Shown piece by piece: positions 1-64,000 of a stretch of DNA of 64,000 nt. The position numbers and the translations under genes were made by a program. The notes under the pieces are model-generated. The model had not been told where the DNA came from, ran no database searches, and worked only from the letters and a program-made list of their open reading frames with translations. How positions within the stretch are numbered: the stretch's first letter is position 1; each line of letters begins with the position of its first letter. This DNA comes from a virus. The stretch is taken from positions 1 to 64,000 of the IMG/VR virus record IMGVR_UViG_3300009151_003928. The stretch is one strand, 5' to 3'.

Positions 1-10
1 AAAGAAGGCA

Positions 11-277
11 ATGTCATCAACTCATGCAGTTGATGTCCTACAACATGCCAGGCGTGAGTTCTCTCAATTGACACAACCCACACATACACCGGGTATGGCA
101 GAAAACTTTGCTGATGGTAAAAACCCCGGACGCAAAGGACTTGCCAAACGTAGTGGTGTTAATACCAAAGCCAGTGTTAGTAGTCTAAGAAAGACTGCTA
201 AGAACAGCTCAGGCGAAAAGCAACGTATGGCGCATTGGCTGGCCAACATGAAAGCCGGCCGCGCCAAAAAGAAATAA
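11..277 (+). CDS. small basic conserved phage protein, unknown function
   Basis: Encodes 88 residues, strongly basic, ending in a run of Lys and Arg (AGRAKKK). The middle (NTKASVSSLRKTAK) resembles a short segment I associate with small hypothetical proteins of marine phages, but no function is known to me. The ATG follows an AGAAGG purine stretch that can serve as ribosome-binding site. No membrane segment or cysteine is seen. The charge would suit nucleic-acid binding, which is only inference. It is followed by a 172-base gap before the dsbA-like gene. Confidence 0.7.
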   Translation: MSSTHAVDVLQHARREFSQLTQPTHTPGMAENFADGKNPGRKGLAKRSGVNTKASVSSLRKTAKNSSGEKQRMAHWLANMKAGRAKKK

Positions 278-396
278 GAACACACTACCTTAGGAACGCT
301 TTGCGTTACATAGTGTTGCCCGGCTGCTGGGCTGGATATTATGGGAGTCGTGCCCCGGAATGGTATCCTAAAGTGAGCAATAATTCCAAATTCCTC

Positions 397-425
397 TTGC
401 AATATCAAAATAAGTAGTGTATAAT
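397..425 (+). promoter_or_regulatory. sigma-70-like promoter for the dsbA-like gene
   Basis: TTGCAA (397-402) and TATAAT (420-425) are separated by 17 bases, 24 bases before the ATG at 450, which has its own AAGGAG ribosome site. The rest of the 278-449 gap holds only a short hairpin (AACGC/GCGTT near 296) without a T run. Confidence 0.65.
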
Positions 426-449
426 AAATCAATTAACAAGGAGATTTAA

Positions 450-710
450 ATGTCAGCACGTATGTTTAGCGGCGAACAAAAAGCCAAACTCACACAAATC
501 ATCAACGAGGGTATGACCGTACTTCAAGAAATTGAAGATCTTAATGCTGGCCTTAATGATACTGTTAAAGCCATTGCAGAAGAAATGGAAATTAAACCGG
601 CTATCCTAAAGAAAGCAATCAAGATTGCACAAAAGTCTAGATTAACCGACACCAATGCCGATCATGAGGAATTGAATACAATTCTAGAAACAGTAGGCAA
701 AACGCTTTGA
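450..710 (+). CDS. dsbA: DsbA-like double-stranded DNA-binding protein
   Basis: 86 residues, close to the 89 of T4 DsbA, a small helical protein that binds double-stranded DNA near late promoters. The predicted pattern is an N-terminal helix, a central segment NDTVKAIAEEMEIKPAILKKA that looks like a helix-turn-helix, and a C-terminal acidic helix. The order matches phage DsbA proteins, where the central DTVKA..E..IKP segment is the most conserved part as I remember it. Start: ATG 8 bases after AAGGAG. It has its own promoter and overlaps the next gene by 4 bases. The assignment rests on length and this segment, not on an alignment. Confidence 0.65.
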   Translation: MSARMFSGEQKAKLTQIINEGMTVLQEIEDLNAGLNDTVKAIAEEMEIKPAILKKAIKIAQKSRLTDTNADHEELNTILETVGKTL

Positions 711-1015
711 TTAATATGCTGGAAGGGTGGTTTAATACCACCTGGCATTTTGCTAAAAAGGATTATCAAGAGTGGCCGTTAAGGTTTACTCTTGAAATGG
801 TAGCATGGGCCGTAAGCATTGTCTGTAGTCTTGGCATGATGCTTACTGTACCTAACCCACCATTAATTTGGCTGTACCCAGCTTGGATAACAGGCTGTGT
901 GATCTATTGTTGGGCGGCGTGGACTAGAGGTTCGTTTGGAATGATGGCAAATTATTTGCTATTGAGCACAATTGATCTAATTGCTCTTATCCGCATGATA
1001 AGTAAAGTAGTATAA
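707..1015 (+). CDS. small membrane protein, unknown
   Basis: 102 residues with about three hydrophobic segments, roughly at 29-46 (VAWAVSIVCSLGMMLTV), 50-70 (PPLIWLYPAWITGCVIYCWAA) and 78-97. It overlaps the dsbA-like gene by 4 bases, so it is probably translated by coupling. The sequence is rich in Trp and lacks motifs I recognise. The likely location is the host inner membrane. The tail of the gene contains a TATAAT (1011-1016) without a convincing -35. Confidence 0.6.
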   Translation: MINMLEGWFNTTWHFAKKDYQEWPLRFTLEMVAWAVSIVCSLGMMLTVPNPPLIWLYPAWITGCVIYCWAAWTRGSFGMMANYLLLSTIDLIALIRMISKVV

Positions 1016-1081
1016 TAAGCCTCGCCCGCTTTAAGGGCATGTAGAGTAAGTGTAAGCTCAAAATTACGCACAGGAGAGTAA

Positions 1082-3742
1082 ATGTCATATATTGACGCAT
1101 TGTTTGATCGAGACAAAGATCGTATTCACGTTGTAGAACGTGTTAACGGCGAACGTACTTATAAAGAGTACCCAGCTAATTATGTATTTTATTATGACGA
1201 CCCTCGCGGTAAGTTCCGCACTATCTATGACACACCCGTGTCACGATTTGCTACACGCAACGGAAAAGAATTTCACAAAGAACAGCGCATTAACTCTGGT
1301 AAGCGACTGTGGGAAAGTGATATCAATCCCATCTTCCGTTGTTTAGAAGAAAACTACCTAGGTGCTCAATCGCCTAAACTACAAACAGCCTTTTTTGACA
1401 TTGAGGTGGACTTTGATCCACTGCGAGGCTACTCAAAACCCGAAGATCCATTTAACCCAATAACATCTATCTCAGTGTACTTAGACTGGATGGATAAAAT
1501 GGTCACGATGGTGGTTCCACCTAAGAGTTATAGTTGGGAAACCGCACAAGAAATTTGTGATAAGTTTGATAATTGTTTCTTGTTTGAACGAGAAGAGGAT
1601 ATGCTTAATACATTCCTTGACTTGATTCAAGATGCGGACATCTTAAGCGGTTGGAACTCGGAAGGGTTCGATATTCCTTATACCACTATGCGTATTACTC
1701 GTGTGCTATCCAAGGATGATACACGACGTCTATGCCTATGGGGACAAATGCCTAAACAGCGTATGTTTGAACGCTTTGGTGCTGAACAACTTACATTTGA
1801 CTTAATTGGTCGTGTACACCTAGACTATATGCAACTGTATCGTAAGTACACATATGAAGAACGTCACAGTTATTCATTGGATGCAATTGGCGAATACGAA
1901 GAAGTAGGAAGTAAGTTGGCCTATGAAGGTACACTGGATCAACTCTACAACAAAGATTTTGAAAAGTTTATTGACTACAATAGACAAGATACCCTATTAT
2001 TGGCTAAGTTAGATAAGAAGTTACGATTCTTAGACTTAGCAAATGAACTTGCTCACGACAATACTGTATTGTTACAAACCACAATGGGTGCGGTTGCTGT
2101 AACAGAGCAAGCAATTATCAACGAAGCCCACGCCCGTGGGATGGTTGTGCCTAATAGGAGAAGTCGAGATGATCAAGGAAATACGCAAGCCGCAGGTGCC
2201 TATGTTGCTTATCCCAAAAAAGGAATTCACGAATACGTCGGTGCAATCGACATCAATTCGCTCTATCCCTCGGCTATTAGAGCCCTCAACATGGGACCGG
2301 AAACAATCATCGGACAACTCCGACCAGTAATGACAGACCACTACATCAAAGAAAAGATGGATAGTGGTAGTAGTTTTGCTGATGCGTGGGAAAACATGTT
2401 TGGTACTTTAGAGTACAATGCAGTAATGACTGGAGAAATAGGCACTGAAATAACTGTAGATTGGGAAAATGGATCCAGTGACGTAATGAGTGCCGCAGAT
2501 GTATGGCGCCTAATATTTGATAGTAGACAGCCGTGGACATTGAGTGCTAATGGCACTATTTTTAAACATGACACAAAGGGCATTATTCCTGGGTTGTTAG
2601 AAAGATGGTATGCTGAACGAAAAGAAATGCAAGCTAAAAAGAAAACCGCAACATCTCCTGAAGATACGGCGTTTTGGGACAAAAGGCAACTCGTTAAGAA
2701 AATTAACCTCAATTCGCTTTACGGTGCGATCCTTAACCCAGGCTGTAGGTTCTTCGATCAACGCATTGGCCAATCGACTACGCTTACGGGCCGTATTATC
2801 GCCAAGCACATGGACGCACATGTCAATGAAGCAATCACAGGTACGTACGATCACGTTGGGCAAAGCATCATTTACGGGGACACGGACTCGGTCTATTTCT
2901 CAGCCTGGCCGCAAATCAAAGAGGAAGTAGCTCGAGGCAATATGGAATGGTCTCGTGAAACGTGTGTACAGTTATACGATACTATTGCTGAATCAGTTAA
3001 TGAATCATTTCCTGCGTTTATGGAACGTGCTTGTCATTGCCCACGCGAGATGGGTGCGTTAATTAAAGGTGGACGAGAACTTGTTGCTAGTAAAGGTCTC
3101 TTTATTAAAAAGAAACGCTACGGCATTTTAATCTTTGACATGGAAGGTATTCGTGTAGATACACACGGCAAGCCAGGCAAGATGAAAGCTATGGGACTTG
3201 ACCTTAAGCGGTCCGACACTCCTAAGGTTGTACAAAACTTCCTAAGCGAATTGCTGATGGACGTATTAACCGGTGCAGAAAAGGAAGCAGTTATTGCCAA
3301 GGTCAAAGACTTTAAATTATTGTTTGCTACTCGACCAGCGTGGGAGAAAGGTACACCTAAACGTGTAAACAACTTAACCAAGTATGCGGCAGAAGAAGCA
3401 CGTCTAGGCAAAGCTAATATGCCGGGCCATGTACGTGCGGCCATGAACTGGAATAATCTTAAACGTATGCACGGTGATAACTATTCTACTACTATTGTAG
3501 ATGGTATGAAAACTGTTGTATGTAAACTTAAAGACAATCCAGTGGGTTATACTAGTGTAGGGTATCCGACTGACGAGACTCATATACCTACGTGGTTTAA
3601 AGAGTTGCCATTTGATGATAGTACAATGGAGTCAACTATTGTAGATCAAAAAGTAGAAAACTTACTAGGTGTGCTAGAGTGGAAGATTGCTGAAAGTACA
3701 GATATTAAAACAACATTTGATGATCTATTTACATTTGAGTAA
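1082..3742 (+). CDS. 43: family B DNA polymerase (T4 gp43-like)
   Basis: 886 residues, near the 898 of T4 gp43. It should replicate phage DNA with proofreading. All expected motifs are present: Exo I FFDIEVDF with D106 and E108, Exo II GWNSEGFDIPY near 190, Exo III YNRQDTLLL near 298, polymerase motif A DINSLYPS near 389, motif B KKINLNSLYG near 538, and motif C YGDTDSVYF near 598. The ATG follows CAGGAGAG at 1071. Between A and B lies a long fingers insertion. A short GCCC/GGGC hairpin at 1024-1038 sits upstream. T4 polymerase represses its own mRNA through a leader hairpin, but this one is about 30 bases away from the ribosome site, so I make no such claim. Codon use shifts over motifs A and B-C (see findings). 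Confidence 0.97.
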   Translation: MSYIDALFDRDKDRIHVVERVNGERTYKEYPANYVFYYDDPRGKFRTIYDTPVSRFATRNGKEFHKEQRINSGKRLWESDINPIFRCLEENYLGAQSPKLQTAFFDIEVDFDPLRGYSKPEDPFNPITSISVYLDWMDKMVTMVVPPKSYSWETAQEICDKFDNCFLFEREEDMLNTFLDLIQDADILSGWNSEGFDIPYTTMRITRVLSKDDTRRLCLWGQMPKQRMFERFGAEQLTFDLIGRVHLDYMQLYRKYTYEERHSYSLDAIGEYEEVGSKLAYEGTLDQLYNKDFEKFIDYNRQDTLLLAKLDKKLRFLDLANELAHDNTVLLQTTMGAVAVTEQAIINEAHARGMVVPNRRSRDDQGNTQAAGAYVAYPKKGIHEYVGAIDINSLYPSAIRALNMGPETIIGQLRPVMTDHYIKEKMDSGSSFADAWENMFGTLEYNAVMTGEIGTEITVDWENGSSDVMSAADVWRLIFDSRQPWTLSANGTIFKHDTKGIIPGLLERWYAERKEMQAKKKTATSPEDTAFWDKRQLVKKINLNSLYGAILNPGCRFFDQRIGQSTTLTGRIIAKHMDAHVNEAITGTYDHVGQSIIYGDTDSVYFSAWPQIKEEVARGNMEWSRETCVQLYDTIAESVNESFPAFMERACHCPREMGALIKGGRELVASKGLFIKKKRYGILIFDMEGIRVDTHGKPGKMKAMGLDLKRSDTPKVVQNFLSELLMDVLTGAEKEAVIAKVKDFKLLFATRPAWEKGTPKRVNNLTKYAAEEARLGKANMPGHVRAAMNWNNLKRMHGDNYSTTIVDGMKTVVCKLKDNPVGYTSVGYPTDETHIPTWFKELPFDDSTMESTIVDQKVENLLGVLEWKIAESTDIKTTFDDLFTFE

Positions 3743-3744
3743 TC

Positions 3745-4695
3745 ATGAAAAAACTAACTCAACTAGTACACCTCCGTGAACAATTGACGCAGTCATATGA
3801 CCCTGCGCCAACAGCAAATGAACTTATACATTTAACTGACCGTATCGATTCTATTATGGCAGAGGATGTAAGTAAAGACCATCGAGACATACTAGAAAAT
3901 TTCCTGTGCGATTTTGATGAATTGCATATTAAATTACAAGAAAACAAAAATAAGTTTAATGCTATCATTGATCGGATTAATCAAGAAATAGGAGCAGAAG
4001 GCACCAAGTTCTTTAGTGACAACTATGGTTTAGAGCTACGTGTAGAAGCAGAAGCTACTAGTATTATTCGTAATGTTCGAGTAATGGAATTATCTGAATC
4101 CCTCCAGGCTGAAATTCTAAACAGAGTACAACTGTACGGCGATTGGCATTACCCAGCATTGGAAATTGGCTGTAGAGATGGCGAGTGGACTAGACACTTG
4201 GTAGCCAATGATCCGTTGTACATAGTCGATCACTATAAAGAATTTCTTGATTCTGCTCAGTCAAGATTTACACCAGAATATCAAAATCGTATTAGACCTT
4301 ACTTGATACAGGACCAGGACCTGAGTGCATTGCCACAAGGACAAATGGGATTTGTATTTTGCTGGAACTATTTAAACTATCGCAGTTTAGATACTGTAAA
4401 AGAATACCTGAAGTCAGTCAAAGATTTACTACGTCCAGGTGGCACATTTATGTTCAGTTACAACAACGGAGACATACCGGAATGTGCTGGATACGCCGAC
4501 GGACATTGGATGAGTTATATTCCAAAATCTATGCTGTTGCCCTTGTGCGAAAGCATTGGTTACGATGTTATCTTGGCCCGAGACATTCGAGGTGAAGGCA
4601 CATCAATCAGTTGGGTCGAAATACGCAAGCCCGGCGAACTTGAAACAGTAAAAGCTCATCAGGTAATGGGCGAAATACGTCAAATAATTATTTGA
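3745..4695 (+). CDS. class I SAM-dependent methyltransferase with helical N-terminal region
   Basis: 316 residues. The first ~110 are charged and helical, possibly coiled coil. The C-terminal part is a Rossmann methyltransferase: motif I LEIGCRDGEW near 139-148, an acidic strand end YIVDHYKEF, motif IV-like FVFCWNYLNY, and RPGGTFMFSYNN typical of the post-IV strand. The substrate is not evident; the fold is shared by small-molecule, sugar and protein methylases. It starts 2 bases after the polymerase stop and ends just before the clamp promoter, so it is probably co-transcribed with the polymerase. Confidence 0.8.
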   Translation: MKKLTQLVHLREQLTQSYDPAPTANELIHLTDRIDSIMAEDVSKDHRDILENFLCDFDELHIKLQENKNKFNAIIDRINQEIGAEGTKFFSDNYGLELRVEAEATSIIRNVRVMELSESLQAEILNRVQLYGDWHYPALEIGCRDGEWTRHLVANDPLYIVDHYKEFLDSAQSRFTPEYQNRIRPYLIQDQDLSALPQGQMGFVFCWNYLNYRSLDTVKEYLKSVKDLLRPGGTFMFSYNNGDIPECAGYADGHWMSYIPKSMLLPLCESIGYDVILARDIRGEGTSISWVEIRKPGELETVKAHQVMGEIRQIII

Positions 4696-4720
4696 CTTTG
4701 TCTAAATAAACCTATACACT
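4692..4720 (+). promoter_or_regulatory. sigma-70-like promoter for the sliding clamp gene
   Basis: TTGACT (4692-4697), a 17-base spacer, then TACACT (4715-4720), 21 bases before the clamp ATG. The spacer contains CTAAATA (4702-4708), which resembles T4-type late -10 boxes, so late use is possible but unproven. Confidence 0.5.
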
Positions 4721-4741
4721 ACTACTATTACGGAGAAAACT

Positions 4742-5476
4742 ATGTTTGATTATTTAAAAGATATTGTGCAACACACTTATGGCCTAGGCGTTATTTCAAT
4801 GCTAAAGGTTACTGGTACTAAAGAAGGTACTACTATTAACGCATTTGACCAGGCAACTAAAACGGTTATCCTAAATGCAGACTTTAAAGCGCCAGTTGCT
4901 GGCTTTGAAGGTGTTTTTGGAATGCCTAACTTGGATAGACTAAACACTATTCTTAATATTCCTGAATACAAAGAAGGTGCAAAGATTACTGTTCAAACAC
5001 AAAAAGATTCAGAAGGTACGGATGTACCGGCTAGTATCCAGTTTGAAAACAAAGGTGGCGACTTTAAAAATAACTATCGCTTTATGACAACCTCTGTTAT
5101 TAACGATCAACTCAAGAACGTTAACATGAAGCCAGTCAAGTGGGGAGTTGAAGTTGTTCCAACTGCACTTAGTATCCAGAAATTAAAGTTTCAAGCAATG
5201 GCACACTCTGATGCTACTACATTCAGTAGTAAAACAGAAAATGGAGAACTAAAGTTTTTCTTCGGTGACAACAGTTCACACGCAGGATCATTTACATTTG
5301 CAACAACTACCGGCAGTTTGAGCAAGCAGTTGAATTGGCCGGTCGCAGTTGTTAATAGTATTCTCAGCTTACCAGGTGACAAGACATTTAAGATCAGTGA
5401 CGACGGTGTTGCTGAAATCATTGTTGATTCTGGACTTGCTGTATATCATTACAAGTTGCCAGCACAAACAAAATGA
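4742..5476 (+). CDS. 45: DNA polymerase sliding clamp (T4 gp45-like)
   Basis: 244 residues, a little longer than the 228 of T4 gp45. The trimeric clamp tethers gp43 to DNA and in T4 also activates late transcription. The N-terminus (hydrophobic helix followed by VISMLKVTGTKEGTTINAFD), the repeated beta-strand pattern and the ending AVYHYKLP match the phage clamp family. The ATG follows CGGAGA. It lies directly downstream of polymerase and methyltransferase, as expected for a replisome block. No clamp-loader genes (44/62) are in this window. The stop overlaps the sulfotransferase start. Confidence 0.9.
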   Translation: MFDYLKDIVQHTYGLGVISMLKVTGTKEGTTINAFDQATKTVILNADFKAPVAGFEGVFGMPNLDRLNTILNIPEYKEGAKITVQTQKDSEGTDVPASIQFENKGGDFKNNYRFMTTSVINDQLKNVNMKPVKWGVEVVPTALSIQKLKFQAMAHSDATTFSSKTENGELKFFFGDNSSHAGSFTFATTTGSLSKQLNWPVAVVNSILSLPGDKTFKISDDGVAEIIVDSGLAVYHYKLPAQTK

Positions 5477-6096
5477 TAATTGATGCTGGCATTTTAAACG
5501 AATGGCAATACAAAGGTCATTGTTATGGCGAATGTATGAGCCATTGGGGTAGTGCATACATGTATGTTCATATCCCAAAGAATGCCAGCTCGTGGACTAA
5601 ACCCAATCTTAAAGATTTTGGGTGGGAGTTTTATAATTATCACGCAGACCAGTTAGACAAACACGCATTGGTTGTGTTGCGTGATCCGGTAGAACGTTGG
5701 GTAAGTGGTATAGCAGAATACTTTACTCTATATCACAACAATTTTAACACATGGACGTCTGATGTGTTTGATTTGGTATTTGATAGAATAACATTTGACG
5801 ATCATACAGAACGTCAAGTAAAATTCTTACATGGGCTAGACACAGATAACTGTACGTTTTTTGATTTTGATAATTATCGTTTAAATTTTAGTGTGTGGAT
5901 CAAAGAAAACTACGGCGATAACAAATACGATCGTTATGAATTCCAACACGTGAGCGAACACAGTCCAGAACGAAAACGGTTCAAAGAAATTTTCAATCGT
6001 GAGTTACAAAATTCTAAATACCTAGAACAAATTAAAAACCATTATGCAAAAGACTACGAATTAATTAACTCAATAAAATACTATGGCTCAAGATAA
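5473..6096 (+). CDS. sulfotransferase-family protein
   Basis: 207 residues. The PAPS-binding signatures are visible: a 5'-phosphosulfate loop YVHIPKNASSW at 31-41 and a 3'-phosphate site VVLRDPVERWVSG at 67-79. These match the carbohydrate sulfotransferase superfamily, which moves sulfate from PAPS to a hydroxyl or amine, usually on a sugar. No signal peptide is seen, so it should act in the cytoplasm. It overlaps the clamp stop (ATGA) and the DpdA-like start. A PAPS source may be encoded in the window: the APS-kinase-like protein at 50977-51768. The acceptor is unknown. Confidence 0.8.
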   Translation: MIIDAGILNEWQYKGHCYGECMSHWGSAYMYVHIPKNASSWTKPNLKDFGWEFYNYHADQLDKHALVVLRDPVERWVSGIAEYFTLYHNNFNTWTSDVFDLVFDRITFDDHTERQVKFLHGLDTDNCTFFDFDNYRLNFSVWIKENYGDNKYDRYEFQHVSEHSPERKRFKEIFNRELQNSKYLEQIKNHYAKDYELINSIKYYGSR

Positions 6097-7699
6097 CTTA
6101 ACTGCTAAACAAAACGACTATGCTGTGTTCCTTCCAGCTATTAGTGGTTTCTATGCCACCTTTGTGGGCAAGCAACGCAATGAAGCTTATGTAGACCCTG
6201 CACGTTTTCCGCAGGGCCTAACAGATATGGAGCAAATGAATTGGTTAAATCCCATCAAGGCATTGTTCCCATATAAGTGGTCACTTTACTCCGGTGGCCA
6301 CGCAAACCTCGATCTGAACAAACAAGATTGGAGCGAGGATATGGTACGCAATCGTGATCCCAACACACTAATGCTAGGCGACTCTGGAGGATTCCAGATT
6401 GCCAAAGGATTATGGGAAGGCGATTGGAAAGCCGGCTCAGGTTGCCCGAAGGCCCAGAAAAAACGTGAACAAGTTTTGGCTTGGCTGGACGGCATCGCTG
6501 ACTATGGTATGACCCTTGATATTCCAACCTGGGTTGCACTGGATAAAGAAGCAGGTAAAAAGTGCGGTATTGGCAGTCATCAGGAAGCTGTTGATGCTAC
6601 CAAATACAACAACGATTACTTTATGGCCAACCGCAAAGGCATCAAGAACGGCGGCGTCAAGATTCTCAATGTGTTACAAGGTGCCAACCACCCCGATGCC
6701 GAAGAATGGTATCAAACAATGAAACACTATTGTGATCCTGCACAACACCCCGACACCCACTTTAATGGTTGGGCCATGGGAGGCCAGAACATGTGTGATG
6801 TAGATTTAATTTTACGCAGATTGGTAATATTGCGTCACGATAACTTGCTACAAGAAGGTGTGCATGATTGGATGCACTTCTTGGGCACAAGCAAACTAGA
6901 ATGGGCAGTACTACTTACAGTAATTCAACGTGCGGTGAGAAAATATGTTAATCCAAAATTCACAATTAGTTTCGACTGCGCCAGCCCTTTTCTGGCCACA
7001 GCTAACGGGCAAGTTTACTTTGAAAACGTATTCCCAAATAATGGAAAATGGAGTTACCGTATGGCTCCATCGGCTGACAATAAAAAGTACGCCCTTGACA
7101 CTCGCAAGTGGAGTGACGGAGTCGTTGCAGATGGAGTCTACCCGAGATGGGAAGATAGTCCTCTTAGCAATTTGTTACAGATGAAAGACATTTGTATCTA
7201 TAAGCCGGGAGTAGTTAAAGCAGGAGTAACCATTGATGAAACTAATTTTCAAGAACCGGGATCATATGACGTATTACCTGATGTTAATAAGAACGGCAAA
7301 TGGGGTAAGACGTCGTGGGATAGTTTTAGTTACGCTCTGTTAATGGGTCATAATGTATGGATGCATTTGACAGCAGTACAAGAAGCTAACCGACGCTTTG
7401 ATATTGGTGAACATCCTGCCATGATGCGTAGTAGCGGACCTGGCGGCGAATACTTTGAACACTTGGTTGAGCGAATTTTTGCAGAACCAGACAAAGACAA
7501 GGCATTGAAAATAGTCGATGATTATAGTACTTACTGGACTGAAATTATCGGTACACGTGGCTTTAAAGGTAAAAAAGCTATCAATGGTACCGCGTATTTT
7601 AATTTATTGTTTGAAGAAGAAGGCAGTTCAACCAGCGAAGAAATTGCGCCCGAAGAAGAATTTGATCAATCAAAACTAGATGCATTGGAGAATGAATGA
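6083..7699 (+). CDS. dpdA: DpdA-like DNA guanine transglycosylase (TGT superfamily)
   Basis: 538 residues. The TGT-type barrel motifs are present in order: LMLGDSGGFQ with D100, NVLQG at 196-200, GWAMGGQ near 229-235, HFLGTSK at 265-271, and ISFDCASPF with D298 as the probable nucleophile. Phage members of this family (DpdA) exchange guanine in DNA for a 7-deazaguanine base, protecting DNA against host restriction. I see no CxCxxC zinc site of tRNA-type TGT after D298, which fits DpdA better than tRNA TGT. folE, queD and queE are in the same window. The acidic C-terminal ~30 residues look disordered. It is flanked by overlapping genes on both sides. Confidence 0.85.
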   Translation: MAQDNLTAKQNDYAVFLPAISGFYATFVGKQRNEAYVDPARFPQGLTDMEQMNWLNPIKALFPYKWSLYSGGHANLDLNKQDWSEDMVRNRDPNTLMLGDSGGFQIAKGLWEGDWKAGSGCPKAQKKREQVLAWLDGIADYGMTLDIPTWVALDKEAGKKCGIGSHQEAVDATKYNNDYFMANRKGIKNGGVKILNVLQGANHPDAEEWYQTMKHYCDPAQHPDTHFNGWAMGGQNMCDVDLILRRLVILRHDNLLQEGVHDWMHFLGTSKLEWAVLLTVIQRAVRKYVNPKFTISFDCASPFLATANGQVYFENVFPNNGKWSYRMAPSADNKKYALDTRKWSDGVVADGVYPRWEDSPLSNLLQMKDICIYKPGVVKAGVTIDETNFQEPGSYDVLPDVNKNGKWGKTSWDSFSYALLMGHNVWMHLTAVQEANRRFDIGEHPAMMRSSGPGGEYFEHLVERIFAEPDKDKALKIVDDYSTYWTEIIGTRGFKGKKAINGTAYFNLLFEEEGSSTSEEIAPEEEFDQSKLDALENE

Positions 7700-7896
7700 C
7701 CATTACTGCACGTATTAAACACCTAGAAGAACAACATAAAGTGTTGGATAAAAAAATTGACGGCTTGGAAAGTACTGGTGCTTTTCAAGACGAACTATTA
7801 AACAAATTGAAAAAACAGCGGTTGCATATCCGAGACGATATTGTTAAACTTAAAGCAACCGTTGCATTTGAACAAAGTAAAAAAGATAAATTATGA
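7696..7896 (+). CDS. DUF465/YdcH-like small coiled-coil protein
   Basis: 66 residues, almost entirely helical and charged. The pattern RIKHLEEQHKVLDKKI followed by LLNKLKKQRLHIRDDIVKLK matches the short DUF465 (YdcH) family, whose hallmark is an L-K-K-x-R/K-L-x-x-x-D-E/D-I segment. Function of the family is unknown. It overlaps both neighbours by 4 bases, so it is translated with the DpdA-like gene. Confidence 0.7.
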   Translation: MTITARIKHLEEQHKVLDKKIDGLESTGAFQDELLNKLKKQRLHIRDDIVKLKATVAFEQSKKDKL

Positions 7897-8408
7897 ACAG
7901 AGCAGGACATGAACAAGTAGACTTTTTTATAGGTCGAGAAGTAGAACACAGCCCAGCGTTTGGACACAAAACTCTATTTGTAGTTGGAATAAATGATGCC
8001 AGTGTTATTGTTAATCTAGTCAAGAACAATAATTGCACACACGTTTATTTTGGTGCAGATCAAAGTTTTCCCAATCCAGACGTCAATGACGGCCCTACAT
8101 GGCGTGAGTGGGAAGGAATGATCTTGGAGTGTTTACAAAGCGGATTGTTATGTACACTTGATTTAGATGTTAGCTCTGTTGAAGGTCTAGCCGAAAGTGG
8201 TCTAATCGAGTACAACAACTTTATTCCCATGATCAGTGTCAAGTTACCGTACATACAATTACTTGGGTACAATGCTACAATTAAACTAGACGACAAGGAT
8301 TTTGCTAAAACAAATCCCGGAGTTTGGTGTCATAGCCTGCATGATTTAAAGGACCGTAAGGTATTTACGGATTGGTCTAAGTACACGCAAGACGAAGTAA
8401 TAAAATGA
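7893..8408 (+). CDS. conserved hypothetical protein
   Basis: 171 residues, unrecognised function. The N-terminal half reads as an alpha/beta unit (KTLFVVGINDASVIVNLVKNN, then HVYFGADQSF) and the C-terminal half is compact with YIQLLGYNATIKLDDKDF. I recall similar proteins in marine T4-like phages but cannot name a family. It is locked between the DUF465-like gene and a radical SAM gene by 4-base overlaps, which suggests shared expression. Confidence 0.75.
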   Translation: MNRAGHEQVDFFIGREVEHSPAFGHKTLFVVGINDASVIVNLVKNNNCTHVYFGADQSFPNPDVNDGPTWREWEGMILECLQSGLLCTLDLDVSSVEGLAESGLIEYNNFIPMISVKLPYIQLLGYNATIKLDDKDFAKTNPGVWCHSLHDLKDRKVFTDWSKYTQDEVIK

Positions 8409-9499
8409 TCAAGTGTCCGCTTCCGTGGACAGGAATTGCTGTTGAACCAGATGGTGCTGTCAAGAACTGTGCTATCAGTCAACGGCCCATTGGTAACTTG
8501 CAATACAGTACCATCGAATCAATTCTAGATAACAATATCAATCAAGGCATACGTGATAGTTTGTCAAACAGTCAGTGGCCAAAACCCTGCGCTCAATGTG
8601 AACGTGTTGAACAACTGGATCCGTTGTTTAGTAATCGTGCATATCAACTTGAGTTGCATCGAGATGCCAATATTGATTATATCGGATTGCATAGTTTAAC
8701 ACAATTGGATTTGCGATGGTCTAACACCTGTAACTATGCTTGTGTGTACTGTAGTCCAGCATTAAGCAGTCAATGGGCAAGCGAACTAGGTGTAAAAGTC
8801 AATGCCGGGCGTGATAATTTTACAAAATTAAAAGATTATACATTTAGTCGCCTAAACAATCTTAAAGAAGTTTACCTAGCCGGCGGAGAGCCGTTGCTTA
8901 TTAAAGAAAACCTAGAGCTATTAGAAGAACTACATCGAGTCAATCCAGATTGCCTGATACGTATCACAACCAATGCAAGTACATTAACCAACAAGATCTA
9001 CAACAAGATTCGAGAGTTTAAGAATGTCAAATGGGAAGTAAGTGTAGAGGCCATGGGCACAGAGTTTGAATACATACGCTATCCAGGGGTTTGGTCTGAA
9101 TTCAACAGTAACCTACACCAACTAATAAACGAATGGGAAAATGTAGGAATCACCATGAATTACTTTTTGCTTAACGCAAATACCATTATCAAAACTGGTT
9201 TGTACCTGAACAATATGGGAATTGATTTGAATCGTATTGCAATCCATCCAATTACTGGACCAAAGTTTTTAGATGCCCGAAACATAAAAGATTTAGATCG
9301 TGTGACCAATTATCTAAATACCTATACTGAACAACAGACAACTTTTGGTAAAAGCATAGATAATTGTGCAAAATTTCTTGCCAAACCGTTTGACAAAGAT
9401 ATAGAGAATGTAGTATACTCATTGAACAATATAGATAAACGTAGAAATTTAAATTTTACCACAACCTTTCCCACCCTTACTAAACTTTTAGATAATTAA
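8405..9499 (+). CDS. radical SAM enzyme with N-terminal twitch-like cysteine domain
   Basis: 364 residues. A cysteine module comes first: C4, C22 and C62-x2-C65 in a frame CPLPW...PDGAVKNC...IGNLQ...WPKPCAQC. The radical SAM core follows with C109-x3-C113-x2-C116 (CNYACVYC) and a SAM-binding GGEP motif (LAGGEPLL) near 160. Such proteins resemble twitch-domain radical SAM enzymes with an auxiliary iron-sulfur cluster, but with the module at the N-terminus instead of the C-terminus. It ends in RRNLNFTTTFPTL, a motif shared with the leftward array beyond 57 kb. The substrate is unknown. Confidence 0.88.
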   Translation: MIKCPLPWTGIAVEPDGAVKNCAISQRPIGNLQYSTIESILDNNINQGIRDSLSNSQWPKPCAQCERVEQLDPLFSNRAYQLELHRDANIDYIGLHSLTQLDLRWSNTCNYACVYCSPALSSQWASELGVKVNAGRDNFTKLKDYTFSRLNNLKEVYLAGGEPLLIKENLELLEELHRVNPDCLIRITTNASTLTNKIYNKIREFKNVKWEVSVEAMGTEFEYIRYPGVWSEFNSNLHQLINEWENVGITMNYFLLNANTIIKTGLYLNNMGIDLNRIAIHPITGPKFLDARNIKDLDRVTNYLNTYTEQQTTFGKSIDNCAKFLAKPFDKDIENVVYSLNNIDKRRNLNFTTTFPTLTKLLDN

Positions 9500-9500
9500 T

Positions 9501-9965
9501 ATGAATCAAGAGCAACGAGAACAAGTAGAAAGAATTAAAGATGCGGCACAACGACAAATTTGGGTCACATTTCAAAAGGAAGGCATTCATTGCTATCCAG
9601 CCGCGGCAACTGATCCTAACTTGGCAACGGGTGACGAATATGATGTTAGTTTTCTTGGTACTCCTCACCGTCATATCTTTCATTTCAGGGTGTCAATCGA
9701 TGTGTTCCATAATGACAGAGACATCGAGTTCATCCAGTTCAAACGCTGGCTTGAAAACTTATACTCTGGGACCGGTCCCTTTAATGAAAATCGAGTTCTA
9801 GAATTAAACTATAAGAGTTGCGAAATGATCGCAGACGACTTGTACATACAAATTGCCGCACGTTATCCCAATCGTGCTGTAACCATTGAAGTATCCGAGG
9901 ACGGTGAAAACGGATGCGTCATTAATTACAACCTTACCCGTCCAACACAATCAATCGTAATTTAA
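9501..9965 (+). CDS. conserved hypothetical protein
   Basis: 154 residues with an N-terminal helix, then beta-rich sequence containing GTPHRHIFHFRVSIDVFHND and a hydrophilic C-terminus. The His/Phe-rich centre FHFRVSIDVFHNDRDIEF looks like a conserved core. I recognise no catalytic motif or named family. The ATG lies 1 base after the radical SAM stop. A role linked to the upstream operon is possible but unsupported. Confidence 0.65.
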   Translation: MNQEQREQVERIKDAAQRQIWVTFQKEGIHCYPAAATDPNLATGDEYDVSFLGTPHRHIFHFRVSIDVFHNDRDIEFIQFKRWLENLYSGTGPFNENRVLELNYKSCEMIADDLYIQIAARYPNRAVTIEVSEDGENGCVINYNLTRPTQSIVI

Positions 9966-9975
9966 AGGAAATATC

Positions 9976-10248
9976 ATGGCCAAACCAGAATGGCTCGCTA
10001 AGTATCTTCGCATGAAACCCGAAGTAACTACAATTTTTGAAGACCTAGAAGTCTACGAACAGTTCTGCAAAGACTACGGTTACCCGTACGACGAGAAGCA
10101 CTTGTATAACGAACGTACTCCGTATGGTGAGTATATCAAGATGACTAAGGGTCGTGAACCATGGGATCAATGGCGTACTCCCAAGCGTGAACGCAAGGAC
10201 TTTAAGCCACGTGATACCAATTGGAAACCAAGGCAGTGGCAACAATGA
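9976..10248 (+). CDS. small hydrophilic hypothetical protein
   Basis: 90 residues with many aromatic and charged residues. The N-terminal half is helical (EWLAKYLRMKPEVTTIFEDLEVYEQFCKDYG); the C-terminal third is basic and probably unstructured. An AAAGGAA ribosome site precedes the ATG. No family recognised. Its stop overlaps the next ATG (ATGA). Confidence 0.65.
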   Translation: MAKPEWLAKYLRMKPEVTTIFEDLEVYEQFCKDYGYPYDEKHLYNERTPYGEYIKMTKGREPWDQWRTPKRERKDFKPRDTNWKPRQWQQ

Positions 10249-10586
10249 AACTAGCACCGCAACAACCAGCTGAAGGTATTTTAAAACACGGCGATTGGGG
10301 AGATAGCAAGATGTACAATGTACCATGTACTTGTTGTGGTAGCGACTGCGAGCATACTGTATGGGTAGAAGCAGAGGATACCGGAGTTACTGTTACTACC
10401 TACACCAAGCAAAAGTCCAATTGGTGGTCGTTGAATCGCTTCCAACTTGTTTGGACTCTGCTCACTCGAGGTTATGTTGAGTACGAGGCCAGTATTGTTA
10501 TGACCAAACAGCAGGCCCTTAACTATGCAACAGTATTAAACTCTGCTATTAAGGATGTGGAAGAATTTAAAAAGAAAAATGTATAA
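10245..10586 (+). CDS. hypothetical protein with a Cys-rich N-terminal motif
   Basis: 113 residues from the ATG at 10245, which overlaps the previous stop as ATGA; an upstream TTG at 10221 in frame is less likely. CTCCGSDC near residues 28-35 could bind a metal, although no second cysteine pair is evident. The C-terminal half is helical. Function unknown. Confidence 0.65.
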   Translation: MKLAPQQPAEGILKHGDWGDSKMYNVPCTCCGSDCEHTVWVEAEDTGVTVTTYTKQKSNWWSLNRFQLVWTLLTRGYVEYEASIVMTKQQALNYATVLNSAIKDVEEFKKKNV

Positions 10587-10728
10587 ACTAAGATATTATA
10601 TGTCAGGCGGTACGCTAGTGTCTAAATACTTTAAGACGCTACACGATGCTACTGTATTTTCTATATATCAAATAGTGGCTGGCAATATATATTCACTTGA
10701 CAAGGTAAAAAATGACAAACCCGTTTAG
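10579..10728 (+). CDS. 49-residue hypothetical protein
   Basis: ATG TAT AAA opens a 49-codon frame that overlaps the previous gene by 8 bases and the next gene by 17. It begins MYKLRYYMSGG and has a hydrophobic stretch near DATVFSIYQIVAG. Without it there would be a 125-base gap in a densely packed region, which is the main reason to call it. No function is suggested. Confidence 0.5.
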   Translation: MYKLRYYMSGGTLVSKYFKTLHDATVFSIYQIVAGNIYSLDKVKNDKPV

Positions 10729-11083
10729 AGATCAAGAAAAATTTATGAAGTCGTGTGATCAAAGTACTGACTCATATAACAAGTCACAATTTAAATTATA
10801 TACAGATTTGATCGAAGAAGAAGTTAATGAATTGTTTTGTGCAGTACGTGACAATGATGATGTAGAACAATTAGATGCACTAGTTGATATTTTAGTTGTT
10901 ACTATTGGTGCTATTCATAGCGCCGGGTGGGATGCCGAGGGTGCGTGGAAAGAAGTTATGATGACCAATTTTGCTAAAATTGATCGAGAAACCGGCAAGG
11001 TTCGTAAGCGTGAAGATGGCAAGGTATTAAAGCCTACTGGTTGGGAACCACCCGATCTAAGACCGTTTTTAAAGAAAGATTAA
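10712..11083 (+). CDS. MazG-like nucleotide pyrophosphohydrolase
   Basis: 123 residues. The helix TDLIEEEVNELFCAV and the later LDALVDILVVTIGAI give the E-E-x-x-E plus D-x-x-D arrangement of the MazG/HisE all-alpha NTP-pyrophosphatase superfamily, which coordinates magnesium to split nucleoside triphosphates. Phage members may clean the nucleotide pool or lower ppGpp-type alarm signals; which applies here is unknown. The C-terminal segment KVRKREDGKVLKPTGW resembles that of PRA-PH-like phage proteins. A second, shorter family member lies at 27310-27579. Confidence 0.8.
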   Translation: MTNPFRDQEKFMKSCDQSTDSYNKSQFKLYTDLIEEEVNELFCAVRDNDDVEQLDALVDILVVTIGAIHSAGWDAEGAWKEVMMTNFAKIDRETGKVRKREDGKVLKPTGWEPPDLRPFLKKD

Positions 11084-11084
11084 C

Positions 11085-12275
11085 ATGAGAAAATTATGGT
11101 ACATGGGCCTAGAGCCCTACAAAGCAAGATATACACTACAGTTGCAAGACTGGAACGAAGCAGTCTTTGAACGCCGTGGTATTGACTACGAACTGGTCAC
11201 TGGCGAAACACTCAGCAACGATCAAGCTATTGTTACAGGGCAAGTGCTAGATGCACATGGACGTACTTACTTTGGTATGAGTCAGCTGATGAATCTTGTA
11301 CGCAAGATGAAACAAGGAGAAGTTACAAATGAAGATGTTATCTACTTTGAAGACATGTTTCAACCCGGTATTGAGAGCTTGCCTTATATTATGGATCAAA
11401 TCGATCCTGCTCATCGTCCTCGCATTGCCGTTCGTTGTCTTGCTCAAAGTATTGATCCCGATGACTTTGTACATGTCTGGGGTATGCAAAAGTGGATGGG
11501 CTTGTATGAAAAGATGGTTGACTCATTTGCGGATATCACACTAGCTAGTAATGAAGAAATGGCCATGCATATGAAGATTGCTGGTTGGGAAAGTCCAATT
11601 TATAACATTAGCGGACTAGCATTTGGTAAAGCAGAAGTTCGTGATCGTGTACCCGGTGAACTAAAGCCATTTCAGGATCGTAAACGTCGTGTGGGCTTTG
11701 CCGCACGGTGGGATCAAGAAAAGCAACCCGACTTCTACATGGACTTGATTGAAGCATGGCACGTCAAGCATAAAGATAATTTTCCAATGAATCAAGTTGA
11801 GTTTTGCATTTTTAGTGGTGCTAAACTTAAATCAAATAATGATAGTTACATGGCTCGTACTAGAGATATGCAAGAGCGTGGGCTATTAACAATTTATGAG
11901 GATTTATCTAAAAATGAATACTATAATTTACTTAACGATACTCGTGTGTTATTTAATTGTGCTTTACAAGATTGGGTATCTAACACGGTATCAGAAGCCG
12001 ATACTCTTGGTTGTAATGTGCTATATCCTGCTTATAGGTCTTTCCCTGAGACCTTTGCCAACGATGCTAGTAGGTTATATGTACCTTGGTCAATTGACGA
12101 CGCTATGATTAAACTATGGGGCTTATTGCAAGCACCAAATGCAAATATGGGTAAAATTAGTAACTGGACAGACGGTACTATAGATAGAATTGTAGACATC
12201 CTTGAAGGCAAGGGTGAGCAATGGAAGCGTATGGATACGGATTATCGTAAACATACACATGAATCAAAATATTAA
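11085..12275 (+). CDS. glycosyltransferase-like protein (GT-B type)
   Basis: 396 residues with two Rossmann-like halves. The C-terminal half has GFAARWDQEKQPDFYMDLIEA near 205-225, then YNLLNDTRVLFNCALQDWVSNTVSEADTLGC, which corresponds to the E-containing donor-binding region of GT4-type glycosyltransferases. It should transfer a sugar from a nucleotide donor. The target could be DNA, a lipid or a glycan; GalE at 15444 and the sugar cassette at 44-47 kb could supply donors. The start is 1 base after the MazG stop. Confidence 0.7.
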   Translation: MRKLWYMGLEPYKARYTLQLQDWNEAVFERRGIDYELVTGETLSNDQAIVTGQVLDAHGRTYFGMSQLMNLVRKMKQGEVTNEDVIYFEDMFQPGIESLPYIMDQIDPAHRPRIAVRCLAQSIDPDDFVHVWGMQKWMGLYEKMVDSFADITLASNEEMAMHMKIAGWESPIYNISGLAFGKAEVRDRVPGELKPFQDRKRRVGFAARWDQEKQPDFYMDLIEAWHVKHKDNFPMNQVEFCIFSGAKLKSNNDSYMARTRDMQERGLLTIYEDLSKNEYYNLLNDTRVLFNCALQDWVSNTVSEADTLGCNVLYPAYRSFPETFANDASRLYVPWSIDDAMIKLWGLLQAPNANMGKISNWTDGTIDRIVDILEGKGEQWKRMDTDYRKHTHESKY

Positions 12276-12287
12276 AAAGGAATTAAA

Positions 12288-12476
12288 ATGTCAGCACATA
12301 CGGAAATTAAAACAGCACTAGAAGCATACGAAGCAGAACACGCAAAATTTGAAGGTGGTAATAGTGCCGCAGGAACTCGTGCTCGCAAAGCATTAGCAGA
12401 ACTAGGTAAAGCAGTTAAGGCTCGCCGTAACGAAATTACTGAAACTAAGAACGCTCGTAAAGAAGCAAAGGCTTAA
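12288..12476 (+). CDS. histone H1-like small basic protein
   Basis: 62 residues, Ala/Lys/Arg-rich. The segment NSAAGTRARKALAELGKAVKARRNEI closely resembles the short bacterial histone-H1-like (Hc1-type) proteins, which bind and compact DNA. The ATG follows AAAAGGAA. In phages such a protein could organise replicating or host DNA; that role is inference. Confidence 0.7.
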   Translation: MSAHTEIKTALEAYEAEHAKFEGGNSAAGTRARKALAELGKAVKARRNEITETKNARKEAKA

Positions 12477-12483
12477 TTTATTA

Positions 12484-12729
12484 ATGGAATACATTCTTTT
12501 ACTGGTTGCTGGAGTATTGTCCTTTATTGCAGGACGTACTTCAGCACCTCTAAGAGAAGTTGAAGTACCAGATTTATCTGAAAAAGAACGGCAACAATGT
12601 CAATACATATCAACGCTAAATCAAACATTATTGTCGGAAGTTCAACAATACCGAAACATGGAAAAGAATCTCAGGGAGGAGATATGGCAACTAAAGCAGA
12701 AACTAAAGAAATTACAGCCGAAGATCTAG
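12484..12729 (+). CDS. small membrane-anchored coiled-coil protein
   Basis: 81 residues. Residues 3-18 (YILLLVAGVLSFIAGR) form one membrane segment; the rest is polar and helical (SEKERQQCQYISTLNQTLL, NLREEIWQLKQKLKKL), fitting a coiled coil in the cytoplasm or periplasm. The layout recalls phage spanin-like or Rz-like small proteins, but no lipobox partner is adjacent, so I do not call it that. It overlaps the next gene by 46 bases. Confidence 0.55.
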   Translation: MEYILLLVAGVLSFIAGRTSAPLREVEVPDLSEKERQQCQYISTLNQTLLSEVQQYRNMEKNLREEIWQLKQKLKKLQPKI

Positions 12730-13883
12730 TAGCTGTACTTAAATTTACACCACGCACATACAAGATTAGTATGTGGGGTTATGGTGGCGAAAAGGTTATG
12801 GGTACCGTAGACCGTGAAGTATGGGATTACTGTATGGATAACCAAGTTGACCTTTCTGAAATTGCATGGAGCGACGAAGATACTGTTCAAGATGAAATGG
12901 ATCTTGACATTGATATGTTGCCGTTTCCGCCAGGTAGTTGGTATGAATGTGATGATATGGCACATACCAGCGGTGTTAGCCGTAGTGCTGGTACACTACA
13001 GATTGAAGATGAAAACGGTAAAGTGGTATTTGAAAAGAGATTAGAAGATTGCGATGGTGGCAGTGAAGATAGTCCAGTGTGGAGTTGCAACGACGAAGCC
13101 TGGATCGGTAGCAAGCCAGACGGTACTGTAGTGTTTATCGGTAGCAGTAATGAAAAAGGTACATTCTTCGAAGGCGAAATAGAACTCCGTGAGCCATTTG
13201 ACATTGAAAAGTTAGAACTGCATTACGATGAAATTGACGGTGAAGAACTGGTCAATGGTGTTGTGTATGATGGCGAAGACATTGATAATTTTGGTGGTAG
13301 TACAGATGGCAAGAGCAGTGACTTTGGAATGTATCTTGTAAAAGATAGCAATTCGTGGGACACTTATAGCCCAGAAGAAAAAGACTGGGGTCATCCTGAA
13401 TATGGTACCAGTCCTAGTACTTGGGAAAAGTCTGAGACATTTAAGTTTAAGAAAGTTAAACCCACTATTGTTGGCTACTACAGTTGCACGTGGCGACACT
13501 TTGGTACAACTTACGGTTCAGCATACTGGGATGGCACACAATTTGGTGAGTGGGAATACGGACAGTTTAAACCAATCACCGGAGAGATTGTTACTTGGTC
13601 AGGTTATAATTGGGACACCGGTTCGTGGGTTAATCAACCGCCGGAACCAGCGGATGCACAATGTGATAAGAAAACTTGTGGCTGGACAGGCATGCGTGAT
13701 CAAATGCGTGAAGATGATGACTACAATAGCCATTGTCCCGAATGCGATGGTACAGAGTTTACCTGGATTGATTACGATCCAGACTCTGCAAAGGGTCGTG
13801 CTAACCGTAAGAAGTATTGTAAACCGTGGGATCCAGTGGAGTCTTTAGAAAAGATTATCAAAGAGTTCCCTGTAACAGAATAA
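12684..13883 (+). CDS. conserved acidic hypothetical protein with C-terminal zinc-ribbon-like cysteines
   Basis: 399 residues from ATG 12684, chosen because AGGGAGGAG sits just upstream; an in-frame ATG at 12597 lacks a ribosome site. The protein is very acidic, rich in Trp, Gly and Asp, and probably mostly beta-structure. Near the C-terminus, CDKKTCGWTG and HCPECDGTEF form a C-x4-C...C-x2-C pattern that could bind zinc. No enzyme motif seen. I cannot assign a function. Confidence 0.8.
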   Translation: MATKAETKEITAEDLVAVLKFTPRTYKISMWGYGGEKVMGTVDREVWDYCMDNQVDLSEIAWSDEDTVQDEMDLDIDMLPFPPGSWYECDDMAHTSGVSRSAGTLQIEDENGKVVFEKRLEDCDGGSEDSPVWSCNDEAWIGSKPDGTVVFIGSSNEKGTFFEGEIELREPFDIEKLELHYDEIDGEELVNGVVYDGEDIDNFGGSTDGKSSDFGMYLVKDSNSWDTYSPEEKDWGHPEYGTSPSTWEKSETFKFKKVKPTIVGYYSCTWRHFGTTYGSAYWDGTQFGEWEYGQFKPITGEIVTWSGYNWDTGSWVNQPPEPADAQCDKKTCGWTGMRDQMREDDDYNSHCPECDGTEFTWIDYDPDSAKGRANRKKYCKPWDPVESLEKIIKEFPVTE

Positions 13884-13905
13884 ATTTAATTCAAGGAGAC
13901 ATAAA

Positions 13906-14601
13906 ATGTTTGGTTCAAATTATATGAGTAACGGTATTTTAAATTATCGTTCAGCAGAAGAAATCAATAGTGCCATGGGTCGTGTTTACGGACATATGAG
14001 TCTAGCAGTTGTAGTATCAATGATGATTAGTTACTTGGTAGGTACCAGTCCAGAGTTGTTGCAATTCTTTTTCACTGGTGTACTAAAGTGGATTGTAATC
14101 TTTGCACCACTTGCGGCAATATTTGGTGTTGGTTATGTATTGGGCAATAATCCCAGCAAAGGTGTAGCACAGTTATGCCTACATGGCTTTGCGGCATTGA
14201 TGGGCCTGAGCTTTGCCACTATCTTTGCTGTGTTTGCCATGGGGTCAATTGTGTCATCGTTTATGGGTGCGGCTATCTTGTTTGGTGTCATGAGCGGATA
14301 TGGTTACTTTACCAAACAAAGCCTAGATAGCATGGGCAAGTTTATGATTGTTGGCCTAATTGCTATTGTTATTGCCAGCATCGTTAATATCTTTATCGGC
14401 TCAACTGTGATGCAAATGGTTATTAGTGCCCTAGCTATCGTTATCTTTTTGGGATTGACTGCGTATGACACACAAAAGATTCGTGAAGAACTCAGTGTGG
14501 ATACTAGCCCTGCCGCAGAAGTTAGCGGTGCATTGACTTTATATATGGATTTTATTAATTTGTTTTTGAACTTACTACAACTTTTTGGAGATAGGAAATA
14601 A
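13906..14601 (+). CDS. Bax inhibitor-1 (YccA/BI-1) family membrane protein
   Basis: 231 residues with about seven membrane segments. Family signatures include GYGYFTKQSLDSMGKF, FLGLTAYDTQKIREE and a C-terminal YMDFINLFLNLLQLFG segment typical of BI-1/UPF0005 proteins. Bacterial members such as YccA bind the FtsH protease, and others conduct calcium ions. A phage copy might protect a phage protein from FtsH or stabilise membranes; this is inference. The ATG follows CAAGGAG. It is followed directly by peroxiredoxin and CDGSH genes. Confidence 0.85.
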   Translation: MFGSNYMSNGILNYRSAEEINSAMGRVYGHMSLAVVVSMMISYLVGTSPELLQFFFTGVLKWIVIFAPLAAIFGVGYVLGNNPSKGVAQLCLHGFAALMGLSFATIFAVFAMGSIVSSFMGAAILFGVMSGYGYFTKQSLDSMGKFMIVGLIAIVIASIVNIFIGSTVMQMVISALAIVIFLGLTAYDTQKIREELSVDTSPAAEVSGALTLYMDFINLFLNLLQLFGDRK

Positions 14602-14603
14602 TT

Positions 14604-15137
14604 ATGACTTGGAATGTACCCAACGTGAATTTTGCCTTTAGACAAGGCGATCTAGCACCAGCAGAGGGAGGTTGCCCGATTGGTGGCGAGTTTGTATTTA
14701 AAACCACAGCAGACTTGTTTGCCAACAAGCGTGTGATCTTATTCAGCTTGCCAGGAGCATTTACTCCTACCTGCTCAACGTATCAATTACCTGGCTTTGA
14801 AGAACAGTTTGCTGATTTTCAAGCACAAGGCATTGATGAAATTTATTGCGTTAGCGTCAATGATGCCTTTGTCATGAACGAATGGGCTCGCCATCTTAAC
14901 ATTAAGAATGTTCGAGTTATCCCGGACGGCACAGGACACTTTACTCGATTGATGGGTATGTTGGTCAACAAAGACGCAATTGGCTTCGGCTATCGTAGTC
15001 ATCGTTATGCGGCCATTGTCAACGACTGTGTAATAGAAAAACTGTTTGAAGAACCCGGTCGTGAAGATAACTTTGCCAGTGATCCGTACGGAGAATCAAG
15101 TCCTGAAAATGTAATGAGATACCTGAATAAAATCTAA
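14604..15137 (+). CDS. peroxiredoxin (Prx5-like)
   Basis: 177 residues. The PGAFTPTCS motif near 49-57 contains the peroxidatic cysteine with its conserved Pro and Thr, and the following YQLPGFEEQFADFQAQGIDEIYCVSVND is characteristic of the Prx5 group. It should reduce hydrogen peroxide or organic peroxides in the cytoplasm using cellular thiols. It begins 2 bases after the BI-1 stop and is followed with no gap by a CDGSH protein, so the three form a likely stress unit. Confidence 0.92.
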   Translation: MTWNVPNVNFAFRQGDLAPAEGGCPIGGEFVFKTTADLFANKRVILFSLPGAFTPTCSTYQLPGFEEQFADFQAQGIDEIYCVSVNDAFVMNEWARHLNIKNVRVIPDGTGHFTRLMGMLVNKDAIGFGYRSHRYAAIVNDCVIEKLFEEPGREDNFASDPYGESSPENVMRYLNKI

Positions 15138-15350
15138 ATGACAACATTTACTACCGAAGATAGAGTGAACTCAATACCGCAATGCGGTTGTGGTAAGACA
15201 CTACATCCTCCATACTGTGATGGTAGTCATGGGCGCAATGAACAACAGTACCAAGAATGGCGAGATAAAATAGAATTAGAAAATTATCGCAAAGAAGCCA
15301 TGGGTTTATGGTTTGATGGGGGTAGCTGTACAGGCGGCAAACCAGAGTGA
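15138..15350 (+). CDS. CDGSH iron-sulfur domain protein
   Basis: 70 residues with CGCGKTLHPPYCDGSH at about 16-31, which fits the C-x-C-x2-T-x3-P-x-C-D-G-S-H signature binding a 2Fe-2S cluster through three Cys and one His. CDGSH proteins act in electron transfer or redox sensing. No membrane anchor is present, so it is cytoplasmic. The start abuts the peroxiredoxin stop. Confidence 0.9.
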   Translation: MTTFTTEDRVNSIPQCGCGKTLHPPYCDGSHGRNEQQYQEWRDKIELENYRKEAMGLWFDGGSCTGGKPE

Positions 15351-15451
15351 GTTTAAATCTAAAAATTGCTTGCTTAATAGGTGGATTCTATGCTATACTG
15401 TTATTAATATCGTGGATAGTGCATGAAGCAACTAAAAAATATAATGAATAA
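15347..15451 (+). CDS. possible 34-residue membrane peptide (GTG start)
   Basis: A GTG overlapping the CDGSH stop opens a 34-codon frame reading LKIACLIGGFYAILLLISWIV followed by HEATKKYNE, a single membrane helix with a polar tail. It overlaps the galE ATG by 8 bases. Other tiny one-helix proteins in this genome are placed in the same overlapping way. The GTG start and lack of a clear ribosome site keep confidence low. Confidence 0.35.
   Translation: MSLNLKIACLIGGFYAILLLISWIVHEATKKYNE
15370..15399 (+). promoter_or_regulatory. possible sigma-70-like promoter for galE
   Basis: TTGCTT (15370-15375), 18-base spacer, TATACT (15394-15399) preceded by TGC, an extended -10 element. It lies 44 bases before the galE ATG. 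Confidence 0.45.
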
Positions 15452-16427
15452 AGTTATTGTAACAGGTGGATGCGGCTACATTGGTAGCCATGTCGCACGA
15501 GCTTTCAAACAAAACGGTGACGAAGTTCTTGTCATTGATCGTGTATTGCGATTACATACTCTAAAGGATGTTGATGGATATCACATTGGCGACTTTGCAG
15601 ACGATGCTAGTCTTGCGGCAATTTATAACTATAATCCTGATATTATTGTGCATTGTGCTGGCACTAGTCTTGTTGGTCCTAGCATGGAAGATCCTGGCGA
15701 ATATTACGACAACAATATTAGCAAGACTATAAAGATGCTAAACTTTGTAAAAGGTTTTGGTAAGAAACCTGTTATCATGTTTAGTTCAAGTGCTAGTGTA
15801 TATGGCGAACCGGACTGCTTGCCTATCAAAGAATATGATGATATCAAGCCTATTAGTCCCTACGGCAATACCAAGGCAATGACAGAAACTATACTACAAG
15901 ATTTCTGGGGTGCGTATGCGTTGCCTAGTATGACATTTAGATATTTTAATGCGGCAGGTGCTGAACCCAATGATTTTGATCTTGGGCAAGAACCAGAAGC
16001 TACTCATATTGTTGCTCGTGTATTAGAGGCCGCTATAGCAGGTCGTGCTGTTACTATCAATGGTTGCGATTTTGACACTGAAGATGGTACGTGTATTCGT
16101 GACTACATTCATGTATGGGATATTGCAAGAGCACACGTTATGGGTGCAGAGTACATGCTAGGCAAGGATGCTATACACCACATAGGGCGCCATGTTTTTA
16201 ATCTAGGAACTAACAAGGGTGTAAGCAATAAGGAAATAGTAGATTACGTGGTTAAAAAATACGGTATTCCGTTTGTTAATTATGGACCAAAACGGCTAGG
16301 TGATCCTGCAGAGCTTATAGCAGATGCAGGAGAGGCAAATGAAAAATTAAAATGGACACCCGAGTATAGCACGATAAATACTATTATAGATTCTGCATAC
16401 AAATGGTATTGCAGTCAAAGAAAATGA
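15444..16427 (+). CDS. galE: UDP-glucose 4-epimerase-like (GalE)
   Basis: 327 residues from ATG 15444 (an in-frame ATG at 15423 adds seven residues). NAD-binding TGGCGYIG at 7-14, catalytic SSSASVYGE and Y140-x3-K144 (YGNTK), and GalE-type segments FRYFNAAGA and GTCIRDYIHVWDIARAH. It should interconvert UDP-glucose and UDP-galactose or the N-acetyl forms. It can feed the glycosyltransferases in this window. Its stop overlaps the next ATG. Confidence 0.92.
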   Translation: MNKVIVTGGCGYIGSHVARAFKQNGDEVLVIDRVLRLHTLKDVDGYHIGDFADDASLAAIYNYNPDIIVHCAGTSLVGPSMEDPGEYYDNNISKTIKMLNFVKGFGKKPVIMFSSSASVYGEPDCLPIKEYDDIKPISPYGNTKAMTETILQDFWGAYALPSMTFRYFNAAGAEPNDFDLGQEPEATHIVARVLEAAIAGRAVTINGCDFDTEDGTCIRDYIHVWDIARAHVMGAEYMLGKDAIHHIGRHVFNLGTNKGVSNKEIVDYVVKKYGIPFVNYGPKRLGDPAELIADAGEANEKLKWTPEYSTINTIIDSAYKWYCSQRK

Positions 16428-16753
16428 TAATCGATATTCTACCACCGGATACACATCTGGTTACTCTTGAAGAAACCCTTAATAAGGTGGGTTGGCCAGA
16501 TCCGGTTAAACTCACCACGCTTAAAAAGAACAAACTTACAATCGTAGATCTGACACAAGAACCACACGATGCCGAGTATGTAGAATGGCTTCACGAATGT
16601 CTATTAGAATGTCATTTAAAATTTATATTACTAAGTCCAAATCCAGAAGATCATTTAGTCAACGACCGTACTGTGTTTTATGCACCAGATCAATCAGACT
16701 ATAATGAAAAGTATCTCCCAGATCTTAAACGATGTATAGATACGCTGAGCTAG
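16424..16753 (+). CDS. hypothetical protein between galE and a radical SAM gene
   Basis: 109 residues from the ATG at 16424, which overlaps the galE stop as ATGA (an upstream ATG at 16403 is inside galE). Alpha/beta pattern: KLTIVDLTQEP, CHLKFILLSPNP and RTVFYAPDQS look like parallel strands, as in a small Rossmann-like domain. It overlaps the radical SAM gene by 22 bases. Unrecognised; a partner protein of the next enzyme is possible. Confidence 0.65.
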   Translation: MIIDILPPDTHLVTLEETLNKVGWPDPVKLTTLKKNKLTIVDLTQEPHDAEYVEWLHECLLECHLKFILLSPNPEDHLVNDRTVFYAPDQSDYNEKYLPDLKRCIDTLS

Positions 16754-17760
16754 TACACTGGATGAGCAATCAGGACAATATGAAAATATTGCCTGCACAA
16801 GTAGATATTGATTTAACCAACGTTTGTAATCAAGACTGCTATTACTGCAACTCAGCAGACTTCAGAGCAGAAAAACCCGTACAAAAGAAATACACCGAGT
16901 ATATTGCCTTACTAGATAAATTATCTAGTTGGAGAGCGCATACTCCAAACAGCTACGGCACAACACATACTATTACGTACCCCGGTGGAGGAGAACCTAC
17001 TGTGTTAGTAAACTACGAACAAGTAATTGAACATACAATAGACTTAGGATTCCTGACCAGCATTACTACAAATGGTAGTAATTTAGATAGACTACTAGAC
17101 ACCGTACACGTAGACAAACTACGTAAAATTGCCTGGATTGGTATTGACATTGATGCTGGCACAGAAACATTGTACGAAGAAATACGTCGTAGTTTAACTG
17201 CTAAAAGTTTGTTTACTAAAGTCAAAGACAATGCACGTGGATTAATTGAGGCAGGAGTTAATGTAGATTTTAAAGCATTAATTAATCCTTTAAACGATAC
17301 TCCCGAAGCAATGAATGATTTATTTAAGTTAGTTGCGGAACTAGGTGGACGTATGCTTTACTTCCGCCCTGTTATACTCGACAATCAAGCATACCCCATC
17401 ACCGAACAGACTATTGCTCGGCTAGAAAAGTGTAGCCAAGAGTACAAGTTACCGTATTGGGCCAATCAAAACAAAACATTGCCACGTAACTATAAGAAAT
17501 GCCACCAGATGTTTCACTTTCCTGTGTTCTGCGCCGATGGAAAGATCTATATTTGTTGCGAAGGCAAAGGCAATCCGCAATTTGAATTAACCAATTGGGA
17601 TCAAGGTGATTTCCGAGATCAGTGGCTTAACGAACGCCACTATGATATATACAATAAAACTCGTGTAGAATTTTGTGCTCCATGTCGTCCTAATATTAGT
17701 AATATTAATATACAAAATATATTAAATAACCCTAAACAAATAGAAACATTATACCTATGA
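16732..17760 (+). CDS. radical SAM enzyme with C-terminal SPASM/twitch-like domain
   Basis: 342 residues. The radical SAM cluster motif is C32-x3-C36-x2-C39 (CNQDCYYC), followed by YPGGGEPT (GGEP). The C-terminal part has KKCHQMFH...FCADGKIYICCEGKG...CAPCRPN, an auxiliary-cluster domain of the usual SPASM/twitch order. This differs from the N-terminal arrangement at 8405 and in the leftward array. Family members modify peptides, sugars or tRNA; no peptide substrate is obvious. Neighbours are a small alpha/beta protein, a DUF6165-like protein, an AMP ligase, a 2OG oxygenase and a PLP enzyme. Confidence 0.88.
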   Translation: MYRYAELVHWMSNQDNMKILPAQVDIDLTNVCNQDCYYCNSADFRAEKPVQKKYTEYIALLDKLSSWRAHTPNSYGTTHTITYPGGGEPTVLVNYEQVIEHTIDLGFLTSITTNGSNLDRLLDTVHVDKLRKIAWIGIDIDAGTETLYEEIRRSLTAKSLFTKVKDNARGLIEAGVNVDFKALINPLNDTPEAMNDLFKLVAELGGRMLYFRPVILDNQAYPITEQTIARLEKCSQEYKLPYWANQNKTLPRNYKKCHQMFHFPVFCADGKIYICCEGKGNPQFELTNWDQGDFRDQWLNERHYDIYNKTRVEFCAPCRPNISNINIQNILNNPKQIETLYL

Positions 17761-18119
17761 ACATTACATTTCCTATTATTGAATTAATTGATCGCTTGGC
17801 CATTGCTGATGTTAAATTTAAACGTACCAAAGGTGCAAATGACGAAGAACTCACTTGGTATATGAATCAAGCACTACCTTACGATTTAACAGAAGTAGAA
17901 GATTTATATACAAATCTTGTTGCTATACATAATCAGATATGGGATTTAGAATCGGAATTAAAAACAGGACGTGAAGCCGAACTGCCTCTAGAAGAAATTG
18001 GACGTAGGGCTATTTCTATACGTGATTGGAACAACCAACGCATTCGTGTTAAGAACGCTATTGCCGAACGGTTAGAATGTCCTGTGAGAGAAATTAAACA
18101 AGATCATTTGAGTGCTTAA
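17757..18119 (+). CDS. DUF6165-like helical protein
   Basis: 120 residues, helical. The beginning FPIIELIDRLAIADVKFKRT and the later AIHNQIWDLESELK, RDWNNQRIRVKNAIAERL resemble DUF6165-type proteins found beside glycan or methyltransferase genes, whose function is unknown. It overlaps the radical SAM stop by 4 bases and the convergent ligase stop by 4 bases. Confidence 0.6.
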   Translation: MNITFPIIELIDRLAIADVKFKRTKGANDEELTWYMNQALPYDLTEVEDLYTNLVAIHNQIWDLESELKTGREAELPLEEIGRRAISIRDWNNQRIRVKNAIAERLECPVREIKQDHLSA

Positions 18120-19195
18120 AATTTAGAATCTAACCAAGTACGAGATACTTTGCCACTTGGACTAACTGGAATTGAATCAACACACTCTAATACCATCGGT
18201 TTACATTGCGGACCTAGGCCGATTAAGTAACGTCGTATTTCTTCAGGGTCACAGGTACCCACGTACAAACATTTAACAGCATCATTTCCAAATATTACGC
18301 AATCTGCTAACCCGGGAATATGATTTAGCAACTGTGTTTCCAAACTGATAGGGTTTAGTTTTTTACCTTTAACATTAATTTGATCACGATGTCGTCCAAG
18401 TAATTTATAGTATCCAGCTTCGTCTTGTTCTGCTAAATCTCCAGTATTATACCAATCATCAGTGAACACAGTTGATCCTTTAATATACAACTGCCCGTCT
18501 ACTATATCAGCTTCTATACCATCAGGTAACCCAATGGTTCCCATTCTACGTTGTCCATTCAATGGATTAGTAAAACAGTGGCTAAGTGCTTCTGTCATTC
18601 CAAACGCTTCAATGATCGGAACATTAAATTTATGTTTCAGTTCTGTAAATAGCGTATCAGGTAAGGCCGCACTGGCACCACGTATAAAACGTAAATGATC
18701 AAATTTAAGTTGGCTGACCACTCTGAGTACATCGGGTACAGCAGTAATAAACGTAGGAGAATGCTTAGCCATTGTGCGAATATCTTTTACAGGAACATAG
18801 GTAGTTTCGCAACCAGCAAATTGGGTGGCCCAGTAAAAGCCTTGGCCATGGGCATGCCATAAACTCATTATGCTTACATAACGATCGTTAGCAGTTATGT
18901 TATATGTGCTACAAATCTTTTGAGCCAGTATATCTATTTGTGATTGGCTAAAACTACAAAATTTACTATCGCCTGTAGTTCCAGAAGTGTACCAAAGCAC
19001 ACGTTCATTTGGATAGTCTCCGCCATTGCGTAGTTGGTCGCCGTCTTTGGTTATTAGTAAACTATAATCTGATTTGGCCAATAGGTATTCGTTTCGGCTA
19101 ACAGCCGCATCGGGGTTAATAACCATAATGCTGTAGTTGGTCAGTTGAGGAATATAATCTTGTGGGTTAGTTACACACAGCACAGCACGTTTCAT
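18116..19195 (-). CDS. AMP-forming acyl/aminoacyl ligase (adenylation enzyme)
   Basis: 359 residues from ATG 19195 (a TTG four codons upstream is possible). ANL-superfamily motifs in order: A3 WYTSGTTGDSK near 68-78, A5 EAFGMTEA near 190, A7 YNTGDL, A8 GRHRDQINVKGKKLNP, and A10 SPSGKVSRTW with the catalytic Lys near 352. It activates a carboxylic acid as an acyl-AMP. It is shorter than typical 500-residue members because the N-terminal lobe is reduced. No carrier protein or condensation domain is nearby. It is the only leftward gene among some 85 rightward ones, so it may be an insertion or separately regulated. Confidence 0.88.
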   Translation of the reverse strand: MKRAVLCVTNPQDYIPQLTNYSIMVINPDAAVSRNEYLLAKSDYSLLITKDGDQLRNGGDYPNERVLWYTSGTTGDSKFCSFSQSQIDILAQKICSTYNITANDRYVSIMSLWHAHGQGFYWATQFAGCETTYVPVKDIRTMAKHSPTFITAVPDVLRVVSQLKFDHLRFIRGASAALPDTLFTELKHKFNVPIIEAFGMTEALSHCFTNPLNGQRRMGTIGLPDGIEADIVDGQLYIKGSTVFTDDWYNTGDLAEQDEAGYYKLLGRHRDQINVKGKKLNPISLETQLLNHIPGLADCVIFGNDAVKCLYVGTCDPEEIRRYLIGLGPQCKPMVLECVDSIPVSPSGKVSRTWLDSKF

Positions 19196-19211
19196 TTTGA
19201 GTACCAAGTAG

Positions 19212-19240
19212 TTGATTTTATTCTGTATTTATAGTATAAT
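19212..19240 (+). promoter_or_regulatory. promoter positioned for a leaderless mRNA
   Basis: TTGATT (19212-19217), 17-base spacer, TATAAT (19235-19240), then only ATTAC before the ATG at 19246. Transcription would start at or next to the A of the start codon. No ribosome site fits between. Confidence 0.6.
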
Positions 19241-19245
19241 ATTAC

Positions 19246-19872
19246 ATGACAGACGATTTTGCCTTATATAAACAAAGCCTCAACAACTGGATGGACTATG
19301 GTGTAATGTACCATGGTCGAGTTGATCCAATCTGGAGTAAACTCGACTTTGATTGGATTAAAACTTACTCAATTGAAGAGTTTGATCACAATGATGTGTG
19401 GGACAGTCCAGCAAGTCAATTTAAATTATGGCAAGAAGACCTGTATCGGTCTTGGGGACACAAGAAAGAAAATACAGAGCATTACATGGCATTCGACCCT
19501 GTAATTGATTTTGATGCCAGACTAATATTTAAAGAAATTGGGTGCCATAAGACTTTTCACAATTTTAATTTTATGCGGATTCCTGCAGGAATGATTATTC
19601 CCTGGCATTGTGATACGTATGCGTACTTTGTAAATAAATTTAATATAGCACCAGAACAAGTCACCCACGTTAAACGTGCCATTGTATTCATGGAAGACTG
19701 GTCGTTTGGGCAAACAGCACAATTTGGTCGTAGTGCGTTAAGTCACTGGCAAGCCGGTGACGTGTATTCTTGGGAACATGCGGCATGGCACGGTGTAGCA
19801 AACTTTGGCAACAAACCTATAACAGTAATGCAGGTAACTTATTATGACACAACCAACACTGACAAATCTTAA
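19246..19872 (+). CDS. Fe(II)/2-oxoglutarate oxygenase-like protein
   Basis: 208 residues with a double-stranded beta-helix pattern. H121-x-D123 (PWHCDTY) and H182 (AAWHGVANFG), with GNKPITVMQVTY after it, form the metal-binding triad layout of 2OG oxygenases such as Asp/Asn beta-hydroxylases. The product could be a hydroxylated small molecule or protein. It diverges from the AMP ligase and overlaps the PLP enzyme, so the three may serve one pathway. Confidence 0.72.
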   Translation: MTDDFALYKQSLNNWMDYGVMYHGRVDPIWSKLDFDWIKTYSIEEFDHNDVWDSPASQFKLWQEDLYRSWGHKKENTEHYMAFDPVIDFDARLIFKEIGCHKTFHNFNFMRIPAGMIIPWHCDTYAYFVNKFNIAPEQVTHVKRAIVFMEDWSFGQTAQFGRSALSHWQAGDVYSWEHAAWHGVANFGNKPITVMQVTYYDTTNTDKS

Positions 19873-20749
19873 AACACTACCATATGGTGGCGCACAATAT
19901 GTAATCAATGCAGATCGTGAAAAGTTTATACACGATAGTATTATTAAAGCCGCAAATGATCGTTGTTTATGGGACACTGACCTACAGCGTACATTCTTGG
20001 ATGAATATTATTCTTGGATACAAAACACAACTCTAAATACTATTACAGGTATTGACAATTTTAAAGTTAAGGCATTTACGCAAGGTGCTACAGAAGCATT
20101 TGATAAATTTTATTTGAAAAATTCCAATGGTAGACTGCGCTATTTTAAAGGTGAGTATATGTATCATCAAGTTGCAGGACGTCAATATTTTAATGAAAAA
20201 TCTAAATTCATCGAAGATGAAGAATTAACCGCCAATGATGTAGTAGTTATTAGTTTGCCCTTTAGTGACACAGGCAACGAACATCCTAGAATGAAAGAAG
20301 TATTAGAGGAATGTACTCGATTAAACATACCTGTGCTAGTTGACTATGCGTACTTAGGTATCTGCAGGGATATTACATTTGATTTAACATATCCGTGCAT
20401 TACCGATGTTACCTTTAGTTTGAGTAAAACATTCCCTGTGCCACATTTGCGTATTGGTATGCGCTTAACTCGTCAAGACGATGATGATGCATTAATGGTT
20501 ATGAACAAAACTGGTTACACAAATCGATTAGCAATACAAGTTGGATTAGATTTAATTCGAACATGGTCTGTAGACTTTATACCAACACACTATAAGCTAG
20601 CACAGGAACAGCTATGTCAAGAATTAGAAGTGGAAGCAAGTAATACAGTTATATTTGGTATAGACTCTAATAACAAATTCCCAGAATACAATAGAGGTGG
20701 ACAAACTAATCGGTTATGTTTTGCTAAAATCCTTGACACTAAGATCTAA
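19844..20749 (+). CDS. PLP-dependent aminotransferase-like enzyme, fold type I
   Basis: 301 residues, shorter than the usual ~400. AFTQGATEAFDKF matches the cofactor phosphate-binding turn, VLVDYAYLGICRD contains the Asp that pairs with the pyridine nitrogen, and FSLSKTFPVPHLRIG carries the Schiff-base Lys near 195. It overlaps the 2OG oxygenase gene by 29 bases. The shortened N- and C-terminal parts leave the substrate open; an amino acid transaminase or decarboxylase is possible. Confidence 0.78.
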   Translation: MTQPTLTNLKTLPYGGAQYVINADREKFIHDSIIKAANDRCLWDTDLQRTFLDEYYSWIQNTTLNTITGIDNFKVKAFTQGATEAFDKFYLKNSNGRLRYFKGEYMYHQVAGRQYFNEKSKFIEDEELTANDVVVISLPFSDTGNEHPRMKEVLEECTRLNIPVLVDYAYLGICRDITFDLTYPCITDVTFSLSKTFPVPHLRIGMRLTRQDDDDALMVMNKTGYTNRLAIQVGLDLIRTWSVDFIPTHYKLAQEQLCQELEVEASNTVIFGIDSNNKFPEYNRGGQTNRLCFAKILDTKI

Positions 20750-20761
20750 ATACTATACAAT
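20733..20761 (+). promoter_or_regulatory. sigma-70-like promoter for folE
   Basis: TTGACA (20733-20738) overlaps the end of the PLP-enzyme gene; 17 bases later TACAAT (20756-20761), 21 bases before the folE ATG with its CGGAGAAG ribosome site. The spacer holds CTAAATA (20746-20752). Confidence 0.6.
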
Positions 20762-20782
20762 AACACAATACTCGGAGAAGAA

Positions 20783-21559
20783 ATGTCTGATAATAAACTA
20801 GTAGAAGAAGCACCGTATCATCCCGGATACGAAGATGCCGCAATGGCAATGAGCGACAAAGGTTACGAAGAAGGTTACCTAGGTGATGCTATTCGCTTCA
20901 ACATGAAGCGTGATAAGAAACGTTTCTGGGCCGGTGACAACATTAGCGATTACTTACACGAAGGTGATAAGGAAATTTTAATCAACGAAGCCACAGAAGC
21001 TTTTGAAACAGTTTTAGATCGTCTGCTTATCGATCGAGAAAATGATCCTAACTCAAAAGGCACAGCTAAACGATTGGCTAAGATGTATTTTAACGAAATT
21101 ATGGGAGGTCGATATGATCCGGCACCTAGCGCAACAGCTTTTCCAAATGATTCAGCGGATAGATACGAAGGTATGTTGGTTGTTCGTAGCGAACTGCGTT
21201 CTATGTGTAGTCATCATCACCAGCCTGTGTCTGGTGTTGCTTACATCGGAATCATCGCCGCAAATAAACTTATTGGCTTGTCTAAATATACTAGGATCGC
21301 TCAGTGGTGTGCTCGTCGTGGCACACTTCAAGAAGAATTATGTAACGACATCGCAAGAGAAATAATGCGGGCTACTGAGTCAGAGAACGTGGGTGTGTAT
21401 ATACAGGCCACTCACGGATGCTGTGAGAATCGAGGCATTATGGCACACTCGAGTTTAACACAAACAACAGTATTAAAAGGTGCTTTTAACACAGACCCAG
21501 GAACTAAAAAAGAGTTCATGGACAATATCAAACTACAACAGGACTTTGCCCCAAGATGA
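20783..21559 (+). CDS. folE: GTP cyclohydrolase I
   Basis: 258 residues. It converts GTP to dihydroneopterin triphosphate, the first step toward folate and 7-deazaguanines. Zinc and active-site motifs: MCSHHHQPVSG near 142, GLSKYTRIAQWCARR, LQEELCNDIA, and HGCCENRGI carrying the later zinc Cys. An N-terminal ~60-residue extension precedes the core. With queD, queE and dpdA in the window the likely use is DNA modification, though DHFR and ThyA nearby also use folate. Confidence 0.95.
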   Translation: MSDNKLVEEAPYHPGYEDAAMAMSDKGYEEGYLGDAIRFNMKRDKKRFWAGDNISDYLHEGDKEILINEATEAFETVLDRLLIDRENDPNSKGTAKRLAKMYFNEIMGGRYDPAPSATAFPNDSADRYEGMLVVRSELRSMCSHHHQPVSGVAYIGIIAANKLIGLSKYTRIAQWCARRGTLQEELCNDIAREIMRATESENVGVYIQATHGCCENRGIMAHSSLTQTTVLKGAFNTDPGTKKEFMDNIKLQQDFAPR

Positions 21560-21831
21560 ACTGGCTTAAAAGAAAACTAAGACGCTGGATACAAGAAGAA
21601 GATTGCTATGCTATAGCATCTCCAGTATCAAATACAATTGGTTCTAATTCTATTGACATGGAAGGTTTAGCTTTCCATGTTATGCCTGCACGAGGTGGTA
21701 CAGTAGTACAAATTCGACAATACGATCGTAAATCAGATCGTAGCAACAATGTAACACATGTTATCCCCGACGGTGAGGATATTGCCGAACGCATTGGACA
21801 TATTGTTAGTATGGAACTATTACGAGCATGA
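21556..21831 (+). CDS. small conserved phage protein
   Basis: 91 residues; basic N-terminus (MNWLKRKLRRW) followed by a compact beta-like domain FHVMPARGGTVVQIRQYD and a C-terminal helix EDIAERIGHIVSMELL. Overlaps folE and the next gene by 4 bases each. I recall similar proteins in marine T4-like phages but no function. Confidence 0.68.
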   Translation: MNWLKRKLRRWIQEEDCYAIASPVSNTIGSNSIDMEGLAFHVMPARGGTVVQIRQYDRKSDRSNNVTHVIPDGEDIAERIGHIVSMELLRA

Positions 21832-22184
21832 TTAAAGGTATTAACTCATCAGGGCCGTACATAAATGTCAGTAACGGAATGCCAGGTAGCCCTTACATTA
21901 GTCCAAGAGATAACAATCCTGCTATTGGTATGGTTCGTATGAACGGGCAAAGCCTCGAAGCATTTGATGGTAGCGGCTGGATATCAATTGCAAACACTTA
22001 TGCTGACGTTAGTCTAAATGGTGCGGCAATTACAGCTCTAGAATGGTGCCAAAAGAAAATGGCCGAAGAATCACGTATCAAAGAACTTGCCGCAAAGAAC
22101 GTCACAGTAGCAGATGCCCTTGCTCGATTTGAGCAAGCACAAGAGCAACTCCGAATAGTGTTGACCCTTACAGACCAAGTATAA
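21828..22184 (+). CDS. hypothetical protein with possible structural character
   Basis: 118 residues. The N-terminal half is Gly/Ser/Asn/Pro-rich (GPYINVSNGMPGSPYI) with GMVRMNGQSLEAFDGSGWISI, which looks like a virion-surface beta repeat; the C-terminal half is a helix with coiled-coil character. No family named with confidence. It ends just before the unusual promoter at 22188. Confidence 0.65.
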   Translation: MIKGINSSGPYINVSNGMPGSPYISPRDNNPAIGMVRMNGQSLEAFDGSGWISIANTYADVSLNGAAITALEWCQKKMAEESRIKELAAKNVTVADALARFEQAQEQLRIVLTLTDQV

Positions 22185-22187
22185 AAC

Positions 22188-22232
22188 TGTTGCTTTTCTG
22201 CAACAGACCATAAAATCCCATTAATGTATAAT
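22188..22232 (+). promoter_or_regulatory. shared-type promoter with upstream dyad (copy 1)
   Basis: Perfect dyad TGTTGC-N6-GCAACA (22188-22205), running into ACAGACC (22203-22209), then a 17-base spacer and TATAAT (22227-22232). The -35 position reads CAGACC, far from TTGACA, so an activator is likely. The same architecture lies at 36225-36269 and 37932-37976. It drives the lipoprotein gene at 22265. Confidence 0.65.
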
Positions 22233-22264
22233 ACTAGTATCTTTAATGATTCTAGGTATTCAAC

Positions 22265-24652
22265 ATGAAACGTAAACTGCTATACACACTGATGTTTGGC
22301 ACCGTAATTGTGCTAACTGCCTGCGGAGGCGGAGGCGGAGGCGGAGGCGGAAGTCCATCGTACGTTCAGCCTAGCACAAATGCTTCAATACAAACTGTTG
22401 CGAAATCAGTTAATCCTTTATCTGGCGCCGCCGGTTTTATATATTCCACTGTGAATATGTACAATGCCGATTTAACCGGAAATGGCACTGATAATATTGT
22501 TGTAGCCGGATCAAGCACAACTAATACCAGTAGCGTCATGAAAGTGTTTGGTTGGTCTGGTACCAACTTAGTTGATCAAACTGCACAATGGTTTATCCCA
22601 GGCGATAATATTATTAGTCCTGGTGCGGCTAAACTGTCTTTTGGTAACTTTAACGGCAACGGACGGCAAAGTATGTTTGTTGATCCAGGCACTGACAGTA
22701 ATGGTGCTCCGGCAACTTCGGTATCTGTTTTTGTCAACAACGGCAGTCGGTTTACCAAATATAGTATTGCACTATCACACTCACTGGATAGTATGGACAG
22801 TACTACCTTTACCTATAACGGCGTTGACAATGTCTTGGCCCTAGGCTATCCATACTCACAGGCCATTATGGGAAGTACCACTAATGACTTTAGAGCTTAC
22901 GCTGTCAGTAACTTGTCAGGTAGTGCTATTGCTAGTGGTAATTTCTTAGGCACAGGTGATCCAAGTTTTGTAGTAGGACAATTTGGATCATCAATTACCT
23001 TGGGTGCGACTCCTAATGCATTAGTTGGATTCAGTCAAGACGCCGGAACCGGTGCAGTTACTACACCGTTTATTCGCAACTTGCCGGTTCCGCTATTTAA
23101 TACAGCACCGTACTTTGCACAAACTGGCGGCAGTAATACCATCCGTGTTGTTAAATACGACTTTGACGGCTCAGGCGCAGACAGCGTGTTTATTACTGCT
23201 ATGCCAAACAACTGGCAACTAAGCCCATATCAATCTAGTATACAATTCCTCAAAAACAACGGAGCTGGTATATTTACAGACGTAACACCGGCCACAGTAT
23301 CCGGATATGATATGACCAAGGCCGCAAGTACAAATCCAATTATTGCCGACATTTATAATACCGGTTTACCTGCAATTATATTACCAGCAACAAATGGTAC
23401 ACAGGTACTTGCACAAGTCAGTCGTGGACAGTATGTAGCAAGTATGGCCAATACTATTACCACTTTCCAAAACAATGTTAATAGTTTGGTGGGTAGTAGC
23501 CTAGATACCCAAGGCGGAACTACTACTTTTGTTAAAGGGCCAAACAATGCCTTTTATTTATTAGATATGGTTCCACTAAATATGCCAGATGGTTCTAGTC
23601 AGAAGGGTTTTTATTTAACACCACTTAGCACCAGTACGGTTGCTACTAATGCTCAAAGCGCCATTAATCTTGCTCGTACCGTATGGCCTTGGTTAAATGA
23701 CGTTCAGCTTAATGCAATGATTCGAGCAACAGGCACAAATTTTGCCGGCATAACTGTCATTGACGAACAAGCATTATTTTCTCCCACTGGACCATTGGGT
23801 ATATTTAATCGTCCTATCTCGGGTTATATTGCTGGTCTACAAACAGATGGTGCAGATTCACAATTAATTACCACTGATAGATTAGGTCGTACCTTTACCG
23901 CTAGCCTTGCTCCATTACATGCAAATGGGTGGACTAATTCATTTAACATGAACGGTGAGCACATTGACCAACATGAATTGTCTGGCCACACTGAATATTT
24001 AATTGCTGGTAATGTTAACAATGTTGGACCATTGCGTGTTGGTAGTGAAACTCGCAACATGTACAATACTGTTGGCAACGATCCCGGTGTTGGGCCTACA
24101 CTAAATCAAATTAAAAATTATACAATCGGTATTCCTCGAATATGGGAAAAAGGAAATTGGTCAGCGGGCGCACAGTACACTACACTTAGTTATAATCCTT
24201 GGTTGGCATTCGGCGGCAGTTGGGGTATGGTCACCCAGACTGGCAACTTAGACCATACTATCAGATATAACAATAAAGGCTTTACTGCTGTAGCCGGCGG
24301 CACGTATACTACTACAAATATCACACCAGGGTTGATTACCAAGGTAAATGATATCTATGGTGTGTGGGGCGAAACTGGATATAAATGGGCAAACGACCTA
24401 GGTATCTATGCTGGTGTTAAACCTATTGCAATACGAGGAAATGTTGAAGCAAAGTTACCAACTAGTGTTGACACCGGGGGTAATTTAGTGTATACTGGTA
24501 AAACATTAGCACTTCAGAATCAGACTACAGGATATTTAAGAGCACTTTGGACTACTAACATTGATAAGAAAACTATGTATCGTATCAGTGGAACTGTAAT
24601 GAGCAACGGGCAATCACGTATAATGAACGAATTGAGGTATTTCTTTGATTAA
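22265..24652 (+). CDS. FG-GAP-type lipoprotein with possible C-terminal beta-barrel
   Basis: 795 residues. The signal peptide MKRKLLYTLMFGTVIVLTAC ends in a lipobox (LTAC, C20), so it should be lipid-anchored after secretion. Nine glycines follow. FG-GAP/VCBS-like repeats with calcium-loop spacing are DLTGNGTDN near 69, NFNGNGRQS near 128 and DFDGSGADS near 298. From about 540 (RLGRTFTASLAP) the sequence alternates in short amphipathic strands and ends RYFFD, reminiscent of autotransporter barrels. A phage gene of this kind could alter the surface of the infected cell, block superinfection, or form a virion fibre. It is expressed from the shared-type promoter. Confidence 0.75.
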   Translation: MKRKLLYTLMFGTVIVLTACGGGGGGGGGSPSYVQPSTNASIQTVAKSVNPLSGAAGFIYSTVNMYNADLTGNGTDNIVVAGSSTTNTSSVMKVFGWSGTNLVDQTAQWFIPGDNIISPGAAKLSFGNFNGNGRQSMFVDPGTDSNGAPATSVSVFVNNGSRFTKYSIALSHSLDSMDSTTFTYNGVDNVLALGYPYSQAIMGSTTNDFRAYAVSNLSGSAIASGNFLGTGDPSFVVGQFGSSITLGATPNALVGFSQDAGTGAVTTPFIRNLPVPLFNTAPYFAQTGGSNTIRVVKYDFDGSGADSVFITAMPNNWQLSPYQSSIQFLKNNGAGIFTDVTPATVSGYDMTKAASTNPIIADIYNTGLPAIILPATNGTQVLAQVSRGQYVASMANTITTFQNNVNSLVGSSLDTQGGTTTFVKGPNNAFYLLDMVPLNMPDGSSQKGFYLTPLSTSTVATNAQSAINLARTVWPWLNDVQLNAMIRATGTNFAGITVIDEQALFSPTGPLGIFNRPISGYIAGLQTDGADSQLITTDRLGRTFTASLAPLHANGWTNSFNMNGEHIDQHELSGHTEYLIAGNVNNVGPLRVGSETRNMYNTVGNDPGVGPTLNQIKNYTIGIPRIWEKGNWSAGAQYTTLSYNPWLAFGGSWGMVTQTGNLDHTIRYNNKGFTAVAGGTYTTTNITPGLITKVNDIYGVWGETGYKWANDLGIYAGVKPIAIRGNVEAKLPTSVDTGGNLVYTGKTLALQNQTTGYLRALWTTNIDKKTMYRISGTVMSNGQSRIMNELRYFFD
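22325..22351 (+). repeat. hexanucleotide tandem repeat coding for poly-Gly
   Basis: Four and a half copies of GGAGGC directly after the lipobox Cys codon. A six-base unit keeps the frame when copies are gained or lost, so the glycine linker may vary in length between isolates. Confidence 0.85.
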
Positions 24653-25106
24653 TAAACTACTTAACTGGCTAGACAAGATTGGACGTAAACGTATTATTAT
24701 GGATCGTATAAACGACGAACCATACCTAGAACGTTACTATGTATTCCTTAAGGATCGCGAACGTTTTCCCTTTAATGTGTTCTTACACAAGTTTCTCAAA
24801 AGCGATCCAGATGATGTGCATGATCATCCCTGGAACTATGCCACACTTATTCTCAAGGGCGGCTATTGGGAATGGATTCCGCAATTCAATCACGAAGGTA
24901 AAATGACCTGTGAAGTGGCAAAATGGCGTGGGATGGGACACTTTCGTATTTGTGATGCAACCAGTTATCATCGTATAGAAATAGATCCGGGGGTTGATAC
25001 ATGGACGCTGTTTATGCCCATGTGGAAAAGAAAAGATTGGGGTTTTTGGACTCGCAAGGGTTGGGTACAACACGAAGCATATTTACAATCAAGGGCAACA
25101 AAATGA
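24645..25106 (+). CDS. cupin-like protein
   Basis: 153 residues. The core DDVHDHPWNYATLILKGGYWE has the His-x-His and Gly pattern of cupin motif 1, and RICDATSYHRIEIDPGVDTWTLFM with its His resembles motif 2. Cupins of this type bind a metal; catalytic function varies. It overlaps the lipoprotein gene by 8 bases but is cytoplasmic by sequence. Small cupins with an HDHPW core are, as I recall, frequent in phages, with unknown role. Confidence 0.72.
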   Translation: MINKLLNWLDKIGRKRIIMDRINDEPYLERYYVFLKDRERFPFNVFLHKFLKSDPDDVHDHPWNYATLILKGGYWEWIPQFNHEGKMTCEVAKWRGMGHFRICDATSYHRIEIDPGVDTWTLFMPMWKRKDWGFWTRKGWVQHEAYLQSRATK

Positions 25107-25192
25107 AATTAAGCGAAATTATTACTATGGGTATTTTTGCAATTATCTTGGTTGCATTTATTATATATCAACATGGGCATTTTATAAAATGA
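25103..25192 (+). CDS. 29-residue single-helix membrane peptide
   Basis: MKLSEIITMGIFAIILVAFIIYQHGHFIK: one membrane helix. Start and stop overlap both neighbours as ATGA, which is strong positional support. Function unknown. Confidence 0.6.
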   Translation: MKLSEIITMGIFAIILVAFIIYQHGHFIK

Positions 25193-25515
25193 TACAACTT
25201 CCGCCCGGTTGTTGTGTGGCATATGAAATTCGTTTTACTGTGGGAGAACTTACAGATGAAATTGGTGAATGGTTTAATATGATTGGTGGGACTGCTACTA
25301 AGAAACAGTATTGGGATCATCGAGGTCGCGAACAATTTACAGTTCATGTACAATACGGTAAAGCAAAACCTAGTCACAGATTAGCAAATGGCGAAGTTCA
25401 TAATATTATAAGATTCGATGGCACAGATGCTAGTACTGCAAGCATGTTCTTGCTCAAGTTCATGGATCAAATCGTTTCACACAATTTAAAGGAAGCAGAA
25501 CATTATGTCTATTAG
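25189..25515 (+). CDS. hypothetical protein
   Basis: 108 residues from the ATG at 25189, which overlaps the preceding peptide gene as ATGA. An alpha/beta mixture with EIRFTVGELTDEIGEWF at the start and TVHVQYGKAKPSHRL in the middle. No motif I recognise. It overlaps the phosphoribosyltransferase start by 11 bases. Confidence 0.65.
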   Translation: MIQLPPGCCVAYEIRFTVGELTDEIGEWFNMIGGTATKKQYWDHRGREQFTVHVQYGKAKPSHRLANGEVHNIIRFDGTDASTASMFLLKFMDQIVSHNLKEAEHYVY

Positions 25516-26068
25516 AAAAATATACTACAAAGAATCAACCGTCAGGGGTTGGGTACACGAAATTGTTCGTGGCATGTCTGCAGACCAATGGCGACCAGAC
25601 TACATTGTGGGACTCACCCGCGGCGGCCTAGTTCCTGCTACCATGCTAAGTCATTATTTAGATGTGCGTATGGAAACTCTTAAAGTAAGTTTGCGTGATG
25701 ATAGCGAAATGGGCCCAGAAAGTAACTTGTGGATGGCCGAGGATGCGTTTGGATATGTAAGCACCGATGTTGTTCCTAGGCCGGCCAATTCCATTGCATC
25801 AGATCCTGCTACACGCAAGAACATTCTTATCGTTGATGATATTAACGATTCAGGTGCCACGCTCAACTGGATCAAGCAGGATTGGCAAAGCGGGTGTTTG
25901 CCCAACGATTCTGGATGGGACAACATCTGGGGTTATAACGTTCGTGTTGCTGTGTTAATTAATAACGAAGCAAGCGATTTTAAAGACGTAGACTATGTGG
26001 GGTTAACCATTAACAAAATGGAAGAACCTGTTTGGTGCGTATTTCCTTGGGAGGAGTGGTGGCATTAA
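25505..26068 (+). CDS. phosphoribosyltransferase-family protein
   Basis: 187 residues. The PRPP-binding signature ILIVDDINDSGATL near 107-120 and VGLTRGGLVPATMLSHYL near 35-52 fit type I phosphoribosyltransferases close to xanthine/hypoxanthine enzymes. It would transfer a base to PRPP, salvaging purines, or act on a modified base. The specificity cannot be read from sequence. A link to 7-deazaguanine recycling is tempting but unsupported. Confidence 0.82.
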   Translation: MSIRKIYYKESTVRGWVHEIVRGMSADQWRPDYIVGLTRGGLVPATMLSHYLDVRMETLKVSLRDDSEMGPESNLWMAEDAFGYVSTDVVPRPANSIASDPATRKNILIVDDINDSGATLNWIKQDWQSGCLPNDSGWDNIWGYNVRVAVLINNEASDFKDVDYVGLTINKMEEPVWCVFPWEEWWH

Positions 26069-26421
26069 AAGATTTTTACCTAGACGAAACACTAGAATGG
26101 CATATAACCACACACCGAGAGTGGAATAGTTACTTGTCTAAAGAAACGGTCACCGACGAAGACCTGGTTGAAGTAATCAAAGGGCACGGTGGTTGTAGTA
26201 TAACCGGCAGTGACGACGGTCCGGAGTTCAAAGCCCTACGTAACCAATTGGAAGAAATGGGTTACATCAAATGTGAACGCAATTGGTGGAATGGTGATCG
26301 TGTGATAAGGACATTTCGATTAAATGGATTACGTTTTAAAAAAGACACACAATTTTCATCTGGGGCGGCGTTAAAGTTTCATATGGATTTTTTAAGAAAA
26401 CATCCGGAGTACGCAGAATGA
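26059..26421 (+). CDS. hypothetical protein, GTG start
   Basis: 120 residues if started at GTG 26059 (a neighbouring GTG at 26056 is equally possible); GGGAGGAG is placed just upstream. Mixed helical protein with SSGAALKFHMDFLRKHPEY at the end and a possible winged-helix feel (LRNQLEEMGYIKCERNWWNGDRVIRTFRL). Overlaps the phosphoribosyltransferase by 10 bases. Confidence 0.65.
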   Translation: MALKDFYLDETLEWHITTHREWNSYLSKETVTDEDLVEVIKGHGGCSITGSDDGPEFKALRNQLEEMGYIKCERNWWNGDRVIRTFRLNGLRFKKDTQFSSGAALKFHMDFLRKHPEYAE

Positions 26422-26573
26422 TACTTGTTGGAACATGGGTTGTTGTAGGATTCTTTAGTGCCATCGGGTGGTACGGTGCTAACTATTATGTTATTACTCC
26501 ATATTTGCCTGAACCGGTGTTTAAAGAAAAACGAGTAGAAGAAACAAAACCAAAACAGGATGATGCTAAATAG
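26418..26573 (+). CDS. 51-residue membrane-anchored peptide
   Basis: Begins MILVGTWVVVGFFSAIGWYGANYYVI, a membrane helix, followed by a short Pro- and Lys-rich tail. Its ATG overlaps the previous stop (ATGA). Possibly exported or inner-membrane; function unknown. Confidence 0.6.
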   Translation: MILVGTWVVVGFFSAIGWYGANYYVITPYLPEPVFKEKRVEETKPKQDDAK

Positions 26574-26612
26574 TATTATCCCACAAACAGCGGCCTTCGG
26601 CGTTCATCCCGC

Positions 26613-26641
26613 TTTACAAACTCTGCCGCCTATGCTATAAT
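26613..26641 (+). promoter_or_regulatory. sigma-70-like promoter for queD
   Basis: TTTACA (26613-26618), 17-base spacer, TATAAT (26636-26641) with an extended TGC just before it. The queD ATG is 18 bases downstream with an AGGAG ribosome site. Confidence 0.65.
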
Positions 26642-26659
26642 TAACATAGGAGATCAAGC

Positions 26660-27160
26660 ATGAATCAAGCAATACAATACAAGTACACAAGTACAAAAGA
26701 ATACCATAACGCATTTCCCTGCGCTTATCGTCAATGGCGTGCCGATAGTCATTGTAACCTAAATCACGGGTATGCATTTAGTATGAAGTTCTATTTTGGA
26801 ACTGATACACTAGATGTGCGTAACTGGGCGGCCGATTACGGTGGGCTTAAAGAACTTAAGGCCATCTTGGAAAGTCAATTTGACCACACTACCTTGGTAG
26901 CACAAGATGATCCAGAACTTGAATTCTACAAAGAAATGGAACGTCGTAAGTTGGCCAAACTAACTATACTGCCAGCATTGGGTTGTGAAGCACTTGCTGA
27001 TCAACTGTACAAATTTATCAATGGTGTTTACATTCCAGATAACTGGGGACCGGGCGAAGCTAGTCGACTTTGGTGTTATCGTGTGGAAGTTCGTGAAACA
27101 CAAAGCAACATGGCTTTCCGTGAAGGCCATCGTGAATGGAATGAAGATCTATTTGCTTAA
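26660..27160 (+). CDS. queD: QueD-like 6-carboxy-tetrahydropterin synthase
   Basis: 166 residues of the PTPS fold. SHCNLNHGYAFSMKFYF at 30-46 carries the catalytic Cys (C32) and zinc-type His residues, FDHTTLV near 74-80 holds the Asp-His pair, and VEVRETQSN near 142-150 contains the substrate-binding Glu. It converts dihydroneopterin triphosphate, made by FolE, to 6-carboxytetrahydropterin for QueE. The usual C-x3-HGH is C-x3-HGY here, so the zinc site is altered. It has its own promoter. Confidence 0.85.
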   Translation: MNQAIQYKYTSTKEYHNAFPCAYRQWRADSHCNLNHGYAFSMKFYFGTDTLDVRNWAADYGGLKELKAILESQFDHTTLVAQDDPELEFYKEMERRKLAKLTILPALGCEALADQLYKFINGVYIPDNWGPGEASRLWCYRVEVRETQSNMAFREGHREWNEDLFA

Positions 27161-27317
27161 AGTATGGAGACTTTGGGCAAAAGCCCTAGGTGAAAAAACA
27201 GGTAATACGGATGCAGAAGCAGACCGTATTGCTTGCATTCGTAGTGTAATTGTGTTAATATACATTGTTACAAACTTTTTTATAATTGCGGGCGTATTAC
27301 GACATTGGAATGACTGA
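27141..27317 (+). CDS. 58-residue single-helix membrane protein
   Basis: ATG 27141 inside the end of queD opens a frame with a polar N-terminal helix (KVWRLWAKALGEKTGNTDAEAD) and one membrane helix (IRSVIVLIYIVTNFFIIAGVL). It overlaps queD by 20 bases and the MazG-like gene by 8. Longer in-frame starts lie wholly in queD and are unlikely. Confidence 0.6.
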   Translation: MKIYLLKVWRLWAKALGEKTGNTDAEADRIACIRSVIVLIYIVTNFFIIAGVLRHWND

Positions 27318-27579
27318 TAAAATAAATGAAATTCTAGATATCCTCCAGGAGGAGTGTGCCGAAGTAATTGTTGCCATTAGCAAGATTCGCCGATTTGGAA
27401 TTGACAACACATATAAAGATGGCGGAACACAACGTGAGCACTTGGTTCAAGAGCTTGGTGATGTTACACTACTAATTGAATTGCTTCAAGCACACGGTGT
27501 TTACACCGAACAAGAACTAATCAACGCACAACGCCGAAAGGCAGTAAAATTAACTAAATGGTCAAAGATATATGAGTAA
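27310..27579 (+). CDS. small MazG-like protein
   Basis: 89 residues from ATG 27310. The core ILQEECAEVIVAISKIRRFG...HLVQELGDVTLLIELL has the E-E-x-x-E and E-x-x-D metal ligands of the MazG/NTP-pyrophosphohydrolase superfamily in minimal form. It overlaps the membrane peptide and queE by 8 bases each. Inside the queD-queE pair it might guard nucleotide triphosphates used for the modified base, an inference. Confidence 0.8.
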   Translation: MTDKINEILDILQEECAEVIVAISKIRRFGIDNTYKDGGTQREHLVQELGDVTLLIELLQAHGVYTEQELINAQRRKAVKLTKWSKIYE

Positions 27580-28453
27580 AATCAAAATAGCAGAATTATT
27601 TTATAGCATACAAGGCGAAGGCCGTTACATGGGTGTACCAAGTGTTTTCTTGCGTACATTTGGATGTAATTTTAAATGTGCTGGCTTTGGTATGCCACGT
27701 GGCGAATCTAGCCACGAGGCTACTGATATTGCGGCCACACACAAAATGATTGAGTCTTTTCAAAAGTATGAAGACTTGCCCTTAGTTAGTACAGGCTGTG
27801 ACAGCTATGCTAGTTGGCATCCAGACTTTAAAGACCTGAGTCCAATGCTTGAAAGCAACGCTATTGTTAATCGAATTATGGAAATACTTCCACATAAACG
27901 TTGGGAAGAAGAACATTTGGTTATTACAGGTGGTGAACCATTACTAGGGTGGCAACGTGCTTATGAAGATTTGTTAGAACATCCAAGTATGTGGCGGTTG
28001 CGTGAAATTACATTTGAAACAAACGGAACTCAACGATTGTCCGATGACTTTAAAAAGTATTTGTTTAAATGGTTAAAAGATGAACACAAAGAGTCCGTTG
28101 GTGCTACTAGTCCGCGAGTGATTACATTTAGTGTAAGTGCTAAACTACCATGTTCAGGCGAATCGTGGGATGAAGCAATTCTACCCAAGGTTGTTTGCGA
28201 ATACGAATGGTATGGTACAGCATATCTTAAATTTGTTATTGCTAACGAAGCAGATTTTAAAGATGCTGAGTGTGCCATTGCGGCTTATCGCAAAGAAGGA
28301 TTTAAAGGACATGTTTACTTAATGCCAGTAGGTGGTGTGGAAAGTGTGTACGCAATGAACAATAAGAATGTAGCATTGTTGGCTATGAAAAACGGACTAC
28401 GCTATAGCGATCGATTACAAGTTCCATTATTTAAAAATGAGTGGGGTACTTAA
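27572..28453 (+). CDS. queE: QueE-like 7-carboxy-7-deazaguanine synthase (radical SAM)
   Basis: 293 residues. It begins KIAELFYSIQGEGRYMGVPSVFLRTFGCNFKC, typical of QueE (YSIQGEG then F-R-x-x-G-C-N). Cysteines C32 and C36 are in place, but the third canonical position is Phe39; C76 in GCDSYASW lies where QueE usually reads C-D-T, after about 37 inserted residues. ITGGEPLL near 116 is the SAM-binding GGEP. It rearranges the QueD product to 7-carboxy-7-deazaguanine. No QueC is in this window to make preQ0. Confidence 0.88.
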   Translation: MSKIKIAELFYSIQGEGRYMGVPSVFLRTFGCNFKCAGFGMPRGESSHEATDIAATHKMIESFQKYEDLPLVSTGCDSYASWHPDFKDLSPMLESNAIVNRIMEILPHKRWEEEHLVITGGEPLLGWQRAYEDLLEHPSMWRLREITFETNGTQRLSDDFKKYLFKWLKDEHKESVGATSPRVITFSVSAKLPCSGESWDEAILPKVVCEYEWYGTAYLKFVIANEADFKDAECAIAAYRKEGFKGHVYLMPVGGVESVYAMNNKNVALLAMKNGLRYSDRLQVPLFKNEWGT

Positions 28454-28681
28454 TTGCCAATACCTGGCATGGACTGGAAATCTGAAGCATTCCGAGCTCG
28501 ATCTATTTGGCGGCTGAGATTTGTATGGAAGCCACGACGTAGTGCTATAACTGGTCGCTGGTTATGGCTACGCTATGCGTATGAAGGGACAGCAATGTAC
28601 ACTGGACCGGGTGAAGCTGTATTTGAGTTCAGGTACCACGAGCCTGCGGAACATATTATTTGGCAATTAAAAGGAAATTAA
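28454..28681 (+). CDS. small aromatic-rich hypothetical protein
   Basis: 75 residues if started at the TTG directly after the queE stop; ATG 28469 would give 70 residues and may be the real start. Rich in Trp and Arg (FRARSIWRLRFVWKPRRS), with TAMYTGPGEAVFEFRYH in the second half. No family with known function. Confidence 0.6.
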   Translation: MPIPGMDWKSEAFRARSIWRLRFVWKPRRSAITGRWLWLRYAYEGTAMYTGPGEAVFEFRYHEPAEHIIWQLKGN

Positions 28682-28682
28682 A

Positions 28683-28757
28683 ATGACACAAGATCAAGTA
28701 TTATTAGCAGTAGGTGTATGGTTGAGCTTGATGGTACTAGCACAACATTGGATTTAA
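28683..28757 (+). CDS. 24-residue membrane peptide
   Basis: MTQDQVLLAVGVWLSLMVLAQHWI, one hydrophobic helix. The ATG follows AAAGGAA at proper spacing and the stop is followed by the AAGGAA of the next gene, so it fits the gap well. Confidence 0.5.
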   Translation: MTQDQVLLAVGVWLSLMVLAQHWI

Positions 28758-28767
28758 GGAAAATATT

Positions 28768-29175
28768 ATGGGAATGTTTGATCGATTAAAAGGCATTATA
28801 AAGAAACCCGAAGTAAAGGAAGAAGCTCCCAAGGCCGAACCAAAGACTAAGAAAAAGTCTGCTAAGGATATTGCTACAGAAAACGGGGAGCCGTGGGTTA
28901 GTGTATTAAGCGTAGAGCTTGATCCAGAGAATATTGGCAATGGTGCGTTTGAATTAGACTGGAATGATAAGTTTATTGCTAATCTAGTACGTGCCGGGTA
29001 TCAGCAAAAGAAGGACGACACAGATGCAGACATGGTAGACCGTTGGTTTGCCGATGTATGCAAAAATGTTATTGCAGAAAATTACGAACAGTGGGAAGCC
29101 AATCAACCAATTGATGCTAGACCAAGAGAAATCAATCGCAGAGACATTGGCGATGGTAGAACGGAAGTAAGTTAA
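28768..29175 (+). CDS. conserved hypothetical protein
   Basis: 135 residues. A Lys/Pro/Ala-rich linker (about 12-40) separates a short N-terminal helix from a compact acidic domain with PWVSVLSVELDPENIGNGAFELDWNDKFIANLVRAGY. I recall similar proteins in marine T4-like phages; the role is unknown. ATG after AAGGAA. Confidence 0.7.
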   Translation: MGMFDRLKGIIKKPEVKEEAPKAEPKTKKKSAKDIATENGEPWVSVLSVELDPENIGNGAFELDWNDKFIANLVRAGYQQKKDDTDADMVDRWFADVCKNVIAENYEQWEANQPIDARPREINRRDIGDGRTEVS

Positions 29176-29378
29176 TGACTGCATTAAAAACAAAACAAAA
29201 AGAACAAGCAGAATCAGATGCCGCAATAGCTGAATTTCTTGCCAAAGGCGGAGTAATACAAAAACTTGATTATAACGCAACAGGTTGGGTAGAAGGTCAG
29301 ACCCAAATCTATGGTATGCCGCGTAGAGGAGCAGGAAGACCCAAAACACCAGAGGTCCCGGTAGATTCAACAGAATGA
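29175..29378 (+). CDS. 67-residue protein with AT-hook-like motif
   Basis: Helical N-terminus, then RRGAGRPKTPEVP near 50-62, which matches the G-R-P core of an AT-hook that binds the DNA minor groove. No other domain. It overlaps the neighbours on both sides by 1-4 bases. Confidence 0.6.
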   Translation: MTALKTKQKEQAESDAAIAEFLAKGGVIQKLDYNATGWVEGQTQIYGMPRRGAGRPKTPEVPVDSTE

Positions 29379-30121
29379 TAGTATATGTAAATGGCGACAG
29401 TCACAGCGCCGGCGCAGAAGCGTTAAATCTACACGCATTTGCCGAAGACGATGGTCTATACTACGGACTAGGTCGTAAACCCCACCCCGAAAATCTTAAA
29501 GTTAGCTATGGATGTAATATAGCAAACGAGTTACACGCTATTCTTGAGTGTGATGCTGAAAGTGCTAGTAGCAACGACCGCATACTTAGAACTACATGGG
29601 ATAGGATACAAGGTGTACAAGGGCTACCAACCAATCCTCCAAATTTAGTTATAATTGGTTGGAGTACATGGGAACGTGAAGAATGGACACACAACGGAGT
29701 AACCTATCAAGTTACTGCTAGTGGTACAGATGATGTTCCAGATGAACTTAAAACTCGTTATAAGGAATGGGTCATTGATCAACACAATTCATCGGTTGTT
29801 AACAAAAAATTAGTCAATATCCACGAGCGCATAGCCAACTTACATATTTCATTACTAGATAAAAAGATACCACATATATTTTTTAATACGTTTACATCGT
29901 TTAGTAATATTCGAAATCTTAGACATTTGGGTGCCGAAGAAATAGATTGGGACGGATGCTACATAGGACCGTACGATGAAGATCTTACTTATTATAATTG
30001 GTTAAAAGCCCAAGGATTCCAAACTGCAACTCCTACTAGCTACCATTTTCGGGCAGATGCCCATCTTGCTTGGTCTGAATACTTGCTCCAAAATTATGTC
30101 CAAAAGATATTGACAAGTTAA
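29375..30121 (+). CDS. SGNH/GDSL-type hydrolase-like protein
   Basis: 248 residues. Block I VNGDSHSAG gives the nucleophile Ser9, SASSNDRIL gives the Asn block, and YHFRADAHLAW near the end supplies a possible D-x-H. These are the marks of SGNH esterases and acetyl-hydrolases, which often act on sugar acetyl groups. No signal peptide. Two more SGNH proteins occur in the leftward operon. Confidence 0.72.
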   Translation: MIVYVNGDSHSAGAEALNLHAFAEDDGLYYGLGRKPHPENLKVSYGCNIANELHAILECDAESASSNDRILRTTWDRIQGVQGLPTNPPNLVIIGWSTWEREEWTHNGVTYQVTASGTDDVPDELKTRYKEWVIDQHNSSVVNKKLVNIHERIANLHISLLDKKIPHIFFNTFTSFSNIRNLRHLGAEEIDWDGCYIGPYDEDLTYYNWLKAQGFQTATPTSYHFRADAHLAWSEYLLQNYVQKILTS

Positions 30122-30138
30122 TCATTAAATGCTATTAT
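30110..30138 (+). promoter_or_regulatory. promoter positioned for a leaderless mRNA
   Basis: TTGACA (30110-30115), 17-base spacer, TATTAT (30133-30138), then six bases (AACTAC) before the ATG at 30145. The transcript would begin at or one base from the start codon. Confidence 0.65.
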
Positions 30139-30144
30139 AACTAC

Positions 30145-31137
30145 ATGAGATATCTACTTGTTGACACCGCAAATACCTTTTTTCGTGCTAGACACGCCGC
30201 CCACCGCCAAGCCGATACCTGGGATAGGTTAGGATTTTCCATTCATGTAACGCTAAATAGTGTTAGTAAGGCCTTTAGAGACCAAAAAGCTGACCACGTT
30301 ATTTTCTGTTTGGAAGGTCGCTCGTGGCGCAAAGACTTTTACGCACCATATAAAGCCAATCGTGCTGTAGCTCGTGCGGCACTCACAGAAAAAGAACAAG
30401 AAGAAGATCAATTATTTTGGGAATCGTTCGATAACCTAAAAGACTTTCTTGCAAATAAAACCAATTGTACAGTTTTGCAACACGGCAATTTAGAAGCAGA
30501 TGATTTAATTGCTGGATGGATACAGAGCCACCCAGACGATCATCACACTATTGTATCTAGCGATACTGATTTTTATCAGTTACTTGCAGACAATGTAAAT
30601 CAATATAACGGGATCGCAGATGAGCTCCATACTATTACGGGTATTTTCGACAAAAAAGGTAAAGCAGTCATCGATAAAAAAACTAAGGCGGCAAAAGTTA
30701 TTCCGGACCCTAAGTGGATTTTATTTGAAAAATGTATGCGGGGAGACCCCACAGACAATGTCTTTTCAGCTTACCCGGGAGTTCGGAAAAAAGGAACTAA
30801 AAGTAAAGTTGGTCTTGAAGAGGCCTTCGCGGACAGAGAGGCGAAAGGCTTTGCGTGGAACAATCTCATGCTCCAACGTTGGACAGACCATAACGAGTCT
30901 GAGCACAGAGTATTAGACGATTATAATCGTAATGTAACACTAGTGGATTTGTCTGCACAACCAGATGATATTAAGCAACAAATAGCAGAAACTATTGCGG
31001 AAGGCGCAAAGCCACTTAGTCGCCCAATGGTAGGCGCACAGTTCTTAAAGTTTTGTGGCAAGTATGATTTAATTAAAATGTCAGAGCAGTCTGACAGTTA
31101 TGTGCGTTTTCTAGAAAAACCTTACCCGGAGAAATAA
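30145..31137 (+). CDS. rnh: 5'-3' exonuclease / RNase H-like flap nuclease
   Basis: 330 residues, near the 305 of T4 RNase H. FEN-family acidic motifs: YLLVDTANTFFRARH at the start, FYAPYKANR, NLEADDLIAGW near 114-123, SSDTDFYQLL near 137-146, and RGDPTDNVFSAYPGVRKKG near 200-218 (helix-hairpin-helix). It removes RNA primers and DNA flaps during lagging-strand synthesis. It has its own strong promoter and no ribosome site. Codon use shifts over the RGDPTDN segment. Confidence 0.9.
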   Translation: MRYLLVDTANTFFRARHAAHRQADTWDRLGFSIHVTLNSVSKAFRDQKADHVIFCLEGRSWRKDFYAPYKANRAVARAALTEKEQEEDQLFWESFDNLKDFLANKTNCTVLQHGNLEADDLIAGWIQSHPDDHHTIVSSDTDFYQLLADNVNQYNGIADELHTITGIFDKKGKAVIDKKTKAAKVIPDPKWILFEKCMRGDPTDNVFSAYPGVRKKGTKSKVGLEEAFADREAKGFAWNNLMLQRWTDHNESEHRVLDDYNRNVTLVDLSAQPDDIKQQIAETIAEGAKPLSRPMVGAQFLKFCGKYDLIKMSEQSDSYVRFLEKPYPEK

Positions 31138-31138
31138 T

Positions 31139-31306
31139 ATGGATAGTATTGTACGTTGGTATCAACAAAATTACACAGAAATCACTTGGTTCATTATCGG
31201 TTGGCTATCATTGGATATGATACACGAATTTAGTCGTGGCAACTACGAAGGCATGGCCATTGACGCAATTCTTATTATTCTTAACTATTTTCTAAATAAA
31301 AAATGA
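31139..31306 (+). CDS. 55-residue hydrophobic protein
   Basis: MDSIVRWYQQNYTEITWFIIGWLSL then a polar turn and AIDAILIILNYFLNKK: two possible membrane helices. It starts 1 base after the exonuclease stop and overlaps the next ATG (ATGA). Unknown function. Confidence 0.6.
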   Translation: MDSIVRWYQQNYTEITWFIIGWLSLDMIHEFSRGNYEGMAIDAILIILNYFLNKK

Positions 31307-31494
31307 CATTTAAAGAAATACTCGTTGGTATTATTTTTCTCATCGCAGTGATATTTGCAATGACTGGGTCATGGGACGATAAAAATTTACGTAAGGTTGC
31401 TTACGATTGTAGCCTATCGGAAATTAGTCCTGACTATCCCATTCAAGTAAAAGAAGCATGTCGCAAAATGAGAGCCGAGAGGAGTACTAGATGA
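31303..31494 (+). CDS. 63-residue membrane-anchored peptide
   Basis: Membrane helix ILVGIIFLIAVIFAMTGSW near 6-24, followed by a polar domain with two cysteines (C35, C53) that could form a disulfide if exported. Overlaps both neighbours by 4 bases. Confidence 0.6.
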   Translation: MTFKEILVGIIFLIAVIFAMTGSWDDKNLRKVAYDCSLSEISPDYPIQVKEACRKMRAERSTR

Positions 31495-31850
31495 ATACTG
31501 TAATTATTTTACTTGCACTATTTGGTATAAAACATTTTATAGCCGACTTTGTGCTACAGTTTGATTATATGCTTGGACAAAAAGGCACGTATGGTGCTGA
31601 GGGCGGTAGAGATCATGCTGGCATACATGGAGCATTAACTGCCTTGCTTCTATTGCCGTTTGTAAATCCAATGTCAGCACTAATGTTTGGTCTGCTTGAT
31701 ATGATTTTACATTATCACATCGACTGGGCTAAAACAAATTTAAGTCGTGGGTTGTCCACGTCAGACCGTAGGTTCTGGATATGGCTAGGAGCAGATCAAT
31801 GTTTGCACCACCTTACCTACATTTTAATTATAGGAATAATTGTATTATGA
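31491..31850 (+). CDS. DUF3307-like membrane protein
   Basis: 119 residues with about four membrane segments. KHFIADFVLQFDYMLGQK near the start, HAGIHGALTALLLL and WIWLGADQCLHHLTYILI at the end match the DUF3307 pattern (K-H-x-x-A-D-F-x-x-Q and a terminal D-Q-x-x-H-x-L-T-Y). Function of the family is unknown. Overlaps both neighbours. Confidence 0.8.
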   Translation: MNTVIILLALFGIKHFIADFVLQFDYMLGQKGTYGAEGGRDHAGIHGALTALLLLPFVNPMSALMFGLLDMILHYHIDWAKTNLSRGLSTSDRRFWIWLGADQCLHHLTYILIIGIIVL

Positions 31851-32329
31851 CTGAAGAACTAATTGCGAAACCAATTGTAAAGAACAAGATGTGGATTGTT
31901 GAGCTGTACGGCAACAAGGTAGGAAACATCATGGCCATTGAAGAAGGCGGATTTGTTTATGTACACGATAATAAACGTGAACAATTTCCTTCCATTAAGA
32001 TGATCAGTGCCAAATATAATATCTCGTTTGTTAAGGCAGAAAAGCCCGTTAAAGAAAAACTTGATGTTTATGATGTATATGGCTTTCCTGCCGCAAGTAG
32101 ACCGCATAATGAAGTATTAGACGTTCAACGTTATTTGCCTATCTATACTAAAGGTGCCAAATCCAAAAGTTTCTTTTGTGCAGGTCACTATATAATTAAA
32201 TTTAGTAGCACATGGGTTCGTGCCCACTGTCCTAAACTGATTACACTAAATCGTTATGAATATCAAGGTCCGTTTAAAACACAAGAACGTATGCAAGAAG
32301 CCATGAAGGAAGCAAATGGACAGCACTAG
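31847..32329 (+). CDS. conserved hypothetical protein
   Basis: 160 residues from ATG 31847 (ATGA overlap); the longer in-frame start lies within the DUF3307 gene. A beta-rich N-terminal half (MWIVELYGNKVGNIMAIEEGGFVYV) and a basic C-terminal half with FCAGHYIIKFSSTWVRAHCPKL. I recall similar proteins in T4-like marine phages; function unknown. Confidence 0.7.
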   Translation: MTEELIAKPIVKNKMWIVELYGNKVGNIMAIEEGGFVYVHDNKREQFPSIKMISAKYNISFVKAEKPVKEKLDVYDVYGFPAASRPHNEVLDVQRYLPIYTKGAKSKSFFCAGHYIIKFSSTWVRAHCPKLITLNRYEYQGPFKTQERMQEAMKEANGQH

Positions 32330-32537
32330 TCTACCCTTACACGTTAAAAAGTTTAACGAAAAGGTTAGAGCCATGAATCAAAGTAATGGCAAATTGCTTA
32401 CACTAAATGCCGAAGAAGCTCGCAGTTTACACGCCGAAATTTATGATTTGATGGCCACAATAGCCGAATTATCAAAGGTCAGTGTTACTGCCCCAGGAAT
32501 TACAAGTGTTAGTATGGATGGTGGAGGTTTTAAATAA
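32316..32537 (+). CDS. small hypothetical protein
   Basis: 73 residues. Helical centre (TLNAEEARSLHAEIYDLMATIAEL) and a Ser/Gly-rich tail. It overlaps the previous gene by 14 bases. Possibly a small virion or regulatory protein; nothing decisive. Confidence 0.62.
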   Translation: MDSTSLPLHVKKFNEKVRAMNQSNGKLLTLNAEEARSLHAEIYDLMATIAELSKVSVTAPGITSVSMDGGGFK

Positions 32538-32588
32538 TGTGCGTATATATTGAGATAAATAATTAGTACATCAAGGATAGCTAAAAAA

Positions 32589-32876
32589 ATGTCAAGACCT
32601 AAACCAACCGTATTGTTGGACCATGTTAATAAAAGTACCTATAAGAGTGAGCAAGTTTTAGCCTCTGAGGGCATCTGGGCGGTCTTCTATGATAACCATC
32701 CTATTAACCTTAAGACCGCAAACGTACTCATTGCATACCCCGGTCCAAAATATAAAAAAGTAAGTTTTTCTAATAGCGGTCATGCTATCAACCTCTGCAA
32801 GAAACTAAACGTCTTGTTCAAGACTGACAAGTTCTCTGTTGTCTTGCTTAAAGCCGGTGACAAAATCTTCCCCTGA
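32589..32876 (+). CDS. small conserved hypothetical protein
   Basis: 95 residues of alpha/beta character: EGIWAVFYDNHPINLKTANV and FSVVLLKAGDKIF are probable strands, with KYKKVSFSNSGHAINLCKKL between. Preceded by a 51-base gap. No family recognised. Confidence 0.65.
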   Translation: MSRPKPTVLLDHVNKSTYKSEQVLASEGIWAVFYDNHPINLKTANVLIAYPGPKYKKVSFSNSGHAINLCKKLNVLFKTDKFSVVLLKAGDKIFP

Positions 32877-33243
32877 TAAACGGTATACACAAAATCAGCT
32901 TACTAAAGTATTTGTAAAGCTGGGCGATATACCTAGCGCCACTACAAGTGAAATGCAGATGCGTTGGTGGAAGAATCCAACTGATCCACATAGCCTTAGG
33001 CTTAGCCTTCAAGGCTTACAGCTTGTTAAGGCTGTACTTAAAATGCAAAGTTACGAATTTGAACTTGCAGAAGAACTTACAAATCTCAACTTACTGCAAT
33101 TAGAACGGTATCTTAAAGGTCCGTACTACTTGCTTAAACGTCAAAAAATAATTGTATTCGAAGAGGAGGAGGCATTGATGCTCACACTTCACGGAAACAA
33201 CTTAAAAAGTTATTTAGAAAATTTAGAAAGCAATCATGATTAA
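32857..33243 (+). CDS. hypothetical protein, probable GTG start
   Basis: 128 residues if started at GTG 32857 (a TTG at 32839 is the other option; no ATG is upstream). Helical with TTSEMQMRWWKNP and LTNLNLLQLERYLKGPYYLLKRQKI. It overlaps the previous gene by 20 bases. Function unknown. Confidence 0.55.
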   Translation: MTKSSPDKRYTQNQLTKVFVKLGDIPSATTSEMQMRWWKNPTDPHSLRLSLQGLQLVKAVLKMQSYEFELAEELTNLNLLQLERYLKGPYYLLKRQKIIVFEEEEALMLTLHGNNLKSYLENLESNHD

Positions 33244-33272
33244 TGTATGTGTAGTCGGCGGAGGATTTGGAC

Positions 33273-33404
33273 TTGGCAGACACGTTCTTTAAGACTAAAA
33301 ATCAAGTTGGACAGGCTCGTGCTAAACTAATGCCTAACCAAGTTGAATGGCTCAAGCAAATTGGCGCCGACTTAACCAAAATCATTGACAGTTCTGTGAT
33401 ATGA
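33273..33404 (+). CDS. possible 43-residue protein with TTG start
   Basis: A frame reading LADTFFKTKNQVGQARAKLMPNQVEWLKQIGADLTKII looks like a real soluble helical protein, but has no ATG before its Met22. GGCGGAGGA is 7 bases before the TTG. The same stretch in another frame holds an 18-codon ATG frame (33237-33293) encoding MINVCVVGGGFGLGRHVL. Either this is a small gene with a weak start or a remnant. Confidence 0.4.
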   Translation: MADTFFKTKNQVGQARAKLMPNQVEWLKQIGADLTKIIDSSVI

Positions 33405-33413
33405 TGTTACATT
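33385..33413 (+). promoter_or_regulatory. sigma-70-like promoter for the ParB-like gene
   Basis: TTGACA (33385-33390), 17-base spacer, TACATT (33408-33413), 59 bases before the ATG at 33473, which has GGAGAAAG as ribosome site. The -10 is imperfect. Confidence 0.5.
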
Positions 33414-33472
33414 ATTAACTGTAGCAAGTTTAACCAATCCCGTATTGTTCGGGTAATGAAGGAGAAAGTAAA

Positions 33473-34528
33473 ATGGCCCAAAAACGCCTTGTCCGTAAAT
33501 TCACGGAAGTTGTAGCAGAAGTAGAATCACAGCTCAAAGCACACTACGAAGTCACAGATAAAGATCTAGCGACTTGGAGAGCTAGAGCAAAAGCTCTAGT
33601 ACACACATTCCCACATAGTACCATGATTACCATAGAAGATCTTTGGATCGACTATGAAGTTCAGCGTGACGTTATTCACAAGCACGTGATCAATATTATG
33701 AAGAAATGGGATCCACGCATTTGCAGTCCAGGATCGGCCTGCCGTATCAAGGGCAGTAACATCTATCTTTATGATGCACAACATCGTACACTTGCCGCGG
33801 CCATCCTTGGCTACACAGAAATTCCCTGCGCCGTAGTAGAAACAGACGATCCAAACTTTGCGTCGTATGCATTTGAAATGCTAAACGATACCGGTGTTAA
33901 AAGATTAAACCCAGGCGACTTGCATCGCAATGCCTTGGTTCGCTACAAGAACGGTAGCCGTGATATCAAGAACGTTCGTGCCAGAATAATGCAGGATCAG
34001 TTCGATACGTTAGAAATTGACTTGCAAGACAAAGGTTCACGTGCCAGTGATAACTTACGTGGTGATCACGATTACTTCTTTAGTCACTTCAAGTATGCAC
34101 AAAAGGGCATTGAACTAGATGAGTCTGGCAAAATTCTGAATCAGATTCTCAGTGCTGTTAAAACAGTATTCCCGATGCAGGAAGAAATTGATCAAGGTTG
34201 TTATATCGGCCTAGTAGAACTACAACGCCTAGTGGGTACCAATCCCACACAATACAATCTGTCCAACGACTGGATGATCCAAGTATTGACCACTGCTAGA
34301 AAGTCATTCAAAAGCTCGGGACTGGTACATTCTAAATCTAAAACACAATGGGAATACAGTCACCCAGGTGCAGGATGGAATGCTCCGCTTGCAATGAGTA
34401 ACTTCCTGCGTGAGTTGCATATACGCAATGGCGGTAGCCTGAATTTACCATTCCACGGTGATGCCAGCAAGACCGGAATTGAGGATGGTAATGTTGCACC
34501 AGGACTATTTCCACAGGAGACAGTCTAA
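33473..34528 (+). CDS. ParB/Srx-like domain protein
   Basis: 351 residues. The segment ITIEDLWIDYEVQRDVIHKHVINIMKKWDPR, then IYLYDAQHRTLAAAILGYTEIPCAVVE, follows the ParB N-terminal nuclease-like fold (a strand ending in x-Q-R and the D-x-Q-H-R motif). Such domains bind or hydrolyse nucleotides; phage copies without the DNA-binding half are common and of unclear role. The C-terminal half is helical. It is followed by an HNH protein overlapping by 1 base. Confidence 0.75.
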   Translation: MAQKRLVRKFTEVVAEVESQLKAHYEVTDKDLATWRARAKALVHTFPHSTMITIEDLWIDYEVQRDVIHKHVINIMKKWDPRICSPGSACRIKGSNIYLYDAQHRTLAAAILGYTEIPCAVVETDDPNFASYAFEMLNDTGVKRLNPGDLHRNALVRYKNGSRDIKNVRARIMQDQFDTLEIDLQDKGSRASDNLRGDHDYFFSHFKYAQKGIELDESGKILNQILSAVKTVFPMQEEIDQGCYIGLVELQRLVGTNPTQYNLSNDWMIQVLTTARKSFKSSGLVHSKSKTQWEYSHPGAGWNAPLAMSNFLRELHIRNGGSLNLPFHGDASKTGIEDGNVAPGLFPQETV

Positions 34529-34944
34529 TGGCTAATATTACATTAGTAACAAAACTAGCACCCAAGTGTTCATTGCCTGGGTGCAATAACCAAGTATCGT
34601 ATCATAAACAATATCCTAAACTCGATGGTACTGTGGGATTTAAATGGAAAACCATGTGTGAAGAACATCGTGGTTCTAAAAAATACGAAGTAGATAACTT
34701 CAAGTTGAGCAACGGTTGTGCTAACCGCAATGGATCGGAGTATGAATTTCCTTGTGGTTCAACTATAACTTATGCAGGACAGATTGACATCAATCACAAG
34801 GATGGTAATCGTCAAAATACTGATCCAGCAAATGTTGAATGTCTTTGCCGTAATTGCCATTCTCGTGTCACACACGAAAAGAAACATCATTTAAATCGTT
34901 ACAACACAGAAATACCTTTGCCAGATGGGTTTGATTATGCTTAA
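34528..34944 (+). CDS. HNH endonuclease-like protein
   Basis: 138 residues. QIDINHKDGNRQNTDPANVECLCRNCHSRVTHEKKHH fits HNH: D-x-NH, N in the middle, and a CxxCH zinc knuckle, with a first pair CSLPGC in the N-terminus. It could be a homing-type nuclease or a restriction-like enzyme. It lies between a ParB-like and an unknown gene with 1- and 8-base overlaps, so it is not a recent loose insertion. Confidence 0.8.
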   Translation: MANITLVTKLAPKCSLPGCNNQVSYHKQYPKLDGTVGFKWKTMCEEHRGSKKYEVDNFKLSNGCANRNGSEYEFPCGSTITYAGQIDINHKDGNRQNTDPANVECLCRNCHSRVTHEKKHHLNRYNTEIPLPDGFDYA

Positions 34945-35494
34945 AGAATCATTGGAAAAATTTATAGTACCCAATTACGGCAAGACACGTCGTACACCTG
35001 AAACTTATCAGACCGTGGCCTCTTACTGTACTCGACGTATTGGTCAACTAGTTCAAGATTATCATGCTGTGGAAAATGATCAACAGCTATTGCGAGAAAT
35101 ACGCAATGATATTGATTACTATCTACGCAGATATCACGAGTACTGTATTGAACAACGTGATGGCATGGAAGCACACTATCACGAAGTAGATGCTGATGAA
35201 GAATGGGATTTTGAGCATTTGATCCCGGCCAAGATTTTGCGAGATTTATTGCTGGGCAATGTTATCTCAATTTCCCAAGCTCTAAACCCACCTACAGTAA
35301 AATTAAGCCGTGCAAAACACATGGCTTTAAAAGATGCAGGTTGGGCAAGCAAAACACCCAGCATCTGGTTGCCGTTTACGCGATATTCAAACGTGTTTAC
35401 TGCCATGTATCAAACTCACGATGGTACTGTGATTGATCCGGCCACATGGACCTTGGAAAATCACTTCGAGTACTTTAAGCATTTGGTGTTGTAA
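34937..35494 (+). CDS. conserved hypothetical protein
   Basis: 185 residues from ATG 34937. N-terminal part helical; the centre EEWDFEHLIPAKILRDLLLGNVIS contains an E-H-L-I-P motif that recalls degenerate HNH-type cores, then a C-terminal KTPSIWLPFTRY region. I cannot assign it, although its place after an HNH gene is suggestive. A strong terminator follows. Confidence 0.65.
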   Translation: MLKESLEKFIVPNYGKTRRTPETYQTVASYCTRRIGQLVQDYHAVENDQQLLREIRNDIDYYLRRYHEYCIEQRDGMEAHYHEVDADEEWDFEHLIPAKILRDLLLGNVISISQALNPPTVKLSRAKHMALKDAGWASKTPSIWLPFTRYSNVFTAMYQTHDGTVIDPATWTLENHFEYFKHLVL

Positions 35495-35520
35495 AAACGC
35501 CACACTCAAACCCCCGCTAA

Positions 35521-35545
35521 AACCCCGCTAAAAACGGGGTTTTTT
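35521..35545 (+). terminator. Rho-independent terminator
   Basis: Stem AACCCCG (35521-35527) pairs with CGGGGTT (35535-35541) around a 7-base loop, followed by T40-45. It separates the ParB/HNH block from the next promoter. Confidence 0.9.
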
Positions 35546-35561
35546 GCTGGCAAAATTTTGG

Positions 35562-35590
35562 TTGTGCCATAAATCCATTAAATGTATAAT
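35562..35590 (+). promoter_or_regulatory. sigma-70-like promoter downstream of the terminator
   Basis: TTGTGC (35562-35567), 17-base spacer, TATAAT (35585-35590). The -10 region resembles the shared-type promoters at 22188 and 37932, but their upstream dyad is absent. Confidence 0.6.
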
Positions 35591-35622
35591 AGTTGTATTG
35601 AAGTTAATAAACAGGAGCTAAA

Positions 35623-35886
35623 ATGTTGAAATTTGCAAATATCGCTAAAGTTGGTGACACTATCCGTGCATATGATTTCAAACCCATGACAGGTCGCGAA
35701 GACTGTTATGTTGAAGGTGTTGTTAAGAAAGTTGACAACCGTGGTTATGACTGTTTTGTAATTGACGTTACTTACGATTCTTGGAGTGACGCAGAAGATA
35801 AAGGCCGTGTTGGCAAAGAAGTTCTTGTTCCGTTTGAAGTTAGCTTCATGGAATATGACGCTCGTGTTATGAATTTGAGCCGTTAA
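35623..35886 (+). CDS. small conserved hypothetical protein
   Basis: 87 residues, beta-rich, with VGDTIRAYDFKPM and YVEGVVKKVDNRGYDCFVIDVTYDSW, like a small SH3- or OB-like barrel. Good ribosome site (AGGAGC). I recall similar proteins in marine phages; no known role. Confidence 0.7.
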   Translation: MLKFANIAKVGDTIRAYDFKPMTGREDCYVEGVVKKVDNRGYDCFVIDVTYDSWSDAEDKGRVGKEVLVPFEVSFMEYDARVMNLSR

Positions 35887-36224
35887 TGAATCAAGGTAAT
35901 ACTTTTTTATTGAGCTGGGATCAGCTGGGTCTTGAGGCTGTGGTCAACGTCACAGCAATGGACGCAGAGCGTACCTGGGCCACACTACAAGACAAACCAG
36001 GTCCAAATCTCAACAGTATTGTCAACGGCATTATGCTCAGAGCTCGTTATAACAGTCAGCGCCATTACGAGATTTATACAGTAAATATGGATGACAGTAT
36101 TTCCGAGCAAGATGTGCGTGACATGTTTGAAACCAGCCCTCAAGCAATGGCCGACCTAATTCGTGAGCGCGGCCACAAGATGTACAGTGATCGTGTCGAC
36201 CATTCACAAGTAAAGATTGTTTAA
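35886..36224 (+). CDS. conserved hypothetical protein
   Basis: 112 residues; TFLLSWDQLGLEAVVNVTAMDAERTW then RYNSQRHYEIYTVNMDD, mixed alpha/beta. One base overlaps the previous gene. It ends at the start of the shared-type promoter at 36225. Function unknown. Confidence 0.65.
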   Translation: MNQGNTFLLSWDQLGLEAVVNVTAMDAERTWATLQDKPGPNLNSIVNGIMLRARYNSQRHYEIYTVNMDDSISEQDVRDMFETSPQAMADLIRERGHKMYSDRVDHSQVKIV

Positions 36225-36269
36225 TGTTGCATAAAAGCGACAGACAGTTAAATTGTTTTAATATACAAT
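36225..36269 (+). promoter_or_regulatory. shared-type promoter with upstream dyad (copy 2)
   Basis: TGTTGC-N6-GCGACA (36225-36242), one mismatch from a perfect dyad, ACAGACA (36240-36246), 17-base spacer, TACAAT (36264-36269). The MoxR gene starts 35 bases downstream. Confidence 0.65.
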
Positions 36270-36304
36270 GTAGTTTCAGTAGTTAATTTTTTAAGGAGCC
36301 TGTG

Positions 36305-37411
36305 ATGAGTACTAGTATTAGTGAGAATAGAACCGTAACGCCAAATGAATGCCGTAGCCGTTTGCTTCGTGCATTTAAAGTCAAACGCCCAGTGTTTATT
36401 TGGGGGCCTCCCGGAGTGGGTAAGTCAGAGCTAGTTGCTAGCCTTGCTACCGAACTTGGTGGTATTTGTATTGACTTGCGGTTGGGACAAATGGAGCCCA
36501 CCGATTTGCGTGGTATCCCGTTTTACAACAAAGAAAATGGCAAGATGGACTGGGCAGAACCAGTGGAGATGCCTAGTGAAGAAATGGCCAAGGAGCATCC
36601 AATCGTTGTCTTGTTCCTGGACGAGATGAACGTGGCGGCACCTGCTGTACAAGCGGCGGCTTATCAGCTAATTTTGAATCGTAGACTTGGTACCTATCAT
36701 CTACCAAAGAACGTAGTACTAGTTGCCGCAGGTAACCGCGAAAGCGACAAGGGTGTAAGTTTCCGTATGCCAATGCCGTTGGCAAACCGGTTTGTTCACT
36801 TGGAAGTACGTGCAGATTATGATTCATGGAACGAGTGGGCTGTTAAGAATCGTGTACACAAAGACGTAGTAGGTTACATCGGTTTTGCTAAACAAGACTT
36901 GATGGACTTTAACCCACGTTCAAGTTCACGTGCCTTTGCTACACCACGTTCGTGGAGCTTTGTATCAGAGTTCTTGTACGACGAAGATGCAACAGACGGC
37001 GAATTGAGCGACTTGATCTCGGGTACCATTGGAGACGGATTGGGCGTTAAGTTTATGGCACACCGCAAGGTTGCAAGCCGTATGCCTAACCCAAGTGATA
37101 TCTTGGCAGGTAAGGTTAAAACCTTGGAAGTTAAAGAAGTGAGTGCTATGTATTCTTTGACTGTATCCATGTGCTATGAACTTCAGGATAACTATGCCAA
37201 ACTTGGCAAAGAAAAGATTGCAATATGGCACGGACAAGCTGATAACTTCTTCCGCTTTATGATGGATAATTTCAGTACTGAGTTGGTTGTTATGGGTGCT
37301 CGTGTTGCGTTGACTACTTATAACTTGCCACTGGTCCCAGGCAAGCTCAAGAACTTTGATGAGTTCCATAAGCGTTATGGCAAGTACATTATCGCGGCAG
37401 GCGGTAAGTAA
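36305..37411 (+). CDS. MoxR-family AAA+ ATPase
   Basis: 368 residues from ATG 36305 with AAGGAG 7 bases upstream. Walker A GPPGVGKS at 34-41, Walker B VVLFLDEMN near 100-108, sensor VVLVAAGNRE near 137, and a MoxR-type lid. MoxR ATPases act with VWA-domain partners to remodel proteins or insert metals. Here a VWA/metallopeptidase-like gene lies 600 bases downstream under the same type of promoter. The target is unknown. Confidence 0.9.
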   Translation: MSTSISENRTVTPNECRSRLLRAFKVKRPVFIWGPPGVGKSELVASLATELGGICIDLRLGQMEPTDLRGIPFYNKENGKMDWAEPVEMPSEEMAKEHPIVVLFLDEMNVAAPAVQAAAYQLILNRRLGTYHLPKNVVLVAAGNRESDKGVSFRMPMPLANRFVHLEVRADYDSWNEWAVKNRVHKDVVGYIGFAKQDLMDFNPRSSSRAFATPRSWSFVSEFLYDEDATDGELSDLISGTIGDGLGVKFMAHRKVASRMPNPSDILAGKVKTLEVKEVSAMYSLTVSMCYELQDNYAKLGKEKIAIWHGQADNFFRFMMDNFSTELVVMGARVALTTYNLPLVPGKLKNFDEFHKRYGKYIIAAGGK

Positions 37412-37466
37412 AAGGTTGCTGTCACAGGCAGGGGGCAGGCGCAAGCCATAAGTCCTCCTTATTCTT

Positions 37467-37658
37467 ATGAACTATGACTTTTGCCCAGAACTAGATAGCC
37501 CAGGAATTTGCGTAATCTTAGACCGTAAATGGTGGATAGATCACAAGGACGCAATTGGTGCTTGGCTAGGTGAAGAAAGAATAGCATTAGGACAAATGAT
37601 GTTATACATTCCCAATCCAGAGGATCGAACTTACTTTATGCTTAGGTGGCCACAATGA
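37467..37658 (+). CDS. 63-residue hypothetical protein
   Basis: Compact acidic protein (FCPELDSPGICVILDRKWWIDH) with no recognisable family. It follows a 55-base gap that contains GGTTGCTGTCACAGGC but no -10 box. The ribosome site is weak. It overlaps the next gene as ATGA. Confidence 0.58.
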   Translation: MNYDFCPELDSPGICVILDRKWWIDHKDAIGAWLGEERIALGQMMLYIPNPEDRTYFMLRWPQ

Positions 37659-37930
37659 TCATTGAAGCAGTCTTATTAGTAGTTGGTGTAGCAAGTGTGG
37701 CAAGTACCGAGATTACTGGTAAAGGCCTAGCCGACCATGCAATTAGCAAGATGGCCGACCAGGATTGTAAGATTGCCAATGTAATACACGGAGAACGTGT
37801 ATGTGATCCCAAAGGCACGGTTACAGTATCTGCTCCGTTAAGTGAGCCACAAATACCTCCAAGGAAAGGTGTAAATACATCTGTAAGCAACATGGAAGAT
37901 ATCTTTGCCCAGCGAAAAGCACTAAAATAA
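37655..37930 (+). CDS. small membrane-anchored or secreted protein
   Basis: 91 residues from ATG 37655 (ATGA overlap). MIIEAVLLVVGVASVAST is a signal-anchor or signal peptide; the rest contains CKIANVIHGERVC with two cysteines that could pair after export. Unknown function. Confidence 0.6.
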   Translation: MIIEAVLLVVGVASVASTEITGKGLADHAISKMADQDCKIANVIHGERVCDPKGTVTVSAPLSEPQIPPRKGVNTSVSNMEDIFAQRKALK

Positions 37931-37931
37931 C

Positions 37932-37976
37932 CGTTGTAAAAAAGCCACAGACCTATTATTCAATTAAATGTATAAT
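37932..37976 (+). promoter_or_regulatory. shared-type promoter with upstream dyad (copy 3)
   Basis: CGTTGT-N6-GCCACA (37932-37949), ACAGACC (37947-37953), 17-base spacer, TATAAT (37971-37976). It drives the VWA gene at 38006, which has an AGGAG ribosome site. The dyad is degenerate but its parts and spacing match the other two copies. Confidence 0.62.
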
Positions 37977-38005
37977 ATTAGTATATTAGAAATTTAGGAG
38001 CCCAA

Positions 38006-39265
38006 ATGTCAGATAATACACTAGCAGAAAAAAGCAAATCTGTTACAGCAACAGATCCCAAAGTTGATGCCGCGGCACGTGAAAAGTTGATCACTGCTCG
38101 TGTTGGACTTTTACTCCGTGCTCCGTTCTTTGGCAACTTGGCAACCCGCATGAATCTGATCAATGCAGATGAGTGGTGCCCCACTGCCGCCACAGACGGA
38201 CGTAGGTTTTATTACAATAGTGTATTCGTCAATTCATTGCCACTCAAACAATTAGAGTTCCTGGTTGGACACGAAGTGCTTCATGCAGTTTATGACCACA
38301 TGGGACGTCGTGGCAATCGCGATCCTAAACTGTGGAACATTGCCGATGACTATTGTGTAAACTGGGACTTGGTAGAACAACGGGTTGGTGATAAGATTCC
38401 AATCGCCCTGTATGATTCTAAGTACAAAGGCATGAGTGCTGAAGAAGTGTATGATGACTTGTACGAAAATGCAGACAAGATCAACATTGACGAGCTAATG
38501 AAACGTCTATTGGACGAGCACTTGGATGGCAACAGCGAAGATGGCGAAGGTGACGGAGATGGCGACAAGCCCGGAAATGGTCGCCCACGTTTGAGCGAAG
38601 CTGAAAAGAAAGAGATCCGTGACGAAATTAAAGAGGCTGTGCTAGCGGCCGCTCAAGCATCGGGCGCAGGTAACTTGCCAGGTGGTGTCAAGCGCATGAT
38701 TAAAGACTTGACCGAGCCAGTTATGGATTGGAGAGAGTTGCTACAGCAACAAATTGAATCTACTATTAAGAGTGACTTTACTTGGGCCCGTCCTAGCCGT
38801 CGTAGCTGGCATATGGATGCTGTCATGCCCGGTATGAAGCCCGGCGAGCAGATTGATGTTGTTATTGGTATTGATACTTCGGGTAGTATTACTGACCAAG
38901 ATCTCAAAGTGTTCTTGAGTGAGATCCAAGGTATTATGGAAGCATACGAAGAGTATCGTATTACTGTTATGGGTTGGGATACCGAAGTCCATAACATTGC
39001 TACATTTACTAGCGATAACTTGGAAGATATTAGTACATTTGAACCAGGTGGTGGTGGTGGTACAGATCCACATTGTGTGTGGAATTACTTGCAAGCCAAC
39101 GATATTGAACCTAAGAAATTGATCATGTTTACAGACTTCTGTTTCTTTGGTTGGAGCCCAGCGGAAGTTGAGCAGTATTGTGATACTGTTTGGATTATTA
39201 AAGGCAACAAATCAGCAGAGCCAGAGTTTGGTGTGTATGCTCACTACGAGGATGCAGGAAAATGA
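38006..39265 (+). CDS. VWA-like protein with metallopeptidase motif (DUF2201-type)
   Basis: 419 residues. VGHEVLHAVYDHM with H89 and H93 is an HExxH-like zinc motif (here HEVLH) in the N-terminal domain. The C-terminal domain is VWA-like, with the MIDAS DTSGS near 290 and FEPGGGGGTDP and MFTDF as further metal ligands. A low-complexity acidic and basic linker lies between. Such proteins pair with MoxR ATPases, as with the gene at 36305. The pair may be a chaperone or host-takeover device. Confidence 0.85.
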   Translation: MSDNTLAEKSKSVTATDPKVDAAAREKLITARVGLLLRAPFFGNLATRMNLINADEWCPTAATDGRRFYYNSVFVNSLPLKQLEFLVGHEVLHAVYDHMGRRGNRDPKLWNIADDYCVNWDLVEQRVGDKIPIALYDSKYKGMSAEEVYDDLYENADKINIDELMKRLLDEHLDGNSEDGEGDGDGDKPGNGRPRLSEAEKKEIRDEIKEAVLAAAQASGAGNLPGGVKRMIKDLTEPVMDWRELLQQQIESTIKSDFTWARPSRRSWHMDAVMPGMKPGEQIDVVIGIDTSGSITDQDLKVFLSEIQGIMEAYEEYRITVMGWDTEVHNIATFTSDNLEDISTFEPGGGGGTDPHCVWNYLQANDIEPKKLIMFTDFCFFGWSPAEVEQYCDTVWIIKGNKSAEPEFGVYAHYEDAGK

Positions 39266-39498
39266 CTTTTACTGTAGCAGAAAGCCCTTGGGTTACCTTA
39301 AGTCAAGGTGATCCAAGTTTTCAACTACAAGGACCGTTTACAGTAGCCAATCGTGCTGGTATAGAAATTACTAGCAAATGTCCTAGAGAGTATGCTACAA
39401 TAATTGCACAGGCTTATGAACGTGGGTGGATTAGCTGTATAGCTACAGTACCACGCACCGATCCAACCTTAATGTGGGAGACTTTGAAAAATGATTAA
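39262..39498 (+). CDS. small hypothetical protein
   Basis: 78 residues, mixed; FQLQGPFTVANRAGIEITSKCPREYATIIAQAYERGW. It overlaps the VWA gene by 4 bases. Nothing recognisable; possibly a third member of the MoxR/VWA unit. Confidence 0.62.
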   Translation: MTFTVAESPWVTLSQGDPSFQLQGPFTVANRAGIEITSKCPREYATIIAQAYERGWISCIATVPRTDPTLMWETLKND

Positions 39499-39598
39499 AT
39501 TAATTAACATTCTTGAAAATGCTTTTTGGTACCCAGTTGCATTGATGTATCTTTGCTTAATGGGATTTTCCGTGGGACTTATTTTTGGTTTATTGTAG
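39491..39598 (+). CDS. 35-residue membrane peptide
   Basis: MIKLINILENAFWYPVALMYLCLMGFSVGLIFGLL: one long hydrophobic helix. Overlaps the previous gene by 8 bases. Confidence 0.55.
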   Translation: MIKLINILENAFWYPVALMYLCLMGFSVGLIFGLL

Positions 39599-39599
39599 T

Positions 39600-39683
39600 A
39601 TGATTGATTATATTTTTTGTATAATTATATCAGTATCTTTGTATATTCATTTAGTGCATAGCACTCCACAGGTAATATTATGA
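39600..39683 (+). CDS. 27-residue membrane peptide
   Basis: MIDYIFCIIISVSLYIHLVHSTPQVIL, one helix. It begins 1 base after the previous stop and its stop overlaps the next ATG (ATGA). Support is purely positional. Confidence 0.42.
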   Translation: MIDYIFCIIISVSLYIHLVHSTPQVIL

Positions 39684-39910
39684 ACGAACGTTTAAAAGAA
39701 TTAATGCTTGAAGCAGGCTATGCGGCTCCTGAGATTGCAGGTCGTGCCAAGAGATTAGCAGACTTGATTATTAAGGATTGCATCGATATTGTTGGGCCAA
39801 CTCAACATCATGAAGTGTGGGCGCAGAGTTATCTTGGCGGTGTTAATGGGTTAGAATTGCTAGAAGGCAAGATTAAAAATATTAAACAACGTTTTGGAAT
39901 TGAAGAATGA
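39680..39910 (+). CDS. small helical phage protein (paralog 1)
   Basis: 76 residues. RLADLIIKDCIDIVG and a C-terminal RFGIEE are shared with the following gene (ELIVRECLGIVD, HFGVEE), so the two look like tandem duplicates. As I recall, such short proteins are widespread in phages with unknown function. Confidence 0.72.
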   Translation: MNERLKELMLEAGYAAPEIAGRAKRLADLIIKDCIDIVGPTQHHEVWAQSYLGGVNGLELLEGKIKNIKQRFGIEE

Positions 39911-40143
39911 CCGAACAGATTAGTAAACTTGCTTTACAATGTGGTGCCTGGCATCAGGTATACGGCAATAGAAATTTTATGATCGACGAGCACTTTGATA
40001 TTGCCAAGTTCGCCGAGTTGATTGTTCGGGAATGTTTAGGCATTGTAGACGATGCTGAACGAGGTGGTAGTAATGATATTTGGGACAATGCTGTGAAGTT
40101 CATTAGACGAGATTTACAAGAACATTTCGGAGTTGAAGAATGA
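39907..40143 (+). CDS. small helical phage protein (paralog 2)
   Basis: 78 residues. FAELIVRECLGIVDDAERG and HFGVEE match the preceding gene and common phage hypotheticals. It overlaps that gene and the next by 4 bases. Confidence 0.72.
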   Translation: MTEQISKLALQCGAWHQVYGNRNFMIDEHFDIAKFAELIVRECLGIVDDAERGGSNDIWDNAVKFIRRDLQEHFGVEE

Positions 40144-40217
40144 AGCCAGGATATAAAGAACCGTGGTACGCCAAACGTAGACGTGAAGACCAAGAACGTA
40201 AAGAGAAATCAAAATGA
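40140..40217 (+). CDS. 25-residue basic peptide
   Basis: MKPGYKEPWYAKRRREDQERKEKSK, mostly basic and helical. Start and stop overlap both neighbours as ATGA, which supports translation. Unknown. Confidence 0.5.
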   Translation: MKPGYKEPWYAKRRREDQERKEKSK

Positions 40218-40498
40218 GACAACAAATTTATCTTTCTAAAAGAAACCTACTTACCTTGTTGTCCAAGTTGGAACGTCTTGAGCACGGAGACGAAACAGCC
40301 TGTGCAATAGTCAAGTATGCCAATCCAGCTGATCCTTACTGCAATACTATAAAAGAAGTAATGGTTATTGCAGTCCCTGATGAAAAATTTTATACTAATA
40401 GAGCTCCGGGTGCAATGCATCCATTGGATGAAACAAATATGCAATATCATATTAGTAATACTGATAATCCCATTGACTTTCCTCGGAGTAAACTATGA
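40214..40498 (+). CDS. conserved small phage protein
   Basis: 94 residues. SKRNLLTLLSKLERLEHGDETACAIVKYANPADPY resembles phage hypotheticals I have seen, with a helix followed by a strand-rich domain. No known function. ATGA overlaps. Confidence 0.7.
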   Translation: MRQQIYLSKRNLLTLLSKLERLEHGDETACAIVKYANPADPYCNTIKEVMVIAVPDEKFYTNRAPGAMHPLDETNMQYHISNTDNPIDFPRSKL

Positions 40499-40710
40499 AA
40501 CTATCAGCCAACGGAGTAGAAGGTCATTTAATTTGGTGTGCTGATGGCCAGTATCGTTTTAGGGTGTATACTGATACCTTTGAATTTACTGATTACGACT
40601 TGCTTCATTATGATTTATGTGTTACAATAACAGATAAGGATGCTACGTTTTATTCAGACGAGCATGGCAATAGATTAGATCACAGTCCCGCAACCCTAGG
40701 AAAAGAATAA
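40495..40710 (+). CDS. conserved small phage protein
   Basis: 71 residues, beta-rich: EGHLIWCADGQYRFRVYTDTFEFTDYDLLHYDL resembles a short protein I recall from several phage groups. Overlaps the previous gene by 4 bases and the next by 1. Confidence 0.7.
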   Translation: MKLSANGVEGHLIWCADGQYRFRVYTDTFEFTDYDLLHYDLCVTITDKDATFYSDEHGNRLDHSPATLGKE

Positions 40711-41072
40711 TGCAATTTAAAAACCCCAAAGACTTAAAGCCAAAAGAAGCACGTGAATTAGCATTAACCTTGCAACAACGTATTCATAGTTTGGAAAATT
40801 GCCTCGATGATCTTATGCGTAGTGTAGAGATTGCACAATATACCAAACAGTACCAAGCAACCGAAGTGTTTGTTCGTGACGCCGAAGAGCTACTTAAAGA
40901 TCGTTTGATATTGCCCGAAATTAAACAGGGTAGTGCTAAAATTACTTTGGTAGAATCATCTGAAGAAAATCTTAACAAAGCATTGGACATTTATAAAAAA
41001 GATCCCAAGATTGCCAAACGCAAACATGGTAAAATTGACGGCATTATAAAAACCGATGCTAAGGTACAATGA
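40710..41072 (+). CDS. helical hypothetical protein
   Basis: 120 residues, predicted long helices (EARELALTLQQRIHSLENCLDDLMRSVEIA) and a basic tail with KRKHGKIDGIIKT. Possible coiled coil. Overlaps the next gene by 17 bases. Confidence 0.65.
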   Translation: MQFKNPKDLKPKEARELALTLQQRIHSLENCLDDLMRSVEIAQYTKQYQATEVFVRDAEELLKDRLILPEIKQGSAKITLVESSEENLNKALDIYKKDPKIAKRKHGKIDGIIKTDAKVQ

Positions 41073-41346
41073 AGTAAATCCCCTGGCGGTGTTCGGGCTC
41101 CGTGAGCTTGAACATTGTCCTCCACATTTTGTCAAAGTGGAGTTCAATCTGCGGGCTGGCGAAAAGGTAATTTCGGATTGGATTTGGACTAATTTAGATG
41201 GTCGCTTTTGGTATAACGATTACTACTACAAAGACGAAAATAACAACGTAGTATTTCAAAAATGTGCGGCTTTTGAAGTACCCGGCGAAGCCAGTATGTT
41301 TGCCCTAATGCTGGATCAAATCAATAAACATAACTTTGATTTTTGA
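41056..41346 (+). CDS. conserved phage hypothetical protein
   Basis: 96 residues from ATG 41056. LRELEHCPPHFVKVEF, then SDWIWTNLDGRFWYNDYYY, recall a small family I have seen in several phages. A GTG at 41089 is an alternative start. Function unknown. Confidence 0.68.
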   Translation: MLRYNEVNPLAVFGLRELEHCPPHFVKVEFNLRAGEKVISDWIWTNLDGRFWYNDYYYKDENNNVVFQKCAAFEVPGEASMFALMLDQINKHNFDF

Positions 41347-41410
41347 GCTAAGAAAATATTTTCCGGTTTGAGATCTCATGTAAATATATGCATAGTTTAC
41401 GGAGATTACT

Positions 41411-41650
41411 ATGTCAGACCAGACAACAACAGAAGCACAAGAACCGCAACAGGTTCAATTACAATTATCGGATATTTTAGCGGCGGCTCAGTGCATTCAG
41501 CTTGCTAGTACACGAGGCGCATTCCGTGCCGAAGAATTCACACAAGTAGGTGGTACATACGAGCGTTTAGTTAGCTTCTTGCAAGCTAGCGGTGCTTTAA
41601 ATCCTCCTGCGGGTGAACAGCCAGCTGATGCTACAGCACCAGCGGCATAA
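41411..41650 (+). CDS. small hypothetical protein
   Basis: 79 residues. Gln/Thr-rich N-terminus, central helix LSDILAAAQCIQLASTRGAF, and Ala/Pro-rich tail. ATG after ACGGAG. I recall related proteins in marine T4-like phages beside the next gene; role unknown. A TTGAGA-N17-CATAGT pair upstream is too weak to call a promoter. Confidence 0.65.
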   Translation: MSDQTTTEAQEPQQVQLQLSDILAAAQCIQLASTRGAFRAEEFTQVGGTYERLVSFLQASGALNPPAGEQPADATAPAA

Positions 41651-41663
41651 CAAGGAAAATAAA

Positions 41664-42380
41664 ATGATTAAACATGTCGGTAAACACAACAACAAAAAGA
41701 TAGTATTGCTTTGGCGTCGTGTACCAAACGAAGCTCATATGGCTCTAGTAGCCTACAGTGATACACTACCACGCATGATCCACGACGATCTAATGAAGTG
41801 CTTAGAAAGTGCAGTTGGACAAAATTCCAAGGAATTGTCGGATGTGTTATTCCGTACAACCATGGGCGATGGCCGTAACTTGTTAGAAGTTATGCACAAA
41901 GAAGGATTCATCAAGAAGGTTCCAACAAGCCAAGTATTGATTACTCCAACTGCTAAAAGCTCAGTTCGTTTAGATGAATTAAATGACATCCTGGACGAAA
42001 TGGACAAAGGCGAAGAAGCAGTAAAGCGTATGCAAGCAATTGATTCCGGTGCTGGTATGAGTGGCAAGAAACGTGGTCGCGAAGGCCGTGAAGTTGGCAT
42101 GCCACCAAACAATACTAGTATGAGTCGTACCAATATTGATGTGGATGCTACTGATTCTGCTGCCGCATACCTCAAAGGTGCGCTAAGTGAAGGTGTGTTA
42201 GGCGATCAAGATATTGCCGCACAACGTTTGGCTCAAGCTGAGCAAATGAAAAATCAAGCCACTCAATTGTTAGCTGAAGCCAAACGATTGACCGAAGAAG
42301 CAAACTCACTAACGCCTGCAAACAATGTCAAAACAACAAGAGCCAAAAAAGCCACGCCAAGTAAAAAGCAAGCGGCTTAA
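41664..42380 (+). CDS. conserved hypothetical protein with helical C-terminus
   Basis: 238 residues from ATG 41664 with AAGGAA before it. N-terminal alpha/beta domain (KKIVLLWRRVPNEAHMALVAYSD), a basic linker (GKKRGREGREV), and an Ala/Gln-rich coiled-coil tail ending in Lys-rich sequence. It could be a structural or DNA-associated protein. It overlaps the next gene by 56 bases. Confidence 0.72.
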   Translation: MIKHVGKHNNKKIVLLWRRVPNEAHMALVAYSDTLPRMIHDDLMKCLESAVGQNSKELSDVLFRTTMGDGRNLLEVMHKEGFIKKVPTSQVLITPTAKSSVRLDELNDILDEMDKGEEAVKRMQAIDSGAGMSGKKRGREGREVGMPPNNTSMSRTNIDVDATDSAAAYLKGALSEGVLGDQDIAAQRLAQAEQMKNQATQLLAEAKRLTEEANSLTPANNVKTTRAKKATPSKKQAA

Positions 42381-42672
42381 CTTAAATAGTAAAGCCAAAT
42401 GGGAAAAGTTGCTCAAGGAAGTAAACAAAGAGCAAGTTCCCATTGCTGTCATACGTTCAATCACTGTCAATCTTAAAGATGGTACAGCCGTTGACGTCAA
42501 CGTCGCTGAGATGTTAGAAGAAGGTGGCGACCCTGCTGTAATAGAACGTATAATTAACGAAAAGTTACACGCACTCGATGACATCATCAGAGACGTGGAC
42601 TTTCATATCAGTGTAGACAGCGTAGCAAAAGTTGTACAACCCTTTACCGATAAACTCCTGAAAGATTTATGA
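42325..42672 (+). CDS. conserved hypothetical protein
   Basis: 115 residues, basic N-terminus then VPIAVIRSITVNLKDGTAVDVNVAEML and a helix with ISVDSVAKVVQPFTDKLLKDL. I recall it next to the preceding gene in T4-like phages; function unknown. The long overlap with 41664-42380 is unusual but both frames look coding. Confidence 0.68.
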   Translation: MSKQQEPKKPRQVKSKRLNLNSKAKWEKLLKEVNKEQVPIAVIRSITVNLKDGTAVDVNVAEMLEEGGDPAVIERIINEKLHALDDIIRDVDFHISVDSVAKVVQPFTDKLLKDL

Positions 42673-43169
42673 TTAATGCCATATTTGCCGTTGACTTTAA
42701 CGGTGGTATGGGTTTCAATGGCACATTGCCTTGGCCCCATAACGCCGAAGACTTGTCATACTTCCAAAAACTTACAACAGGTAATGTAGTTGTAATGGGA
42801 CGTAATACTTGGGAAGATCCCAAGATGCCCAAGCCACTTCCTAATCGCACAGTATATGTTGCCACTAATAAACCGGTAAAATATGCCATGCCGTTTGCGG
42901 GCAATTTCAACGACAAGTTAATCAGCATTGAAAAAGAACACCCAGACAAAAAAGTATTTGTAATTGGTGGTCCAAAATTAATAGAAGAAGCAAAAGATCT
43001 CTATGATAGAGTATATATAACTCATATCAAAGGAGCATATCGCAACGATACCAGAATGTATATAAAAGAATTCCTTACTGGTTACCGACCGGTGTATGCC
43101 ACAGTGAGCCGAGATTTCCAATCAACTTTTATAGTATACGAATCTATTTTTAAACGAGTTAAACCATAA
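42669..43169 (+). CDS. folA: dihydrofolate reductase
   Basis: 166 residues. INAIFAVDFNGGMGFNGTLPWPHNAEDL has the substrate region of DHFR, VVVMGRNTWEDP the NADPH-binding helix, FVIGGPKLIEEA the GG motif, and a C-terminal strand pair with FIVYESIF. It regenerates tetrahydrofolate for ThyA, located 64 bases downstream. No fused domains. Confidence 0.93.
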   Translation: MINAIFAVDFNGGMGFNGTLPWPHNAEDLSYFQKLTTGNVVVMGRNTWEDPKMPKPLPNRTVYVATNKPVKYAMPFAGNFNDKLISIEKEHPDKKVFVIGGPKLIEEAKDLYDRVYITHIKGAYRNDTRMYIKEFLTGYRPVYATVSRDFQSTFIVYESIFKRVKP

Positions 43170-43178
43170 TATGATTGT

Positions 43179-43207
43179 TTGACAATGTTCTAGTTAGTGC
43201 GTATAAT
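43179..43207 (+). promoter_or_regulatory. consensus sigma-70 promoter for thyA
   Basis: TTGACA (43179-43184), 17-base spacer, TATAAT (43202-43207): exact consensus hexamers at the ideal distance. The thyA ATG is 26 bases downstream with only a weak ribosome site. Confidence 0.9.
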
Positions 43208-43233
43208 AAACTTATATTAAAAGAACTAAATTT

Positions 43234-44145
43234 ATGAAACAATATCTAGAAGCACTACAATATGTATTAGACCACGGACAAGAAGTTGGAGACCGGACTG
43301 GAACAGGTACACTTAGTTGTTTTGGTATGCAACAACGCTACGATCTTACAGAATCATTTCCCGCAGTAACTACTAAAAAACTAGCATGGCGAGCCTGCGT
43401 AGGCGAATTACTCTGGATGCTTGAAGGTTCAGGCGATGAACGTAGGCTAGCAGAGATCACCTACGGTGACCGTACGGGTGCCGTGACTATCTGGACTCCT
43501 AATGCGCTTGCTCCGTATTGGAAACCACATGCACAGTACGAAGGTGACCTAGGTCGTGTATATGGTGTACAATGGCGCCATTGGCGGACCGCCCAACATG
43601 TCAAGTCTGGCAGTATTAAAAATGAATGTGGAAGTTATTTTAGTGTACAAGGCGGAATACAAGAAGTAGAAACAGATCAAATTAAAAAATTAATCGACGG
43701 AATACAACGAGACCCACACGGAAGACGACATATAGTATCTGCATGGAATGCTGGCGAATTAGAACAAATGGCCCTGCCCCCGTGTCATGTCTTGGCTCAG
43801 TTTTATGTAAGTAAAGACCGTCGATTAAGTTGTCAGATGTATCAGAGAAGTTGTGACATGTTTTTAGGAGTTCCCTTTAATATCGCTAGCTACAGCCTGT
43901 TAACGGCCATGATAGCTCAAGTGTGCGGCCTCCAGGTCGGTGAGTTCGTTCATGTACTCGGCGATGCACACATCTACCTAAATCATGTTGAACAGGTAAA
44001 AGAACAATTATCACGTGAACCATTGCCTGCACCAACTCTTTGGCTTAATCCCGATGTAAAAGATATCACTAAGTTTACCATGGCAGATATTCGCTTAGAC
44101 GGATATCAATCACACAACAGTATCAAAGCAGAAATGGCAGTATAA
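43234..44145 (+). CDS. thyA: thymidylate synthase
   Basis: 303 residues. It makes dTMP from dUMP using methylene-tetrahydrofolate. Motifs: DRTGTGTLSCFG, GELLWMLEG, LGRVYGVQWRHW, LPPCHVLAQF with C184 as nucleophile, CDMFLGVPFNIASY (the Asn typical of dUMP enzymes, not the Asp of dCMP hydroxymethylases), and HVLGDAHIY. Its stop shares a base with the next gene. Parts of the catalytic core use a different codon set. Confidence 0.95.
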   Translation: MKQYLEALQYVLDHGQEVGDRTGTGTLSCFGMQQRYDLTESFPAVTTKKLAWRACVGELLWMLEGSGDERRLAEITYGDRTGAVTIWTPNALAPYWKPHAQYEGDLGRVYGVQWRHWRTAQHVKSGSIKNECGSYFSVQGGIQEVETDQIKKLIDGIQRDPHGRRHIVSAWNAGELEQMALPPCHVLAQFYVSKDRRLSCQMYQRSCDMFLGVPFNIASYSLLTAMIAQVCGLQVGEFVHVLGDAHIYLNHVEQVKEQLSREPLPAPTLWLNPDVKDITKFTMADIRLDGYQSHNSIKAEMAV

Positions 44146-45116
44146 TGAGATTTTTAGTAACTGGCGGTGCAGGTTTCATTGGGCATAATGTGGTGCGTCA
44201 GCTAGAACAACTGGGACACGAATGCTATACATTAGATTGCGTAACCGATTACGGATTTATACCCAAAGAAGAATTAAGTTATTTACACAAACATCGTAGT
44301 AGTCGTATGCGTAGCAATACACATCATGTAGACTTGCGTAACCATGAAAGAGTTGCCAATTGGTTTGGTAACTTTGCATTTAAAGCCGAAGCTGTTATAC
44401 ATTTAGCAAGTTTTCCAAGACAAAAAGTAGTTAGTGCAAATCCTGTATGGGGCTCCGAAGTAATGGCAACTGGGTTAGTTAATTTACTAGAAATAACCAA
44501 GGCGTATAAAATTCCAAAGTTTGTTTATATCAGTAGTAGCATGGTATACGGAGACTTTGACAATGATGTTACCGAAGATGCGATATGTGTGCCACAAGGG
44601 CAGTATGGTATTATGAAATTAATGGGTGAGAACCTTGTTCGAGATTACACACGTCGTGGCTGTTTTGATCATGTTATTATTCGTCCTAGTGCTGTATACG
44701 GTGAGTACGATGTTGAAGATCGTGTGGTTAGTAAGTTTATGTTATCTGCTATGCGAGGAGAAACTCTTAGGGTAAATGGCGCAAACGAAACGCTGGATTT
44801 TACCTACGTGGAAGATGCCGCACGTGGCATTGTGCAAGCCACTTTAAGTAAAGTGGCTGTTAACGGTACTTACAATATTACCAAGAGTCATAGCACTAGT
44901 TTGTTGCAGGCCGCAAGTTTAGCTATCAAGATTGCCGGGAATGGTCGAGTTGAAGTACGTGACAAAGACGCAGATTTTCCATCACGTGGTGCTTTAGATA
45001 TTACTGCCGCACGTAGAGACTTTGGATTCGATCCACAAGTAGATGTAGAAGAAGGATTTGTAAAATACCATCGCTGGTTTACTGAATCTAAATATTGGCA
45101 AGACAAATTAAAATGA
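44145..45116 (+). CDS. NAD-dependent sugar epimerase/dehydratase (extended SDR)
   Basis: 323 residues. Rossmann motif VTGGAGFIG at 5-13, YISSSMVYGD, and catalytic Y154-x3-K158 (QYGIMK), then LDFTYVEDAARGIVQA. A nucleotide-sugar substrate is expected. It starts the sugar cassette, overlapping thyA by 1 base and the deacetylase by 4. It is not identical in type to the second SDR at 46766. Confidence 0.88.
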   Translation: MRFLVTGGAGFIGHNVVRQLEQLGHECYTLDCVTDYGFIPKEELSYLHKHRSSRMRSNTHHVDLRNHERVANWFGNFAFKAEAVIHLASFPRQKVVSANPVWGSEVMATGLVNLLEITKAYKIPKFVYISSSMVYGDFDNDVTEDAICVPQGQYGIMKLMGENLVRDYTRRGCFDHVIIRPSAVYGEYDVEDRVVSKFMLSAMRGETLRVNGANETLDFTYVEDAARGIVQATLSKVAVNGTYNITKSHSTSLLQAASLAIKIAGNGRVEVRDKDADFPSRGALDITAARRDFGFDPQVDVEEGFVKYHRWFTESKYWQDKLK

Positions 45117-45733
45117 AAATAGTAGCCATAACCCCACACCCAGACGATTTAGAAATTGCCTGTGCCGGAACATTAAAAAAGTTTCAGGACCAAGGTGCGG
45201 AAATTATTTCTATTGTTACAGTTAAACCCAGTGCAGAAGTTAATAGCGAACGCGATGAAGATATTGTACTAGAAGAATTAAAAAATAGTTATACACTATC
45301 ACAATTTGAGCTCAGAGTTTTAGATACTGATCTACACGCCAATGGTCGTCCTAATTTAGTATGCAATAATAACACCATGACTGAATTAAGCGAATTAATT
45401 GATTCGTGTGATCTTGCTATTATTCCAAATCCACAGGACTTCCACCAGGATCATAGAACAACATACGAACTAGCTTGGCCGTTACTACAACGTCGTGCTC
45501 GAGAAGTTTGGACAATGGACTCTTGGCCTTATTGTTATCAATATAAAACAAACACGGCTAATATGTATGTAGGCATTGATTGGGAATTTAAAGAAAGCCT
45601 GTTACAATGTTATAGCAGTTATATTACCGAAAATAAACTAAGACAGATTCGAAACTTGTCCAAAGTACATGGCGACAAATCTGGCAACCCGGATGCAGAA
45701 GCATTTACACTACTATACAAATATGTTAGATAA
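45113..45733 (+). CDS. PIG-L family de-N-acetylase
   Basis: 206 residues from ATG 45113 (ATGA overlap). ITPHPDDLEIACAG near 4-17 is the metal-binding P-H-P-D-D-x-E motif, and NPQDFHQDHRTTY gives the second H-x3-H zinc site. Such enzymes remove acetyl from N-acetyl sugars. Next to an aminotransferase and two epimerases, it points to amino-sugar processing. Confidence 0.88.
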   Translation: MKIVAITPHPDDLEIACAGTLKKFQDQGAEIISIVTVKPSAEVNSERDEDIVLEELKNSYTLSQFELRVLDTDLHANGRPNLVCNNNTMTELSELIDSCDLAIIPNPQDFHQDHRTTYELAWPLLQRRAREVWTMDSWPYCYQYKTNTANMYVGIDWEFKESLLQCYSSYITENKLRQIRNLSKVHGDKSGNPDAEAFTLLYKYVR

Positions 45734-46769
45734 GATTAACCTCTTCCAAACTGAACGGGCATGGACCCAGATTCGGGATGAGGTGTTTGCGTTAACAGAT
45801 CAATACCATCGATTGGGCATTGCCCAAAATGGCGAACCTGCATTATTATTAGAAGCCGAATTGTGCCGCCGGTTTAATAGAAAATACTGTGTAGTGACGG
45901 GTAGCTGTACTGACGCATTAGACCTGGCTCTGCAGGCATTGAAATTGCCTCGAAACTCCAGGATTGCTGTAGGCAATTACACGTTTACTGCCACTGCACA
46001 CGCCATTGCTCGTGCTGGCTACCGTGTAGTTCCTGTTGATGTAACTGATAACTACACCATTGATGTTACCAAACTTGGTGATGTGGATGCTGTTATACCC
46101 ATTGACTTATTTGGTAACATGAGCAACTGGCAAAATCTGGATCGATTGCGTATGCCAGTTATCAACGATGCCGCCCAAAGTTTGGAAAGTAGCGACTGGG
46201 AAAATTGGAGTGTTAGTAAGGGTCTAGTTAGTTGCGTTAGTTTTAGCCCTAGTAAAACTATTTCTAGTTGGGGATCAGGCGGAGCATTATTGACCGACAA
46301 CGAAGATATAGCCACTATGTGTAGGCAATTACGTATTCATGGTAAGGTCCGTAATGACGATCTTGCCATTGGGCCCGGTTTAAATAGTATAATGTCAACT
46401 ATGGAAGTTGCCGCAGTCTTGGTAGGATTTAAATATTCCGAAAAATGGCAGGACCGGAGAACCCGAATCAGTGACCACATTAGAAGTAACTGTAAACTAA
46501 AATCAGCAAACGATTTTAGTTTAAGAAAAAATACTTATCATAAGTTAGTATTCCAGAGCGACAATAGAGACGAGCTAGTATCAAAACTAAATGAACAGGG
46601 CATTGGTGCTACTGTACATTATCGTGTAACAGTCAATGATGAGGCTTTGTATCATACAAAAAAGTCTTTTCCAGTAAGTGATAGATTAAAAGCTGTTAGT
46701 TTTACAGTACCAAACCAACATACATTAACTGATGCTGAAGTAGAACGCATCGTAGAGGCATTAAAATGA
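45723..46769 (+). CDS. DegT/DnrJ/EryC1-type sugar aminotransferase
   Basis: 348 residues from ATG 45723 (an earlier ATG lies inside the deacetylase). VVTGSCTDALDLALQAL binds the cofactor, DAAQSLES carries the pyridine-pairing Asp, and SPSKTISSWGSGGALLTDN holds the Schiff-base Lys178. It would aminate a keto-sugar nucleotide with glutamate. Truncated relative to the 380-residue norm at the C-terminus. Confidence 0.88.
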   Translation: MLDKINLFQTERAWTQIRDEVFALTDQYHRLGIAQNGEPALLLEAELCRRFNRKYCVVTGSCTDALDLALQALKLPRNSRIAVGNYTFTATAHAIARAGYRVVPVDVTDNYTIDVTKLGDVDAVIPIDLFGNMSNWQNLDRLRMPVINDAAQSLESSDWENWSVSKGLVSCVSFSPSKTISSWGSGGALLTDNEDIATMCRQLRIHGKVRNDDLAIGPGLNSIMSTMEVAAVLVGFKYSEKWQDRRTRISDHIRSNCKLKSANDFSLRKNTYHKLVFQSDNRDELVSKLNEQGIGATVHYRVTVNDEALYHTKKSFPVSDRLKAVSFTVPNQHTLTDAEVERIVEALK

Positions 46770-47734
46770 ATATATTAATTTTAGGTGGACACGGATTCAT
46801 TGGGCACCATGTGGCACGACAAATGTCCGACTTAGGGCACAACGTATCAACCGTCGACATACATCATCAATACGGCGAATATCAGGATTGGGAATATTTT
46901 CCAGTATTGTTACAACGCCTGCACTACATGGGCGCACACAACGGTCTTCAAGGCAATGTTTGTGATCCGGTATTTATGGATAATGCGTTTGCAACTACTA
47001 AACCCGATGTAGTAATTGATCTTGCTACATACCCTAATGCTAAGATGGTTAAAAAGAATGTAGTAGATGCCACAACCAATATGATTGCGGCCACTGCTAT
47101 TGCTCTAGATCTTTGTGTCAAGTACAATGTCAAACGTTTTGTACTAGCAAGTAGTTCGATGGTATATGGCGACTTTGATGCGTTCACAGGTGCACCAAAC
47201 GAAACTGCCGTATGTGATCCGCTGACTTTATATGGTAGTTATAAATTACAATGCGAACGTATGTGTAAAATTTGGAACCACGAACATGGTTTAGAATATG
47301 CATTGTTACGCCCTAGTGCTTTGTATGGCACACGCGATATGGTAGTACGTGTTATTAGTAAAATGACAGTGGCTGCATTAAAGACCGGCAAGATGATTGT
47401 TAACGGTCCGGACAATAAACTAGACTTTAGTTATGTAACAGATGTAGCTAGTGCATTTACTACCGTGGCACTTGATCCAAATTGTGTTAATAGTACGTTT
47501 AATTGTACACGTGGCAATGGTAGAAGAATTATAGAAGCTGCCGAAATGATACAATCAAGAATACCCAGTGAGATTGTAATTCAGCCGCACGATGTGTTTT
47601 ATCCTAATAGAGATACACTCAACAGTAGATTTTTACAAGAGTGTACTAACTGGCGTCCTACTGTAGATATTGAAGAAGGTATTCCCAAGTACTTAGATTG
47701 GTTCTTAGCACAAGACTTCTTAGACCAATTCTAA
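46766..47734 (+). CDS. NAD-dependent sugar epimerase/dehydratase (second)
   Basis: 322 residues. LGGHGFIGHHV at the start (GxxGxxG), VLASSSMVYGD and Y156-x3-K160 (YGSYK), then LDFSYVTDVASAF. Similar in outline to the SDR at 44145, suggesting duplication and divergence. ATGA overlap with the aminotransferase. Its end overlaps the convergent repeat-protein gene by 15 bases without a visible terminator. Confidence 0.88.
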   Translation: MNILILGGHGFIGHHVARQMSDLGHNVSTVDIHHQYGEYQDWEYFPVLLQRLHYMGAHNGLQGNVCDPVFMDNAFATTKPDVVIDLATYPNAKMVKKNVVDATTNMIAATAIALDLCVKYNVKRFVLASSSMVYGDFDAFTGAPNETAVCDPLTLYGSYKLQCERMCKIWNHEHGLEYALLRPSALYGTRDMVVRVISKMTVAALKTGKMIVNGPDNKLDFSYVTDVASAFTTVALDPNCVNSTFNCTRGNGRRIIEAAEMIQSRIPSEIVIQPHDVFYPNRDTLNSRFLQECTNWRPTVDIEEGIPKYLDWFLAQDFLDQF

Positions 47735-49558
47735 CCAAATTTTTCTGTTGTACTTTTTATAATAGTATTCCTGGCACCAAGCCCAGTCAAAGCTCAACTT
47801 GAGTGCCTCATAATCCCCATCGACACTATCGTGATATTCAACGCCATCTAATGCGCCTTGAATACAATACTCAGCATTTTCACCCTCAGCAACTGTACAC
47901 CAAGTTGTAAGTCTATGTTGAATTTCTAATCCAGCACCTAATACAACTTCACGTTGTAGTTTCATTGTTTCACGGAAAGCACTACGCCAAGTAATCCATG
48001 GATCTGTATTAAAGCGACTTATGCTTGCACAAATAGGAACTACTTCGTGTTCTTTACTTAAGGTAAAGTCTAAACCAGGATCTGTTTCCAGTACTAACTT
48101 TTTATTATATAAGTTAATGTTCATAGCACCGTACTCTAATCCGTTTACAGGATTACGACTGTGGAAGATATAATGTTTGGGCTCTTGAAAATAGTCTGGA
48201 TGGAAATCAAACTTAAAGTCAGGTAATACTTCGGTCTTAGCAAACACCGCATAGAACCAAGGCGTTGTACTTAAACTGGCAGCGGCTTTATAAGCGGCTT
48301 CACGACCAGTAACACCATCACTGCGTTTAGCCCAGGGACAAATACGAGCAAGTGCTAACCAGTTATCTTCTGCCATTGGCTCACCGTTGCTGATAAAAAC
48401 TACATCTGAGTATCGATATCGCGGGCTTATTATACGATGTCCTTTTGTGTCAAGGTACGGATAGTCGTATACTTGTGTAACTAAATCTTCTTTTATATCT
48501 CTTGGTATTAATGCAGATGATCCGTCTTCAGTAACACGATGGACGATGCGATCTTTCTTGGTCCATAAGCAAGGAAAGTCTGCAAACATCAAATCCTTTT
48601 GGTTTGTAAACATTGCATAGGGAGTTTTAAATTCGTAGTTTTTAATTTCGGTTACTAAATCATCAGTATCATAAACATGCACAGGTGTATCAAAACGGGT
48701 AAGCACTTGATCTTCACAATAATTAATAACATTAAACCAATCTAGCAACTCTAAGTCAACCATTTGCTGTGTAAAACTAGGAACATGTATATAGAATGTA
48801 TCGCCACGTTTTTGATTGCCGCTTGGAAAGCAATGTATCATTTCACGTTGTGCATCACTGGGGTGCCAAGTAAAGTCAAATCGTGTGTAGTCGCAGATAC
48901 TACTAATAATCCAGACATATTCTGTTGTGGCCAATTTCATGATACGTTTGAATACGTTAAGATGGCTGTCTACGTAGCGTGTACTTTTAATATCAGGATA
49001 GTCACACTTTAATACATCGTATTGATGACGATTAATTGTAGTATTCATAAAGTCCATGTAGAATATTTGTGTAGCACCTGCCCGGATGCGTTGATCTGTC
49101 ATGTACTTGACACCGGCACTACCAGGATAAACAGGTCCGCCTTCACGTTGCCATTGTGTAGGGAAATGATATTCATAGTCGGGCTCTGTACGATCTGGAT
49201 GCCAACTATAATCAAACTCACTATCGTCTATGTTATCAGGTACAGTCCATAAACTCTTGTTAGGCTTGCGCCAGACTTGTTGGCCTGTATGAAAGTGCCA
49301 TTCCTCAAGATGCTGTGTGCGTTTATTAGCTAGATATACTTCGCCGTTACGTTGATGTTGACTTGGCCAAACATGTAAATGATTTATTTCCCAAGGAACA
49401 GGTGTATAATCAAAATCAAATCCGGTGTAGTCATTACCCCCATAAATATACCAGTAGTGACTAGTCTTACTTTTAGTAGCGGCATCTTCCAATGAAGTCG
49501 CAGGTTGTTCAAAAGCAAACAAGCCCGGTTTATCGCCAAAGTAAAAAACATCAAACAT
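47720..49558 (-). CDS. repeat protein of unknown function
   Basis: 612 residues from ATG 49558 (a TTG at 49573 is an alternative). Four related stretches of about 30 residues recur: FDFDYTPVPWEINHLHVWPS near 46, FDYSWHPD near 114, FDFTWHPSD near 221 and FKFDFHPD near 461. Each has F-D-x-x-x-H/T-P followed by an aromatic-His segment (H-x-W/F-P) and a Gly turn. I know no named family. The layout with glycan genes suggests glycosyltransferase-like or glycan-binding function, unproven. The start codon overlaps that of the divergent gene in a CATG. Confidence 0.75.
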   Translation of the reverse strand: MFDVFYFGDKPGLFAFEQPATSLEDAATKSKTSHYWYIYGGNDYTGFDFDYTPVPWEINHLHVWPSQHQRNGEVYLANKRTQHLEEWHFHTGQQVWRKPNKSLWTVPDNIDDSEFDYSWHPDRTEPDYEYHFPTQWQREGGPVYPGSAGVKYMTDQRIRAGATQIFYMDFMNTTINRHQYDVLKCDYPDIKSTRYVDSHLNVFKRIMKLATTEYVWIISSICDYTRFDFTWHPSDAQREMIHCFPSGNQKRGDTFYIHVPSFTQQMVDLELLDWFNVINYCEDQVLTRFDTPVHVYDTDDLVTEIKNYEFKTPYAMFTNQKDLMFADFPCLWTKKDRIVHRVTEDGSSALIPRDIKEDLVTQVYDYPYLDTKGHRIISPRYRYSDVVFISNGEPMAEDNWLALARICPWAKRSDGVTGREAAYKAAASLSTTPWFYAVFAKTEVLPDFKFDFHPDYFQEPKHYIFHSRNPVNGLEYGAMNINLYNKKLVLETDPGLDFTLSKEHEVVPICASISRFNTDPWITWRSAFRETMKLQREVVLGAGLEIQHRLTTWCTVAEGENAEYCIQGALDGVEYHDSVDGDYEALKLSFDWAWCQEYYYKKYNRKIWLELV

Positions 49559-50822
49559 GTATAACCTATCCAATCATTATGAAAATATCTATCAGTACCT
49601 ACGTACTATTATAGCAGATGTGAGGGTCGCTTATCTACATCCTTTTGGATCAACTTCACCAGAAAACATAGAAATGATACGTAATGTTGACAATGAAGTA
49701 GATGATATTGACACCGACGTTGCTAATATGAAATTTGATGATTTCTTGCCTACCGACAAAGACATGTACGATAGGTTTATTAACCATAAATTATTATCTC
49801 GTGTGCCACTGTTCTTATTCTATGATCAAGAACCCTTAGACCTACATTATAATTATCCATTACTCAAATGGCTGACAGAAAATACTCATGCTCCGTGGGT
49901 ATTAGTTAACACCGAAAGAAACAGCTACGACCGAGATCGAATATGTAATGAATTGCCGTTTGCTGAAGTAAACTATTTCTTTCATATTTTTGCGGCAGCA
50001 GATTGGTTCCGAGGACATGAATATTTGCCAGGCATTGTTGCTCCTGCCGATCGTAAATTAAAGAAAACTTACATATCATTTAATCGTATTACAAGCAACA
50101 AACGATTGTATCGTAGTCTATTAGTTAACGAATTATACAAAAACAATTTACTTGAACACGGCTATGTTAGTTACAGTAAAGTATGTCCTGATACCAATGA
50201 TTCATTTGATGTAAGTATTAGGGCAGGCATTCCTGAGTATCCACTCAGTCATGTACTTAAAGAAGAAGTAATTGCTAACATAGAACAATTACCCGAGTTA
50301 CGTATAGACTTTGCCAAGGAAGATTTTATTCCCAATCAAAGTATGCTATTAAGTCCCTTACGTCAACTAATGGAAAGTTTTTTATTCCTAGTAACAGAAA
50401 CTTGCTACTTTCAAAACAAAACGCATTTGACTGAAAAGATATTTAAACCCATTGTACTACGTATGCCATTTATACTTGTGGGCTGTGCCAACAACTTAGA
50501 ATATTTACGTAGCTATGGGTTTAAAACCTTTGGTGATTTCTGGGACGAAAGTTACGATACTATTTTTGATCCAATACAACGACTTGATGCTATTGTAAAG
50601 ATTTTAAAAGATATTAGTAGCATGAGTATTGCGGAACAACAAGACATGTTAGTCAAGATGCAACCTGTATTAGATCATAACTATAACTTGTTCAATGATC
50701 CCAACTTTGTACGTCAAGAATGGGATCATTTAAAAGAACAGCTCAGACTTATGTGTTTGAACTATGAATTTAAACCGCCGTATAAACCAAATCCTAGACT
50801 AGGGCAAGCGATTCCATGCTAA
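49557..50822 (+). CDS. probable glycosyltransferase-like protein
   Basis: 421 residues from ATG 49557; a GTG at 49620 (before VRVAYLHPFG) is a credible alternative. The C-terminal half has SFLFLVTETCYFQNKTHLTEKIFKPIVLRMPFILVG, then YLRSYGFKTFGDFWDESYD, a pattern of phage and bacterial proteins I regard as GT-B-like with the T-E-K motif at the donor site. No named family is certain. It is the only rightward gene in 47.7-64 kb and overlaps the convergent DUF2061 gene by 24 bases. Confidence 0.68.
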   Translation: MYNLSNHYENIYQYLRTIIADVRVAYLHPFGSTSPENIEMIRNVDNEVDDIDTDVANMKFDDFLPTDKDMYDRFINHKLLSRVPLFLFYDQEPLDLHYNYPLLKWLTENTHAPWVLVNTERNSYDRDRICNELPFAEVNYFFHIFAAADWFRGHEYLPGIVAPADRKLKKTYISFNRITSNKRLYRSLLVNELYKNNLLEHGYVSYSKVCPDTNDSFDVSIRAGIPEYPLSHVLKEEVIANIEQLPELRIDFAKEDFIPNQSMLLSPLRQLMESFLFLVTETCYFQNKTHLTEKIFKPIVLRMPFILVGCANNLEYLRSYGFKTFGDFWDESYDTIFDPIQRLDAIVKILKDISSMSIAEQQDMLVKMQPVLDHNYNLFNDPNFVRQEWDHLKEQLRLMCLNYEFKPPYKPNPRLGQAIPC

Positions 50823-50984
50823 TTCATGTATATAGTACAAGATAGTATTGGCAATCATCTGTGCAATAGCAATACTGGTAGCAAGAAAAAATTGCCCAGT
50901 AACCAAGTAACTTATTAAGAATGTACTAGTTGACCCGACCAAGCGCCAGGTCAACGTTTTCCATAATGTGCGATACTTATTCAA
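50799..50984 (-). CDS. DUF2061 membrane protein
   Basis: 61 residues with two membrane segments. KTLTWRLVGSTSTFLISYLVTGQ and ATSIAIAQMIANTILYYIHELAWNR are the DUF2061 signature. As I recall, such proteins are often found next to or fused with APS-kinase-type genes in bacteria, which is the case here (8-base overlap with the kinase). Function unknown. Confidence 0.88.
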   Translation of the reverse strand: MNKYRTLWKTLTWRLVGSTSTFLISYLVTGQFFLATSIAIAQMIANTILYYIHELAWNRLP

Positions 50985-51768
50985 TTCCTAAACTCTTACG
51001 TATCTTAGTAGCACTAATATCCGTTATCTTTTCATCAAACGTTTCTTCGCCGCTGGTATAACCAACTCCACGACCCCATCCAATATGTACAATGTTAGGT
51101 ACAACTTGTATGTCATACAATCCTTGATATAGCGGATCTAGATCCTGTTTAATAAAGCTCTTGACTTTTTCTACTTCAAACGGATTGCTACCTTGCCAAC
51201 CTTGTACGTCACGCACTTGTATAATAACTTGTCCAGTCCGGGCTAACAGTCTTTCAAATAGCGCACGGTGTCCGTCGTGCCATGGTTGCCAGCGACCTAA
51301 CATCTGTACTGTTTCTTTACGCCAATCAAATACAGGGCGTCTGCGGTTTTCTACAATATGTTCAGCAATAAAGTCTGCCCATTTAACAGCGTTTTGCTCG
51401 TTAACACGGAAGTCGTATACTTCAGGTTCCACAAACATTTTGTTTGTATCAGCATATCGACCTTCGCGGATAGTATCCATCCAAACAGTCCAGTCTGCTT
51501 TGAAGTTATTACGCATTTCTACCAAAGGTGCAACAAAGTCGCAAAGTGCGTAGTCGGTTCCACAAGTGTCTGCTAGGTCGTACATGCGTTTGCTTTGACG
51601 AATACGGCCTGCTTCACTAAAATCCCAATCGTCAAATTGTTTACGAACTTCGTCGGCATTAAACCATGTTACGGTTTTGCCACAGTCTTCTAATAGCTTT
51701 TTTAGTTCTGTTGCTAGATAAGTTTTTCCTGAGCCAGGAAGGCCCATAATTAAAATACGTTGTGTCAT
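50977..51768 (-). CDS. APS kinase-like domain fused to a nucleotidyltransferase-like domain
   Basis: 263 residues. Residues 1-150 resemble adenylylsulfate kinase: Walker A GLPGSGKT at 9-16, FNADEVR near 36-42, FSEAGRIRQSKRM near 50-62. Residues 155-263 look like an HxGH-class nucleotidyltransferase: GRWQPWHDGHRAL with H164 and H167, and ISATKIRKS at 251-259. The kinase half would make PAPS from APS. The second half may be a sulfurylase-like or cytidylyl/adenylyl transferase. PAPS could serve the sulfotransferase at 5473. It overlaps DUF2061 and the carbamoyltransferase. Confidence 0.75.
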   Translation of the reverse strand: MTQRILIMGLPGSGKTYLATELKKLLEDCGKTVTWFNADEVRKQFDDWDFSEAGRIRQSKRMYDLADTCGTDYALCDFVAPLVEMRNNFKADWTVWMDTIREGRYADTNKMFVEPEVYDFRVNEQNAVKWADFIAEHIVENRRRPVFDWRKETVQMLGRWQPWHDGHRALFERLLARTGQVIIQVRDVQGWQGSNPFEVEKVKSFIKQDLDPLYQGLYDIQVVPNIVHIGWGRGVGYTSGEETFDEKITDISATKIRKSLGIE

Positions 51769-53240
51769 GAATATACCTTTACGTTATAGAGTTTTTCAAA
51801 GCGATCTGCATCAGCGCGGTCATTGACCATTGGTTCACCTTTAATGTTAAGACTTGTGTTTAATAACATTGGACAACCAGTTAAGACATACCATTTTTCT
51901 AGGAGTTCTCTAATTCCTGAACTATTAGCTGGTACTGTTTGTATACGACTAGTGCCATCATAGTGGACAATAGCAGGAAATAACTTAGGGTGGCGACAGC
52001 GACCCACCACTTGCATATAACTGCTATCAACAAACCCACTAGGCATGTCAAAGTAATCGTTAACGTGCTCTGCCAAAATAATCGGCGCAAATGGTCTAAA
52101 TTCTTGTCTACGTTTAATTTGGTTGACACGGTCTTTTATGTCCGGACCCCGCGGGTCGGCGAGTAGACTTCTGTTTCCAAGGGCCCTTGGTCCAAATTCT
52201 GCTCTTCCAGAGGCCACCCCCACGATCTTATCTCTAAGGAGTCCGTCGAGCGCGGTGTTAACTGGATAAGGACCGGGAATACTGTGTCCGAGAAATGCAT
52301 GGTCAAACTGTATTCTGCCGCCGTGGACAAGAGCGGCCGCACCAAGGCTACTACCAGCATCACCAGGGTTAGGCATGATCCATACTTTTTCAAAATAATC
52401 ACCAAGATTTCTATTAGCTAAACAGTTAAGGGCAACACCGCCCATATATACCAAGTTTGTACTCCACCCAAAGTCTTTTGCGCGGCGCATAACATTATAT
52501 ATCAAATTTTCACAAAAAGCCTGTGCAGAACTGGCAATATCTTCAACATCAAATTTTGAGTTCCACTCGTAGCTGGTACCAGTGTGTAAATTTTCTTTAA
52601 ACTTGATGTTCCACTCGTCTGCTAGTAGTTGCATACTCATTGACGTACTGGCTTTATCAGTCCCATATGCGGCCATACCCATTAAGATGTATTCATCTTC
52701 CATGGGCTTTAGTCCAGCTTGTTGTGTCATTGCTGTATAAAACAATCCTATGCTGTGTGGATACTTCTGCCCCCATAGCCGATGATACTGTGCCCGTCCA
52801 TTGACATAATGAGCACCCCAAATACTAATTGTGTCCCACTCACCAATTGCATCAATAACAACTACAGTAGCTCGATCAAAGGTACTAGTTTGGAATCCAG
52901 CCGCGGCATGACTTAAATGATGATTGTGCGAACTATATTCTGGAAATTTAAAACCGCAAAGTTGTTTTTTTAATATTTGCTGTACAGTAAATTTGTTCCA
53001 TTCTATTCCTTCTCCACTATACCATCTACGTAACTGTTTTGCCCACGGACGTTCATAATATGCAACATGGTATATGGGACTATGTTGCATGACGTCGGTA
53101 AACAATTCACTGGCAAATTCAGCATCGTTTTTAATTTTGCTGTAACGTTCACTATGGCCTGCAAATAGTATCTCTCCGTGAGGGTTTAATACTGTTGCGG
53201 CCGCATCATGAAAGCCAGCCGAGATTCCTAATATATTCAT
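51765..53240 (-). CDS. O-carbamoyltransferase (NodU/CmcH/TobZ family)
   Basis: 491 residues. ILGISAGFHDAAATVL at the start, HNHHLSHAAAGF at 105-116 (metal-binding His set), VVVIDAIGEWDT, YMGGVALNCLANRNL and ASGRAEFGPRALGNRS near 347 make this family clear. It uses carbamoyl phosphate and ATP to carbamoylate a hydroxyl, usually on a sugar or antibiotic. It overlaps the SGNH gene by 35 bases and the kinase by 4. A G+C-rich stretch with shifted codon use covers the GRAEFGPRALGNRS core. Confidence 0.93.
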   Translation of the reverse strand: MNILGISAGFHDAAATVLNPHGEILFAGHSERYSKIKNDAEFASELFTDVMQHSPIYHVAYYERPWAKQLRRWYSGEGIEWNKFTVQQILKKQLCGFKFPEYSSHNHHLSHAAAGFQTSTFDRATVVVIDAIGEWDTISIWGAHYVNGRAQYHRLWGQKYPHSIGLFYTAMTQQAGLKPMEDEYILMGMAAYGTDKASTSMSMQLLADEWNIKFKENLHTGTSYEWNSKFDVEDIASSAQAFCENLIYNVMRRAKDFGWSTNLVYMGGVALNCLANRNLGDYFEKVWIMPNPGDAGSSLGAAALVHGGRIQFDHAFLGHSIPGPYPVNTALDGLLRDKIVGVASGRAEFGPRALGNRSLLADPRGPDIKDRVNQIKRRQEFRPFAPIILAEHVNDYFDMPSGFVDSSYMQVVGRCRHPKLFPAIVHYDGTSRIQTVPANSSGIRELLEKWYVLTGCPMLLNTSLNIKGEPMVNDRADADRFEKLYNVKVYS

Positions 53241-53844
53241 AATATTTGTCTGCTACTTTTACGTGACCTTCGTTTAAGAAATGATTGCTTTTGCCCCTAG
53301 GAGATTCAAATGTCCATTCTGCCATGCCATTCATTGGCCACTCTATAAATTGTGTATAATCTATCTTGTCTAATAGATCTTGACTGGTGTCTTTAAGTGT
53401 ACTGTAATAATATTCTGTTTCGCCTTGTGTAGTTGACATTAGATACTTGATGTTTTGTGTTTTTAGATAATTCTGAGTCAGTATTATATCAGTCAGGTAC
53501 CGTCGAAACAAATATTTAGGTTCGTGACTTGCTGTTATCAATCTAGCAAACTCGGGCTGAAACATGTCAATCGGTCGTCCTTGCCAACCGGGCCATACAT
53601 CAAATGTATTGGTTATGGTTCCAAACTCTACTCGCCCTGGACTTGTCCACCCTACTACCACCAAGTCATAATCGGTTGCATGTTCCACAATGTTACGAAC
53701 TATTTGTGTATTGCCGCCGCCAGGCTTGCCCAAGTTAGTTACAGTGGTATCAAGTTTGCCGGCCAACACACAAGGCCATGACTGTGTGCGATCTGCTAGA
53801 TCAGATCCATAGGTAAAGCTGTCGCCTACTGCCAGTATTTTCAT
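53206..53844 (-). CDS. SGNH/GDSL hydrolase-like protein (leftward copy 2)
   Basis: 212 residues. MKILAVGDSFTYGSD gives the Ser block, KPGGGNTQIV the Gly/Asn block, and a late His (NEGHVKVADKYYEY) could complete the site. Such enzymes hydrolyse esters, often sugar acetates. It follows the other leftward SGNH gene after a 69-base gap and overlaps the carbamoyltransferase. Confidence 0.78.
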   Translation of the reverse strand: MKILAVGDSFTYGSDLADRTQSWPCVLAGKLDTTVTNLGKPGGGNTQIVRNIVEHATDYDLVVVGWTSPGRVEFGTITNTFDVWPGWQGRPIDMFQPEFARLITASHEPKYLFRRYLTDIILTQNYLKTQNIKYLMSTTQGETEYYYSTLKDTSQDLLDKIDYTQFIEWPMNGMAEWTFESPRGKSNHFLNEGHVKVADKYYEYIRNLGWLS

Positions 53845-53913
53845 TTGTAAATAAATGGATCACGTTTACGCAATTCTTTTAATTTCTTGCGATAACGTAT
53901 TTCTAATGTAATT

Positions 53914-54690
53914 CTATTGTATATGTTTCTTAACCAATTCATTGAATTTATCTTTCATTATTTTGGAAGCATCCAGATGTGCTTGCTCAAGTGGATGTGT
54001 TGTGCCTACTGGGTATTTATTCTCTAACGCCCACTGGTAAAAACCTCTTTGGGTTTTGGTTTGGTTTGAGCCTTTACCTTCAGGAAACCAAAACCATTTT
54101 AAATAGTCAATTTGGTTTAGCAAACTTGATAGTACCGAATCGGCGTTGTCCACTGTATGGTTATTAAATAGGCAATTATCTGCACAAGTAAACATAAATG
54201 GTATGCCCTTAACTGTTAGATAATTTTGTAGATAAACAATTTCTTTAAGACTACTGTATATTTCCCAGTACTCAGTTGACCCTACGTGTTTATAAAAGGA
54301 ATCTGCAAAATCAGCAACTCCAGTTTGCTTTGCACGTTCAATAGTTTGTTTTTGTGCAGTAAGTATTTCTGCATTATCTGTAACAAATTCTTCTTTAATA
54401 GAATCAATATCAGATTTAATAGTCCAAACATTAATACTGTACCACGGGCTTTTCTTTTGTTGAGTATTGTAGGCAAATCTAAACTCGTATCGTCCCGGGA
54501 ATGTCCAACTAACAATTACACCAGTTACACCGCCTTGTTCACAACGTTCTATAGTAGTACGAGCAATAGCGTCATTTCCGTAACCTGGCCATGCGACACA
54601 TTCATCTGCACCCAATAAGGCTGTAAATGTGTTAGCAGGACTTTTTAGTTCACTTCCAAATACAAAACTATCTCCGGCTGCTATAATCAT
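53914..54690 (-). CDS. SGNH/GDSL hydrolase-like protein (leftward copy 1)
   Basis: 258 residues. MIIAAGDSFVFGSELK, PGYGNDAIAR and GTTHPLEQAHLDASKIM provide the Ser, Gly/Asn and His elements. It overlaps the upstream 376-residue gene by 23 bases. Substrate unknown. Confidence 0.75.
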   Translation of the reverse strand: MIIAAGDSFVFGSELKSPANTFTALLGADECVAWPGYGNDAIARTTIERCEQGGVTGVIVSWTFPGRYEFRFAYNTQQKKSPWYSINVWTIKSDIDSIKEEFVTDNAEILTAQKQTIERAKQTGVADFADSFYKHVGSTEYWEIYSSLKEIVYLQNYLTVKGIPFMFTCADNCLFNNHTVDNADSVLSSLLNQIDYLKWFWFPEGKGSNQTKTQRGFYQWALENKYPVGTTHPLEQAHLDASKIMKDKFNELVKKHIQ

Positions 54691-55798
54691 ATCCAGGTTT
54701 CATCATGTTAATTTGTAATTGTTTATAATCAGAGTCTGACCAACAAAAATCATAAGTTTGACTTATGTCTCCCACTTCAATTTTATATATGTCTAAATGG
54801 TTTTTAAGTATTTGCCAAACTACTTCAGGGCTATTATTACCAAATGAACCGTCTAAGTCAATTTGTCCCATTGGCAAGTACCCAAGACTTAATGTAGGAT
54901 CCGTGCAATCTTTATTATTTTTTTCTAGCCAAGCATAAAAGCCATCTAGTTCGTCGGTGTGCCACTGACACTCTTTGCCACCATATACTGTATCTCTGCC
55001 CCATTCTACATCAAACTCGCCACTATAGTATTTTAACTCATTGATAGCTTCGCATACTGTGTCAGTTAAGTTTGGTGCGTGTTCATCTCTATATACTTCA
55101 AATAGTGTTTTTCCTATTTGTGTCCAGTGCATATATACCCCGCCAAACACACGATCATATCCATTGGTAACAAACCCTTGACGATGTTCAAGTGTCAAGT
55201 TATGTCGTTGTGCTTGTAGAAAAGTAGTAATTTGACTAGGACGTATATACTGTGGTGTTGTTGCTTGTTTGCGCTGACTCAAACATAAGTTCTCCATCTC
55301 GTGACAGATGTTGTTTAGTTGACGTATAGCATACTTTGTTTCGTAGTCAGCCAGTTTGTAGTATTCGCTTAATCCCCACACCGTTCCCTGTAAGCGTTCA
55401 AAGTGATTATGCAACGTGTTCATTACACCGTGCTTAATGCCGAGGCCAAGGTTACTTTCATCCCAGCCTATAGGATATTCGTCTCCAAAGCGTACAGTAT
55501 CAGGAGTAAAGTATTCTTCGATTACGTATGGCGTGGGCCAAATACCTTTACGATTAAATAAATTAATTTTATAAACAGCATCATTAAGTTCTTTACATAG
55601 ATAGCCTAAATTACGTGCTGTATACGGAAATCCCATAAAGCAGAAATTCTTTTCTACAAGATTGCCACGCACAAGTAATGCCTTCAATGCGTTAACCCAA
55701 TCTGTGGCCAGCTGAGTATCATTGGGAACTATTGTATAGTCTACTAAGTCATTTTTATCTAACGGATTACGTAATACTACTTTAATTGATTGAGTCAT
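54668..55798 (-). CDS. conserved hypothetical protein of the leftward operon
   Basis: 376 residues, no enzyme motif recognised. An alpha/beta N-terminal part (KVVLRNPLDKNDLVDYTIV), a helix-rich middle with aromatic clusters (IKHGVMNTLHNHFERLQG), and SLGYLPMGQIDLDGSFGNNSPEV near the end. It sits between the radical SAM array and the SGNH genes with 17- and 23-base overlaps, so it probably works in the same pathway. I cannot assign it. Confidence 0.75.
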   Translation of the reverse strand: MTQSIKVVLRNPLDKNDLVDYTIVPNDTQLATDWVNALKALLVRGNLVEKNFCFMGFPYTARNLGYLCKELNDAVYKINLFNRKGIWPTPYVIEEYFTPDTVRFGDEYPIGWDESNLGLGIKHGVMNTLHNHFERLQGTVWGLSEYYKLADYETKYAIRQLNNICHEMENLCLSQRKQATTPQYIRPSQITTFLQAQRHNLTLEHRQGFVTNGYDRVFGGVYMHWTQIGKTLFEVYRDEHAPNLTDTVCEAINELKYYSGEFDVEWGRDTVYGGKECQWHTDELDGFYAWLEKNNKDCTDPTLSLGYLPMGQIDLDGSFGNNSPEVVWQILKNHLDIYKIEVGDISQTYDFCWSDSDYKQLQINMMKPGYDYSSRR

Positions 55799-57074
55799 AC
55801 CATTCCAGTGCGTCCGGTCTTAAAGACATTATGTCTCTAAAAGTATACACGTCTTTTCGAATTTTTTCAAGTTCTTGTATGCGAGCTTTGCCCTTACGTA
55901 ACCCAGCTTGATATTCTGTGGGCCATTGTTCAGCAAAGGTGGGGCGGGTTTTAAGTTGGACCATTATGTCCCGAAGGGCACCGGGTTCTAAGCCGGCTAC
56001 TATTTCGTCTACCCAAGGATGCAATACATCTTTAGGTAGTGCCAACGGAGACATAATTATGTCCGGACTAAAACTAAAAACTACTTTGGCTAGTACGTCT
56101 ACTCCAAGTTCTTTTGCGAGCGTTTGTATCGCTTGTACTTCAAAGAGTCCTGGTGTAGTAAGAGTGAAATCCATACGGATTTGGCGGCGGTGTTGGCTAT
56201 GCGTAATTCCTTCAATGAAGTTCTTAAGCCACTCATCAAAATTAAGACCTGATCGAATATACTCTCCAATTCGGCCCGTGCCGTCGATGCTTGCACAGAT
56301 TTGCCAGTCACGTAGCCCAGATAGTATGTCCCTATACAGATTAATACCACGATAATTAACACGACTAAGATTTGTATTATACCTAGCGTAAACATTTTTT
56401 CCATCTCCAAGTTCTATAATCCGCTTCATGTATCGCCAATGCTGTTCATACATTAACGGCTCGCCTCCCACCCAATACACCTCTTCCACTCGGTGCTCTT
56501 CAACAGCAGTAGCAAACTCTTGCTCTACCTGGGTGTCTTGAAACTTTTCAATTTCTATTTTGACTTCAGGTTTCATCCAATTATTCTTTGGATTGTTCCA
56601 ATCAATCATATTGTTTTGCCGTTGCTCGCTTTCCCAAGCACTGGACAACATATCCCCACACATTCGACATTTGAAGTTACACAGATTACTAAAACGGTAA
56701 TCCCAGCTTACAGGTTTCATCGTGGTATAACCTGTAATGTCTGTACTCGCCATTGCGTCTAAGTACTTATTGCCAAATAGCTGATTAAAATAACTACGGT
56801 AAACATCTGTGTTTAATAGCTTGTCATTACATACTTCGCACTCGGGCAGGGTCTCTCCAGCCATCATGCGTTGACGTACTGACTTCATGTGTTTGCTATT
56901 CCAATGCTCATCTAGAGTAATTGGTATGTACTTGCCCGTGCCTGCTTGGGTGTCTATATATTGCTCAAAGTTTTGTGCATCTTCGCGGCTAGCACAGCAC
57001 ATACGACGTTCAGTCTGCGGACTTAGATACGTGTGTACCCAAGGTGCCATACATAGTGTTGCTGGCTTATTCAT
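55782..57074 (-). CDS. radical SAM enzyme with N-terminal twitch-like cysteines (array member 7)
   Basis: 430 residues. N-terminal cysteines C8, C26/C27, C79 and C82 in the frame CMAPW...RMCCAS...LPECEVC, then the radical SAM motif C132-x3-C136-x2-C139 (CNFKCRMC) and VGGEPLMYEQHW (GGEP). It lacks the R-x-x-NF-x-x-T tail of the other members, ending in DALEWYDSIN. The N-terminal CMAPW-type module is that of twitch-domain radical SAM enzymes. Substrate unknown. Overlaps both neighbours. Confidence 0.88.
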   Translation of the reverse strand: MNKPATLCMAPWVHTYLSPQTERRMCCASREDAQNFEQYIDTQAGTGKYIPITLDEHWNSKHMKSVRQRMMAGETLPECEVCNDKLLNTDVYRSYFNQLFGNKYLDAMASTDITGYTTMKPVSWDYRFSNLCNFKCRMCGDMLSSAWESEQRQNNMIDWNNPKNNWMKPEVKIEIEKFQDTQVEQEFATAVEEHRVEEVYWVGGEPLMYEQHWRYMKRIIELGDGKNVYARYNTNLSRVNYRGINLYRDILSGLRDWQICASIDGTGRIGEYIRSGLNFDEWLKNFIEGITHSQHRRQIRMDFTLTTPGLFEVQAIQTLAKELGVDVLAKVVFSFSPDIIMSPLALPKDVLHPWVDEIVAGLEPGALRDIMVQLKTRPTFAEQWPTEYQAGLRKGKARIQELEKIRKDVYTFRDIMSLRPDALEWYDSIN

Positions 57075-58281
57075 AACCCATTGCCCTGGCTATTTCAAGA
57101 TGAGTATCCATGAAGTTTTGTTTACGGTAAGCATCTGTGCGTTGCATTTCAAATAAGAAACGTTTACCGTCACTGCCTTGACCAAGTTCAATAAACTTGA
57201 TTACATTATCTATTTCTTGTTGATAATGACGACTAGTCCAAAAGGTTGTTTTTAATTTGTTAAGCACTAGTTCTTTAGCAGTAGGGGTCATATGTTGTAT
57301 GTTCATATACTCCGGGCTGTGCATCATGTTAAAGTAAATGCTAGTCCACGGTTTAGTATCTGCCCAGGCGAGCAGTTCATCTAAGTAATAGACATTTTGT
57401 ATATTAATAGTAAAACATAGTTGTGTAGTAATATTAGAAGCAAAATCAGTTCTTGCAAAATGAGTTTTGTCTATGTTTTCATTTACTTCTTCCCACTTTG
57501 CACCAAATCGTTCGTATTCAAATCGCTTGCCTACGTTATCTATACTAAATGCAATATCTACACGACCAAACTGTGCCCATAGTTTTGTGTAAGGCAACGG
57601 GTTTTGTGTACCATTGGTATTGTAATGTATATCAATGTTACGACTATATCCTTTGTCTGCCGCATATTGTAGCAAGTCAAAGTGTTCCTGAATCATCCAG
57701 GGTTCGCCGCCTGTAAATTCAAAGTACTTAATATTTGGTAACAATGATCGCATGTTATCCCAAAATGTAGTTGTTTTACGTGGCCAGGCGCCTTGCTTTA
57801 ACCAAGTATATGCTAAATGCTTTTTCTTATCTTCGCCCGCTGGCAAGTAATTCATTTCTTCTGTGGCCCAACTGCTACTGGACCAAGAGCCGCATATACG
57901 ACATTTAAGATTACAAATATTACCTAATTTTAAATCTACAAACCATAGCTGGTCAGGATTGTTGTTAGACCAATCAACTTCCTTGTATATTTCTTTTAAT
58001 CTTATTTGACTGTTGATACGCTTACTGTCACGGCCAGCATCTTCTTCGTCCCAACAACGTTTACATGTCTTGGGCTTTTTACCAGCACGAAACTGCTCTC
58101 GTAAGTCTTGCATATATTTGCTATGGTACACAACTTCTAAATTTGTTTTGTTCAGGTCGTACTTGGCACCATTCTCATCGACAATTTCTTCGTCAGCAAG
58201 ACAACAAGGGCGTGTAGTGCCCAATGGACTAGTCTCAACACTAATCCAAGGTAACATACAAATTGTATTAGGTAGCGTCAT
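57067..58281 (-). CDS. radical SAM enzyme with N-terminal twitch-like cysteines (array member 6)
   Basis: 404 residues. C8, C26/C27, C73 and C76 precede the radical SAM C123-x3-C127-x2-C130 (CNLKCRIC) and FTGGEPWMIQEHF. The tail is YRKQNFMDTHLEIARAMGYE. It is most similar to the following member (58268-59503): LDLKLGNICNLKCRICG, GTTRPCC and AMxY endings are shared, indicating a tandem duplication. Confidence 0.9.
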   Translation of the reverse strand: MTLPNTICMLPWISVETSPLGTTRPCCLADEEIVDENGAKYDLNKTNLEVVYHSKYMQDLREQFRAGKKPKTCKRCWDEEDAGRDSKRINSQIRLKEIYKEVDWSNNNPDQLWFVDLKLGNICNLKCRICGSWSSSSWATEEMNYLPAGEDKKKHLAYTWLKQGAWPRKTTTFWDNMRSLLPNIKYFEFTGGEPWMIQEHFDLLQYAADKGYSRNIDIHYNTNGTQNPLPYTKLWAQFGRVDIAFSIDNVGKRFEYERFGAKWEEVNENIDKTHFARTDFASNITTQLCFTINIQNVYYLDELLAWADTKPWTSIYFNMMHSPEYMNIQHMTPTAKELVLNKLKTTFWTSRHYQQEIDNVIKFIELGQGSDGKRFLFEMQRTDAYRKQNFMDTHLEIARAMGYE

Positions 58282-59503
58282 AATTCATTGCTCGTGCTAT
58301 TTCTGGATGTGTTTCTGCAAAATTTTCATTGCGTAATTTGTCTAGTTGTTTCATCTTAATACGGAACGAAGAACCATCTGTACTCATTGCTCTGTTAATA
58401 AAATCAATTATTTTGTTAATCTCTGGTTTATAAATATTGTTAAATTTTCCATTTTTTAATTTTTCTATTACTAGCTGTTTGGCAGTATCGGTCATTTCAC
58501 CAATGCTCATGTAACCAGGGAAATGTACTAGGCCAAAATGTACGTAATCAAATTTGTGCTGATCAAACCAATTGCATAATTCTTCAAGATAGTAGACATT
58601 TTGTATGTTTACTGTTGCGCTTATCTGAAGTTCTATGTGCGGCAAATGTTTTTTTAATGCTTGAAATTTTATTATGTTTGCATTGACCTTGTCCCAATCT
58701 GCTCCGGATCGTTCTAGATTAAATTGTTTGCCAATTGCATCGATACTAAATGCTATTTCAACACGTTTAAAATTTTTCCATAAGTCTTCTGCACCCTCTG
58801 GGAATATGGTACCATTGGTATTATAAAACAAGTGTTGATATTTACTATAGCCATTATCCACGCTATATTGTAATAGATCAAAGTGCTCTTGTATCATAAA
58901 AGGTTCGCCACCAGTAAAATCTAAGAATTTAATCTTGGGTATTATTGTATAAAGTTCTTCCCAGAATCCTTTACTTGTGCGAGGCCACTCGCCTTCAACC
59001 AACCATGTTTTCTGAATGCTATTTTTACGTTGTTCATATGGTATCTGCATTAAACTTTCTTGGGCCCACTTGCTACTGATCATTGGGCCGCAGATACGAC
59101 ATTTAAGATTGCAAATGTTACCCAGTTTTAAATCCAAATATAAAAAATGTACCGGATCTAGCGTAGTAAAATTTAACATTGGCAATATCATATTCATTTT
59201 ATGTAAATGATTAAGACGTTTGCTAGTTTTTCCTACGGCTTCTTCGTTCCAACAGCGCCGACATCCTGCAGGTTTTTTTCCGTCAATGAACTCTTGTCTT
59301 AGATTTTTCATCCAGTCACTGTGATATATTTCCATGATACTATCTGTAGCAAGGTTATACGGAGTACCGTTGGGACGTTTGATAATATCTTCGCTTATAC
59401 AACATGGTCTGGTTGTTCCGGTAGTATTTGCCGCAATACTAGACCAAGGCAACATACAAGTTGTTGGATGTTTATTTAATGCCACAGGTTTGATTGCACT
59501 CAT
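58268..59503 (-). CDS. radical SAM enzyme with N-terminal twitch-like cysteines (array member 5)
   Basis: 411 residues from ATG 59503; a start at 59545 would overlap the upstream gene by 74 bases. C16, C34/C35, C81 and C84, then C131-x3-C135-x2-C138 (CNLKCRIC) and FTGGEPFMIQEHF. Tail LRNENFAETHPEIARAMNY. Very close in layout to member 6. Overlaps upstream by 32 bases. Confidence 0.9.
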   Translation of the reverse strand: MSAIKPVALNKHPTTCMLPWSSIAANTTGTTRPCCISEDIIKRPNGTPYNLATDSIMEIYHSDWMKNLRQEFIDGKKPAGCRRCWNEEAVGKTSKRLNHLHKMNMILPMLNFTTLDPVHFLYLDLKLGNICNLKCRICGPMISSKWAQESLMQIPYEQRKNSIQKTWLVEGEWPRTSKGFWEELYTIIPKIKFLDFTGGEPFMIQEHFDLLQYSVDNGYSKYQHLFYNTNGTIFPEGAEDLWKNFKRVEIAFSIDAIGKQFNLERSGADWDKVNANIIKFQALKKHLPHIELQISATVNIQNVYYLEELCNWFDQHKFDYVHFGLVHFPGYMSIGEMTDTAKQLVIEKLKNGKFNNIYKPEINKIIDFINRAMSTDGSSFRIKMKQLDKLRNENFAETHPEIARAMNYDAT

Positions 59504-60461
59504 ATATTTTTCCAGTTGGAACAGTTTTGTCCCAGGATTCTTCAATTTTATTAAACCATGCTATTGCATGTTCTAGTCCGTACTCTATTGCGTTATTTTC
59601 CATTATTAAAGGTTTTAACTGTGCGTTACTTGGACGACTATTACTATGTAAAGGATAGTAGCCCAGCCAGCAACAAGGGTACACTTCGCCGTTGCTTGCT
59701 ACATATACTTCTTGCATTTTTTTAGCATAGCAACTAATTTCTCTATTTTCAGTCTCTGACATAACTGCTATAGTAGGATCAGTTTCGTAATATTTGTAAT
59801 TATTGTATAACTCATCAAAATTAGTTGATCCACGATAGTCGCCAATGGTATGACTTAATCTTTTATCTGATGTAAACACTGGCATAGTATTGCGTCCTGC
59901 ATCAACTAAATCAAATCTACTAAATCCTAAGTCTCTACTTAAACGTTCACACTCATTGATTTGATGTTGATTATGATCAAATTTAATCATTGCCCATACT
60001 GCTTCTCCTCCAGCACGAATAAATTTTTGAGCATTGTCTAGTATAAACTCAAAGTCAGTATTTTGTCTATATAGTTGATGTGTATCACCCAATCCATCTA
60101 AACGAAAATATACGATTGGTTTAGACTTTGCCAGTCGTTCCCATATCTTTGGCTTAGCACTAGCATTGGTACTAATTTCCAAACTTAATTTAGGATTAGA
60201 ATGTACAATGTATTCAACAATTTCTACGCCATCTCTAGCTGTAACAAAATCGCCATAGTTGCCATTGATTTTAAAATTATCTAATTGTTGCAGGAACTCC
60301 GCACTGAATACTTCTTTAAATTCCTCTAGTGACATATCTCGCACAGGATACGTGTCAATGATATCTACACCACGGTAATTGCGTAAGCAATCGGGACAAG
60401 CCGCATTACATCTGGAACTAATTTCTAAATGTATGCTACGTAAATCTTTATAGTTAAGCAT
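59472..60461 (-). CDS. radical SAM enzyme with conventional order (array member 4)
   Basis: 329 residues. Here the radical SAM motif is near the N-terminus, C18-x3-C22-x2-C25 (CNAACPDC), and the accessory cysteines are at the C-terminus (ISCYAKKMQEVYVASNGEVYPCCW and ECNQTCGIK), the normal SPASM/twitch order. Thus the array mixes two architectures. The GGEP region is degenerate (NGNYGD). Overlaps neighbours by 8 and 32 bases. Confidence 0.85.
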   Translation of the reverse strand: MLNYKDLRSIHLEISSRCNAACPDCLRNYRGVDIIDTYPVRDMSLEEFKEVFSAEFLQQLDNFKINGNYGDFVTARDGVEIVEYIVHSNPKLSLEISTNASAKPKIWERLAKSKPIVYFRLDGLGDTHQLYRQNTDFEFILDNAQKFIRAGGEAVWAMIKFDHNQHQINECERLSRDLGFSRFDLVDAGRNTMPVFTSDKRLSHTIGDYRGSTNFDELYNNYKYYETDPTIAVMSETENREISCYAKKMQEVYVASNGEVYPCCWLGYYPLHSNSRPSNAQLKPLIMENNAIEYGLEHAIAWFNKIEESWDKTVPTGKIYECNQTCGIK

Positions 60462-61791
60462 TTAACGCTGAGAACTCCGGGAAGGTAGACCAAAAATTTT
60501 CACTACGTAAATCATCTAATGTTTTAATTTCTTGTACAAAACGTGGCCATAAGTCACTGCGGTCATTTGCAGTTAGGAAGTTTAAAATACTTTGGAATCC
60601 TACTGTAGCACGACGTAGTTTATCCTGTGGGTCTAACCACTTGATATGTTTTTGATATGCTGGAATAATAACGTCTTGCTTGAACCATTCAGGGAAAATA
60701 TCAATGCGATACCACTCAGGACTTTGGCAAATATTAATATTAAAATCCTTAGGTTCAATTAACCCTAGCTCTACCCACTCTCGATGAAAGTCTAGTATAT
60801 GTAGAATATTCATAGCACTAACTGTAGCACTAATGTAAAAGTCTACGTGTGGTACTTCTGTCATCATACGTCGACGATTGTCCACTGCCTGTGCCCAGTC
60901 TGTGCCTTTACGTATTAGTTCGCCACGAGCATAGCTACCGTCGAGGCTGGCTCCTACATTTACTGTTTCAAACTTTTTCCAGTAATCAAATACGTGTTTG
61001 TCTTTGTAGCGCATTTCACTGAAGTTTGTATTGTAGATTAATCTACAATCTGTTTTATCTTGTTCTAGTAACCGGTCTAATAGGAAATAATGTTCCTTCA
61101 TGATCAATGGTTCGCCGCCAGCAAAGTATACTTGTTCCAAGTTAGGAATGTGCGGTTCCATTTGTTTTTGTATAGTTTCTTCGTCGCCGGCCGCATACTC
61201 TACACGTAACATTTCTCGACCTAGTACATCTGGCTTGCGGTTGTATAGTTTGACATGATCGTTATACCAATTGCTACTAAAAATAGGACCGCAGGTGCGA
61301 CAACTAAAATTACATAGGTTACTAAATCTAATATCCCAGTAACGGATTTTAAACTCGGGGTGTGTGCCATCTTCATGTGTTAGATCAACGTCCTTAATAA
61401 AATGTCCTTGGTTTCTGTTTGCTTCGTTACGCATACTAAAGAAACCGTTTTCTTCTTGCTCATAGCACTTGGTACATTCTGTACAAGGCCGGTCTTCAAG
61501 CATGTTCTTACGCATGGTTTTGTAACCATCTTGGTTCCAAACTTCTTCCATTGTGTTTTTGCGTAAGTCGCCAATTGGATGCCAGTAGTCTGCTAAACAG
61601 CAAGGGTATGTGCGCCCGTCGGGAAAGGCATGCATATGAGTCCATGGCAAGATACAAAATGTCTTGCTTTCTGTTAGTCGTTCTACTTGTTTTTCTGTTA
61701 GGTCTTCTGCATCTATGTAGTAAGGCATCTTACTCATATAATCGTAACCTTTTTTATAAAATGCTTTTTGACGTTCTGCTTTATCTGTCAT
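60454..61791 (-). CDS. radical SAM enzyme with N-terminal twitch-like cysteines (array member 3)
   Basis: 445 residues. An N-terminal ~40-residue helical extension precedes C46, C64/C65, C103, C106 and C109 (FPDGRTYPCC, PCTECTKC), then C160-x3-C164-x2-C167 (CNFSCRTC) and FAGGEPLIMKEHY. Tail LRSENFWSTFPEFSALNA. Overlaps the downstream gene by 8 bases and the upstream by 4 (ATGA). Confidence 0.9.
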   Translation of the reverse strand: MTDKAERQKAFYKKGYDYMSKMPYYIDAEDLTEKQVERLTESKTFCILPWTHMHAFPDGRTYPCCLADYWHPIGDLRKNTMEEVWNQDGYKTMRKNMLEDRPCTECTKCYEQEENGFFSMRNEANRNQGHFIKDVDLTHEDGTHPEFKIRYWDIRFSNLCNFSCRTCGPIFSSNWYNDHVKLYNRKPDVLGREMLRVEYAAGDEETIQKQMEPHIPNLEQVYFAGGEPLIMKEHYFLLDRLLEQDKTDCRLIYNTNFSEMRYKDKHVFDYWKKFETVNVGASLDGSYARGELIRKGTDWAQAVDNRRRMMTEVPHVDFYISATVSAMNILHILDFHREWVELGLIEPKDFNINICQSPEWYRIDIFPEWFKQDVIIPAYQKHIKWLDPQDKLRRATVGFQSILNFLTANDRSDLWPRFVQEIKTLDDLRSENFWSTFPEFSALNA

Positions 61792-63149
61792 ATTGAATTA
61801 TACCATTCGGTTAATGAGGGAAACGCTTGTGTAAAGTTTTTGTTCCGTCGTTGGTCGTATTGTGTATAGAACTGTTTAAAGTCTCGTTGTAAGACTGATT
61901 GTTCTGCGGCACCCATGTGTGGAGTTTTAACTACATCTAAATAATCTATCAGACGTTGTAGTTGATTAAGTTCAAACTGATGTAGTAACGGATTCTTGCT
62001 GTTATTATCAAACCATGCTTGTAGGCGTAGTTTGTATTGGTGGCGTATTTCGTCTGGGAGTACTAACGGACTTTGAAAACTTGGAAAGCGTAATATATTT
62101 AGCGAAAATGTAGGATAGTCTTTTCCGCACAAGTCTTTCCACTCTAAACATTGATCCAGGAACTCAGGTAAACTATCTAAGCATAGTGCATTAACGGTAC
62201 ACATCATATGGAAGCCTTCTATATTACCGCGTTCCAATACTTTATCTACATTACCGGTCCATTTATCCCACACTAGGCCATCGCGAATATATTCACTTTG
62301 AATACCCACTGCTTCATTGCTTGTGTACAAGTGAAAGTGTTTAAGGCTATGTGATGCATCAATTAAACGATCTATTAAGTCATCCTTTGCACCAAGGTTA
62401 CTATTCATAGCAAACCGCATGTCTGGATTAACTCGATTATCGTTGTTCTTGAACCATTCTAATAGCTTCCACGTGTCTCCCGACATAAGTGGCTCACCGC
62501 CGGTTAATCTTAGCTCCAGTAACGATCTATGAAGGTCAGATTCCCACCACTTAAAGAACGCCTCAACATAAGGATTATACTCACCAAACTTGTAAAGCTG
62601 ACTACTACCATGGCTATGAGTAAAATGATTCCTGCCGTCTGAAGTGAGGCCGGTAAAAGGTCCATTGGTGTCAATATCTTTAACCCAAGTGCTACTGAAA
62701 GCAGGGTTACAGTAACTACACCCAAAATTGCATGTGCGATCAAAAGCAATTTCAAGCGTTCGTAAATCCACATCACTGCTGGCTGGCTGAGCATACGCTG
62801 TCTCCAATTCTTTGTCTGTATATATAACTGTCTTATAAACGCGATCACTAATGTTATCACGTCCTATATCTTCTATCTTCCAGCAGTACTCGCATCCGCT
62901 GGGTCTTTCTCCCTTTTGCATCTGCTCACGTTCCATTTTCTTTTTTTGCGTATTATGTAACGCCTTTGGATTATGTGCAAGATCTTCAACATCAATGGCA
63001 TGTGGCAACGGGTGATGACAACTTGTAGTTTGTCCACTACCTAACCATATCGTGGCATTGTACCATTTGGCTCCGCAGAATGACTCCGACTTAATGTCGA
63101 TTACCCTGCGTTTATATTCTATATCTGTTTCGTTTTTAATTCTGGGCAT
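61788..63149 (-). CDS. radical SAM enzyme with N-terminal cysteines (array member 2)
   Basis: 453 residues from ATG 63149 (63164 is also possible). C25, C44, C86 and C89 (SFCGAKWYNATIWLGSG...SCHHP...GCEYC), then C140-x3-C144-x2-C147 (CNFGCSYC) and LTGGEPLMSGDTW. The N-terminal module keeps the spacing but has CGAKW instead of CMxPW. Tail RRNKNFTQAFPSLTEWYNSI. Closest in style to the truncated gene upstream. Confidence 0.9.
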   Translation of the reverse strand: MPRIKNETDIEYKRRVIDIKSESFCGAKWYNATIWLGSGQTTSCHHPLPHAIDVEDLAHNPKALHNTQKKKMEREQMQKGERPSGCEYCWKIEDIGRDNISDRVYKTVIYTDKELETAYAQPASSDVDLRTLEIAFDRTCNFGCSYCNPAFSSTWVKDIDTNGPFTGLTSDGRNHFTHSHGSSQLYKFGEYNPYVEAFFKWWESDLHRSLLELRLTGGEPLMSGDTWKLLEWFKNNDNRVNPDMRFAMNSNLGAKDDLIDRLIDASHSLKHFHLYTSNEAVGIQSEYIRDGLVWDKWTGNVDKVLERGNIEGFHMMCTVNALCLDSLPEFLDQCLEWKDLCGKDYPTFSLNILRFPSFQSPLVLPDEIRHQYKLRLQAWFDNNSKNPLLHQFELNQLQRLIDYLDVVKTPHMGAAEQSVLQRDFKQFYTQYDQRRNKNFTQAFPSLTEWYNSI

Positions 63150-64000
63150 AGTATCGGCATTCATCCCAAAACTCTTTCATCTGCGGAAAGGTTTCTAGGA
63201 AATTAGTATTGCGACGTTTATCATGTTCATTGAAGAATCTGTAAAAGTCTGCACGTTGCAGTTTAACATAGTCTGGATCTAAATTGCAACCTTCTTTCAT
63301 CCAATCTATGTCTCGACGCATACGCTGTACTTCGTAATCTTTAAATCCATGAAACGGATCATCTGCTGTTTCTAAATTAAGTTCCATCCAGTCAGCTACA
63401 CGTTCTAAATGTTTAGAATATACTGGCGGCAGTATTTGTAAACTTTGCCATTTAGGCTGACGTAACAAGGGAGTATCAAACCAAACACGTTGATAGGTTG
63501 TGCTGTGTTGGCGACGCAAATCTAATATCCACTCGAGTTGTTGTTGTAGGCCTAGTACACTTAAATTATTCATTGTGATAATAAATGTAAGACTATTACG
63601 ATAAGGTATCTCAGTTAAGAAACGCTGTACATTGTGTGCTACTCTTTTGTAATTTAGTCCATTGCGAATATATTCTGCATGGTCTGGTTTCCCGCTATCT
63701 AAACTTACATACTGCATGAAGTGTTCAATTTGTGTATTACATAGATTCTTTACATAGCCCATGTATTTTTCAAATAATGAATCTTCTACACTAAAGTTAC
63801 TAGTAACATCTAAATGCAGTTCAGGATTAGGTAATGCCAACACGTAGTCAAATACTCGATATGTATTTTTATCCATAAGTGGCTCGCCACCAGTCATGCG
63901 GAAATGTTTTAGTTTTGGATAAAGGGTTGGAAACCATTCCCAAAATGCATCGACGTAAGGATTAGGTTGGGAATGTGGTATAGGCCTATTGCGCCCAGTA
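63136..64000 (-). CDS. radical SAM enzyme, cut by the window edge (array member 1)
   Basis: Only the C-terminal part is inside: the frame stays open to base 64000 and reads NPYVDAFWEWFPTLYPKLKHF then MTGGEPLMDKNTYRV, so the Met at 63897 is internal. The cysteine motifs lie beyond the edge. Tail KRRNTNFLETFPQMKEFWDE matches other array members. Overlaps the next gene by 14-29 bases. Confidence 0.85.
   Translation of the reverse strand, partial: TGRNRPIPHSQPNPYVDAFWEWFPTLYPKLKHFRMTGGEPLMDKNTYRVFDYVLALPNPELHLDVTSNFSVEDSLFEKYMGYVKNLCNTQIEHFMQYVSLDSGKPDHAEYIRNGLNYKRVAHNVQRFLTEIPYRNSLTFIITMNNLSVLGLQQQLEWILDLRRQHSTTYQRVWFDTPLLRQPKWQSLQILPPVYSKHLERVADWMELNLETADDPFHGFKDYEVQRMRRDIDWMKEGCNLDPDYVKLQRADFYRFFNEHDKRRNTNFLETFPQMKEFWDECRYYAQN

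Follow-up and report, generated by a model that had tools for sequence, protein, structure and literature searches.

A modular, probably sugar-type biosynthetic cassette and an inverted, viral-only acyl-CoA-ligase-like enzyme in large T4-like phages

What does a large T4-like bacterial virus make with a radical SAM protein (rSAM), a DUF6165-like protein, an AMP ligase, a 2OG oxygenase-like protein and a PLP enzyme encoded side by side, and why does the ligase alone run against its neighbours? The locus belongs to IMG/VR record IMGVR_UViG_3300009151_003928, a 76-kb fragment, of which positions 1–64,000 were analysed (the window; all coordinates refer to this stretch). All five genes, spanning 16732–20749, are confirmed as real at the coordinates proposed earlier. 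They lie between a putative glycosyltransferase gene, GT1 (11085–12275, plus strand), and folE, encoding GTP cyclohydrolase I (20783–21559, plus strand; Pfam 5.6e-39), which form the conserved left and right borders of a variable cassette. Upstream of the five genes are a GalE-type nucleotide-sugar epimerase (15423–16427, plus strand; NCBIfam TIGR01179 galE, 301.7 bits, above cut-off) and a 116-aa ORF with no assigned function (16403–16753, plus strand), which is kept in one relative at 62% (L001).

The AMP ligase (18116–19195) is the sole minus-strand gene of the block, as a sequence-only reading of this DNA had remarked. Its start is the ATG at 19195, used in nearly all homologues, rather than a TTG at 19207. 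The protein matches Pfam AMP-binding above the cut-off (9.9e-27) and carries the motifs of the acyl-CoA ligase type of the ANL superfamily: A3 (YTSGTTG), A5 ((E)xFGMTE), A7 (TGD), A8 (GRxxD...G) and A10 (GK) are invariant or nearly so in 60 ligase sequences, as are the pocket residues, and HxHG in A4, FIR..S before A5 and NPL after A5 are also intact. The best profile and fold matches are the oxalyl-CoA synthetases AAE3 (PDB 5ie0) and Pcs60p (8aff), together with the malonyl-CoA synthetase MatB (4fut) and the o-succinylbenzoyl-CoA synthetase MenE (5bus). Identity to these enzymes is, however, 20–24%, and the phage protein is much shorter: at 359 aa, against the roughly 500 aa expected with a full-length N-terminal subdomain, it lacks about 130 N-terminal residues, the profile alignment with 5ie0 beginning near residue 42 of the ligase and at residue 138 of 5ie0. 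This compact family, found at no fewer than 108 loci, is confined to viral contigs; a scan of bacterial genomes for homologues returned generic CoA ligases only, at no more than about 26% identity, and one short fragment at 32%. A literature search yielded nothing relevant to this ligase or to DUF6165.

The same sequences bear on what the ligase activates. In A4, 59 of the 60 sequences have a histidine (His114) at what we take to be the position of Asp235 in NRPS A-domains such as GrsA. Since this position is not an aspartate and the closest structural matches are CoA ligases for small diacids, activation of an amino acid, as envisaged in the sequence-only reading, is unlikely and was rejected as a candidate function. 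That reading was right that the enzyme stands without a carrier protein: no GxDSL motif occurs in the 150 small ORFs examined around 61 ligase loci, so that a carrier-protein partner was also discarded for the loci searched, and neither hallmark of an NRPS-type enzyme is present. By analogy with its nearest relatives only, the acyl acceptor would be CoA.

The inverted orientation is best understood from the DNA upstream of the ligase. The T4-type late promoter motif TATAAATA lies at 19226–19233 on the minus strand, 30 nt before the codon at which the ligase starts, and is one of only two copies in the 64 kb. Across the family the motif precedes the ligase in 34 of 60 upstream regions, where about 3 are expected, and in relatives it also precedes portal, baseplate, holin and tail genes. 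Counts of ORFs downstream of the motif (28/42, against 17/31 for a reversed control) show no clear separation, so that the case for a late promoter rests on the identities of the downstream genes and on the family-wide upstream test. Genes downstream of TATAAATA sites are more informative than gp23 upstream regions; gp23 lies inside an operon and lacks the motif there. The tail-tube family PF06841, searched for to mark late genes, gave no matches, and a sigma-70 scan showed no excess over shuffled sequences. Judged from these sequence patterns, the ligase is probably a late gene expressed from its own T4-type promoter, and its reversal relative to its neighbours would follow from this family-wide arrangement. 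A separate late promoter would also suit an independent late gene, or moron, that happens to have landed next to folE, where recombination is frequent, and that serves, for example, to activate a host carboxylate late in infection, with no metabolic link to the oxygenase or the PLP enzyme. We regard such independence as rather unlikely, for reasons that emerge from the gene neighbourhoods below.

The remaining enzymes point to oxidation and amination chemistry. The rSAM (16732–17760, plus strand; Pfam Radical_SAM 4.6e-12) combines a CX3CX2C core with a C-terminal CX12GX4C...CX2C arrangement whose cysteines are invariant in six homologues. A SPASM domain, to which the protein had been assigned, would show CX9-15GX4C - CX2CX5CX3C - C; having CX12GX4C and a single CX2C, the C-terminus is by its motifs Twitch-like and not a full seven-cysteine SPASM. 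Identity as a prokaryotic viperin was rejected, given a score below the curated cut-off (NCBIfam viperin, 55.6 bits against 180) and the extra C-terminal cysteines; the PADLOC pVip match (E 1.9e-23) probably reflects the common rSAM core. For the DUF6165-like protein (17757–18119, plus strand), the earlier assignment holds at the level of profiles and not of direct matches: a six-frame search with Pfam PF19662 found nothing at E up to 10, whereas profile–profile comparison with bacterial DUF6165 (hhalign) gave a probability of 91% and E 1e-6 over 111 columns, which suggests a distant homologue. Its gene adjoins rSAM and an aminotransferase gene in many phages. The 2OG-Fe(II) oxygenase-like protein (19246–19872, plus strand) has no Pfam match of its own, and 4 of 17 family members match Asp_Arg_Hydrox; the H121-x-D123...H182 iron triad is invariant in all 17 sequences and R144 is kept, in agreement with its earlier description.

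The PLP enzyme (19844–20749, plus strand) belongs to the fold-type I aspartate aminotransferase superfamily, as indicated by Pfam Aminotran_1_2 (E 3e-4), by an AlphaFold model (pLDDT 91) that matches the CobD/HisC/MppP group and by the family-wide invariance of the PLP Asp (D167), Schiff-base Lys (K195), phosphate Arg (R203) and carboxylate Arg (R290). Its nearest folds are mixed, comprising decarboxylases, C-S lyases, an arginine oxidase and aminotransferases. Aminotransferase activity is nevertheless favoured by an exchange at the position of its gene. The same slot of the cassette holds either this AAT-type enzyme or a mini-DegT, structurally closest to perosamine synthase and other sugar aminotransferases, and never both within five genes. 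Indeed, two phage contigs that align at 85% DNA identity across folE and across the GalE-rSAM-DUF6165-ligase stretch differ solely in this slot, one carrying the AAT-type gene and the other mini-DegT.

Comparison with other phages shows how far these genes belong together. Around the DUF6165-like gene, 50 non-redundant loci include rSAM in 28, mini-DegT in 29, GalE in 29, folE in 25 and GT-like genes in 19. The recurrent layout between GT1 and folE is GalE, rSAM, DUF6165-like, an optional 2OG oxygenase, a PLP aminotransferase, an optional LbH N-acyltransferase and an optional inverted ligase; the site is empty in phage Phosso, where GT1 adjoins folE. By these gene orders the region is a modular biosynthetic cassette found in many large phages and not a chance cluster, which upholds the biosynthetic part of the sequence-only reading. 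A fixed pathway does not survive the comparison: the neighbourhood surveys rule out a fixed five-gene operon, the exact set is rare among other phages, and the genes are in part independent. Ligase and PLP enzyme occur together in 2 of 27 PLP-containing contigs, one of these being a weak partial match (E 4e-7), and the 2OG-PLP pair is mostly without a ligase. Within five genes of 61 ligase loci, mini-DegT appears at 26 and the PLP enzyme at 3; most mini-DegT loci have no ligase.

This independence is what an unconnected late gene would predict, as are two further findings: the ligase occurs at several sites, the folE site and the vicinity of PolB among them, and 20 of its 43 well-flanked loci show no aminotransferase of either type within four genes. 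Against it, near PolB and away from the folE site, the ligase shares same-strand units with mini-DegT (L060, L062, L124), and acyltransferase genes track the ligase. The LbH proteins concerned, which match the N-acyltransferases PglD, VioB and LpxD, flank mini-DegT at 10 of 24 loci with a ligase and at 1 of 58 without (Fisher p 8e-6). A TctC/Bug carboxylate-binding protein with a signal peptide likewise adjoins the ligase in nine locus clusters (Fisher p 3e-5); both p-values are approximate, as related phages were counted and loci were sampled by homology searches. One locus, L324, repeats the functional set of the window in a different order (D6165-GT-x-OG-PLP-LbH-inverted ligase-TctC-folE), which also argues for a metabolic link. 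Neither LbH nor TctC was found in the 76-kb record of the window.

The partners of the cassette further bear on its product. Because they comprise GalE, sugar-type aminotransferases, sugar N-acyltransferases and GT-like genes, a glycan is likelier than the small molecule first proposed. A soluble or secreted product, such as a hydroxylated amino acid or a guanidino compound, has in its favour that two of the enzymes closest in fold to the PLP enzyme, MppP and CobD, have free amino acids or amino-acid derivatives as substrates, and that a StrB1-type amidinotransferase (E 2e-113 to inosamine-phosphate amidinotransferase) follows the 2OG-PLP pair at 12 of 23 loci, a pairing with a PLP enzyme that recalls the streptomycin pathway. 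The window, however, has no amidinotransferase, no cyclitol genes were seen and sugar-type genes dominate the neighbourhoods, so that we consider a small molecule distinctly improbable.

The cassette is flanked on one side by PolB, clamp and GT1 genes and on the other by folE together with QueD-like and queE-like genes. With the GT1–folE proximity kept in Phosso, this setting raises the idea that the cassette decorates phage DNA, extending a 7-deazaguanine modification suggested by the folE, QueD-like and queE-like genes, with GT1 as a DNA glycosyltransferase. It is very unlikely: many PLP and ligase loci are situated away from folE, inspection by eye recognised no hydroxymethyl-pyrimidine pathway, and cyanophage S-SCSM2R carries a similar set (mini-DegT, rSAM, 2OG oxygenase, amidinotransferase) in one run among several GTs. 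GT1 itself has no confident PDB, Pfam or structural match, DNA glycosyltransferases included; its homologue in Sinorhizobium phage Phosso is annotated as a glycosyltransferase (hmmsearch 1.7e-90).

Taken together, the cassette probably builds an unusual amino sugar. Our fuller reading, which we put at a little under an even chance, is that it yields a modified, probably N-acylated amino sugar on a virion or host-surface glycan, with the ligase as a late-expressed acyl supply. We infer its substrates, reaction order, acceptor, final location and timing of expression as follows. From the variable cassette inserted between the conserved GT-like gene and folE, GalE would supply or isomerise a nucleotide sugar, which the Twitch-type rSAM and the 2OG oxygenase would oxidise. 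The PLP enzyme would then install an amine, as the mini-DegT sugar aminotransferase would in other phages. Expressed late from its T4-type promoter, the inverted ligase would convert a small polar carboxylic acid into the acyl thioester that acylation requires. Phage glycosyltransferases would attach the product, in many phages probably an N-acylated form of the amino sugar, to a virion or host-surface glycan. Several observations count against this pathway: a ligase with its own promoter may act separately from its neighbours, neither LbH nor TctC was found in this record, itself a fragment, mini-DegT and the PLP enzyme accompany only the minority of ligase loci given above, the closest folds of the PLP enzyme are not aminotransferases only, and GT1 lacks a confident structural match. 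A more specific proposal, which we advance as speculative and unlikely, is that in large freshwater phages the periplasmic TctC/Bug-type protein and the viral-only ligase capture and activate a carboxylate late in infection, so that the unusual acyl group on a phage-made amino sugar, and hence the acyl donor for its glycan, would come from the phage and not from the host.

The cassette resembles known systems in part. T4-like cyanophages such as P-SSM2, with its 24 LPS genes, have LPS/polysaccharide gene clusters (PMC2984593), and such phage-borne sugar and glycosyltransferase genes are thought to remodel the host surface; here, by contrast, a short swappable cassette occupies a single site between GT1 and folE and includes rSAM, DUF6165-like and 2OG enzymes with a probable late acid ligase. 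The PglD/VioB/LpxD-type and DegT-type enzymes of bacillosamine, perosamine and viosamine synthesis correspond to the pair that adjoins the ligase in other phages, although mini-DegT is roughly half as large as is usual, the phage itself appears to make the acyl donor, and the window has an AAT-type enzyme and no LbH gene.

The compact acyl-CoA ligases thus emerge as a viral-only family that has a conserved active site and, probably, a late promoter of its own. The cassette emerges as modular, with a PLP enzyme of one family replacing that of another in a single slot. DUF6165-like proteins, Twitch rSAM and mini-DegT thereby gain a common genetic context, and the products and timing of sugar-type gene clusters in jumbo T4-like phages gain testable handles.

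The five genes that a sequence-only reading had joined into a biosynthetic small-molecule set encode a radical SAM protein (16732–17760, +), a DUF6165-like protein (17757–18119, +), an acid-activating ligase (18116–19195, −), a 2OG oxygenase-like protein (19246–19872, +) and a PLP enzyme (19844–20749, +). All are borne out at these positions and have strongly conserved homologues on other viral contigs and, judged by sequence, are evidently not chance ORFs. The ligase starts with the ATG at 19195 and its product comprises 359 residues. The window belongs to a 76-kb viral record, its PolB is closest to those of the jumbo T4-like phages Phosso and Atu_ph07, and gp23 capsids are present in phage contigs carrying the same ligase.

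Ligase homologues align at full length with 55–91% identity. A profile search put the number of viral loci at 108 or more, and 80 of them were retained. The family looks restricted to viruses, because the genome collection gave, as bacterial counterparts, only generic CoA ligases of ~26% identity or less across the protein length. Among 60 non-redundant sequences, the ANL motifs, including the A8 hinge and A10 lysine, and the pocket residues R169, R172, W113, H114, H116, Q118 and H206 show almost no variation or none, and the conservation of this pocket suggests one substrate common to the whole family. The closest structures, by sequence and by fold (compared using a predicted model, pLDDT 82.5), are oxalyl-CoA synthetases, MatB and MenE. 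His114 stands where amino-acid adenylating domains have Asp235 (GrsA), which makes amino acids unlikely substrates. A search for a carrier-protein motif near the ligase found none.

In T4, late promoters read TATAAATA, often with A or T as the first base (PMC1524935); the cyanophage form is NATAAATA (PMC2984593). The window contains two copies of TATAAATA against 7.25 expected, one of which is correctly oriented for the ligase and sits 30 nt ahead of its start codon. WATAARTA lies upstream of the ligase in 12 of 15 cases at the folE site and in 22 of 45 at other sites (1.1 and 1.8, respectively, in dinucleotide shuffles), with no excess of the late-promoter motif upstream of folE, mini-DegT (a half-size DegT aminotransferase), GalE, GT1 or the PLP enzyme. 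In related genomes, genes behind TATAAATA include portal, baseplate hub, virion, tail and holin genes, although the raw count of downstream ORFs does not on its own stand clear of a reversed-motif control. The motif's enrichment before the ligase across the family, the lack of such an excess before neighbours and its position before structural genes in relatives make the ligase most likely a late gene, solitary within an early or middle block, which would account for its reversed orientation. At ~20 loci near PolB (L060, L082, L124 and similar), the distance from the end of WATAARTA to the ATG of the ligase is exactly 5 nt, a spacing from which a leaderless late mRNA would result. In the ligase-carrying phage G124, a gene directly behind TATAAATA (L432:653–1636) appears by eye to encode a TRAP-type dicarboxylate-binding (DctP-like) protein; its product matches a PHROG of unknown function.

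The surrounding cassette runs from GT1, a putative glycosyltransferase (11085–12275, +), through GalE (15423–16427, +) to folE (20783–21559, +), a GT1–folE distance of 8.5 kb versus ~0.5 kb in Phosso. Counted around the DUF6165-like gene in 50 non-redundant loci with good flanking sequence, the neighbours are radical SAM (28), mini-DegT (29), GalE (29), folE (25), GT-like (19), 2OG (10), ligase (7) and PLP (2) genes. Mini-DegT (~195 residues) matches DegT sugar aminotransferases; a search for it found this half-size form, its Asp and Lys intact, on some 600 viral stretches or more, and in the best 80 of these its usual position is between GalE and folE. No locus has both the AAT-type PLP enzyme and mini-DegT within five genes. 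Contigs L304 and L305, ~85% identical in DNA on both sides, differ solely in the ligase–folE slot, which holds the AAT-type enzyme in one and mini-DegT in the other. The proposed set is thus conserved as functional slots but not as those exact five genes, because the ligase and PLP enzyme share few contigs (a ligase match in 2 of 27 PLP-containing contigs, one of them weak). Of 23 PLP-enzyme loci, 18 have a 2OG gene nearby and 12 a StrB1-type amidinotransferase. The run 2OG oxygenase–PLP enzyme–StrB1-type amidinotransferase recurs in many phages (L002–L041 and cyanophage S-SCSM2R, L382); S-SCSM2R combines GTs, mini-DegT, radical SAM, 2OG, amidinotransferase and GT2 genes in a single cluster, and a phage-encoded guanidino-sugar pathway is possible.

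In other phages the ligase has further partners. LbH proteins match PglD, VioB, LpxD and perosamine N-acetyltransferase. Of 82 non-redundant mini-DegT loci, 24 also have the ligase, and 10 of these 24 have an LbH gene nearby; among the 58 that lack the ligase, the count is 1 (Fisher p 8e-6). A TctC/Bug carboxylate-binding protein with a signal peptide adjoins the ligase in nine locus clusters (Fisher p 3e-5; neither p-value takes account of phylogeny or sampling), the genes lying directly beside each other at L047, L104, L108, L134–L141 and L324; all 10 of 10 family members match TctC, and the closest structures are TTT-family binding proteins. L324 reads GalE–rSAM–DUF6165–GT–x–2OG–PLP–LbH–inverted ligase–TctC–folE. 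Some phages have a nitronate-monooxygenase-like gene between ligase and mini-DegT, and L115 (8001–9080 region) has mini-DegT between two ligase genes (359 and 379 residues). Our preferred reading, held with less than even confidence, is that the cassette would build a decorated amino sugar to which the ligase would provide an acyl group late in infection. Against it count the frequent occurrence of the ligase without an aminotransferase and the failure to find an LbH or TctC gene in the window's record, itself a fragment. The ligase might instead be an independent late gene, which we consider rather unlikely; that the cassette yields a soluble small molecule, as first proposed, is doubtful, and that it serves DNA decoration is more doubtful still.

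Elsewhere, folE, QueD-like, queE-like and, by eye, TGT/DpdA-like genes (6083–7699, 20783–21559, 26660–27160, 27572–28453) suggest 7-deazaguanine DNA modification. The radical SAM core (16732–17760) matches PADLOC prokaryotic viperin models (E 2e-23) but scores below the NCBIfam viperin cut-off. About seven radical SAM genes, several similar in sequence, stand in a row at 55782–63897 (−); a NodU-like carbamoyltransferase lies beside SGNH-type genes (51765–53240); and a 795-residue lipoprotein-like ORF (22265–24652) has, by eye, a nine-glycine run behind its lipobox and repeat-like FG-GAP motifs.

LPS gene clusters on phages are already known, P-SSM2 having 24 such genes (PMC2984593), and no paper on this ligase or cassette was found in the searchable library. 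What appears new is the compact, seemingly viral-only ligase family with its conserved putative late promoter, the exchange of two aminotransferase types in one slot, and the shared DUF6165-like/Twitch-rSAM/mini-DegT context.

Follow-up and report, generated by a model that had tools for sequence, protein, structure and literature searches.

Conserved radical SAM enzymes encoded behind the tail-fibre genes of uncultured jumbo phages: a candidate glycan-modification module

The window, a 64,000-nucleotide stretch of IMG/VR record IMGVR_UViG_3300009151_003928, covers part of the genome of an uncultured jumbo phage. The DNA polymerase of this phage is closest to the enzymes of Phosso and Atu_ph07. 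Between positions 55782 and 64000, seven radical SAM (rSAM) genes, R1 to R7, lie in one row on the minus strand, and the last of these (R7) is cut by the window end. The ORF coordinates bear out the preliminary description, which had reported six complete genes and one cut gene with every pair overlapping. From R1 to R7 the overlaps are 8, 14, 74, 8, 4, and 29 nt; the 74-nt R3/R4 overlap presupposes a TTG start for R3 and becomes 32 nt if the ATG at codon 15 is used. The same description had counted ten rSAM genes in 64 kb, and a PF04055 search of the record (E ≤ 0.001) indeed gives 10 matches, which are the seven in the array plus those at 8720-9103, 16813-17328, and 27845-28033. The match at 27845-28033 is weak (15.8 bits), and the gene that holds it (27572-28453) matches the QueE PHROG. 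QueD and QueE are both encoded in the window outside the array.

The seven rSAM genes lie midway along a ∼20-kb string of overlapping genes that is located after the tail-fibre genes of this jumbo phage clade. Past the window end, the string runs on with SGNH-like, glycosyltransferase (GT)-like, and tail-fibre genes. None of its intergenic gaps is longer than 75 nt. Between 43 kb and the end of the record, the exact T4-type late promoter TATAAATA is present at one site only, on the plus strand at 58429.

Six of the seven array genes are covered by NF033640 (the "twitch domain" radical SAM family, N_Twi_rSAM), which has a curated cut-off of 170 bits. Direct matches are obtained for R1 (55782..57074; 289 bits), R2 (57067..58281; 331 bits), R3 (58268..59545; 340 bits), R5 (60454..61791; 389 bits), and R6 (61788..63164; 305 bits). 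R7 (63136..64000, ending at record position 64521) is covered via its full-length version. Its window-cut form reaches 156 bits and lacks the CxxxCxxC motif, which falls past the window end, whereas the R7 of another record, in which this protein is identical, reaches 301 bits; for this scoring, the records of 33 of 80 loci were searched. The complete ORF of 461 aa is present in locus L009 at 3136-4521. R4 (59472..60461; PF04055 35 bits) has neither an N-twitch nor a GGEP motif, and it scores 27 bits against NF033640 and therefore is not a member. The gene at 8405-9499 also exceeds the NF033640 cut-off. No relatives of this gene or of R6 were found in phage records. A viperin assignment, with an antiviral nucleotide as the product, was rejected, since NF038283 needs >180 bits while the array genes reach at most 29.4 and the best of ten proteins scanned (16732-17760) reaches 55.6.

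Seven cysteines, four in the N-terminal auxiliary region and three in CxxxCxxC, are invariant in 21 aligned rows. Their use as a criterion for NF033640 is our own reading of the family and not a curated rule. Among rows of at least 380 aa, the four auxiliary cysteines, CxxxCxxC, and GGxP are all intact in 68/69 R1, 67/67 R2, 65/65 R5, 58/59 R6, and 48/49 R7 proteins, the misses being R1 of locus L054 and two contig-edge proteins. A position-limited regular-expression version of this count gave lower figures (61/65 for R5). The N-terminal auxiliary region matches the twitch domain of BtrN (PDB 4m7s; E 0.0065). For the rSAM core, the best solved match is SkfB, a peptide maturase (E 0.0014), which is slightly better than BtrN.

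In a FastTree phylogeny of 184 rows, R1, R2, R6, and R7 are each recovered as an exclusive clade, and the R5 clade holds one extra copy (local support 72-100). The tree was built from every third of 72 loci, and many of its long branches were flagged. These per-paralog clades reject recent tandem duplication as the origin of the core. Of 27 pairs, 18 have a defined dN/dS ratio, with values of 0.04-0.17; the table covers close pairs from at most four loci, with one defined pair each for R5 and R6. R1, R2, R5, R6, and R7 represent a core of five old paralogs with intact cysteine motifs. R3 and R2 are also paralogs (47% identity).

The preliminary description had proposed a multi-step chemical pathway, for which conserved gene order in several phages would count as support. 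To establish gene order, two anchors were used that have 111 (U54) and 331 (R7) relatives in IMG/VR. Each anchor gave 80 loci, which left 72 for U54 and 73 for R7 after identical U54 or R7 proteins, respectively, were dropped; 18 of the 80 contigs, compared by name, are common to both sets. The order GT68-R7-R6-R5-R2-R1-U54-CT-U47, in which CT is a carbamoyltransferase gene, is kept in all 72 distinct U54-anchored loci. In the R7-anchored set, the core order is kept in 73/73 loci, GT70, GT69, and GT68 lie upstream in 69/69, and a tail-fibre homologue lies upstream on the same strand in all 62 loci that reach far enough. The fixed order overall is thus tail fibres, GT70, GT69, GT68, R7-R6-R5-R2-R1, and U54. 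All of these loci belong to one phage clade, and therefore the shared order partly reflects descent. A conserved multi-enzyme module is supported for the core but not for R3 and R4, which are variable inserts, R3 being outside the fixed order of most loci. Likewise, the scattering, loss, or degeneration that had been named as grounds against a module is not seen for five of the seven genes, whereas R3 and R4 vary.

Exceptions within the core are few. Among covered U54-anchored loci, R7 is present in 53/53, R6 in 64/64, R1 in 69/70 (in L050 it is split in two frames), and R2 in 68/69 (in L064 it is fused to R5). R5 is found in 65/67 covered U54-anchored and 60/63 R7-anchored loci, and all five misses are R5-R2 fusions. 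Such fusions, of 838-857 aa, occur in six loci (L055, L064, L078, L299, L301, and L309). The seven R7-anchored loci scored as lacking U54 comprise six with divergent U54 genes (179-207 bits against a threshold of 350 bits) and L291, which ends before U54 and whose missing R1 is a gene cut at the flank end.

Downstream from R1 is U54 (54668..55798, minus strand), a conserved protein that has no match in Pfam, NCBIfam, or PHROG and no convincing match among PDB sequences by profile. No relatives of U54 were found in genome contigs or in phage records, and its profile gave no match in K566 or Atu_ph07 in a search run without a positive control. The AF2 model (pLDDT 90) suggests a weak cyclophilin-like fold (VIA Z 8.7, 145 aligned, rmsd 3.5), and the rows with Z 8.7-7.4 are mostly cyclophilins, although absence of a family from the VIA lists does not exclude it. 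Foldseek returned nothing at E ≤ 0.001, and profile comparison with 13 bacterial cyclophilins gave a probability of 1.3%.

The GT-like proteins differ in how they were recognized. GT68 may have a GT-A-like fold, as suggested by weak matches (Foldseek E 3e-4 to RmlT with TM about 0.3; SunS and TarS are lower). Its VIA Z of 8.4 is near the background of the tool, and all rows are GT-A proteins or nucleotidyltransferases, two classes that this comparison does not separate. Neither GT69 nor GT70 matches Pfam or PHROG; they are GT-like by eye only, and the same is true of GT65, GT66, and GT49. The last of these (49557..50822, plus strand) is a paralog of GT65/GT66 on the opposite strand, with 45% identity to GT65 over 88 aa. 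U47 (47720..49573, minus strand), present in 55/55 covered loci, includes a GT68-homologous domain (28% identity over 225 aa).

Of the neighbors listed earlier, Pfam supports the carbamoyltransferase, the APS-kinase-like protein, and DUF2061, whereas the SGNH assignments are weak. On the minus strand, SG53 (53206..53844) matches Lipase_GDSL_2 at 21.5 bits, below the cut-off, and SG54 (53914..54690) has no Pfam match but resembles SG53 (blastp E 9e-12); both are variable accessories. CT (51765..53240, minus strand; phrog_1601) has both O-carbamoyltransferase domains, Carbam_trans N and C (PF16861 163 bits, PF02543 120 bits), and is a frequent accessory, found in 58/65 covered U54-anchored loci. 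It is followed by an APS-kinase-like kinase with a nucleotidyltransferase-like C-terminal part (50977..51768, minus strand; PF01583 37 bits, phrog_10255 kinase, phrog_3041 cytidyltransferase E 9e-4) and a small DUF2061 membrane protein (50799..50984, minus strand; PF09834 66 bits). The latter has the sole TM-like segment among 34 proteins tested; the other 33 have none, and therefore neither a flippase nor a polymerase is apparent in this set. On the plus strand are a DegT aminotransferase and an NAD-dependent epimerase (45669..47734; PF01041 180 bits, PF01370 124 bits), as well as a nucleotide-sugar epimerase and a PIG-L deacetylase (44145..45733; phrog_540, PF02585 49 bits). Among the 80 U54-anchored loci, not all of which extend that far, the PIG-L gene of the window recurs only in L028, which has an identical U54, and its DegT scores at most 149 bits outside L028, compared with 828 bits.

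Tail-fibre and GT-like genes lie outside the window, where the preliminary description could not take them into account, and they point towards glycan chemistry. We consider the chances about even that the array is a glycan-building and glycan-editing module that more likely serves the virion fibres than the host surface. The chemistry, the substrate, the acceptor, and the role of U54 we infer as follows. The invariant part consists of GT70, GT69, and GT68, the five N-twitch enzymes R7, R6, R5, R2, and R1, and U54. The most likely task of the GT proteins is to assemble a glycan out of nucleotide sugars. Each of the five rSAM enzymes might then abstract hydrogen from a single position on the sugars or at the glycan-protein junction, and thereby oxidize, epimerize, deoxygenate, or C-modify that position. 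The twitch enzyme BtrN carries out such radical chemistry on an aminocyclitol. The fusion of R5 to R2 in some phages makes it probable that these two enzymes work one after the other. The decoration may be varied by the accessory enzymes, namely the SGNH proteins, the carbamoyltransferase, the kinase-nucleotidyltransferase, and the extra rSAM proteins. U54 could serve as an acceptor-binding or chaperone-like factor. The co-encoded tail fibres are a more likely acceptor than the host surface, but adjacency to tail-fibre genes is no proof that the fibres are the acceptor. A more specific statement, which we offer as a tentative possibility, is that a large uncultured jumbo phage clade makes radical-SAM-tailored glycosylated tail fibres, with a single operon for the fibres, for glycosyltransferases that attach sugars to them, and for five radical enzymes that alter these sugars or their links to the protein.

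An alternative, which we judge unlikely but take as the strongest competitor, is that the radical enzymes modify the tail-fibre polypeptide directly. Cross-links, thioethers, epimerization, or C-glycosylation would be placed on repeated segments, with U54 presenting the chain and the GT proteins acting alongside. Peptide maturation is a common function among SPASM/twitch rSAM enzymes, and the SkfB match of the core, the cyclophilin-like fold of U54, and the fixed position behind the tail-fibre genes (62/62) all fit this reading. So does the siting of the eight rSAM genes of Aeromonas phage 332-Vera (PMC12390700). However, BtrN, which the auxiliary domain matches, is a sugar-type enzyme, and PqqD/RRE domains are unmatched in the 10 proteins scanned (Pfam, E 0.01). 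Divergent RREs can escape Pfam. The string has no gap >75 nt to house a precursor gene, although overlapping small ORFs or distant genes could still supply one. A classical RiPP system is unlikely, given the lack of both a PqqD/RRE match in the 10 proteins and a spaced precursor gene. Next in probability, and also improbable, is a sugar placed on host LPS or capsule that keeps out competing phages, a role suggested earlier for clusters in cyanophages and for host-recognition islands in pelagimyophages. Jumbo phage glycan clusters have been interpreted in this manner (PMC7824862, section 3.4.10), rSAM cassettes occur in the pelagimyophage variable region (PMC7029224), and DegT, epimerase, and PIG-L genes adjoin the array. 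Yet the former authors argue from sporadic presence, whereas the core described here is in nearly every covered locus, and a flippase, a polymerase, and a membrane glycosyltransferase are all absent among the 34 proteins tested.

Two further readings are much less probable. In the first, which we find very hard to favor, the rSAM, GT, and carbamoyltransferase proteins decorate phage DNA bases. A phage carbamoyltransferase that converts 5hmC into 5-carbamoyloxymethyl-C has been described (PMC8670742), a thymidylate synthase gene lies nearby, and QueD and QueE represent base-related chemistry in the window. According to PMC8670742, Asp at position 177 marks thymidylate-synthase homologues specific for 5hmC-type modification. 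Here a thymidylate synthase match is present in 9 of 12 records, and the specificity position is Asn in 8/9, Ala (by eye) in 1/9, and Asp in 0/9. DNA carbamoylation is disfavored by these residues and by the dispensability of the carbamoyltransferase, which is missing in 7/65 covered loci; in addition, the module sits with tail fibres. The least probable reading is that the array makes a small molecule, a signal or an antibiotic-like aminosugar, by means of aminoglycoside-type enzymes. DegT, PIG-L, BtrN-like rSAM, and TobZ-type carbamoyltransferase families have aminoglycoside roles and co-occur here. A halogenated secondary metabolite has also been proposed for jumbo cyanophages with carbamoyltransferases (PMC7824862). 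Against this stand the restriction of PIG-L and high-scoring DegT to L028 among the U54-anchored loci, some of which end before these genes, and the tail-fibre linkage, which is left unexplained.

If glycan editing on the virion is correct, then new enzymes acting on sugars or glycoproteins would be expected, along with a dedicated virion-modification pathway for which we found no described counterpart in the literature. Editing of virion glycans or fibres would join radical chemistry to phage host recognition. Several unrelated phages carry many rSAM genes without a settled explanation, and the module puts this question in concrete terms, with orthologs of five enzymes that keep their order and their partners, R5-R2 fusions, and tail-fibre linkage.

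Phages with multiple rSAM genes are on record, and therefore rSAM abundance itself is not new. The Campylobacter phages CP220 and CPt10 have 11 and 12 rSAM proteins, respectively (PMC2853527), the T4-like genome TARA_ERS488813_N000010, likened to the array by gene number, has 12 rSAM genes (PMC5332604), and the pelagimyophage host-recognition cluster carries rSAM cassettes that share a variable island with tail fibres (PMC7029224). Aeromonas phage 332-Vera carries its eight inside a structural and tail-fibre cluster; its authors place it in Chimallinviridae, and it is likened to the array by its published description (PMC12390700). The preliminary wording "unlike known phage modules" was consequently too strong, also in view of CP220 and K566, in which rSAM genes keep company with annotated NDP-sugar-transferase domains and with GT8 genes, respectively. 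In our literature search, no printed description of a fixed five-enzyme rSAM module in a tail-fibre operon was found, and no assigned function was found for NF033640, which is represented here by five old paralogs in fixed order behind tail-fibre genes.

Sugar-linked contexts recur to differing degrees. In CP220, five rSAM genes are accompanied by a putative amidinotransferase and by two domains annotated as NDP-sugar transferases, and no Pfam families were found in the two proteins with these domains. In contrast to the array, all seven CP220 matches stay below the NF033640 cut-off, and a five-rSAM module of these phages is described by the authors as interchangeable and likely non-essential (PMC2853527). 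Vibrio phages K566/K567 share rSAM genes with GT8 genes among them; in K566, two rSAM genes exceed the NF033640 cut-off, one GT8 gene lies between rSAM genes, and another lies beside one. In contrast to the array, K566 has no U54 match by profile, and no relatives of the K566 rSAM were found in viral contigs. A Bacteroidetes contig combines an R5-like rSAM gene with carbamoyltransferase, GDSL-like, GT1, epimerase, and UDP-sugar dehydrogenase genes. Among 103 operon neighbors of bacterial rSAM homologues (103 of the 105 proteins selected, from 38 of 58 loci, each ≤900 aa), GT2 families match 5, GT1 2, and GT4 2 among the best 25 of 120 families, and therefore a glycan context is not universal. 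In BtrN (PDB 4m7s), the twitch match covers residues 164-237 of 269, whereas it is N-terminal in the array enzymes. Jumbo cyanophage LPS-type/carbamoyltransferase clusters share glycosyltransferases, epimerases, and carbamoyltransferases with the array (PMC7824862, section 3.4.10), but they are described as sporadic and polymorphic, and the word "radical" is absent from the main text of that paper. Finally, the pelagimyophage rSAM genes are described as added cassettes (PMC7029224), whereas the five genes described here form a fixed core.

The seven radical SAM (rSAM) genes R1 to R7 lie consecutively on the minus strand, from position 55782 to beyond the window, and adjoining genes overlap by 4 to 74 nt. 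This bears out the overlapping row of seven reported in the preliminary description. R7, truncated at the window edge, is complete (461 aa) in the linear 76,058-base virus record, whose first 64,000 bases make up the window. The ten rSAM enzymes claimed earlier agree with ten matches in this record (PF04055 search, E ≤ 0.001). The NCBI twitch rSAM family NF033640 (cut-off 170 bits) is matched by R1, R2, R3, R5, and R6 at 289 to 389 bits. The cut R7 reaches 156 bits, against 301 for the R7 taken from a record in which this protein is identical, and R4 has only 27 bits, below the cut-off.

Residues C46, C64, C106, and C109 (R5 numbering), CxxxCxxC, and GGEP are present in 21 of 21 aligned rows, which take in R1, R2, R3, R5, R6, the complete R7, and the rSAM gene at 8405. 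Because these four cysteines lie ahead of CxxxCxxC, the auxiliary cluster precedes the rSAM core. A profile built from nine rows of the R5, R2, and R3 types weakly matches the BtrN twitch region in its auxiliary part (E 0.0065) and, also weakly, SkfB in its core part (E 0.0014). R1, R2, R6, and R7 each form one exclusive clade (support 72, 80, 98, and 100; FastTree, 184 rows), and the R5 clade in this tree additionally contains one second copy. The rSAM motifs are unbroken in nearly all core orthologs. Values of dN/dS are 0.04 to 0.17 for the 18 of 27 pairs with dS defined; because dS is mostly above 1, they are indicative only.

Sinorhizobium phage Phosso (genome 469 kb) and Agrobacterium phage Atu_ph07 (490 kb) encode the DNA polymerases closest to that of the window (1082-3742), at 51% and 47%, respectively; in neither genome does any NF033640 match exceed the cut-off. 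Polymerase relatives are encoded on 509 viral contig stretches; from the best 80, the 12 with contigs >40 kb were searched. U54, a protein of unknown family encoded downstream from R1 (54668-55798, minus strand), is matched in seven of these, once weakly (27 bits), including all four of ≥280 kb; the five without a match include a 240-kb contig (G035). NF033640 is matched in 11 of the 12 at E ≤ 0.001 and in nine above the cut-off. Given the polymerase kinship and these matches in large relatives, the window very probably covers part of the genome of an uncultured jumbo phage. All 33 records searched from the 80 U54-anchored relatives carry 5 to 16 NF033640 matches, some under the cut-off, with 16 in G009 (356,865 bp). 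Ribosomal protein bS21 is encoded by seven of nine records searched (G007, G009, G024, G027, G034, G036, and G037) and has no match in the other two, the window's own record and G023.

Conservation was examined with U54 as anchor (best 80 of 111 relatives, 72 with distinct U54). The order GT68-R7-R6-R5-R2-R1-U54-CT-U47 (GT, glycosyltransferase-like; CT, carbamoyltransferase) holds in 72/72 distinct loci. Within the covered span, GT68 is present in 32/32, R7 in 53/53, R6 in 64/64, R5 in 65/67, R2 in 68/69, R1 in 69/70, CT in 58/65, and U47 in 55/55. Because U54 had been the bait, the count was repeated with R7 (best 80 of 331 relatives, 73 distinct; 18 of 80 contigs common to the U54 set). The core order is again held in 73/73 distinct loci, so the scattering and loss of genes that would have spoken against a module is not seen for the core. 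At the chosen thresholds, R6 is present in 67/67, R5 in 60/63, R2 in 62/62, R1 in 58/59, and U54 in 48/55; six of the seven loci counted as lacking U54 do carry a divergent copy (179-207 bits). GT70, GT69, and GT68 are each upstream in 69/69 loci. A tail-fiber homolog lies upstream on the same strand in all 62 loci that extend far enough, and the tail-fiber-to-R7 order recurs, where covered, in six further long stretches. Median identity to the window protein is 74% for R1, 69% for GT68, 68% for R7, 63% for R6, 62% for R2, 61% for U54, 55% for R5, and 45% for U47.

The stretch from R7 to U54 contains one to five additional ORFs (≥150 aa) in 45 of 53 loci, and none of these 53 has one on the opposite strand there; opposite-strand ORFs occur elsewhere (L046 and L318). 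The module is thus a fixed core with variable cargo, to which R3 and R4 belong. All loci form one clade, and therefore gene order by itself partly reflects descent. The informative part is the fixed core versus the variable cargo, plus R5-R2 fusions. These natural fusions account for the R5 and R2 misses: six loci (L055 5702-8251, L064 5077-7650, L078 5054-7570, L299 14634-17159, L301 12713-15253, and L309 13801-16347) encode both enzymes as a single double-twitch protein of 838-857 aa. The fusions suggest joint or consecutive action of R5 and R2, do not indicate the substrate, and are useful for biochemistry. R1 of L050 is broken into two frames (195 and 224 aa), and in G034 (193094-194384) the frame of the R7 match is interrupted by two stops and its C-terminal part lies apart; each case reflects either gene damage or misassembly.

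From U109 to the DUF2061 gene, all joints overlap by 4 to 74 nt save one 69-nt gap. The GT68 model (pLDDT 88) has a predicted GT-A-like fold (Foldseek to RmlT E 3e-4 with TM about 0.3; VIA Z 8.4), and a GT68-type domain recurs in U47. GT69 and GT70 show weak mutual similarity, have no family match, and appear glycosyltransferase-like from a DxD-type stretch judged by eye. GT65, GT66, and GT49 form one paralog group without a supporting family match. DegT, two epimerases, and PIG-L stand opposite the module. Among tail-fiber region genes beyond the window, TF72 and TF74 match tail-fiber PHROGs and TF71 matches none. TF74 (record 74409-75998; L009 14409-15998) contains a stretch rich in Asn, Thr, and Ser in which GNVTGNV-like units recur; this stretch, seen by eye, is a conceivable acceptor for decoration.

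The U54 model is confident (pLDDT 90). A search of 50,697 phage records and a pattern scan of bacterial genomes found no sequence relatives of U54. Its best solved structural neighbors are mostly cyclophilins at Z 8.7 to 7.4, where Z near 8 is frequent by chance, and profile comparison lends this likeness no support. Ten viral predicted structures match at E ≤ 0.001, including one from Atu_ph07. A divergent 284-aa relative (27-32 bits) occurs in a polymerase-bearing record (L253 6922-7776), with no R core within the surrounding 20 kb.

Elsewhere in the window, a QueD-like PTPS (26660-27160) and QueE (27572-28453), both within 26660-28453, probably represent a 7-deazaguanine pathway in the same phage. 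A DUF6071 protein (29375-30121) lies near queE, outside the island; the SGNH-like SG67 also matches DUF6071. The best match of the non-twitch rSAM at 16732-17760 is viperin (55.6 bits, below the cut-off); an AMP-binding enzyme is encoded nearby on the other strand (18116-19207). A Gammaproteobacteria MAG contig (L135 350-13503) has six N-twitch-like rSAM matches together with an R4-like, a U47-domain, and an epimerase-like gene, all of them on one strand. In a Bacteriovoracaceae MAG contig (L107 7366-11221), an R1 homolog (426 bits) adjoins R3-like and R5-like genes, and the R1 type may therefore also occur outside phages. Homologs of R6, R5, R1, and R2 (276-502 bits) stand in a different order on L092, a contig of 7.7 kb that was binned as Flavobacterium but is possibly from a phage.

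The presence of GT-like partners in every covered locus, the BtrN-like auxiliary domain, and comparable arrangements in Vibrio phage K566, CP220, and L098 suggest that the array acts on glycans. Counting against this reading, glycosyltransferases are a minority of the neighbors of bacterial rSAM homologs. The position behind the tail fibers, and soluble enzymes with no flippase or polymerase among 34 proteins (simple hydropathy scan of the island plus 8405, 16732, and ThyA), suggest that the virion is the acceptor. Carbamoylation of DNA by the module is disfavored, as the thymidylate synthase specificity residue speaks against it. A superinfection cassette as described for cyanophages is likewise argued against, because that kind is sporadic (PMC7824862, section 3.4.10) whereas this module is conserved. 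The module is real and conserved, and confidence in the mechanism proposed for it is moderate.

Among comparable systems, K566 has one GT8 between rSAM genes and a second adjoining an rSAM gene. In CP220, five rSAM genes are accompanied by a possible amidinotransferase and by two proteins annotated with NDP-sugar-transferase domains, for which our analysis gave no Pfam match. L098, a Bacteroidetes contig, combines an R5-like rSAM, carbamoyltransferase, UbiA, GT1, epimerase, and UDP-sugar dehydrogenase with a GDSL-like protein under the cut-off. Campylobacter phages CP220 and CPt10 are reported with 11 and 12 rSAM proteins, termed highly unusual (PMC2853527). Other reports give 12 rSAM genes in one phage genome (PMC5332604), cassettes within a variable region (PMC7029224), five proteins (PMC12398825), and eight genes within a structural cluster (PMC12390700, section 3.6); related literature includes PMC8670742, PMC10783043, and PMC9723584. 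The word "radical" is absent from the main text of an analysis of 224 jumbo phages (PMC7824862). Phage virion glycosylation is on record (Freeman 2023, as cited in PMC12619734). Full-text searches, with subscription papers mostly outside their reach, returned no description of a conserved five-rSAM tail-fiber module. The module, part of which the preliminary description had seen, is not unlike known phage modules in kind: phages rich in rSAM genes and glycan islands near fibers were already known. What is new is the fixed set of five rSAM proteins, three GT-like proteins, and U54 behind the tail fibers.
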